From contig NW_026570572.1 in assembly GCF_019649055.1 (NCBI RefSeq), positions 1 to 39,583 on the forward strand: a stretch of DNA of 39,583 bases, written 5' to 3'. This stretch comes from Paramacrobiotus metropolitanus (lineage: Eukaryota; Tardigrada; Eutardigrada; Parachela; Macrobiotidae). This document shows, in pieces, positions 1 to 39,583 of the stretch. Made by a program: the position numbers and the translations under genes. Under the pieces are notes generated by a model. That model searched no databases and had not been told where the DNA came from. It was given only the letters and a program-made list of their open reading frames with translations. Within the stretch, counting starts at the first letter, position 1; every line of letters starts with the position of its first letter.

Positions 1-87
1 AGGCTACCCGGTCGCTCGACATGATCCCGACGCAGAACGTGTCGCGGCCCACAGCATGCCAGGGATCGTGAAGAGAGACTGCTTCGG

Positions 88-684
88 ATGATTGACCGTG
101 GCAACCGACCCCGGTTACCGAAGTTTTACGGTGTCTGTACGAACCTGGACAGATGGGTCAAATCCATCCGACGGATCTACGGACCGGACGGCGACCTGGA
201 TGAACCGGACGTGAACTTCACGACCGCACTGGAAACTGCCCTCTCCGGCCCGGCCCTCGAATGGTTTGAAAACCAATCGACCTCCGAGCCTGAAGAAGGC
301 TGGACTGTCAATGAATGGCTGGATAAATTCATCGACCGGTTCGCGGAGAGCAACAAGCAGGCCAACGCTATAGCAGAGATCAGCCAACGGACGTACCGCT
401 TTGGGCTAGAGACACCGGAGCAGTACTACGATGCCATGATGAATATTAAGGCACGTGGTGGTCTTTCGGAAAAGCTGGCCCTCACCTACTTACGGAAGAA
501 CGTAACCGAATCAGAGTTACGCCGGGCTTTGGACATTAGGATGCGGAAACCACGGCGATTTCTTGGCATATATCGGAAGTTCACCGCTGGAAAGCCGAGT
601 ATAAGATGCCAATCGAGGACTCAATTGTCGGAACGTGATCCTGGCCCCAAACATGACGAGCAGTGCACTTTGCGTCCCCAATAG
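88..684 (+). CDS. Gag-like (capsid domain) retrotransposon protein, 3' end frame-broken
   Basis: The 198-residue ORF resembles the capsid part of Ty3/Gypsy-type Gag proteins. It begins with an aromatic/Pro segment (PKFYGV), then an acidic region, the pattern ALEWFE near residue 56, and W-x4-W-x2-KFIDRF near residues 73-86. A helical stretch and YLRKNVTESELRRAL follow near residues 134-147. This matches the retrotransposon Gag layout in which a WF pair precedes a W...F...F helix. The frame upstream is open back to a stop at 22-24, so the true start may differ. After about residue 165 the reading becomes Arg-rich and loses similarity. The zinc knuckle expected downstream is in another frame at 943-984, so at least one frameshift separates capsid from nucleocapsid. 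The family assignment comes from pattern recognition only. Confidence 0.5.
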   Translation: MIDRGNRPRLPKFYGVCTNLDRWVKSIRRIYGPDGDLDEPDVNFTTALETALSGPALEWFENQSTSEPEEGWTVNEWLDKFIDRFAESNKQANAIAEISQRTYRFGLETPEQYYDAMMNIKARGGLSEKLALTYLRKNVTESELRRALDIRMRKPRRFLGIYRKFTAGKPSIRCQSRTQLSERDPGPKHDEQCTLRPQ

Positions 685-882
685 GGATGCCAGCCGTACA
701 GCCCGGGCCCCGTTGCCTTTTACGGTGGTCCCGGCCAGTACCAGGAAGTGGGTTCGCCGGCCAGAATGGAGGCTACAACGGAGGGTGCAATGGCGAAACG
801 GATTCTGGCAGGGTACTATGGTCAGGGAGAAACCTCGGCCAGAATGGTCAGAACCCTGGCCTAATCAACCAGCAGACCCTGA

Positions 883-1170
883 ATGCCTACGTGGACAGAC
901 AGGAGGGCCTGTTCTGGCAATGGACATTCGAATGGGATTACCTGCGGCAACTGCATGTGGGGCAATCACCACAGCAATGCCTGCGTGTACGCGAACGTTG
1001 ACCCGTTCAGCGAACCTGCGCTGGTACAAGGACTGGCGTCAGAGAGGTATGATGGCGGTGGCCCGATAGGCTCGGCAAATCCGAACCGCGCGGCCTTGGT
1101 TCCTTTGCGCCCAGGTGCAGGGAGACCGAGAAAGGGTCAACCGGAACCAGCCCCCGAACGGAAGAGTTAA
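883..1170 (+). pseudogene. Gag nucleocapsid remnant with CCHC zinc knuckle
   Basis: In this frame bases 943-984 encode a C-x2-C-x4-H-x4-C knuckle (CGNCMWGNHHSNAC), the canonical retroviral/retrotransposon nucleocapsid zinc finger that binds RNA during packaging. It lies about 260 bp downstream of the capsid-like ORF and in a different frame, so the gag gene is interrupted by one or more indels. The surrounding sequence is Gly/Asn/Pro-rich, typical of nucleocapsid tails. No protease or reverse transcriptase follows in any frame. The spacing of the four ligands is exact, so the knuckle is fairly secure, but the limits of the coding region are not. Confidence 0.5.
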
Positions 1171-4100
1171 TGGTGGAGGCCAGTCGGATGAAGGTGGATA
1201 CTACTCCGAACCTGACGGATACCAGTACCCCGCCGGGCGGATGCAGGAGCCAATAGCTCCGCAGCCCTCAGTCGGCACCTTATCCCCCAATAACGGTGGT
1301 GGATCAGCCCCGGTATACCTGACGGGAAACAGTATGGTCAGTAAGAAACGGTGCCTTAGCTGACCGCTCGCCACCAACCGAGCCACCGGACAAAGACAAC
1401 CCATTTGGAGGATCCACTGCAGGCGCCTAATCGCGCCGGAGTCCCCCCCGACGAAGAGAACCGGACCTCCAAAACTCGTAAGAAAAAGCTAAAACTTCAA
1501 ACCTAAGAAGTTACCGAAGATAAGGGCCACCGTAGGCGCCAATAGCTGCCGCGGTCGGCCCGTGCCCGACAAAAGAATCTTGGACGGCCCGGATGGTGTC
1601 CGAACTGGAACCATCCTAAACAGGAACGACAACGTTGCCGGACCCTCGTCAGCGACTCATGCCGTTAAGCCGACTGGCGACGATATCGCCGTCAACCCAC
1701 CACGGACACGGCCGCCGACGACTGAGGGTAAATCCAGATGTTCGGTTGAACCGAGTCAACCGACCCTGGGATCCACCACGGCGGCCCAATTAGGCTCCTG
1801 TGGGTCCCATCCTCAGCAGAAGACCCTTAAAGGACGACATGGTTCCCAAAAAGGAATAGTGTCGTCCCGTAGCAGCAATGCTGCCGGGTCGTCTGGCGCC
1901 AATGCGCCAAACCAGCCGGTGCCATTAACGGCGCCGTGCCCTCGGACCCTCCGGTGCCATTAACGGCACTTCGTCTACCAGAACGTCGGGCGTCAATAAC
2001 GTCGCCAGACCAATGGGTGCCAAGAACGGCGCCTTACCAGCGGACGGACGGCGCCACTAAAGTCGCCACGGTAACCGGACCTCAGGCCTCGGAGGAAGGT
2101 GTAACACTGACCCCCAAGATTCAGGAGGCCTCTTGGATCCTCCACCACACCCCCAGCGGATGGAATGCCCGTCAAAATGACGGAAGGATCCCCCGGTAAA
2201 GCTCCTGGTGGATCGTCCGCTAAAATTACGGACAAGGTTACCTCCCACGGGCCCAGGGATGGAACCTCGGCAACTGCAAGTAATGTCGCCGGATACAAGG
2301 AGGCTTACGATCGGACGCATGGTAACGGGGTCGCTACCTGTTCCACTGCGCTCGGCACAAGCCAGGCAAATCCGCCGGTGAGCATAGGGGAGTTGCTGCA
2401 AAGGAACGTCCGGTCGAGAAGTAGAGTCCCAACGGACACTCCGGTTGACCGGACACCTCAACTGCTTAACCCTGTGGAAAAGTCTATCCCAAGGCATCGG
2501 GCAGTGTGGAAAAACGGGTAAACCGGAATGTGCACACCGGTGAAAACCGTATCCCTGCCAGGATCAGACTGGCGAAGGACAGACGGTTCCGGCAGCAAAG
2601 CAGGACCGCAAGGTAAACCGGGACGGTAAAGCTATCCGATACCAGAGGCATCGGGCAGTGCGGACAAAAGGTACACCAGAAGGGTGATACCCCCGAAAAC
2701 CGCACCCTCGGCCAGGATTGCACCGGTAAGCAGAGACGGTGCCCCCAAAAGAAGCTCGAAGGTGGACCAACCCGGAAGGGAGGATGAGACAGTGAAGTCA
2801 ATCCCGATACCAGAGGCATCGGGGACTGAGCGGCAGATAGAAGAGCCGCTAATGTCTCCTTCGAGCCAGGCCAAGTTAGCATGCAAGCCGAGGTAGAAGC
2901 ACTTTGGGGCAATGAGAAGCTCTGACGGAGTGGTACCTTAGATGATTGCCTGGTGACCATTCCTGAATGCCATGAGATACCTGGAGAATGACCGGGATAG
3001 AACTTCCCAAGAGCCATCCTAAATTGGATCCGAGGTTCCGACTTGCCCAATAGGCAAGAATACTGTGAACCCGGAGGCTCAGGTTGGCTTTGAGCGCCCA
3101 ATAGGTGCCATGCCAACCATTCCTCCAATCAATGGAGGCTTGTACCCGGCACTAACCGTTACTGCGGTGTCATCAAACCTTGATGACCCGGTGTTACCCA
3201 AATGAGGTGACACGGTTACTAGAATGGACCCGGAATGGATCCAAGGGACTTCTTTCCCGACACGGAAAGTGACTCACAAGGCGAGTTCACCGGGTGGAAT
3301 TCTGACGTTCCCGACTTGGAGCCTCAAACCACCGAGAAGCAACCCTAGTTATCCGGAAAAGGACCGAGAATCGGCCTTGCCGGACCGAGCAAGACGTTTG
3401 GGGACCCCAAACGCACCCCCGAAGGATGAACCTCGGACCCTCCCAAATGACGGTCCGAACCCTCAATTAAGGGTTCGGACCCTACCTTCGCCGAGCAAGA
3501 TGGCTGGAAAGCTTGTTTGGCCCGGACAAAAATGCCATTTCCCCGGCGAAAACTTCAACTTCGTCGGCTAGAAGAGGTATACCACCGACCCTCGGATTAT
3601 AGCCAGACTTCATGGGTAGGAACAGCCGAATCGCCACTGAACGGAGTAATTAACCGGACAGAAGCGCGGGAGGCAACCAACCCAGGACATGGCCGAATGC
3701 CATGGGCAGAAATCGCCGAACCACCGCTGGACGGAGTCATGACCCGGACAGTGCCGCAGAAGGCGACCAACCCGATGGTGCCATCCGAAGGTTAACCCTC
3801 TTCTTAATGGTCCTGTCTTGCCCGATGGGCAGGAACGCGGGAACCCGGAGCCTACAAGCCAGATATGGCACCCAATAGGTGCCACGCGGATCACACCGGA
3901 AGGGAGCTCGCACCTTGCATCAAGTTAGAGACACCTTAACTCGGATGCTGAGAAGCCTCGGACGCTAAAATGAACGCCTCGGAGAACCCGAAGCCCCGGC
4001 TAAACAGCCTGGATTCCCCTGAAACTGTGAAGACAACGGCACAGACCGAGCCTTGACTTCAACTTTGACTTTTCACGACGGTGCAAGACCCCCATGAGGG

Positions 4101-4423
4101 TCGGCCTGACGCAGAAAGCGGACTTCGTCAAATTACTCAAGGCTGCACCGGAGAAGCCGAAGAAGCCTGAACGTTCGAAGGTTCAGGCAGAACCAGCTAA
4201 GTCAACCGGACCAGCGAAGGAAACACCACAAAAACACCTCATTAATAGGGCCATAGCTGACTCAGAATTAGTTAGGACTTAGCTAGGAATTAGTTAGGTT
4301 AAGAATAGACCTTCGGTGTCGGAATGAAACCTCTTCAGTTGACCATGGAACCCTTCGGTTGAACCCCTTTGGCCATCTCAGAATGTTAATTGGCCTTATT
4401 TCCTTTATTCCAACAGTTTCACC
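1171..4423. other. GC-rich stretch without a convincing gene
   Basis: Open frames here are short, overlap on both strands and lack recognisable domains, so I treat them as by-products of GC content or as decayed coding sequence. The stretch contains many small inverted repeats. Besides the CAATA hairpins there are GTCATCAA/TTGATGAC near 3,158-3,176, CCTCCA/TGGAGG near 3,122-3,138 and CATGGC/GCCATG around 3,688-3,704. There is also a repeated element CCGATACCAGAGGCATCGG near 2,637 and 2,807, whose ends pair. Nothing else supportable was seen. Confidence 0.5.
3083..3118 (+). repeat. Extended CAATA hairpin with outer stem
   Basis: The inner hairpin GCGCC-CAATA-GGTGC is enclosed by a second perfect pair, GGTTGGC at 3083-3089 and GCCAACC at 3112-3118. 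The interrupting bases look like decay of an originally continuous stem of about 15 bp. Confidence 0.6.
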
Positions 4424-6674
4424 ATGTCAGAACGGCGGAGGGACCCATCATCAAGCGGATCTGGGAGCAGCCGGAGGGATAGCCGACGATCACACCCCTA
4501 CGATCGGACAAGTTCCCGAGCTGCCCCACGCTCGACTACCCGGACGTCCATGCCACAGGTACAGAATGTACAGGCGAATCTTACCGCCGACGTCTTAGCA
4601 GGGTTAACGGTCGGGTCCAGAACGGCACTCCAGCCCTCGACAACTACTCAATGGAACTTACCACTTGGTATGACGCTTGATGGAACCGGATTACTGGTAA
4701 ACGTAAGCGCGGCGCCAAATACCTCGGCAGCATCGATCGACCCAATAGGTCAGATCAACTTGCCCCGTTTACCGGGACCCAGCCTGGTCCCGCCAACCTT
4801 CGTAACCGGAACACCTTCGACGTCATCTGTCGCGGCAAACCCGATTTGGCCAACAATCCCGGTCAACCAACAGGTCCCAATAGGACCGTGGGTGACTCAA
4901 CCTGGGATAAGCCTTCATCAAGACCAGATGTTCACGCTGTTTTCTCAATGGTATAACCAGATGACCATGAATCAACTTCGAGGAAGCCAGATGCAGTTGA
5001 CGGGGTATAACCCACCGTTGGGACCGACACAAGGAGTCGGATACCCGGTGAACCCGTCAACCTCAGCAACGATAGCGACCCGCCCGGAAGGAACACTATC
5101 CTCTCCGATGTTGTCCACGGAAACACGACAGCAAGAACCCGGAGCCGACATTGAGGCTATCCAGAACGAGATAGCCGGGACCGGACGGTTAGCTGAAGAC
5201 TTAGCCATTCAAATTGCCCGATTCGACGATCGAACTTCGGCTCAGAAGCTCAAAGGTCATTGCAGGATCAGCAGAGATTGCTTTGACGCAAGTCCGAGAC
5301 TTGAGGGTGAAACTTGAGGAAGTGAGCCGCAAAACGGTTCCACCTCAACCAGCAACACCCCGGTCTACTTTCTTTGGGTTGACTTCCGCAGAGCAGGCAG
5401 TGACACATCGGACGGGACGTAGAGGTACCCCAAGCACGGGTCCATCCGCTTCACCTACTCTGCTTCAACTGACCCAGACAATCAGGGAGGAGATGCTACG
5501 AAGGCCTGGTAGCCACCGCAGAACGCGGACCTCCGGAGAAACCCCTGCAAAACACCGTCAGGAAGTCAGCAGGAAGCCAGCCGAACCCACTAGAACCCAT
5601 AAGGTAACAGTGGTAGCACCAAAGAGACCCTCAGAACGAACTCAGAAATCATCTGTACAAGTAACGGATGAATCCATGCCCAGCACAAGTGGCATGGTGA
5701 TTCAGTCAGCCAATTCAACCGGGCAGAAGAAAAGGGATATTAAGAAAGGAACCCAGGACATACCGAAACGGTTGCCCAAAAAGACCCGTCTGGAAGGGGA
5801 CACGGGGTCTCCGATGTCGAACACCGATACAAAAAGAACAGACGAAGGGTTCCGACCCGAACAGTCATCCTCGGATAGTGACTCAGACACCCAACCGGGA
5901 CGGTCCGAGCCTTCCACCAGCAAGAGTCCCAGTCAAAACCAGCCCGGCGAGCATAATGATTGGATCAATGTCTGGTATCATGAACCTGATACAGACCAGT
6001 CAGAACTCCCTGCACCTGACGATGAACGAGACGAATTACCGGAAAGAAAGCCCGACGAAGCCGAAGCCCAGTTCCCTAGGGAAGAGCTTACCGAAGAAAT
6101 CACCCGCATTATTCAGGCGGCGGAGCTCCAGGGCCGGGACATTTATCGAGAATTGGTCCGGGAGCTATCGCAAGCGTACCATCTTGAAGGCCAACAAAAT
6201 TGGCTGACTTCGGAAATGATGCGAAGGATCGTAGCCTGGACCCAAGACGAAGGAAAGGCTCTCATAGTACATCGAGCATGGGAAACGATGGGCGAGATGA
6301 TCGTTCCAAAGGCCCCGACGAAGTTGAGGCAATCCGAATCGGAAGCAGAGAGAGTAGTCCGAGCTATTGGCTACTACCGGAACCCGAGAGGATCGACAGC
6401 CCTCCAGATCGCACGATTCCAGAATGTCATGTATAAATTCGGAAGCACGACCAAAGGCGGAGCCGAGATCGATGACATCATCCTCTGGATAGAGCCTACA
6501 ATTAAGGAAATGGTAGCTCACCGTGAACTCCAGACTACCAATGCGGAACGCGGACAACATCTGCGGTATACCGTACCGGACTTTATACCTCAAGAGCACC
6601 GGGAGGGCCAGAGGCTCCGGATGTCCTATATCCAGGAAGAGAAATTCCAACCGGAGGGTCAGAAATACGGCTAG
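4424..6674 (+). pseudogene. Long unrecognised ORF (about 750 codons), one frame break near 5,240
   Basis: Two consecutive frames, 4,424-5,317 (297 residues) and 5,214-6,674 (486 residues), overlap in a region that reads as one continuous helical or coiled-coil stretch. They are best explained as one gene with a single-base indel near 5,240. The N-terminus is Ser/Arg-rich, followed by a Pro/Thr/Gln-rich low-complexity region. The centre has an acidic Ser/Asp run (SSSDSDSD) and basic patches. The last 250 residues form a more ordered domain, with WINVWYHEP, several amphipathic helices, and IGYYRNP then YKFGSTT. I do not recognise the domain. The position after a Gag-like ORF and before a Cys/His-containing ORF suggests a second structural protein of the same island. 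Two CAATA hairpins lie within this reading frame (4,739 and 4,873). Confidence 0.4.
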
Positions 6675-6708
6675 AACCAACGGAAGAACCGGCCGAACAG
6701 GCTAGGGT

Positions 6709-7131
6709 ATGGCTGAAACTTGCGCCCGATCAACGGCAGCAGCCTCATACTCCCGGTTGCCGTCGACCCGACCTAGAGCCCCCGGCGAGCCAAGGCCCTC
6801 GGCTAAAGGACAGTCATCGAGCCGGCATTCTGTTACGAAGCGAACCTTGTACTCTGTCCGAGACTCGGCAGGGAGGTTTGTTAAGAACATGCCTTCCGGA
6901 CCATCGACATCTCAACGAGCCCCACTCAGTAGTCCGGGTACCTCCCGATCTGGTACCTCAATTAAGGTTCGGTCGGGAGGGAAGGAAAAGAATAGGAAAT
7001 CCAGGATGCCGACGGGACGCAGCTTTCCTCGGAGGAAGAGTCGGAGGATGATGACGACAAGGACGACCATCAACCATCTGGTGAGTCGGAGGAGTCTGAC
7101 GGGGATGACAATGTTGGACAGCCGCCAATAG
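6709..7131 (+). CDS. Short basic Ser/Arg-rich ORF, probably a displaced part of the preceding gene
   Basis: This 140-residue ORF starts 35 bp after the preceding frame ends. It is rich in Ser, Arg and Pro, with no recognisable fold. It may be a C-terminal extension of the preceding protein in a shifted frame, or a chance frame in GC-rich DNA. It ends over a perfect CAATA hairpin (AGCCGC/GCGGCT, 7,120-7,136), whose last bases include the stop codon region. No function is proposed. Confidence 0.2.
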   Translation: MAETCARSTAAASYSRLPSTRPRAPGEPRPSAKGQSSSRHSVTKRTLYSVRDSAGRFVKNMPSGPSTSQRAPLSSPGTSRSGTSIKVRSGGKEKNRKSRMPTGRSFPRRKSRRMMTTRTTINHLVSRRSLTGMTMLDSRQ

Positions 7132-7506
7132 CGGCTAACCGACATTCGAAACCGGAGAACCCGGATAATGCCCCACGTCACCGCACCCGGCACGACATAA
7201 AGCTATCGGCTGCCTCAACTTCGACCCCCGGTCAACCAATGTCAGCCCCTACTCCGAAGCGGAAGTCAAAGAGAACCACCCGGGCACGATCTGAAGATCC
7301 TGTCAGGATTCTTGCCCGCAGAAATCCACCAAACGGATTATTGACGCCGAATGCGTCAGGGGGATCGCAGAATCGACCACCCCCATGGCGGATACGAGCG
7401 AGAACCGGCCGTACCCGACCGTAGTAACCATAGGACGTAATTTATAGGGAGCCATAGAACTTGGTAGAATTATAGACTGTGGATTCCACCTTAACCTGAC
7501 AATTTA

Positions 7507-8334
7507 GTGCTCTGTCTACAGAACCAGACAGAAGCCTACGACCCTGAATGCAGACGCTGCCGTGCGAGTAACCACAATTATGGTTCCCGGCATGCTTGTG
7601 CAGAATGCATTCTCGCCCGGCTGGATAGACAGTCCCTGGACGGGAGAGCTCACCGCGTCGATCAGGCTAACACCCTGTACCTTCAGGCTGTGGCTGGGAA
7701 CTTGAGCGCGTACCTGTACCTGGTTGGTCACCAACAAGTGATAGACCAGTTGCAGGGAGAGCCTTTGCTGCATCTTTCGGATCTGCACCGTCACCGTCAA
7801 CGTACTCGTGAACCTGGCTGGGAACATACCCCACCACCCCCGGAGAATCCGAGGTTGGTTAATGCCCGGGAACAACGTCGCGAGGAATTTCGTGAGGACG
7901 AACGGCGGAGAACCGCAGAAGCAAATGTTCAGCAACCACCGCTAAACGCGGAACCCAATAGGTTCCCGAATGAGCAGTTGGCGCCGACTCATTTGCCGAC
8001 GACGGTTATACTGACCGGACCGGACGGTGCTCATTACGTAGCCCAGCTAACACGGATCAAAGCCCCGGTGACAGCACCACCAGTCAGCTTACTGGCTAAC
8101 AGGGCACCTCAGCCTATCAGCCTTCAACCGAATATCGTACCGAGACAACCCCCGGTACAACCTCCGATGGTGGTAGTGACCCCAACAGGGTCGACCTCAT
8201 CAACCCAGAAAAGCTTAACCGGCCCCGGACCATCGTTTGAAGAATCGCGCCGACGGACGGAAGCTGGTCACCGAAGCAAACAGGAAGCTCAACATAAGTC
8301 CGATAGACATCGGACAGCAAAAGAGCCTCGGTGA
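7507..8334 (+). CDS. Unrecognised 275-residue ORF with N-terminal Cys/His cluster
   Basis: The first 40 residues contain C-x2-C, an H, then H-x-C-x2-C (CRRCRASNHNYGSRHACAEC), a spacing that could bind one zinc ion. It is not a standard CCHC knuckle. An amphipathic helix-rich segment follows (about residues 45-100), then charged Glu/Arg-rich sequence and a Pro-rich tail. A short segment ILTGPDGAHYVAQL near residue 170 looks strand-like. No family is recognised. The start is uncertain because the frame is open for a few codons upstream. Context suggests a structural or nucleic-acid-binding protein of the GC-rich element. The CAATA hairpin at 7,950-7,966 lies inside the frame and reads EPNRF. 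Confidence 0.35.
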   Translation: MLCLQNQTEAYDPECRRCRASNHNYGSRHACAECILARLDRQSLDGRAHRVDQANTLYLQAVAGNLSAYLYLVGHQQVIDQLQGEPLLHLSDLHRHRQRTREPGWEHTPPPPENPRLVNAREQRREEFREDERRRTAEANVQQPPLNAEPNRFPNEQLAPTHLPTTVILTGPDGAHYVAQLTRIKAPVTAPPVSLLANRAPQPISLQPNIVPRQPPVQPPMVVVTPTGSTSSTQKSLTGPGPSFEESRRRTEAGHRSKQEAQHKSDRHRTAKEPR

Positions 8335-10990
8335 ACTGGAATTAATGGGACGTGAACAACAGTTCCCGGACCTCGCTACCGCAGATCGCGGCATTCACCT
8401 TGTTCTCGCTACTAGCCGGACCCTCAATAAGGGACACGGCAGTAGACCCCTTGTGGACTGCATCCTAACCGCATCTTCTACCATACGGACCCTCAATAAG
8501 GGATACGATGGTAGAATGGACCAGAAGCGCAGATCGTACTAACCACGTTCTGCCACCTAACCGGACCCTCAATATGGTTGAACCCCCCTCGAAAAATTCT
8601 AAGTCCAATCCGACCCTCGGTGGAGAAGCCTAAGTTCGACTCCACCCTCTGAGGGTCAGCTTTCCAAATCCGAAGGAACGGACTCCCCGGATTGACCCGG
8701 CAAATACGAGTGCACCCGTCAGAATTTCAGTGCTCGCACCGTACCGGAACGTCTTCCGCGGTTTCCCCCGGACAGCATCCGTCAGAATGTTCGGATCCTC
8801 CGGCACCAGCAACCTCAGCACCGCAGACTGCGGTCTCCAACCATGACTTGCCACCATTTCGGCCCAGAACGGAGCCTTCACCCTAGCCAATGCAGGTCGC
8901 GACTAACCACGATCTGAAGGCAGGGCTTCTTATAGACTTCAACTTGCCAGCCGGAGCTTCAGGGCTGCCAGTGGACTTTAACTCGGCAGCCGGGGCTACA
9001 AGGCTGCATTTGGACTTTAACTCAGCAACCCTCCGGCAACCCTCGGATTGGACCCTCGAAGCCCAGTCTTATCCGGTCTACGTTGCCTAATAGGCGACTG
9101 GACACGGAATTGACAGGTTTGCCCGGACGAAAGACCTCGAAACTTGAAAAGCTGACCGACTGCAGGGGCTCGGACTGGGACTTTACCTCAGCAACCGAGG
9201 CTGCGGTCGAACTCAACCCATAATTTTGGCGGAATCCATGGTAAGAAAAGCGACGGGACGGTGCTACGCGGCGCGATCCGCTTCGCCCCGCCGGCCTGTC
9301 CCTCCGGCAGAAGGACCCTCGGAGGATGCAAGCCTTCGAAGATCGCGTATAACCACGATCTCTACCTTACCAAGGATGCCCATCGAGGCCCAATAGGCCT
9401 TCCTTCCACCCCGGAATGAGACGGAAGAAGTGGGACATTAGGGCACACTCATGCCTAGAGGCCGATTGACCCCCGGACACCGAGGCTAACTGACCCTCGG
9501 ATACCTGCTCGGACTCTGTCTAGAGGCATTGACCCTCCCCATGTTACCCAATAGGTGACGGGAGATGTTAAAAAGGGTTTCTGCCCGGGCAAAATGCCTC
9601 GGGACCAGCCTTAGCGGATGCTGACTACTTCACCACCGAGACTGCCCCGGATAGCGACTTCATCTTATCGGTGAAAACGCTCGGTTGAGTTGCCCAATAG
9701 GCGACCTACACCGCGAATAAGGGTTTTGCTGAAATGGAACTACCATCGGACTGTCAACCGCCAGTAACCGAGGCTCGGACCCTTGGATACCGACCCTTGG
9801 AACCTCCGACCTTCGAGGGTCGAACCTCCGACCCTCGGGCTCGGACCCTCGGATACCGAGGCTAATTGATCCTCGGACCTCAACTTTCAAAGTCCGGAAC
9901 CCACCCTTTCCGAGTCGCCCAATAGGTGACAGGAGGCGGATTTGGGAATTTTAACCGGACAGAACACCCAGCACATCGCGGAACCACGACCTATCAGCAC
10001 AGCCGAGGCTCGCATCCTCTGACCCTCGAGGATCGAACCTCCGACCTTCGAGGATCAACCCTCGAGGATCAACCCTCGAGGATCGACCCTCGGACCCTCG
10101 GACCCTCGAGTACCGAGGCTGCCTCGGCTCTTCGAACCCCGGCGATCATCCTCTCCGAGTTACCCAATAGGTGACGGGAGACGAACTTAGGATTTTCAGC
10201 CGAGCGGAACATCACCACACCCATTTGCCAGCGCAGCCGAGGGTACAACCTGGACTCTAACTCGAGTACCGAGGCTGCCAATGGACTTAGACTCAGCAAC
10301 TGAGGCTGGGCTTGGACTCTGATTTTGCAACCGGAGCTGACCCTCGGTCACCGAGGCTACCATCGGACTTCACAACCTTGAAGTCAACCGGATACAGGGT
10401 ATGACTCCCGCACAGAGACCATACCATCATTCGGACCGGAATGGAGACCAGGCATTAACCGGTCCTTGTTTCCCAATAGGCGACCGGACACAACATTACG
10501 GTTTGCCCGGATCAAACCTCGGATCACCGGACTTCCCGGAGGATCCACCGATCAATAGACCCAATAGGTCTTATCCTGCACTAAGAGAGGGTACCTTATG
10601 GTTTTCGCGACTGCGACAGTGCCTCTCCATCAACCCTACCCGATGAACCTCAGCTGGACGTAAGTACGAGCTGTCTTACCCGGCTACGAAGGTTCCAATC
10701 AACATTTTACCGGAGGATCCCGGTCGGAAAGTGTGTTTCACGCCCGTTTCGCACCCGACGACGGAGATCCAAAGTCAATACCCGAAGTCAATAGGGTCGA
10801 ACCTCTGACCCTCGAGGGTCGAACCTCCGACCCTCGGTGAATTGAACCGGTACCATTGGGTATCCCGAGAACCGATGCTTCGGACCTGGATGACCGGACA
10901 CCTTGAGGACAGGAGACCCCGGGAACGGACGTCTTCCTTGTCGGAATGAGCACCCGGACCAAAGACCCGGACCAAAGACTTTGATTTTGT
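8335..10990. repeat. Degenerate minisatellite region (GACCCTCGG and 39-bp DFNSA-type units)
   Basis: The region is dominated by interspersed GACCCTCGG / CCCTCGAGG motifs, densest at about 9,776-9,845, 10,018-10,110 and 10,798-10,836. The block of CGAACCTC plus GACCCTCGAGGGTC occurs at both 9,803 and 10,798. A second repeat of about 39 bp (GGACTTTAACTC, GCAACC, GAGGCTGC) occurs three times at 8,932-9,034, where it encodes 13-residue DFN units, and again near 9,178 and 10,250-10,370. Several CAATA hairpins are embedded. I see no convincing gene here. Confidence 0.55.
8477..8515 (+). repeat. Extended CAATA hairpin, 8-bp outer and 4-bp inner stem
   Basis: TCTACCAT (8477-8484) pairs with ATGGTAGA (8508-8515), and CCCT (8490-8493) pairs with AGGG (8499-8502) around the loop CAATA (8494-8498). 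A similar nested structure lies about 75 bp upstream, around 8,409-8,445, with CTACT/AGTAG, GCCG/CGGC and CCCT/AGGG around CAATA. These show that the CAATA hairpins were once longer foldbacks. Confidence 0.6.
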
Positions 10991-11028
10991 TTTTCTGTTC
11001 TTCTAACTATGAAATAATGTTCTATTAA

Positions 11029-11042
11029 GAGAGAGAGAGAGA
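11029..11042. repeat. GA microsatellite
   Basis: A short pure GA run sits at the point where the GC-rich island is briefly interrupted by AT-rich sequence. Confidence 0.85.
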
Positions 11043-11669
11043 TTGATGTTCTTTTTTTACTTGCATTTTCTTGCCGTTACGGATGTTCATCAACAGAAGC
11101 CTACACCGGTCCAACAAGAAACCCGACCGACCTTCGGATTTCTGCCGTGAGTTGTATCGCCACCACGGGTCCGGAGGAGAACGCGGCACCGAGAGACCTT
11201 CATCGGACACCACCGAGGCGCAGCCACCGACCCCAATAGGGTCGTGTGCGGAGCGGGCACTGGAGCGGTATGAGGCCGGTCCTTCGCAGGGGCTCGGACT
11301 CCCGCCCAGAGGCATGTTGGGCCAGTCGCCATGGCAGCCTACGAGTAGGCAGCCAGCGACAGTCCCGCTTCCGTTGTGCTGACTCACACCGAGTCGCACT
11401 CGCTCTCTCGTACGCCGTATCGGCCTCGACTCTGGCCCGGCTACGCCTTACCACGCCTTCGGCTATACGTCTCAGCCAATCAGCGTTCGTTCGCTCGTGT
11501 TGGATCAGCCCAGTGCCGCAGATAGGCATTTTCCATGTTACGGCTCATTCAGCCGATCATTCTTGTCATTCATGATTTTGCTCACGCACAGTGATGTACT
11601 TTATTGCTATCACACAATAAAGCCTCATTTTCCTCACTATCGTGAGCCTCTGTTCGCCAGCTGTCACAC

Positions 11670-12386
11670 CCTCCACCGCTCCAGCACGCCCGCCAATTTC
11701 CCGTACTGGGCGGAAAAACTGGCGCGCGAAATTTCCTAATTATTAATAAAATAAATTCACAAGAAATATCAAATTTTTTCATAAATAAAATAAATTAATA
11801 GAATTATTAAGTAATTAAAGTAATGAAATTATAATATTATACTACTGCATCACTTTAATAGTAACATTAAGTAGGCGCCGTGACGAAACGTGCGAACCCA
11901 TCAGATTCAGGCTCCCTACTAGCAGCAGCCCTTTCCAAACGTTCCGTGCCGGTATCACCCGCGGCAGTAACAGCCACGCCACCGCCCAGCATTCGCCTGA
12001 TCGGAATGATACTGAAGGACCCATCCAGCTCCAGCCCGCGCGCTAATTTTTTCTAATTATTAAAAAATTAAATACACAAGAAATAATAAAATTTTTTGAA
12101 AATAAAATAAATTACTAGAATGACTAAGTTATTAAAGTGATAAAACTATAATATTATTATACTACTGCATCACTTTAAAAGTAACATTAAGTAAGCGCCA
12201 TGACGAAACGTGCGAACCCATCAGATTCTGGCTCCCTACTAGCAGCAGCCCTTTCCCAACGTTCCGTGCCGGTATCACCCGCGGCAGTAACAGCCACGCT
12301 ACCGCCCAGAATTCAGCTGATCGCAATGATACTGAAGGACCCATCCGCAGTTCCAGCACGCTCGCCAATTTCCCGTTCTGGGCGCG
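11670..12386 (+). repeat. Tandem array of about 320-bp exon-like units
   Basis: A unit made of an AT-rich part (starting TAATTATTAA at 11,737 and 12,054) and a GC-rich part (11,871-12,027 and 12,191-12,347) is present twice at an offset of 317-320 bp. A partial third copy of the unit end appears at 11,680-11,712 and 12,351-12,385. The GC-rich part is open and keeps the same peptide in both copies (TKRANPSDSGSLLAAALS...). It follows an AG, so each unit looks like an intron plus a coding exon. The middle copy has lost about 30 bp at its 3' end. Differences are scattered substitutions, so the duplication is not brand new. The protein is not recognised. Confidence 0.6.
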
Positions 12387-12472
12387 CTAAACCACAATGG
12401 ATACCGTTACCATCGTCCTCACCGTCCGTCGAGCATGGCACCGCGGTGATCTGCAGTTTGCCAATTCCGTAA
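12200..12472 (+). CDS. Exon-like ORF in second tandem unit, product unknown
   Basis: The open frame covers the conserved GC-rich half of the second repeat and runs on into unique sequence. The homologous frame in the first unit has GTG where this one has ATG, and ends early after a small deletion. Conservation of the reading frame between copies suggests real coding ancestry, possibly one exon of a host gene. The peptide is Ser/Ala/Pro-rich with no recognisable domain. I cannot identify upstream or downstream exons. Confidence 0.3.
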   Translation: MTKRANPSDSGSLLAAALSQRSVPVSPAAVTATLPPRIQLIAMILKDPSAVPARSPISRSGRAKPQWIPLPSSSPSVEHGTAVICSLPIP

Positions 12473-12635
12473 CCCCTGCTCCTTCTTCCGCCCTCCCTCC
12501 CCCCGGTGACTGGTGGGGGCAGGGATTTGGAACGTGACGGACACGCGCGAAATCCTTTAGCTTTGGAAGCCCGGTGCGGCTGACGGGCGGTGAGCGGCTG
12601 CCCGTCAACCGCAACCGTTAAGCCGCACCTTCACC

Positions 12636-12696
12636 CTGCCGGTGGAGAAGATCTTAGTATCTTAGTATCTTAGCTCGTCATCTTCTCCTCCGGCAG
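12636..12696. repeat. 17-bp inverted repeat around ATCTTAGT tandem repeats
   Basis: The arms at 12,636-12,652 and 12,680-12,696 are complementary with one mismatch. The loop contains three tandem copies of an 8-bp ATCTTAGT-type unit. It lies immediately downstream of a candidate minus-strand terminal exon. Confidence 0.6.
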
Positions 12697-12905
12697 TGCG
12701 GTGGTTTGTAACGGCGCCGTCGTGTAGGAGGTGCAGGCGGAGGAACTGCTGAAGGAGCGGCTGGACACGGAGCCGGTGAAGCATTTGCGCTCCAGCTGTT
12801 TCAGTTCCTCGATGACCCTGGTGGACAGACCGGTGAAAGCGAAACATTGCCCAGCGCTGGCATCGGCAGGTCCGAGGCTAGCTGGTGCAGCGAAGCGCGG
12901 TGCGC
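12670..12905 (-). CDS. Candidate 3' terminal exon of an unknown host gene
   Basis: On the minus strand a pyrimidine-rich tract ending in TTACAG precedes 12,905. The frame then stays open for about 78 codons to a TAA at 12,672-12,670. It has a helical, charged core (RVIEELKQLERKCF) with flanking Ala/Ser-rich sequence. The combination of a good acceptor, a coherent frame and a sensible amphipathic helix suggests a real terminal exon. I do not recognise the protein and see no upstream exon. The plus strand is also open here but gives a less protein-like reading. Confidence 0.3.
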
Positions 12906-13250
12906 CTGTAATTTCAAGAAAGGTCAGGTAATGTCAGGTTACAACTTGAAACTTGCGGTTAGTATAATTTATTCTAAAAAATAAAGGGTTCTTCTATAGC
13001 AGCCAATCTCCTTCATATTTGCTTCCCAGTTCGCCCATTTTATTTTTTCATCGTTTCGGTATTGCATAGACGTAGCCCAAAAACATTGAATAAATTTGGA
13101 AAGGTGGCGCAAGTTCAATCACTAACTCAAATTCAAGTTACGGACTTGATCTAAATTTCAGTTGTAGTCTGAACTTGTGCATTCCTGATTTTGCGAACGC
13201 GTCAATACTAGTACTGATGACGGCCAAGCTACTTGTGTTTCGAAAATTGA

Positions 13251-13352
13251 TATTTGTCTGTTGAAATCCGTGTTTTTTTTTCGGGTTTCCCATAAATACA
13301 GCAATGTATTTACGGGAAACCGGGGAAAAAATTAAAAATTTCAACAGATAAA
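13251..13352. repeat. 102-bp near-perfect foldback (MITE remnant or small-RNA hairpin)
   Basis: Arms of roughly 48 bp pair across a GCAA loop (13,301-13,304). The inner 17 bp (GGTTTCCC, TAAATACA) pair with one mismatch, and the outer TGTTGAAAT and its complement also pair. T-rich and A-rich tracts lie between. The size and shape fit either a small MITE or a precursor of small RNA. Confidence 0.65.
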
Positions 13353-15880
13353 GCCTAAGAAATTCGATTGTATTTTAAAAACTAAATGCATAAAATAAAA
13401 CTCTCTCTTCTCCCGACATCCCCTTTGAGGCAAAAACCGATGAGGAGTAAAATAACAGCGACGAAATGTATTTATGATTTCTTGCAGGCCGAATTAACCT
13501 TTTATCTGGATTTCCTAGAGTAAGTCGTACGATAAAGAATTCCTCATGACAGCTAAACTTTAGGAAGGAATTCGAGAATTACTAACGTTAAATGGCACTA
13601 AATTCTTAACTAGAAAAATGCACGCTCCGAAATTATCCCCCTTTTCACGGCTTCTGTGGCAACCGGCACCGGTTTGCGTTCTGCAAAATTCCCAACCATT
13701 ATTTTACCACATCAAAATTCACCATCACATCACAAAATAAAATCCTGTAAATAACAAAAAAACAAATCTTGGCTTTAGTGAAACGATCGACCCTCGAACC
13801 AGACACATCCGTCAACAGCAAAAACAATATTTCTAACCCTCACCAATCGCGCGTGCGGTCGATCTTTTCAATTGGAAATGAACGAACAAATCACCGCGAT
13901 GTAATTAGCATTTATTTTTTTACAATTAAATGCAAGACATTCCGTAAAATGATCTGGCAATAAAACTCCACCGGAAGCGTCAAAATAAAAGCAAAATAAT
14001 TTTATATATCCGTAAAGCTTTCATTTAATGAGGCCCAGTTTTCAAAGTTCGTATCTGCATTTGTCCTGTCGCATTCCAACTTTCAAGCACCGATTGTACT
14101 CAGTTTCTTACTGCTAAGGACATCCTGCAAAGCAGTTGACTACCAGCGCGGAACTGCGCCGTTGAAAAGCATTCGCACGATGGAAAAAGCGGCAAGCAAA
14201 CCAGTAAACGTTATACGTAATTCGTCAGCAAAACTTAAGAATCAAATGCTCTGACAAAACATGGCTATTCAATCAATAACAACAACATAAGGAAAACTGG
14301 TACGTTAAACAAGAAAGCTGAAGAAGTTTCAGCGCCTAAGAAAAACCTAAAAAGATGTGGACAGTGTTTCGTGGCATTACACCAGATCGATTATGCAATC
14401 AAAGGTCAAACTGCTTACTGACCTCACTTCCATCAGCTATCTCAGCCTATCTGTACGTCATCATACAGTGTAAATTCACAATTTAAATTCACAATAAAAA
14501 TACTGAATGTTCCAGCTACCGCTTCCGCTTACCTTTCGCCAACGCTCCGAATCTGCTTCTTCCGTCTCCACGAGTTAATGTCATCGTGAGCGGTCAGCAC
14601 GACTAAAGGAACAAAAAAAAACCCGAAAGCGATTTGTGTCGGACTTCGAACTATCGGCAATCGAACGTCGTGCACACCTTCGAAGGCAAATTATTAACAA
14701 ACGCAGCCGCCCGTGGAAGCGAAAAACTTCAAACTGGCTGAACGACTGCGTTGGGAAGCAGTTTAGAGCAATGACAGTTCTACTGGGGATGCAGAACGCA
14801 TTTGAGCTCTCCACAAATGCAGATAGAAGACTGCAGTTTCCTGTGTGAGCGTGACTGCGTCAAATCCGCGCTCAAGCCGGCAGACCACAAACTGCTTGAT
14901 GACACCGCAGTACCGCATCACTCTGTCCCTTGGCAACGTAACTCATATGCGTGGTGTGCAACACGGCTCGAGGCTCGAACACATGCGATTTTACACGACT
15001 CGCTTAAGCAGTAAATTACGTAAATGTTGCTGTTTAGCGTAAACCTAATAAATAAGCAAGTACGCACCTATTAAACCATTCAGCGCAGTGCAAACTGTTG
15101 ATGAAATTCGTACAAACAATTAATTAACTACCTTGGAGCCGGTTTCCTGCTCATCACTGTCATTTCCATCTACAAGCACAATAACTGATTAGTAAAGTGC
15201 TGTATTCATAAACACGACTACAATTATAGCAACTTTTTCATTCTTGCAATAGTGAAGAGCTTAAGCAAAAATAACAGTACTTGTACTTAAGTAATGCGTC
15301 AATTAAGCTGTGTCTGATATGTGCTCAAGCAGCAACGGCAGGCGCAGCGGAACTTCCGTTTTCAGTGCCTCAGAAGTTTACAATCCATTCCGAAATTACA
15401 GCGAAGCTAGAATCTGCCAGATGCAATAGACGCTGTAGTTAGTCATGCTAAAGGGATAATTTAACGTGCTAACATATTTATGCGCTAGGTTGATGCATAC
15501 GGCTACCTCGTGCGGGTGGCAGGGTATATCTGCATAATTTTTTAAAATTCGAAATGCATTCACTGAAAAAGCATGTATTCATTCGGGTAGATTCGGCTGT
15601 CTGGCGCTTCCGCTCCACACTGTTCGGAGCGTAGAAGAGACGTAGACAACCATTCCGCGCATTTCCGCGTGCTTCCCATTGGAAACGGTATTTTTGCTAC
15701 TGTGCAGTCTGTATGCCTTTAAATTGCCTTGTAAGTTCACGAAATAAACACTGCTGCTCACGCAGCCGCGCGCTATAGTCTAGAGAAGGTGCTAGTGCAG
15801 CTTTGCAAATATTTTATGCAGTTATATAGCGAAAAGGTTTCTAACACACGCGAAAAGGTTTCTTTCTAACACACACGGAA
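13353..15880. other. AT-rich stretch, no gene seen
   Basis: The open frames are short, uncorrelated with composition and overlap between strands. I found no domain, RNA gene or element end. Reading this stretch gave nothing I can support. Confidence 0.6.
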
Positions 15881-15909
15881 ACATGAAAGTAGAAGCAACG
15901 TTCTCATAC

Positions 15910-16177
15910 CTGAACCTGAGCTGCCATCCCTACCACCACCGCCGGATGAACCACCGCCCGCGTTACTTCCGCCACCTGCATTGCCGGCTCCACCACTCAC
16001 ACTGCCACAACACGCAGCCCCGCTGCCCGAAGTACCTGCACCACGACCGTCCGCGCCGCTTCCACCGCCATTGTGCCGCCACTTGCGTCGCGTTCGCCAT
16101 TGCCTGGGATCATCGAGCCCCAGTTCGGAGCATCCATCGGCTTGTTCGTAATAAACCGGCCGACAAGTATTGGAATA
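15910..16177 (-). CDS. Candidate Gly/Ser-rich internal exon of an unknown host gene
   Basis: On the minus strand TTGTTTTTACAG ends at 16,178 and a GTATGAG donor begins at 15,909, bounding 268 bp. The last two thirds encode an almost pure Gly/Ser/Ala low-complexity peptide that is open to the donor. The first third reads better in a second frame (motif NKPMDAPNWG), so a single-base break near 16,080 may be present. The plus strand gives a His-rich frame that I take to be the complement artefact of Gly codons. No family can be named. Confidence 0.3.
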
Positions 16178-16289
16178 CTGTAAAAACAACTTTTGGAACT
16201 GCCAGCTTTAATTCAATGGTGTTGTGCCAAAATCATCCTAAGATGCTCAGTCAAGCTGTTAATATCTGCCGATATATAGCGGGCCTTTA

Positions 16290-17290
16290 GTCTTGAGAAT
16301 CATCACATGGAAGTTCTGAGTCTAAAACGGCATCACTAAATGCACATGTATGAATCGCGCGAATCCCTCGTTGAAACTATTCCGGATACTTGAACACGGA
16401 CAGTGTTTCTATGGCATAGAATCTATGCCGATATTAAGCAGACATAAACACAGACATTCTGCAAGAGTCACTCATGCAAAATTAATGTCTTTAAAATAAC
16501 TGCGAGAAGTTTCGAACTACGCACTCTGTAGATTGCACCGTGTCCTCCACTTCGCCTCATGGGAATGTGAAGCAAATGACCCAGATAATTCAAGAAGGAT
16601 ACTCGTAATAGGATAATGCGATAAATGCAATAAAAAGCTGACCAGGAGAATAATTCGAAGCTGCCCCAGATAATAATTGATAATTCGGAGTTATGCATAA
16701 ACATAACAATGTAATGTAACAAAACAGTAATAAAAATTCTAAAATCCAAAAGGAATAATCGACTCCGGTGCACTGCACGCTGCAGTACATCGGAAAACTA
16801 TGAAACACAAAGTTTGGCATACTGCGGCATTTGCGCTGCTTATGTCGGCAAAGTTGATCGAGAAAAAAACTAACATTTAACAACAATCTTCCAATTTCTG
16901 TAAGCCGAGGAGCTCGATCTCGAATTCTAAATTTGAAAAAATACAATAAACCAGCCACATTCTCTTTTTTTAACGCAGTATGCGTTTTATTAACCGTACA
17001 GGCCTACGGCGTATGACTGTATCATAAGAACAGTGTGAAAACTCGCATAATATTATATGCTTTACTACCAGAAACTTTGGTTGCTATGCACGTGTTTCAC
17101 TTCCGTTTCCGAAGCGAAGCCATGATTCGATCGGCCCAATATTATGTATAAATTTTCACATAGAAATTTTTCAAACTGATATTCATATAGTCAGACTGTT
17201 TTCGCTTTAGCAGCTTTTCCGATAGCCATGTTCAATTATACCAGTATGAGTTTCTACGGATTATTTTAGTTATTAATTCCGTGTAGTGGT
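16290..17290. other. AT-rich stretch, no gene seen
   Basis: Only short overlapping frames are present. The minus-strand frames are hydrophobic because of T-rich codons. No supportable feature was found. Confidence 0.6.
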
Positions 17291-17299
17291 TGTTCCAGA

Positions 17300-18780
17300 G
17301 TTTCAATGTTAGCAAGACGATTTCAAAAATTACCATCCATGCGCTGAATCTAACGAACTGTTTTACCCTTTCCCCGCCTTCCACCGTTTGTTCGACGTTG
17401 CCGTCGATTTGTCAGATAAATCCTTCTTTACCAAACTCATTCTGCATGCCCTGGCCGGCAGCACCCCTGTCGTTGCGTACAGTATTTTATTAACCTTCCA
17501 AATCGAGGGTATCTCCGCTCACGAGGGCGCGGAAAATCATAGTGTCACGTTTCATATGATTGTTGTGGACGATACGGATCCGTAGAGCTACATTGTTATC
17601 GGATCCGTGGAGTAGCTGCTGGTGCTGGTGTTCTTTCGGGGCACGACTGACCCATGTGGGATTCGTGCTGTCGACCCGGCTGGCGCGGGCGCGAATGGAT
17701 GCTGCGAAGCGTGAATACGAGACGTGACAATGACGCACCGTGGGCATCTTGGGGACAAAATTGACGTTCAGTTATGGCCAGTTTGAACACCGGTTCGCCT
17801 TTCGCGTTGCGGATGAGAGGGTAGCGCCGTCGGATAAGTACGATTCGTTAGGCTTTACGATCTTCTTCTCTTTAAAAAACATAATTTTCAAGCAAGTGCA
17901 ACCTGCTAGAAAGCCATGATGTTTCCACAAACCATGTGAATTCTAAAAAAGCTTTATTGGTTAAAATCCTTCATCTTTACATTTTCAACAAAATCATCGG
18001 TTTGCAAGGTCGTATGTATGGTACACAAACCCATTGGCGCATTTCTGTTATTTCTTTGCGAGAGAATGCATAACCTGAGTCAAGAAAATGCTCATCCAAA
18101 ATGTTAAAATGTTTGCACGTTTGCTCTGGCCAGGTTTGCTCTCGGATGCAGGAATACGGAATCGTACTGCGGTTTGTGGCGCTTCCGCCGTCCACCGATT
18201 TGGCCATTTGGCTGTTGACCCGGCTGGCGCGGGCGCGAATGGATCCTGTGAAGCGTGGTTATGAGGTACATCTTGCTGATGTAGTCGGCGTTCAGTTATG
18301 GCCAGCTTGGACACGGATTCTTCTTTCAGATTGACTACGAGCGGATGGGGCTGTCGGATGAGTACGCCTTCGCGGTAAGTGCGCATTCGTTACGCTTGAC
18401 GCGCTTCTTTCTTCTGAAAAGCATCATTGTCAAGCTAGTACAACATGCCTGTTAGAAACTTCTAGTAGAAAGTCATGATGTTCCCACAAAACCATATGAA
18501 TTACGAAAACATTTTATGGTTTAAATACTTGACCTTTGCATTTTCATCAGAATCATCGGTTTGCATGGTTTTGTAAACTCATTAGCGCATTTCTGTTAAC
18601 TCCTTGCGAGAAAATGCATAACACGGTTGAAGCAAACGCTCTTACAAAATGTTAATATGTTTGCAGGTTTACTCTGCCCAGAGATCGCATGCAGGAAGGC
18701 AGAAACGTACTGCGGTTCGTGGTGGTTCCGCCAACCGATGATTTGGCCCCTGTCACGGACTGCGTCAATGTCGAGCATCC
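17300..18780 (+). repeat. Tandem array of about 550-bp units containing decayed exon sequence
   Basis: Three imperfect copies are present. The segment LARARMD + KR-YE is encoded at 17,680 and 18,223 (offset 543). The segment RMQE..VLRFV with PP-DLA is encoded at 18,144 and 18,687 (offset 543). The intron-like sequence CATGATGTT-CCACAAA recurs at 17,912 and 18,471 (offset 559). The middle copy ends with a good GTAAGTG donor near 18,375, after the reading FQIDYERMGLSDEYAF. Each copy has different stops or frame breaks, so the array looks like duplicated and decaying exons of an unidentified gene. Confidence 0.5.
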
Positions 18781-19216
18781 AGCATGCGGGCGTCTAGCTC
18801 GACTTCCGATCACAACGAAGAGGAGGTATCATTCGCAATTAAGAAAAATAATAATGAAGTTAATAGTTCTTGCAGTGGAGCAGTAGCCGCTCTAAGCTTC
18901 ATACAGCGGAAATACAGCACACAGTGTGGATATATCAACATGGAAAAGCGATAATGCAGAAACATTAGATCTGAGATATTGTAGAAAGTAATAACATCAG
19001 AAAGCATGAAATGATGCGTTAAAGCAGACTACCCTCATATCGTTTGCGACGTTGCGACGGCTGTGTACCCTGGTTATATTTTAGTTTGGAGCGACAGCCG
19101 CAGTGTCGAAAGACTTCTACGCTGACAAGATCATGCACGAACTGGATTCCATGAAATGCGCCACCCGGCAAATGATGTTGATGCGAAAACAGTTTTGCAA
19201 GGTTGTTGCACGGCAT

Positions 19217-19490
19217 GGTATACCCGAGTAAAACAGTTTGTAAAAAATACGTTAGCTTAACGTTAGTTAAAGGCCAAAATTCGAACAGTGTTCGAATACA
19301 AACTAATAATATTCGAATAGTATAAACTAATAATGTTCGAATAGTATTCGAACAGTGTTAATAATGTGTTTGTAAAAAATACGTTAGCTTAACGTTAGTT
19401 AAAGGCCAAAATTCGAACAGTGTTCGAATTTTGGCCTTTAACTAACGTTAAGCTAACGTATTTTTTACAAACTGTTTTACTCGGGATACC
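19217..19490. mobile_element. MITE-like palindromic element, 274 bp
   Basis: The ends are inverted: GGTATACCCGAG on the left, and CTCGGGATACC on the right (one base shorter). The terminal 80 bp on the left (19,217-19,296) match both a second direct copy starting near 19,368 and, inverted, the right end. The section 19,368-19,472 is a virtually perfect palindrome of about 52-bp arms centred on the AACAGTGTT at 19,416-19,424. The middle contains several TTCGAA/ATTCGAA units. A target duplication cannot be fixed; ATA on both sides is one possibility if the element begins at CCCGAG. Confidence 0.7.
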
Positions 19491-20640
19491 TAATGATTGC
19501 TCTGAGCAGCATGCAGCTGCGTGGTGCACCTAAACTTTAGTAGGCTACTTCTATTCTGTCACTTATTTTTAGGGAACCCGGCTCGTAGTTGTTCGAACAA
19601 AGTGCCGCACGTGTTTGTGATAATTATTGCCGCACATGTAGCGCAGAAAAAAAAGATTTTCTGGGTGAAGACTTTCGCATGATGAGAGTGTGCATCATTT
19701 AAATGAGTCATTTATCATCATCATCATCATCATGAGAGTGTGCATCATCATTTGTCTTGCCATTTAAATTTTGACCAGTTGTTGTGAAGCTCGAGAATTG
19801 CGTCGGGAATGGATGACGTCCGAAATTGGTTAATTTATTAGTTTTTAATCGGAATCTCATTCATATTTTTGAGTCGAATGCACAGAAATATCATCGTTTG
19901 GCAGTGTGATTTAGTGGAGGAAGAACAGATTATTTCAGTCATTCGCAATTTAAAATTGTTCCTTAAAATTATACTTGACTCATTACATACCCGAATGTAA
20001 AGAAATTTAATATCTACGTTCTGCTTCCTATTTTGCAGTCATAAACTGCCTTGCATATGTATCTACTATCTCCATGTAATAATATATGTATTAGTTGTTA
20101 TTTTTTCAAGTAATGTAGCGCTGTATGTATGGCTAGCGGTTGGGAATGGTCACCACGTTTTATTAGTTCGTTTATTTGTTCCAGTTATACGAATATGTTC
20201 TTTTTATGGTCGTCTTGTTCTGAAGGAAACTTAAGAAAAAAACGATTTGAGCTGTGTGATGTTGCTCAAAAAATCTGTTTTCGTTTCTCAGTGAAAGTAA
20301 ATTTACACGATGAAGTGAGCATTATGTGTACCCCGCCACTGAACCCGATATTCGAGGAAGTTTCGCCCAAAAAATAAACGCAAAGCGCTAAATTGCCGTA
20401 ATCTTTATTCAGTTCAACGGCACGAAAACGTTCGCAAACCACAGCATAAATACGACAAAATTTCAGATGAAAAAAACGGATGTGGTACTGTGGCATTCAC
20501 TGAATGGAGGTTTTAACATTTTTCCCGTTAGCAAGCTTGATAATTTTCGTCACATCGTTCAATAATTGTTTTAAGTATCTCGTTTTAAGTTACGTTATGA
20601 GCGGTTTTAACAGCTCTACTTATAAATGGTGAGCAGCGTG
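19491..20640. other. AT-rich stretch with small ATC microsatellite, no gene seen
   Basis: The sequence ATGAGAGTGTGCATCAT is directly repeated at 19,682 and 19,732, with an ATC run of about 19 bp between. The short frames are not convincing. Confidence 0.6.
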
Positions 20641-20856
20641 AGTTGCAAGCCCGCGCTCGTTCGATGGATCTTTATTTTACTCTCTTTTTCTCTCTTCCTT
20701 ATTCGAAACATTACTGGGACATATACTGTTTTGACATCCTGAACGTCATTAAGCGGCTTGTTGTTTGTCGCAAGGGGCCATTCGTGATTTACCGCTGTAA
20801 GTTCTTTGCTTTGTTCAGCAGCCTTGTATTTCCTCGACATTCTTCTGCCGGAGCAG

Positions 20857-21029
20857 GCTACAAGCACGCACCGCGCGAAGCAAGCTCACCCACCAACCTC
20901 CCGATCTTTCTTGCGACAGAAAGGTCAGGGGGTAGACGGGCAAGGTTTCTTGGTGCAAAGGTGTCCGGCGTGAAGTTGTTGGACATTTTCACCGGACAAA
21001 TGCAGGCGCTCTTGCCACCGTCGCTATAG
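20857..21029 (+). CDS. Candidate 3' terminal exon, product unknown
   Basis: A pyrimidine-rich stretch ending GGAGCAG precedes 20,857. The following 57 codons are open, GC-richer than the surroundings, and end at TAG (21,027-21,029). The reading has a coherent core (RFLGAKVSGVKLLDIF). This could be a host terminal exon, but no family is recognised and no partner exon was found upstream. Confidence 0.25.
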
Positions 21030-22560
21030 TTGACACTTGACACATGGTTGGCACGCTTCTGTAGCACTGAGTGGGAAGTTCCCCCGGAACTCGCTCAATA
21101 CGAAATTGAAGTGCTCCATTCAGTTTTGGAGACCGTCTTAGTCTTAGGCTCTTAGCCACGATGATTCTGCAAAACGAACAATACAGCCAGTAAAACCTAA
21201 CATTCTTCTAGTCGTAAGAATATCATAGTCTTTTTATACATGACACGGAAGACAGTAGGATAACTTTCTACGCAAAGGTCATATCGTGCATTTAAAAGTT
21301 CTTGCAGCATTGCACAGTACGGAAATTTTTCAATGTACTTTACGTCCAGATCTTGAGTCCTGTCAGGTATAAGTATAGCGTTTCTGCTATCCTTAAATAC
21401 ATAAAAAAGTCTAGCTTAATGACTTTTCCGTAGGTACGTACTTAAAGATCACTACTTAGTAGAAAGCATTCAGCCCTCTTTCACTGCATGATCAGATTTG
21501 TAATAATCAGCAAGGAATATGATGCGATTATGCGTCTACTTAAGTTAAAGGGACTTTAAAATATTAGTTTGCGCTGTTAGAACTTACAATAAACATAAAA
21601 CATAATTTTAGTGATAAGAGCTTTATATCAGCAAGGTGTGTCTAAACCGCATCCGGACAAACGTACATGGACCTACGTGCAGAAGTATAGCCGCTTCTTT
21701 CCGCTTCTCGCATCCTCCTAACCCACTTGATCATATTCTTCTAGGTTTCGCTAAAGGCCTTGTCCGTTTTGTTTGCCTTATCCGTTTCGCCTTCATGAAG
21801 AACTGGGATCATTGGTAACAAGCGATAGGTAGCCGGCGGAGGATGTATCCGCACGTCAATGAAATCCGTACGGATAAAATCATGGGACACGGATACAGAT
21901 TCGGAAAGAATTTTAGTGCGCTTGAGGATGGAACGACTTGTGCTGGTGGCTGCGTCGAAACACTGCTTGCGGATTGAATCTGTACCTGCAGATTAGAAGC
22001 ATATTGGGAAAAGTTGAATAATTTATTCGGTTACTGTTTCAGTATTAACGCTTAACTGCGTAAAGGTGAGTAACTTACCAGTTTCAGTATTTACGTTAAA
22101 AAATCAGAGTTCTGTCACACCTTGCACAAAATCTCCGTAAGCTTTCCAAGGTACCAAGCGCTTTAGTTGAGCCAAGAACTTTCTATCTTCTATACACAAA
22201 AGAAATACACTATAGAAAGTACACACACTACAGAAAATTCTACACTATAGAAAGTTCTACAATATATAAATTACTTGGTTGAGCCAATTTTTACAATTCT
22301 CTGTCAATAAATCAGGGGAACAAGTCGTGTCACAGCTTTAAGGCTTTGCAGGAATTTGACTTATTGACCCTTCAGTCTTTTCTCGCAGTTAGGTAACGAA
22401 CACATGGATATGCCAAGAACCTTTTGAAAGCTTTCTCTGTAGTCTACACCTTGTTCACGCCAAGTTGGCGGTGTCTATTTAAAAAATGCCCACGAACCAC
22501 TACTCTATAAATTTAACTTTATTTAACTTTTATGTTCTCAATGAATCTTTCCAACACCAT
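21030..22560. other. AT-rich stretch, no gene seen
   Basis: A small imperfect repeat of ACACTATAGAAAGT lies at about 22,207-22,255. No gene, RNA or element end is supportable. Confidence 0.55.
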
Positions 22561-22745
22561 TTACAACTGAGGTTCCAAGGATTTGCGCTTGTTTAGAACT
22601 ACAGGAATTTTAACACTAGAGGAGACCACTTTTAAAATGCGCTGCAGTCCAGCTATTCCGGTTTCCTCCCTTTGACATAAAATTCGTTTTAAATTTCCGT
22701 TTATGACGTAGACCCAGAACGGCGAAAATGTTGACTTTGCCATAC

Positions 22746-22751
22746 ATTGGC
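22746..22751. repeat. Left 6-bp target-site duplication, ATTGGC
   Basis: ATTGGC directly precedes the left terminal inverted repeat and is repeated exactly after the right one (37,046-37,051). A 6-bp duplication is the hallmark of Polinton integration. Confidence 0.9.
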
Positions 22752-22875
22752 AGAAGAAACAGTATATTGTATGAACATAAAATGGCGTCGGTTACGTCAT
22801 AAACTGGAGTTGGGAGCTGCACTTTCCAGCTGCAATTCCCGGTTGGACTTTATGACTACAGAACTCCCAACATCA
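22752..22875 (+). repeat. Left terminal inverted repeat of the Polinton
   Basis: The repeat pairs with 36,925-37,045. About 86 of the first 95 bases match, and similarity then fades. It starts with AG, as Polinton ends do. Part of it (AGTTGGGAGCTG ... GAACTCCCAAC) can fold on itself. Confidence 0.9.
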
Positions 22876-22904
22876 TACATAATATGTATGTCCATAGTAT
22901 ATGC

Positions 22905-22922
22905 ATACATATATATAATACT

Positions 22923-22950
<28 letters not shown>
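22905..22950. repeat. TA microsatellite just inside the left terminal repeat
   Basis: A run of about 15 TA units with small interruptions lies next to the left terminal repeat and has no equivalent at the right end. Confidence 0.85.
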
Positions 22951-22953
<3 letters not shown>

Positions 22954-23055
22954 TAAAATTTTATACAATAGTTAACTAATTACAGTCTTTCGGGAGGAAG
23001 TAAGTATTAAAGGCACCACGGAACGCATGAAACCTAGAAAAAAAATAAGTGACTT

Positions 23056-23286
23056 TTGCTACAATGGCGCGCATTGTGTGTAAAAAACTTTTGCGAAGCC
23101 GTGGTGGGGACTTGCATTATTGTTATGTTAATTCTTATAATACTGCTGGAAGCATTTTTCGGAGCAAGCCACAGTGTCAGGACCTTTATTAACAATTGCA
23201 CCGCACTGGAAGTTGATGATTTACTCAATCGAAACATCACCCCATGGGCGAGTGTTAAAATCAGAGTCAACAATTCTACGTTTTGA
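23056..23286 (+). CDS. Possible small single-pass membrane protein
   Basis: The 76-residue ORF has one strongly hydrophobic segment (about residues 15-38, VVGTCIIVMLILIILLEAFF). It lies between the left terminal repeat and the polymerase gene, overlapping the polymerase 3' end tail to tail by about 65 bp. Small membrane proteins occur in adintovirus-type elements, which makes it plausible. It is also the only plus-strand candidate at this end, and a chance frame opposite the polymerase tail cannot be excluded. Confidence 0.3.
   Translation: MLQWRALCVKNFCEAVVGTCIIVMLILIILLEAFFGASHSVRTFINNCTALEVDDLLNRNITPWASVKIRVNNSTF
23185..23190 (-). terminator. Polyadenylation signal of the polymerase gene
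   Basis: AATAAA on the minus strand lies about 30 nt after the polymerase stop codon (23,221). Confidence 0.6.
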
Positions 23287-23716
23287 GTAAGTAAGTTTAA
23301 ATCGTTTGTTAATTTCCGCCGACGAAACTTCCAGCTTGCGCTTATTGCGTGTTATGTTGAACGGATAATTCACGGTAATTCCACTTGGCTGGTCCGGTGG
23401 TGCCAGGCTTTCCAGTAGCATCTCTTTCAGGCTTTCCAGGTTTAGCTGTTTTTCGCTTGCCGTGTCAACGTAAATCCCTTGACTTTTATCGTTTCACATC
23501 CAGTATTTGTCCGGTAAGCATAGCTTTTGGTCCTGGGACAACAAAGAATTAACATTTTAAGTTGCTCGCATATTATTATCTAGATAATTATTCTTTTACC
23601 AAGCGCTACAAATTCGTCAATGTACTCGTCAGGCTGTAAAGACGAGGACAAATCACCCAAGCACGTTCCCGTTGGTGGATCGGGCAAATCGTCTCTATGG
23701 ATGTAGAAAATGCTGT

Positions 23717-23773
23717 CTGCAAAATAAAGAAGTGGATGAGCAATTTGCCGATAATACTGTTTCGCGCGTTCAC
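23717..23773 (-). other. Intron 5 of the polymerase gene (57 nt), splitting motif C
   Basis: The donor GTGAAC and acceptor TTTGCAG lie inside the catalytic motif: DT lies upstream and DS downstream. The intron has no stop in its frame, so an unspliced reading gives a false long ORF with the sequence FADSIFY. Confidence 0.85.
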
Positions 23774-25804
23774 CTGTATCGTGGTATAACAAACGGTCTC
23801 CAACCATTTCCATGAATTTTAATAAGTGTAGCCGTGCGTACGCAGTCGTAAAAGCTGCGATAACAACATTGGTCTTTTTGCTCGTCGCAATGTAGTCCTT
23901 CTTGGAGCGGTATTGAACTGCCATAACTTCATCGGTGACCAAATCGAACCCGGCGACTTCGTACTTGTTAGAAAACAAGTAATCATGGAATACCTCTTTC
24001 TTTTCCACCATATCCGTGTTGGATCGGTCTTCCTGTTGACCAAATTTTCCCTGCAATGAGCGTAAAAATAATGAACATGCACAAATTAAATAAGTTCACA
24101 TGTGTACCAAAAACTATTTAGCATAAGCTTGCAAAGAGCTCTCAAAGCGTCGTTTTTCGCAATATTCTTTTATCCAGTAGAATATTTTCTTTAGCAAGGA
24201 ATTCTTGAATATATCTGTCTTTTTCATCTTCCGTTTGACACTGTGGTGGATATCCAGAAGCTTCCGTTTTCAGCTTCAAAAACAGGTCAATGTATTCTCT
24301 GAATAAATACTGCATTTGTTCTGGATAGTGCCAAGCCGAGTATATTTTATCGATACGATAGCCAACTTCTAATGCTCGATGAATTTCTGGAGTGCACCAA
24401 GTTCCTTCCAGAGCCCTGTCCTCATCATCGTGAGAACATGGTTCGTTTACGCGTTCCGTCACGCATTTAGCGCATAAAGGAAAAGTCAGTTTATCAGTTT
24501 TGTAAGGTAGCACCGGTAAAAACAACGACGGTGGAGGAATGACGCGACATTTAATTATTCCAAAATACTCTCCACAGGCGGAAAATCTTTAGTAATGATA
24601 ACAGGCGGTCCCACCGGATAAGGTAGATTTTGTTAATATAAGGGTATTCGCTGATAACGTCGAGCGAATAGATTTTTTCTCCAGGATCGCACTTGTGGTA
24701 CAACTTGATAGCGTTTGTCCTGCCACCAGTAAATGCGTCTCGGGGTGCATAGGTTCTTCAATACCGGTCAACTGAATTATTTTCTGAAATTCCAGGTCAG
24801 TAGTGAGCCGGCTATCATAGTCGTGTTCCCAGATCGAAACTACGGAATAGCCCATAGTTTTGATAGCTTCAAGGCGTAAGGCAGTTGCTTTGTTAACTTC
24901 CTCCATTGGCCGTTTCAGAAAGGGATGCAGCGTGCTTTTTGTTGTGCATTCGCTGCAGCCGTGCCACATACATCCTGCACAAACACATTGAAGGTGAATT
25001 GCGTTTTGAATGTGATCGATAACATTTATATCGAGCTGACTAACCTAAAAACTCGTAAGCGGTTTTTGTATCCCGATCAAAACCATCCACAGTCCAGTGA
25101 CCGATTCGATGCTCTTTTTGCAATTTTACATCATTTTCCATTTCAATCCAGCGTAGCCAACGCTCTCCTTTGACAGATGACTTTTTGCCCTGACCAGGAG
25201 GGCCGATCAACGCAATTTGGTTTTCCTTCAGCATTCGCGCTCTCCAAAAGTAATTGCACATGCCGGGTGTGGTTAGTCCAGACCCAAATGGGCATAATCC
25301 ATCGGTTACCTGTTGGAAAAGCGCTCGAAATTTTTCGCACGCTTGTTGCAAAATGAGGACATCTTGTGAGCAATACCTAAAACGAATCGGATAAGTTCGA
25401 TTCTGTAAATAGCATAAGGGTTTAGCTTACTTGATAAAGTGTGCATTAAAGTCGAATTTGTTCCTGTGACGGCGTCGCTCTTTGCGGTACCATTTCATGA
25501 AGCGCTTTCGTTCTTTCTTTTTCATAGACTGATAGCCATAGTCATGACGATCGGGCCAGGCAGTTATTTTATTCCAGTTTTCAGGCTTATTAAGTTTGTG
25601 TGGGAAATCTCCTTTGGTTTCTTGCAAACCAAATGCTTTCGCAAAATTTTTTAACGATGATGGTACATAGTTCATAGAGTCACGAAATTTTATTTTGAGT
25701 TTGGGCACGTCCATCTGCATAACCTTGCTCCCGTTGAAAATAAGCGGACGTGGAATAATGCCGTTTTTCACGAGATAATTCAAAATGAAGTATCCATCAA
25801 ATCC

Positions 25805-25866
25805 CTGAAAAATAAATTATCAATTTATTTAATAAAGAAGTTACTTAACGTGTTGACTTTCGCTAC
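25805..25866 (-). other. Intron 1 of the polymerase gene (62 nt)
   Basis: The GTAGCG donor and TTTTTCAG acceptor join AHNLK to GFDGYF, restoring the canonical exonuclease II context in frame. Confidence 0.85.
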
Positions 25867-27659
25867 CTTCAAATTGTGCGCCATAAATGTGTAGCCACGG
25901 AAACGCTCACTGAAAATGAAATCGCCAAGTTCTTGTGAAATGTCGCCGTTAATATTACCGTTTTCTGGAAGAATAAATTTTTTATTTTTTGTCGCGATCA
26001 CCGCTAGGTTGACTTTAAATTCTCCACTCTCGTCTTGATATGTTTCCAGGTCAAAGTATGCCAGCTTGTCGTTATGGTGCTTGGCCTTTTCTTTATCCGT
26101 AAATTCCACGGGTTTCATATAACACACATGGTTTTCCTCCGGCATATAGAATAACGAGCAAGTCGCACAAAAAACCTCACCACATCGATGTTGCTGATCG
26201 TCAACATCTAGTTCAATTTCCTTAGCAATATCGTGGTCCTGGTCATTGTCCTCACCATGAATTGTATCGTAATTGGTCTTCATACGGCGATTTACCATGG
26301 AGACAAAGGTTTTACACTCACGGCAAATGAAAAAATTTGCGCAGATGGTGCTGCTCCCAGCTTGGTGTCTGTCAAAACAATCTTGCCCATAGAAATCGCG
26401 GTTACAGTCCAGACAGTGTATGGTTTCTTGCTTATTCATTTTGCAAGTTGCAGACAAACACTGGTGGCACTTGAACTCGCAGCGGTGATACTGTCTTTGA
26501 TCGTAGCCTTTCATGCAACGGTAACAGTAATAGTGGTGCTCAAAATAGGCCGGTAAAGATGTTAAAACATCAAAATGTTGATCGTGATGCAGCAGCATAA
26601 TTCGCTTTTCGCAGTAGGCGCCGCAGTAGACGATAGAATTTCCATGATCCACAGATACCACAATAAACTGATAATTCGGTAAAACTTCTTCAAAGCGGGG
26701 AATATCTTGCACGTTGAATTCTCTGTTTGGCAGGTTGGCAGTCAACAATAATTCTTTTGTCTTCTGGTCTTGCAACTTTATGGTTCGGTAAAGCTTTGTG
26801 TACAGCTCTTTGTCGCCATCTGCATGCGCTTGTGCCACAACTATAGCCCTGGCCATACACAAACAGTCCGTATTTCGAATCTGGGTAATACATCTTTTGT
26901 TGTCTAAAATCCGCTGCAACAATTTTGATACATTTTTTCTGCATGATCCGGATGGCAAATCAGTGTGCTGGACTGACAGTTCAAATGATTCGTCTAGCAG
27001 AAAAGCCTGATTAGAGTTTAGAATCCGCCTTATTGTCGTCATCCACCGTTCAATTGTTATTTGGTCCCGCCGAATAGGTGGCATCCAAATTGGATACTGC
27101 AGAGCATTTTGATACATGCGGATTCGCACCAGGTTATGCGCTGGAATCGCAGCAATCACACTCTCCAGAATATCTTTCAAAACGAGTGTTATCGTTTTAA
27201 CAGCATACTTGAACGATAGATTATCCAGCCCCGTCACTGTACATTTGTAAGTTTCGAACGAAACTGAAAATTTCTGGGAATATTTTGCTCCGATATTTTC
27301 GAGCACATAATAATCTTTAATGTCATTCAAGTCTGGATCGACTTCGTCAGCTATATTCAAAGCTGGCAGATCAGCTCGTGGTACAGTATAATTATGATCA
27401 AGAAGAGCATAATCATGATTGAAAAGTGCGGTATCAGCAAACTGTGGGTTACTAGTACAGGCGTTAGAGTTGCCCTGTACACGATCAGGTACTTGCGTCA
27501 TCGTAAAGACGAGCTCTGGCAACGTGATTTTACTAGTCTCAAAGATGCACCCAAGATACTCAGATTATATATGAACAAATTCCGCTACAGCATTTTTGTT
27601 ATCATCTAAATGTCCAAGCAGATCGCTCAATGATTCATGCGCTAAAAATGTCAGGCGTG

Positions 27660-28365
27660 TTAATATCCGCGATTATTTTTGTTCAGGGTGGTCCTCACCG
27701 GAAATGAATACAGCTCCACAACGGATGCAGCACCTGTTTCCTTGTTCATCTGCAATTTCATAAACCTTGTCAGAAACGTTTTACGAAAAACAACATCAAA
27801 ATCTGAGCACATACCCGAATAGTAATTAAGATCAGGTCTTGAAATTCGACTGCGCCGTCGTCGATGATGACGAGCACCTTTGTCGGGGATCGGCATGCGG
27901 CAAAGCAAGCATTTTTTGGAACTTTTAGATACTGAGTCAGCATCCAGTTTGAGTAAGCCTGCGTTTTGTTGGGACTGTAGCATCTGTCATTGCATAAATC
28001 GGAAAAGCGCGGGCAGCCTAACGAGTCCAAGTTGATGCAATCAGATTTTAATAAATCCTGGATAATACCGCACTTTTCTGAACCTTTCGCATAGAAAACA
28101 ACGCTTAGGGGTCTTTAACGTTTTGCAGATAGTTTCTGAACGCTCGATTTATCTGAATCTCCAGGTCCGAGAAAGCTTTAACAAATATTTCATCGACATT
28201 CGTGGAACTGATGCCGTACTTGCTAACAATGTAATTATCCGGAGGAAGCAAAAATCGGGTGTAATATAGACAATGGAAATCAACAGAACTAATTGCCAGT
28301 TCCGTTATAATTGACTTCTCATTACGATTATACCATTTGATGTCCACAACAATTCGAAAAACCAT
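27660..28365 (-). pseudogene. KGxEK-family protein, copy A (function unknown), frame-broken
   Basis: The first frame (28,365-28,105) begins with a strand ending in VVDIKWY and has ELAI plus a hydrophobic/Pro stretch. The second frame, entered near 28,115 by an indel in a C run, carries VVFYAKGSEK, INLDSLGCPRF and YSNWML. The same order of motifs is found in a second gene at the right of the element (34,610-35,065), so the two are paralogues. I recall proteins with this signature as widespread uncharacterised arthropod ORFs, but could not check this. The D-x-K/D at the end of the first strand could fit an RNase H-like nuclease fold, which is speculation. The 3' end is unclear: one frame stops at 27,770 and another runs on to 27,660. 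It lies between protease and polymerase, in the same direction. Confidence 0.5.
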
Positions 28366-28567
28366 TCTGCTTCGCCAAATAGAAATAGATGCAGTAAGGA
28401 AAAACTGCTATGAAGCACATGTTTTTGGCAAGACCACGAGTACAAAATGCGATGTCCTGTTTATATTTCGAAACAAAACATCCACATGGCAGCGCAATGT
28501 TGCTGTAGTGTAATATTTTGTTGCACTGCAATTTGTTGCGGTACAAAGTAACTACACCTACACTCAT
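28328..28567 (-). CDS. Small Cys-rich ORF between protease and KGxEK copy A
   Basis: This 79-residue ORF starts 26 bp after the protease stop and overlaps the start of KGxEK copy A. It has nine Cys and a hydrophobic stretch (CFIAVFPYCIYFYLA). Tight packing in the same direction is consistent with a real gene, but no family is recognised and it may be a chance frame. Confidence 0.2.
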   Translation of the reverse strand: MSVGVVTLYRNKLQCNKILHYSNIALPCGCFVSKYKQDIAFCTRGLAKNMCFIAVFPYCIYFYLAKQNGFSNCCGHQMV

Positions 28568-28592
28568 ACGTAAGGGTTTGGATGGCCAGACT

Positions 28593-29131
28593 TTATTGCA
28601 TTATTTGACGGAAAGCAGACTGAATTATCATAGAGCGATCACGTATTACAGTGTTCAAATCAAAATAATGATTAATATAAGCACAAACCATTCGATCATT
28701 CGACGATTTGCTATTGGTGAACAAATGAATAAGAGAGGTAAATGACTCGCCGGAGCATCGTTTTAGAATAAAAAAGCAGCAGTACTGTCCGCACACGGTA
28801 CTCCATTCCATTTGTAAACGATGCGCTTGCGAAATAACTAACTCGGCGTTCTTGCAAAACTTTCAATATGGATGCCGTAAAATCTCGGTTCGTGACCATA
28901 AGAGTCAAAATATTCCAATTTTCCCAGGACGTCCTGGTAGAACGCCAACCAATGCGAGCCTGGCTTTGCAGCTTCGTCAGTATTGACAACGCATGCCCAT
29001 GGCAGCTTCATTGGCAGGGACGGTGGTAACATGTCCGCAGCAAATACACCAATAAAAGCATCTTTCGTCACGGTACTTGAACGTAGCACGTGGTCGATTT
29101 CAGCAGTGTCCATTTTAGTGCCGATCTGCAT
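28593..29131 (-). pseudogene. Adenain-like cysteine protease (Ulp1 clan, virion maturation), frame-broken
   Basis: The family cleaves virion precursors during maturation. The first frame (29,131-28,838) contains GSHWLAFY with the catalytic His and YFDSYG with the catalytic Asp. The last frame (28,811-28,593) contains STVCGQYCCFF with the catalytic Cys, followed by NDRMV. A middle frame (around 28,900-28,850) bridges them. Breaks lie near 28,890 and 28,840. The overall span, about 180 codons, is normal for adenain-type proteases. The ATG at 29,113 (MDTAEIDHVL) is an equally plausible start. All three catalytic residues can be seen, so loss of function here would come from the frame breaks alone. 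Confidence 0.8.
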
Positions 29132-29171
29132 TCAAAATAAAATCTGAATTTTTTTTTTTACACTTTGTCCT

Positions 29172-29223
29172 GTAAACAACGGGCGACCGAGAGCGCGAAG
29201 CGCTCCGGTCGCCCATTGTTTAC
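29172..29223. repeat. Strong GC-rich hairpin upstream of the protease gene
   Basis: GTAAACAA, GGGCGACCG and GAGCGC pair with GCGCTC, CGGTCGCCC and TTGTTTAC around a GAA loop, with one bulge and one mismatch. It lies 41 bp upstream of the protease ATG and about 130 bp after the major capsid stop. The next 90 bp are also unusually GC-rich for this element. Confidence 0.8.
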
Positions 29224-29353
29224 CACATCCGTCACGATTCTCTTCAGCGTCAAAAGGGGCCGACGGCGCGCCCACCCCCGCTGGCGACCCTGAAGCTTAC
29301 CGCGCAGGCAACAACACGGCATTTTTAAGTCTTACAACACTTACGTTAGGTTT

Positions 29354-30702
29354 TTACGCTGTAAAATCCGCAATTAGCTGGCGATGTGAATTGACTTCAA
29401 TAATATTATCCCACACCATCATCGTAATGGCCATAATTGGTTCAGTTAGTTGGGCGGCGAACTGCAGGCGGATTGATAGATTTCCTTGGCGCACGGTGCT
29501 CATCGGTCCCCGGCCTGTCCGTGAAGGTGTCAGATCGAATCCCCAAATAGAAAATCCTTCCGCAAATGCTTTACGGTCGAAAGGCAGCGCCCCGTCCGGT
29601 GCGTGCAAGCGGCCGAGCGTCTCCAACAGACCGTCATATGATTGCAAATAATCACCCGTGGCGAAATTTGGTCGGTAGGCTTGTGCGGGATACGACTGTC
29701 CGTCGACTTCGACACTTATATAGTTGAGATTGAAATGTTCAAAGTTAAACGGATTACCTCGGCGCAGCCCGTGAAAACTCGAGCTTTTACAAATCCCACA
29801 AAACACATTTGGGTACTGCTCCAATATGTAAATTAGCCAGCACTGTGCTCTGAATCATACCAATATCATTAACACGCATACACACTCGCTCAATAGGGTA
29901 TTTCACAGTCTTTGTCGATAATTGGGCAGTAAGCGCAGACAAATATGCCGGATTAGGCACAAAGCGTTTGACGTACAACCGCGGATTGCGAATGTATGCT
30001 TTAAAGGTATCCACTGGAAGATTGGCATATGAACGCAGGTAGAATTCCGGCTTATTCAAAATGAGGCGCACATGTAGCGGTACACCGGTGATCAAATTTT
30101 TCCCTGCTGAAAAATGTCCGTACATAATTTGGCGCTGAACGGGACGTACTCGTTGGTCACAAACATAGCTTTTCGCGTTACTTCTCCAGCGTTATTGGCA
30201 TGATCTTCTAGGTACCCGGGAGTGTCTATATAAAATCCAGCACTTGTTGCCTGGCTTTTAGGGCAGCCGGTGTGTACCCCAACAAATTTTCCAAGTACGC
30301 TCGGTAGGCATATAATGGGGTGGAATTAGTTATCAGGCGGTTGGCCATTGTTACCTCTACCGAGCTGAATATAGAATGCGCAATCAAGTTCACTGGTGCT
30401 ACCAGATCCGTGTTTTCAATATGCGTAGCCGCACCAAGTCCTGCAATTTGCTTTTTGATTGCAATATCCATTTCTAGCGTAATTTCCGGTAGCACTAGCA
30501 GCGCCGACGTTGAAGGGGGAATGTAAAAGGAAATTTCTCCAGAACTAATTTCTTCTGTTTGCCCTGATGTTGGTAGAATGCGTTCTTCTTCTGTCCGCAC
30601 AAAATCCGCTAGAGTGGCCGGAACGGAGAATAAATCCGACTCGACCTGCATAGCTGGCACGCTTCCTTCCAAAATAAAAGCCATTTTAAAATGCGTCCTC
30701 AA
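29354..30702 (-). pseudogene. mcp: Polinton major capsid protein (double jelly-roll), frame-broken
   Basis: The protein would form the pseudo-hexameric capsomers. Three frames follow one another: 30,702-30,226, 30,125-29,787 (open upstream to about 30,230) and 29,824-29,354. Landmarks are FYIPPSTSAL, VNLIAHSIFSSVEV and YAYRAYLENLLGY in the first, then FYIDTPGYLE and VRLILNKPEFYL with VKRFVPNP in the second, and NPFNFEHFNL, FDLTPS and GNLSIRLQFA in the third. These are characteristic of the animal Polinton capsid, also annotated as F54H12.2-like. Total length is about 450 codons, normal for the family. Breaks lie near 30,230 and 29,805, each explained by one base. The start could be the second Met of the ORF (MAFILEG). 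Confidence 0.88.
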
Positions 30703-30730
30703 ATTCTCTTGGGGAATCCGTTTAAGCCGT

Positions 30731-31149
30731 TTAAGTCGGAAGGAAGGTTTCTTTATCTTTTGTCCTCTTGTGCTGCTGCTTGAGCCGTTTGATGCCTCCT
30801 TGCTGTTGAGGTTGCGCAGTTAACGCTTCCGAAATTTTCTCTCCTACCTTCTTGGATGTTTCACTTAAAACTGTTGTCGCTGCGTCGCGTAAGTGGGGCT
30901 TTGCTGCTTCCATTGCTGCTCTGGCATGTGGTGCCGCTGCTTTAATAACCGGGGCAGCAAAATGCGCTAATTTACTAACATTGCGCGCAGGAAATTAGGT
31001 AGCATAAATCCGCTGCCATTTTGCATTAAACTCCCGCGATAGCGTGTCATGACGGCTCCATAGCCGTGCTGGCTACTAGCGCCCGTGGCGGCCCCCGCAA
31101 ATAAATCCAGATAGAACGATGGTGACGGCTCAAAGAGGATTACGGGCAT
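30731..31149 (-). pseudogene. Small basic Gly/Ala-rich virion protein (pVI/pX-like position), frame-broken
   Basis: Two frames (31,149-30,967 and from about 30,970 to 30,731) together give about 140 codons. The N-terminus is hydrophobic and Gly-rich (SQHGYGAVMTRYRG, MLPNFLR), followed by Ala-rich helices and a basic Gln/Lys tail (IKRLKQQHKRTKDK). Adintovirus and Polinton elements usually have such a protein between the two capsid genes, compared by some with adenovirus core or cement proteins. That comparison rests on position and composition, not on a motif. The gene abuts the penton gene (stop 31,152, start 31,149), in keeping with its place in a capsid cassette. Confidence 0.55.
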
Positions 31150-31151
31150 TT

Positions 31152-32090
31152 TTAGCGATAGTAATACTGAATGGGGCGGAAATGCAGCTTTACCATTGAC
31201 TTTCCAGTCTGAAAAATTGCCGCTTCTCCGAGATCAGTTGCAATGTTGATATCAATAGTGTCCAGTCGATCGTATAAAACAGGTAAATAATGTGGATCCT
31301 CAAACCTTTCGGAAACAATTTCGAAGCGAGGAACACTTGCTTTAATGGGGAAAGCGCGCAAAAGCTGCATAGTTTCATCGCCCACAATATTGTAGTCGCA
31401 CTTGTTGCAGTAGACAAAAATTGACTGGTTCCCAATGTGCATATTTACGGGCTTATCTGCTGTCATTGTTATAGACGTCTCCAACAGTTGCAACTCTGCC
31501 AGGGCTTTCAGCTGGTCGGACAGTGTTGTAGCTGCGGAAGCAAAATTCGTTTTTCCATTAAAAATTTTCATATTGTTCAGACTGTGCAGCAGAAAATCGT
31601 CGTTCTTTAAATCCAAGCATACGGGATAGATGCAAAGATGAGGAGGAAAATCCAGAAAAACACGTACGCTGGAAAATTTCACTTTGAGCTTGGGCTCGGT
31701 TGCAAATAATTCTAGTTGGAAAGCCGCCTGTTCTTTCGCTGAAGAATCGCGAAATGGCTTTAACCGTGGTACTTTACTGTTGATAAAATTAATGATGTCA
31801 CTTTTCTCATAGATCCCTGCAGGTACCGTAATTGTGTCCCTCTCCATAGCGAAAACACCGTTGCTATCCATAGAAGTAATTTGGTCAACGTGCAACGTTT
31901 GGGGACTGGGTAAATTGTACATTGAATTAGGATACTGTATTTCCACCAATGCCATTTCCCATTGTCCCGGTAGCGATATCACGCTCTTTAACTTTGTGGT
32001 CCATTCAGCTGCATTATTTTTTGGGAACTGTTGCATACAGGCATCAGATGGAAGCGTGACATAAAAGCTATTATGAGCCATTTCTGACAC
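31152..32090 (-). CDS. Polinton minor capsid (penton) protein, intact
   Basis: The 312-residue ORF is uninterrupted. Its N-terminus (FYVTLPSDACMQQFPKN, then LPGQWEMALVEIQYP) is the hallmark of the Polinton/adintovirus penton protein, a single jelly-roll that closes the capsid vertices. Length is within the family's range. Its ATG lies inside the last 20 bp of the integrase gene, and its stop is 2 bp before the next start, so it is part of a tightly packed minus-strand series. It is one of only two genes of this element with no frame break, the other being the TBP-like gene. Confidence 0.88.
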   Translation of the reverse strand: MSEMAHNSFYVTLPSDACMQQFPKNNAAEWTTKLKSVISLPGQWEMALVEIQYPNSMYNLPSPQTLHVDQITSMDSNGVFAMERDTITVPAGIYEKSDIINFINSKVPRLKPFRDSSAKEQAAFQLELFATEPKLKVKFSSVRVFLDFPPHLCIYPVCLDLKNDDFLLHSLNNMKIFNGKTNFASAATTLSDQLKALAELQLLETSITMTADKPVNMHIGNQSIFVYCNKCDYNIVGDETMQLLRAFPIKASVPRFEIVSERFEDPHYLPVLYDRLDTIDINIATDLGEAAIFQTGKSMVKLHFRPIQYYYR

Positions 32091-33038
32091 GACTGAGTTC
32101 GGCTTCGTAATATTTCCCGCGAATTAAGTCCCCGTCTTCATCCAGTAATACGTAGAGGGGCTCGGGCTGTTGTGGTAATACTTGGTGTATCTTGTAAATT
32201 TCCTCCTTAAATGTTGACTCATATCCTTTTTCAAAAGTGTTTTGTCGATGGCTACTCGTACTGTGTCACCTACGCTGTACTTTGGCTTTTCTGCTTTCCC
32301 AATAATAATTCTGCATATAGTCGATTGAATATTTGCAGAGAATTGGACTGGCTAACCTCATTAGGCGTGACTTTATGCGAAGAATGAATTGCGTTGTTGT
32401 AACTGTTTACCAAATCTCCCAGAACGTCCCAGTACACTTTAGACTGTCGGTGTCGAAATAATTTCCATATTCGTTTCTTGAGATTGCGTATGCCATTTTC
32501 AGCTAAGGATGCTTTGATTGCTTTATTTTCAGAAGAGAACAAAAAACCTTTTGGGCTGTCAAAAACTCTTAACGTCCTTATTGTAAAATTCAAGACCTTT
32601 GTCCGTTTGCAATTTAATGGGAGCTCCGAGTTCTGCAAACACCTTTTCCAACCCAAGTTTTACTTCTAGACCGCTTTTATTCTTTAGTAGTTGACAGCTC
32701 ACTTTCTTGCTGAAGACGTCGATCACAAACAATATCCAACGGTATCCTTTGTTCTGCTTCGCATATTTTGACATGTCTGCCAGATCGGCTTGATATTGCT
32801 CCGCTAGGTTTGAGACAACTACGGGGTTTCTTTTGAACCTTTTGCGTCGAGATTTGTGGACTGTATATGGATCCAGATGCTCCAGCTGTTCCCGCGTTTG
32901 TTGATAGTTTGGTGCTTGTGGAAAGTGGCTGCGAAACTTTTGAATCCCTGTTAAGCTGCCCGGGTGCTGAGGGTTCAGATACGCTTGTCGTAGCAGTAGA
33001 TTGGCCATCGTATTCGTCGTCGCTACTGCTTGATCCAT
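32071..33038 (-). pseudogene. Retroviral-type (DDE) integrase of the Polinton, frame-broken
   Basis: The enzyme inserts the element and makes the 6-bp target duplication seen here. The N-terminal segment has LNPQHPGSLTG and DPYTVHKSRRKRF. The catalytic core follows with Asp at about residue 85 (QADLADM), FVIDVFSK, and Asp at about residue 146 (LQTDKGLEFYN). The Glu motif (KASLAEN, then LKKRIWKLF) is in the second frame. The C-terminal part has YSVGDTVRV and LDEDGDLIRGKYYEAEL, resembling the chromo/SH3-like tail. Breaks lie near 32,600, 32,285 and 32,225, all explained by single bases. The stop at 32,073-32,071 overlaps the penton start. Confidence 0.88.
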
Positions 33039-33112
33039 CGCAACAGCTAGATGTGCAGTTCCATGTCATACCTTCACCCAAAGACAAAGAAAAGGAACGC
33101 ATCCACCACCAC

Positions 33113-33605
33113 TCATTTGTTATTAATAGTCATCCAGTTGAACTGGGATTTGGTTCTTGAACCGATGGGACCTTCGATTTGTAAAGTGTTTTCATCAAAT
33201 ACTTCTCGCTTTGCACGCTTGCGTTTTGCCGGGGTGCAGGTGGAATAGGAGGAAAGCATCTAACATACGATCAGGCATATTAGGGGTACCCACGGCTTCT
33301 TTAATAGTTGTACTGGAATGGGGGCACAGATGCTGGAGGCGGAATAACCATTTGGTCAGGGCCGAACGCCGACTCTTTCAGCGCCAAAAGCGAGCCAAGT
33401 TTCTTGATAACAGTTCCGCTTTCTCCCATTCGCTTAGCGTATTCCGTGAAATTATATCTCTCATCAAATCGTCCAGTTTTACAATATCCACAACTGCAGT
33501 AGGCTGCTGTTGTAATTGGACATCCGTTACAATACGACCAACCGTGTCACTTGTAAGTCTTTTCATTTCGCTCGCGGGAACAATATAATGCACTTCCGGT
33601 TTCAT
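33113..33605 (-). pseudogene. Conserved Polinton protein of unknown function (basic tail), frame-broken
   Basis: The frame starts at 33,605 with MKPEVHYIVPASEMKRL, overlapping the previous gene's stop as ATGA. It has a helical section (IVKLDDLMRDIIS, WEKAELLSRNLARF), then Pro-rich sequence and a basic KRKRAKRE segment before the stop at 33,115-33,113. Breaks lie near 33,378 and 33,250. The arrangement of a helical N-terminus, Pro-rich linker and KRK tail recurs in arthropod Polintons beside the ATPase, as far as I remember. No function is known to me. Confidence 0.5.
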
Positions 33606-33930
33606 TTCAGTAAGGCAGTTCCCAAAACAGCTGCCAATACAGGTAGAACCGCAGGTAAGAATCCTCCGCGCTGTAATAAAATTTCCCTCTTGCTTCGTAA
33701 AGGATATTTTTTGAGGGCAATCAGCTTTAATGGTCGACGCCAACGCTGACACACCTTTAGCTGATCGGTGGTAAGAGGCACTGAATTCTTTACCAAATTC
33801 AAACAAATTTCTTCAAAACAGCGAAGTTGTCGTTTCGAAATATTTTCCAAAGAAAACGACGCTGCTTGGGTTTCAGCGATCGCAGGGTAAGGAGAAACGG
33901 TGCAAAGTCTTTTAAAATCTGATCACACAT
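33602..33930 (-). pseudogene. Conserved Polinton small protein with QRGGFLP motif, frame-broken
   Basis: The first frame from 33,930 is a leucine-rich helix (FLLTLRSLKPKQRR). After a break near 33,840 the second frame continues with NLVKNSVPLTTDQLK, a basic region, and ILLQRGGFLPAVLPVLAAVL, a hydrophobic C-terminus. The LLQ-GGFLP-LLP type of ending is typical of a small protein encoded next to the ATPase in arthropod Polintons. Its role is unknown to me; membrane or capsid association would fit. Its ATG is within the end of the ATPase gene, and its stop overlaps the next ATG. Confidence 0.5.
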
Positions 33931-34569
33931 TCTTGGGCAAGGTTGTCGTATGTGGATTAACGTAAATTTTAGTCAACTCTCCCGGTAATATTGCTGAACG
34001 AATCCTTAAATAGGCAGGTGTGTCCGGTTTCATATCCAGAATGAGAGGTTGAAATGGTTCCTGGCCGACTTCCTCGTAAGCTCCGCTGAGATGTTTTAAA
34101 CCAGTCTGCCTTTCTAGAATCTTGATTTGGTTCACATCACGATTATTTTTGAACAGTATAAGATATTGTGCATTAAGATGCACGTCTCGCATAGCAGACC
34201 CTTGTTTATATAGGTTATTGAATAATAGAAATACACAAAGCCGTTTATGGTGTACTTTTTGAGTGAAGAGTTTAGCCAAATGCTCATTTTCACCAAACCA
34301 CTTGCCACGTCATCCAGTATCAACAAAATATTTTGTTTACCATCAAAATAATTTTCATCCTCCACAATTTGTTGAATTTGTTGAATATTTTTGTCAGTAC
34401 ACCAAAATAATTCGTCCAAATGGTTGGTCAAATAATTTATCGCGCTCCATAATTAATTTTGACACATATGTCGTTTTCCCGAAGTCGTTGGCCCCACAAC
34501 AAGGACTGAAGCGGGTAGTCGGAATCTCAAATCAGCTGTCGTGCGCGGATACCTATTTAAGGAATCCAT
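33923..34569 (-). pseudogene. Genome-packaging ATPase (FtsK/HerA, A32-like), frame-broken
   Basis: The ATPase would pump DNA into capsids. It starts at the ATG at 34,569. Walker A is VVGPTTSGKT at about residues 24-33. Walker B (NILLILDD) is in a second frame (34,431-34,132). The third frame, from 34,279, holds KLFTQKVHHK and LLFNNLYKQG, the typical sensor region, then RDVHLNAQYLILFKNNRD. Breaks lie near 34,395 and 34,285. Total length is about 215 codons, normal for Polinton ATPases. The 5' end is divergent to the plus-strand KGxEK copy B, with about 40 bp between the ATGs, implying a shared bidirectional promoter. Confidence 0.85.
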
Positions 34570-34609
34570 TTCCAAAGGGCGGAGCTATTGCTAGCGTACC
34601 GATAACAGA

Positions 34610-35065
34610 ATGGAGACTTCAAAGCGGAGGTTGTCTTAGATATTGATTGGTTTATCGCTGGCTCCCAACGGCTTATAAAACAGCTGGCATTTTGTGATTG
34701 CCCAACTAGTGTTAGCAGGTGCTACACATTCACCATTCCATCCCACTTTAATCGTTACCGCGTTGAATTTAGGAGCCAATCGCGTCACTCACACGGACTT
34801 GTCTGGCATAATCGTGGAGATTATTTATACTTGGACATCGCCAGGGCGATTCAGGATATGCTGGAGCTTATTGGTGAACGACCTGCGCGTTTGACGTTTT
34901 TTGCCAAAGTTGGAAAAGCAAAAGATTTTGGAAAATTATTTGCCTGAAGTGTTTAATCTTGAAGACATTGGGTGCCCGAAGTTTAAGGAGCTTACTTCAT
35001 TACCACAAACAACGCTTTCAAAAGCGGAGACATTTGCAAATTGGCTGAATGGCGAAAATAACTAA
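34610..35065 (+). pseudogene. KGxEK-family protein, copy B (function unknown), frame-broken
   Basis: The reading from about 34,618 contains VVLDIDWF, IKQLAF, then CYTFTIPSHFNRY and YLDIARAIQDMLEL. After a break near 34,905 it continues with EKQKILENYLPEVFNLED, IGCPKFKEL and ETFANWLNG, ending at TAA 35,063-35,065. Motif order and spacing parallel the minus-strand copy A (DIKWY, ELAI, FYAKGSEK, NLDSLGCPRF, NWML). The ATG at 34,610 is not in phase with the main frame, so either a break lies near 34,615 or the start differs. The stop overlaps the TBP-like start by 17 bp. Two divergent copies of one family in one element suggest subfunctions, but no activity can be assigned. Confidence 0.55.
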
Positions 35066-35576
35066 CGTTGTTGCAACTGCTGACCTTGGCTGCGCAATTG
35101 ACTTACCCAGCTTATCCGAACGCGCTCCGCTTGCTCATTATGCACCACATAAGTTTTCCGGGCTTCTTCTCCGTTCCATTCGTCCTTACAAATCGCACTG
35201 CCAAGTGTACCGCAACGGCAAGATCACAGTTAATGGTGCAAAGTCCATCAGTGATGCTCTCGCGTTATTGGATCACTATTACCGGAAACTGCAAAAATAC
35301 GGCTATCAAAAAGCATCGTTAAAGAATCCAAGAATTGTTAACATTGTCGCCACTTTCAATTTTGGGAAATTTCTTAGTTTAGAGAAATTATACAACTCAA
35401 TAAGAGCAAAAGCTGATGCCATGTTTGAACCTGAAATATTTCCGGCCATGCGAGTCCGGCTTCAAGGTTGTACGGCGATGATTTTCCATTCTGGAAAAAT
35501 TAATTTATTAGGTGCAAAAGATGCTGATACTCTTCATACTGCTGAAAACGAATTGCGCCTGTTATTAGGAACCTAA
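35049..35576 (+). CDS. TATA-binding protein (TBP)-like protein encoded by the Polinton
   Basis: The intact 175-residue ORF is the size of the TBP core and has both direct repeats. Repeat 1 has NVVATADLGCAIDL, HKFSGLLLR and NGKITVNGAKS. Repeat 2 has NIVATFNFGK, FEPEIFPAM and MIFHSGKINLLGAK. The two Asn that contact the TATA centre are present (N6, N98). Of the four DNA-intercalating Phe, three are kept (F36, F131, F146) and the fourth is Tyr (Y54). FEPEIFP matches the YEPELFP helix region used to contact TFIIB. There is no N-terminal extension. The gene overlaps KGxEK copy B by 17 bp, lies inside the TSD-bounded element, and is followed by AATAAA 11 nt after its stop. The likely role is directing transcription of viral genes, which is inferred; TBP homologues are known from some large DNA viruses. 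Confidence 0.85.
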   Translation: MAKITNVVATADLGCAIDLPSLSERAPLAHYAPHKFSGLLLRSIRPYKSHCQVYRNGKITVNGAKSISDALALLDHYYRKLQKYGYQKASLKNPRIVNIVATFNFGKFLSLEKLYNSIRAKADAMFEPEIFPAMRVRLQGCTAMIFHSGKINLLGAKDADTLHTAENELRLLLGT

Positions 35577-35587
35577 ATGCAGCAGTA

Positions 35588-35593
35588 AATAAA
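35588..35593 (+). terminator. Polyadenylation signal after the TBP-like gene
   Basis: AATAAA begins 12 nt after the last base of the TBP-like stop codon, consistent with a compact viral 3' end. Confidence 0.6.
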
Positions 35594-36924
35594 ATTACAA
35601 AAAAAGCTATCGTTGCATATTTCTGTTACCTGGCATTACAAAGCATTAGTGCTAAATTTTTTAAGAAATGTACAGAACGTTTACCCTTAAAGTATCTGGT
35701 ACATACTACATATACAGTGCAATACTGTACAATACATTACTCATTAATTATGATAATTAGATTTTATTACGAAATGTATTTTTTTGTTATAAAAGCATTG
35801 AGCAAACATACAAGCATATAATAATAATTTTTGTAATCAGGAAACTGCGGAATCAGCAAATTACGCCATACCGTTGACAAGGTGGAAAAATTCTTTGAGA
35901 AGTTCAGGCCAACTTTTTCCACTCAAACCCTCGTAGTTTATAGCAGCCCCGAAACTATGTACACATGACAAATACAGCATGGGTTACAACGTAATATAAA
36001 CTAAAAACACTTGCTTCACTTACTTCGTGTACAAGAAATTCATAAATTCTGCAATTAGCGGAGTAATCGTTAACAGAAACGTGGCTTTGGCTCCAGTGGA
36101 AAAATTTTGCAACGACCCTGGCGGACTTTTTCAGTTGATCTGCACGCACGCATAAGCATGCACGCAGTAGACTGCAAATAATTGTCAAAATTGATTACAC
36201 ACTACAGGCATAATGTACAGTAATAAAGAAGATAATATTCCATCGTACCTGTTAGTTTCCATGATTATATATGTATAAATAAATTGAGAATAGAGCAGCT
36301 AGTAATATCCACTGAAAAGTAATTATATTTCACTTACTATGCGTTGAAAGGCTTTGACGAGCCAGATGCGTTAAAGTGCTCCTCCATAGTGTAAAAGAAT
36401 GTAAACAACTTGTTGAATCAAGCAGTGAAAGTAAACCAATATAACTGTACAGTGTACAGTAGTATCCATATAGTACAGTACCATCCATCCATCCGTACAG
36501 TACTCCAACCATTGGGCGCATGTCAAGTTTCACAATTATATATAAGCCGTGCACAATCCAGTTAAGCAATTAAACTACTCGATAAGTTGACAAATAATTT
36601 GTATATTATAAGTGCGCAGCATTACTATAAGTGTTTTCAATCAATAAGAGACGCGCATGGTATGCAGCACCATCGCTGACGAGCCAGTTGCGCTAATGTG
36701 CCAATGCCGCTCCATGCGGTAAAGAATGTAAACAACCACTTGCACGCGTGCAACACGGCTGCACAGGTAGCTGCATCTGGGCTGCGAGCATCCTTGAGGT
36801 ATGCACAGCAGATGCACCAGCGTGTGTGTGTGTGATTATCAGTAAGTGAGTAAATTAGTTAGTGTACTTCTATACGTGTACATATGCAGTAATCATATGC
36901 TGCAGTTGTGCTGAATCATATGCT
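35594..36924. other. Non-coding right subterminal region of the Polinton
   Basis: About 1.3 kb without a supportable gene separates the TBP-like gene from the right terminal repeat. It contains a diverged direct repeat of about 55-60 bp (36,356-36,410 and 36,678-36,737, both GACGAGCCAG...GTAAACAAC) and a cluster of GTACAGT palindromes with an ATCC run at 36,436-36,510. Confidence 0.6.
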
Positions 36925-37045
36925 GCAGTTGGGAGCTGCAAGTACAAAGTACAACCGGGAATTGTAACTAGAAAGTCCAGCTCCCAACTCCAGTTTATGA
37001 CGTAACCGACGCCATCTTATGTTTATACAGTATACTGTTTCTTCT
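36925..37045 (-). repeat. Right terminal inverted repeat of the Polinton
   Basis: It is the inverted partner of 22,752-22,875, ending CTTCT. Inside, AGTTGGGAGCTGC and CAGCTCCCAACT can pair, so this end alone can form a hairpin. Confidence 0.9.
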
Positions 37046-37051
37046 ATTGGC
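37046..37051. repeat. Right 6-bp target-site duplication, ATTGGC
   Basis: An exact copy of 22,746-22,751, directly adjoining the terminal CT. Confidence 0.9.
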
Positions 37052-39583
37052 CCTTTGGGATGTACTCAACACCAATAATTTGATGTCACTCCTGGGTCAG
37101 GGCACCGGTATAAAGGTGGGCGTGGCCAAACTGTAGGACGACCTCCTTCGCGAGGTCACCATAAAGCCGTGGGAGGTCCTCCTTGACCAAGCACCACAAA
37201 ATAAAATTCACAAGGTGCAACATTCAACATTCACAACATTCAATTTGGGCAATAATTTGTTTACTGTACTACCGTCCTCGCCATAGGTGCGCGACCCTCC
37301 ATTGAAACAATTTTCAGTTGAAACCATCCCTTGTTTTCACTAGCGTTTAGTTTTGGCGAAAAATCGATTTCGCTCCCCCAGGCGTTTTGCAGGTCTGGTC
37401 TAGCCGTTGACTTTTGGTTCTTGTTTACGAAGCACTTTCGTGGGGGTCTCCAAACTGACCTTAATTTCAAGCGCCTAAAGTCTTTCCTGGATTTCTGGAT
37501 TTCTGGCTGAATTAAACTGTGTTTCAGCACTGCCATGACTTGTTCCATCGGTGCCTTCGCTTAGGAAGGTGTTTCTCGCGACACCGCTACGGAAAATCGT
37601 TAACGTTTTTGCTCAAAAATGCGCAAAAGAAAATTGCACTAAAAACTTTAAAAAGATTGGCAAAACAAAACAAAACACACTCGGTAACCTAATCGTTCAT
37701 AACGTGAGTCGAGCTGCTTGGTGTGGACAAAATACGCTAAGCAAATGTGGTTAATACACACAGATGTGTTTAAAACATATTTATTTTGCATTAATATACT
37801 GAGTACAGTAAGTACTTACTTATTTTCGTACTAACAACGAAAACGCGGTCGACGTTATGCATGCGCAGTGTGCACAATTGAACATGGGGTGTATGTACGT
37901 ACCGATAAGTGTTGGCCTGAAAAATCATAATACTTAGTTACAGTAAATAATTTTTCTTACAGCTAAATGCATACTGCACTGTTTTAACATGCGCTATAAT
38001 ATAGCCTTACCATTTAGTATTTCAAAAGTTTTAATGGTTAGTATTGCAAAAGCTTAGTTCGTTTGATTAAGTTACAGCATTAAATTACTCTGAATTTATT
38101 TTTCGTTAATAATAGAAGGCAAAAAAGCAGTTAACCCGGACCGTGCCCTGTACTGCAGCCGTCTGGAGTGCAACGTTACCGAAATACGTTACCTCAAATC
38201 AGGCGCGGTCCACAAGCGCCATGTTTAGCCACAACGCAAAACTCCAGCCCGGTGACGACAGCAAGTACAGCGAGAGACTTTGCCCCTTAAATAATTCATC
38301 TGTAGTAGGACGTACGGGCTTACCTTCACACTCCACTTATTTAAGTACTTTTGTTGAAAGAAGCAAGGCTAAATTATTATTTTAGTCTAAATCTAAACGG
38401 ATAATTGTGCTGTTTCTGATTTTCAGATTTTTTGTCACCTAATAATAACTGTACCGTCACCAAACGAATGATTACTGCGTCTATCCGCGCTATAACACGA
38501 GCGGTGTAAATGTTTTCCGAGAGAACGACACCCAGTATTTGATGATTTTGATAAGCGTTCCGATCCCAGTGCATACCTTTGCGATCACTGATGTGATCGC
38601 ACAAGGGCACAAAAAACGGAAAACCAATCGCGAAATCAATACTTTTACAATAGCAGAATGTACCGCAAGGCGCAAGCGAAGTGTACCAAGTATCTGTTAT
38701 ATTAAGTTTCCACATGCTTTTTACGATATCTTACAGCAGAAAATTTGAAGTGTATAAAGAACCTGCATCACCTGTCGTTCGTCTCTGCACGCTGCTACCA
38801 AAGTGTCAGCATCCCTACGCCGGTTTACTACAGATACACCCATTTGACCGCGTTCCGGGCGCGCTACCACTTCAGGACAGCGGCATGAACTCGGACCGGT
38901 CACTTCCGTAATTGTTCACCTTGTCGGCGTCAACCCTGGGCGAGTCAGGTTTAATTTAAAATCATCAGCAAAGAGTATGGTTTCTTTACTATTCCTATAA
39001 TGGCTTGCAATCACGAGGGTGCACTGCGCTTTGCAAGCGAGTTCGAGGCCCGCATGGAGAAGATGCCCAGAACATTCTCTGAAATCTGTCAGTCGTCGCT
39101 GTACTGAGTGTACTCCCAACGGCAAGTGGGCAAATGTTACAAGGAAATTACGGGTCTGCTGGAATTGCAGGAGGGAGCGTCGGGTGGCGATGAATACGAA
39201 CTAGACGTTACTTTTGCAGACGTTTGCCTCTAAATTTCGTGCAGCTTGCAGTGCAGTCCGTGCAGTGGCTAGCGAGGCGAAAGGTTAGGGTTTTGTATTC
39301 CCTAACAGATGTGGTGTGCAGTGCAGCGATTTGGGATGCGTTTTGGGTTTTGGGTTTTGAGACGTATTTCGATATTGCGAACCCATTGTCGGCATTATTT
39401 GTTATAACTACGTATTGGTTTACTAAGATTATGTAAAAAGATGTGTAATGGTGCATTATACTCAATAAAGGAGTTCCACAGAGGTTTCATCGATATCAGT
39501 GTCATTCAAAAATGTGAGACATGGTATTTATCAGTCATCGGTGTGCAAAAGATATTACAAAATTCAATCAAAATGTCATTAAA
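37052..39583. other. Host flank, no recognised gene
   Basis: Frames here are short. The minus-strand frame 37,548-37,261 (95 residues, Lys/Arg-rich, with WGSEIDFSPKLNASE) is the most protein-like but is not recognised. A short tandem of AACATTCA lies near 37,218-37,242. Nothing else is supportable. Confidence 0.5.

Follow-up and report, generated by a model that had tools for sequence, protein, structure and literature searches.

To my knowledge, how Polintons express their genes is unstudied. DNA viruses that steer the polymerase of the host are known among the giant viruses, the mirusviruses and the herpesviruses. A 6-bp target site duplication is a trait of Polintons, and the element described here has one. 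According to the accessible parts of the sources, Polintons (Mavericks) have a family B polymerase, an rve integrase, an ATPase, a C5-type protease and terminal inverted repeats (PMC8097293), and a tardigrade repeat survey lists Maverick among its superfamilies (PMC11071193). The present element shares the integrase and the terminal repeats and has candidates for the other three genes. The first-pass annotation of this locus knew of no TATA-binding protein (TBP) in published Polinton gene lists, and none was found either in the limited part of the literature covered. Full-text literature searches, whose coverage leaves out most subscription papers, found no published TBP in a Polinton, and none is reported in the accessible parts of PMC10675990, PMC10132985, PMC12220804, PMC11071308, PMC11464507, PMC4602308, PMC12085832, PMC8097293 and PMC11071193. 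The terms of this search are absent from PMC10120064, PMC11071296 and PMC4642659.

I analyzed a stretch of 39,583 nucleotides (the window). A TBP gene was found to lie within a Polinton of 14,294 bp, whose terminal repeats match and which is flanked by a perfect 6-bp target duplication. An arthropod host had been presumed, but the host is the tardigrade Paramacrobiotus metropolitanus. The features of the element are as follows.

22746..22751, target site duplication ATTGGC, left (sequence)
22752..22871, left terminal inverted repeat (self-alignment)
23580..27564, minus strand, family B DNA polymerase gene in several broken frames (weak DNA_pol_B_2 match at 23580-24095, E 0.0019)
28838..29131, minus strand, piece of a cysteine protease gene (Peptidase_C5 below the family cut-off, E 0.0012)
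29354..30819, minus strand, major capsid-like gene in broken frames (homologous to a 449-aa ORF of locus L041)
31152..32123, minus strand, minor capsid-like gene, open (309 aa from its ATG, 31152-32081)
32270..33065, minus strand, integrase in broken frames (rve, E 3.4e-07)
33378..34452, minus strand, packaging ATPase in broken frames (its relative in L041 matches Pox_A32 weakly, E 0.0012)
34554..34560, plus strand, TATTTAA, 56 nt ahead of the start codon of the companion and possibly a promoter element for it and TBP
34610..35065, plus strand, companion gene, whose last 17 nt overlap the beginning of the TBP gene (broken frame here, open in other copies)
35049..35576, plus strand, Polinton-type TATA-binding protein gene, intact (175 aa and stop; ORF, Pfam, structure model)
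36928..37045, right terminal inverted repeat (self-alignment)
37046..37051, target site duplication ATTGGC, right (sequence)

The exact element ends noticed at first pass are real. The terminal repeats start at 22752 and 37045, align over 118-120 bp with the first 15 bases identical, and are flanked by ATTGGC on both sides. The polymerase, protease, capsid-like, minor-capsid-like, integrase and ATPase genes lie on the minus strand, and the companion followed by TBP on the plus strand. In the window copy, the polymerase, integrase, ATPase, protease and capsid-like frames are broken and shorter than in other copies. As noted at first pass, just two genes are intact: the TBP ORF and one further long open gene, the minor-capsid-like one. 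Only one of the three polymerase pieces in the window matches DNA_pol_B_2, and homologous pieces in L047 and L059 match it at E values of 5.3e-27 and 2e-13. The rve match in the window (30.9 bits) is just under the cut-off of 32.6, and that of the L041 integrase is over it (9.3e-13, 48.8 bits). Neither of the two ATPase pieces of the window has a Pfam match, and the Pox_A32 match of L041 is under the cut-off; the packaging ATPase label is partly my assumption from general knowledge. The capsid-like candidate ORFs have no Pfam match, and I take them to be major and minor capsid genes from gene position and general knowledge. No RNA polymerase candidate was seen in the element. Positions 1-20000 of the window have a GC content of 51-59% up to about 13 kb and 37-45% thereafter, with ORFs on both strands, some of which I take by their appearance to be retroelement (Gag-like) ORFs. 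A 75-bp inverted repeat, 99% complementary, lies at 19223-19485.

Two stretches of the ORF at 35049-35576 match Pfam TBP (PF00352; E 2.8e-37) with 126.9 bits, where the cut-off is 22.9, in line with the two repeats noticed at first pass. In a PDB sequence search at E <= 10, 34 of the 37 entries listed are named TBP or TFIID, some of them as fusions to other proteins; of the other three, two are unrelated (E about 1) and one carries only the name ECU04_1440 protein. The best match is a Sulfolobus TBP (E 5.8e-21), and the identity to solved TBPs is 27-33%. The residues pointed out at first pass were located by alignment: the Asn pair is N6 and N98, three of the four intercalating Phe are F36, F131 and F146, the fourth position is a Tyr (Y54), and the FEPEIFP region is present. 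The functions of these residues are assigned from yeast TBP on the assumption of general knowledge. An AlphaFold2 model of the 175-aa ORF, made from 36 aligned sequences, has the TBP saddle (mean pLDDT 96.9; TM about 0.91 to solved TBPs). A structure search with this model gave 44 PDB matches at E <= 0.001 with a TM of up to 0.92, and all 44 are, by title, TBP entries or transcription complexes with TBP. The identity of the protein by sequence and its predicted fold were thus demonstrated.

Is this gene common in the Polintons of the tardigrade? A search of the genome with the window protein revealed at least 150 TBP-like rows at no fewer than 147 places (best 150 of 295 candidates scored). 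In the other searches, the best 150 of 562 candidates for the integrase, 150 of 341 for the ATPase, 150 of 493 for Pfam TBP and 75 of 500 for the polymerase were scored, so that the counts are lower bounds and absences are uncertain. Among the 150 TBP-like rows listed, 132 have no internal stop and 113 are stop-free over at least 140 codons. An integrase or ATPase match lies within 12 kb of 129 of these rows, and 132 are near a polymerase (16 kb), integrase or ATPase match. For a place picked at random, the chance of having one of the 150 ATPase places nearby is about 2%, and that of having any place of the three lists nearby is at most about 6%. Seen from the marker genes, 57 of the 68 polymerase places listed (merged from 114 rows) have a TBP-like place within 15 kb, as do, nearby, 115 of the 150 ATPase places and 107 of the 147 integrase places listed (second hits at one place dropped from 150 rows). 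The gene is thus present in most of the related elements listed, and its membership in the elements was demonstrated for many copies. Among the matches listed, a TBP within reach is absent from 35 of 150 ATPase, 40 of 147 integrase and 11 of 68 polymerase places, suggesting that some elements may lack the TBP gene; other element types may be among the integrase matches. The Pfam TBP search added places missed by the protein search. Of 20 low-ranking or added loci, 19 have Polinton genes around TBP, and the exception, L055, is probably a relative of the host TBP.

In 18 of the 150 TBP-like rows listed, such as C134:307451, C25:756009 and C137:242692, none of the three marker genes is nearby among the matches listed. 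Some of these rows are open; they could represent solo or domesticated copies or belong to truncated elements. Has the host then taken over the gene for its own use, the element context being incidental? These marker-less rows, and the name 'TATA-box-binding protein-like' that NCBI gives to one copy, may be cited for such a domestication. However, most of the open copies listed are near element genes, and related proteins with the same signature exist outside this genome, so that I consider it very unlikely.

The TBP gene was found in elements of several layouts. In group A, to which the window belongs, the companion-TBP pair diverges from the ATPase gene, and group A' has an A-like layout in which the ATPase gene starts at a shorter distance. 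The genes of group B (L041) share one direction, in the order ATPase, integrase, minor-capsid-like, capsid-like, protease, companion and TBP, the last being broken in L041. Elements of groups C and D have TBP ahead of the ATPase gene on the same strand. Since the gene order differs among groups A-D and TBP is in all of them, TBP keeps company with the elements despite reordering.

Some loci have peculiar features. L042 and L043 (contig C13, about 230147-245076) form 4.4-kb inverted arms, 99.7% identical, each with TBP and ATPase genes; these arms are far longer than the terminal repeats of the window element. L046 (contig C140) has 2.06-kb inverted arms (99.4%). Beside the class C TBP gene of L042 on contig C13, a 428-aa ORF (L042:1448-2731, minus strand) has an ADP-ribosylglycohydrolase domain (E 4.8e-28) and a BIR domain (E 2.9e-14), a combination unfamiliar to me from Polintons. 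In the class D loci L048, L050-L053 and L056-L059, the TBP frames are 214-374 residues in length, at least 257 in seven of the nine. The class D frames with both repeats continue for about 30-190 residues past the TBP domain, possibly as a C-terminal extension.

The relationship with the host TBP, which is a separate gene at C4:406165-406662, was assessed with phylogenetic trees, as had been suggested at first pass. In a tree of 78 TBP sequences, including one TBP from each of 40 of the 68 loci, the host TBP joins yeast TBP (97.7/100), and a single clade (90.4/100) holds the cellular TBPs and L055, separate from the element proteins, although the deep branches are tentative because the tree has more parameters than sites. 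In a FastTree analysis of 157 sequences, the host TBP is likewise apart from the element TBPs. There, the Polinton-type TBPs form one clade with a support of only 0.55, A/B with P0046 is supported at 0.98 and C/D at 0.998, and L055 is placed elsewhere than in the 78-sequence tree. The C/D split from the rest is found in the ATPase and integrase trees (99 and 100%) as well as the TBP tree (100/100), while the joining of A, A' and B differs between the ATPase tree (made without 16 near copies of the window's group) and the integrase tree. The possibility that one element copy captured a host TBP gene by chance was rejected. Homology is all that speaks for it; the gene occurs at 147 or more places (150 or more rows) in several lineages, and the host TBP goes with yeast TBP apart from the element genes in the 78-sequence tree and is also separate from them in the FastTree analysis. 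I regard such a capture as barely conceivable.

Relatives were also found outside this genome. The metagenome proteins P0002-P0031 are 40-52% identical to the window TBP over at least 88% of its length, and at least 27 of these 30 are on the A/B side of the 78-sequence tree. P0008 falls in A/B in the FastTree analysis, P0024 and P0025 carry A/B residues, and P0034-P0036 group with C/D in the 78-sequence tree. P0008, P0031 and P0033 are on contigs of 19-22 kb. In IMG/VR, no homologues were found with TBP, companion, capsid or integrase queries, but these scans used few short patterns (two to six for each query) and say little.

The first-pass annotation left it between a recent gene and one under constraint. 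Over 136 pairs of 17 near copies, the mean dN/dS is 0.29 (mean dS 0.083, dN 0.024). These 17 copies were chosen for open frames: of the 23 rows at 69% identity or more, six that are broken, partial or second hits were left out. Among the minor alleles, 44 of 96 are synonymous, as compared with 0.24-0.28 expected without selection (p about 2e-4 or less); among the singletons, 24 of 60 are synonymous (p 0.004-0.035). Both the dN/dS and the synonymous shares support constraint over mere recency. Thus, constraint was demonstrated and is clear in the older history but weaker in the newest changes, as expected of copies decaying after insertion.

Which residues have changed? On the DNA face, the window TBP differs from cellular TBPs by L114Q, F116Y, V122T, T124N, V203T, V213N and T215L (yeast numbering). 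These positions presumably touch the minor groove, judging from TBP-DNA structures. I surveyed 72 Polinton-type sequences (57 A/B and 15 C/D, near copies included). L215 is found in 72/72, N124 in 71/72 and Q114 in 71/72; the A/B members further have Y116 (57/57), T122 (57/57) and N213 (56/57). T215, T124, L114, F116, V122 and V213 are the residues of the five cellular references, of which one is partial. Of 230 proteins matching a C/D profile, 120 were listed for comparison, five of which are themselves Polinton-type; T215 is found in 102, T124 in 98 and L114 in 106 of the 120. Q114 and L215 occur together only in P0042-P0046 among these 120 of 230, and P0042 is this tardigrade's own. The window TBP (P0001) lacks the Thr pair at yeast positions 124 and 215, having N and L instead; the pair is a common trait of cellular TBPs and does not define the fold. 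Replacements common to the DNA face of these TBPs were thus demonstrated. That the contact residues are changed yet nearly invariant argues for a changed recognition site, and such a DNA-reading surface suggests that the elements may use a promoter code of their own.

V203T and L205V are reportedly two of the three changes in a yeast altered-specificity TBP. T203 is found in 64 of the 72 Polinton-type sequences and V205 in 47 of the 57 A/B members, a combination which recalls that yeast protein and may serve as a lead. In the accessible part of the source, three second-repeat changes permit the yeast protein to use TGTAAA (PMC10005294). V203T alone is not special, T203 being present in 24 of the 120 other proteins listed.

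The Polinton-type TBPs retain the saddle, most of the intercalating aromatics and a large part of the stirrup that contacts TFIIB. On the TFIIB face, E188 is found in 70/72 and E186 in 39/72; E186 is replaced in 33 of the 57 A/B sequences, so that TFIIB binding may be weaker there. Could the element TBP compete with the host TBP, occupying TFIIB or host promoters and damping host transcription rather than driving element genes? The kept saddle and stirrup would suit such a competitor, as would the variable basic residues at positions that presumably face TFIIA/NC2 in cellular TBP. However, the DNA face is replaced, not degraded, and several of the new residues are nearly invariant over the 72 sequences, which suggests selection for specific DNA reading. 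I therefore judge competition to be unlikely.

It had been noted that the TBP gene overlaps another element gene. The overlap was confirmed: with its end at 35065, the companion frame reaches 17 nt into the TBP ORF; the companion itself is broken in the window copy and is open as a 152-aa frame in other copies (L006, P0041). Companion homologues precede the TBP gene in the window's group and the fetched group B loci except L028, and also in L030 and L040. Companion homologues were also found on metagenome contigs of 20,036 and 1,728 bases, and P0031 and P0017 are on contigs of equal size from the same source; thus, the companion-TBP pair probably stays together elsewhere. A structure model of the companion, built from nine sequences (pLDDT 87.1), bears a weak resemblance to DEDDh exonucleases such as RNase AS and REXO2 (E 4e-4 to 8e-4 and TM 0.47-0.60 for four matches). 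As this exonuclease-like companion overlaps TBP, the pair could work in DNA metabolism, and the element TBP might be a DNA-bending factor in replication, integration or packaging, for example at the terminal repeats. Such a factor would not need to keep the TFIIB-contacting stirrup with its E188, and I know of no cellular TBP with any of these roles. This explanation seems quite unlikely.

A role of the element TBP as a promoter-recognition factor fits the sequence evidence. The ORF is probably a regular gene of the Polinton lineages in this tardigrade, coding for a virus-type TBP. This TBP would recruit the RNA polymerase II of the host to promoters of the element that do not resemble the host TATA box. 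In this mechanism, the element TBP would bind and bend element promoter DNA differing from the host TATAAA box, and its kept second-repeat stirrup would bind host TFIIB. The TFIIB contact would then bring host RNA polymerase II to element genes, probably the late ones (capsid). On the model of the herpesvirus late-gene TBP mimic, the host TBP would read the early genes, the TBP gene among them, and the element TBP the late ones. More tentatively, the Polintons of this branch may possess their own promoter code. The TBP would have been gained before the A/B-C/D split and its minor-groove face rebuilt; it would read late promoters to which the host TBP is poorly suited, and the TATA boxes of early genes would be left to the host TBP. 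This would be a two-stage programme for a 14-kb element without its own RNA polymerase. I consider this possibility somewhat less likely than not.

I searched 37 upstream regions for promoter motifs, taking the first ATG of each frame as the start codon. No motif rose above shuffled sequences in these 37 regions, which counts against the proposed promoter role: the top 6-mer occurs in 8, and the shuffle maximum averages 9.2. TATAWA precedes three of six TBP genes and one of 31 other genes (Fisher p 0.0096), an excess of little weight because it is post hoc and two of the three are close relatives. TGTAAA is in 3 of the 37 regions and gains no support; the herpes-type TATTWAA is in 4 of the 37.

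A self-encoded TBP makes Polinton gene expression testable, because the protein is small and its predicted fold is very confident. About a hundred open natural TBP variants exist in one genome (at least 113 rows stop-free over 140 codons or more). The changed DNA-contact residues predict a changed recognition site, and the nearly invariant new residues are a natural experiment on rebuilding TBP specificity.

How does the element TBP compare with known systems? Like cellular and archaeal TBPs, it has a two-repeat saddle, three Phe and one Tyr as intercalating residues, both Asn and the EPE(L/I)F stirrup; unlike them, it is only 27-33% identical to solved TBPs, has a replaced DNA face and resides in a mobile element. 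KSHV ORF24, the herpesvirus late-gene TBP mimic, has little sequence similarity to TBP, whereas the element TBP is a clear TBP homologue by sequence. The proposed logic is alike, in that a TBP-like factor of the virus directs the RNA polymerase II of the host to viral promoters, as far as the accessible part of the source goes (PMC12529657). Giant viruses and mirusviruses also encode TBP homologues, according to the accessible parts of PMC10132985, PMC11464507 and PMC12085832, and some of the TBP-bearing ones carry their own RNA polymerase (PMC10132985, PMC11464507, likewise in part). However, these viruses are far larger than the element, and viral TBPs in BFVD are more distant, the best being 22% identical among the 50 matches listed. 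Among the ways in which DNA viruses redirect the host polymerase, the present locus would be a further case, in an element of just 14 kb.
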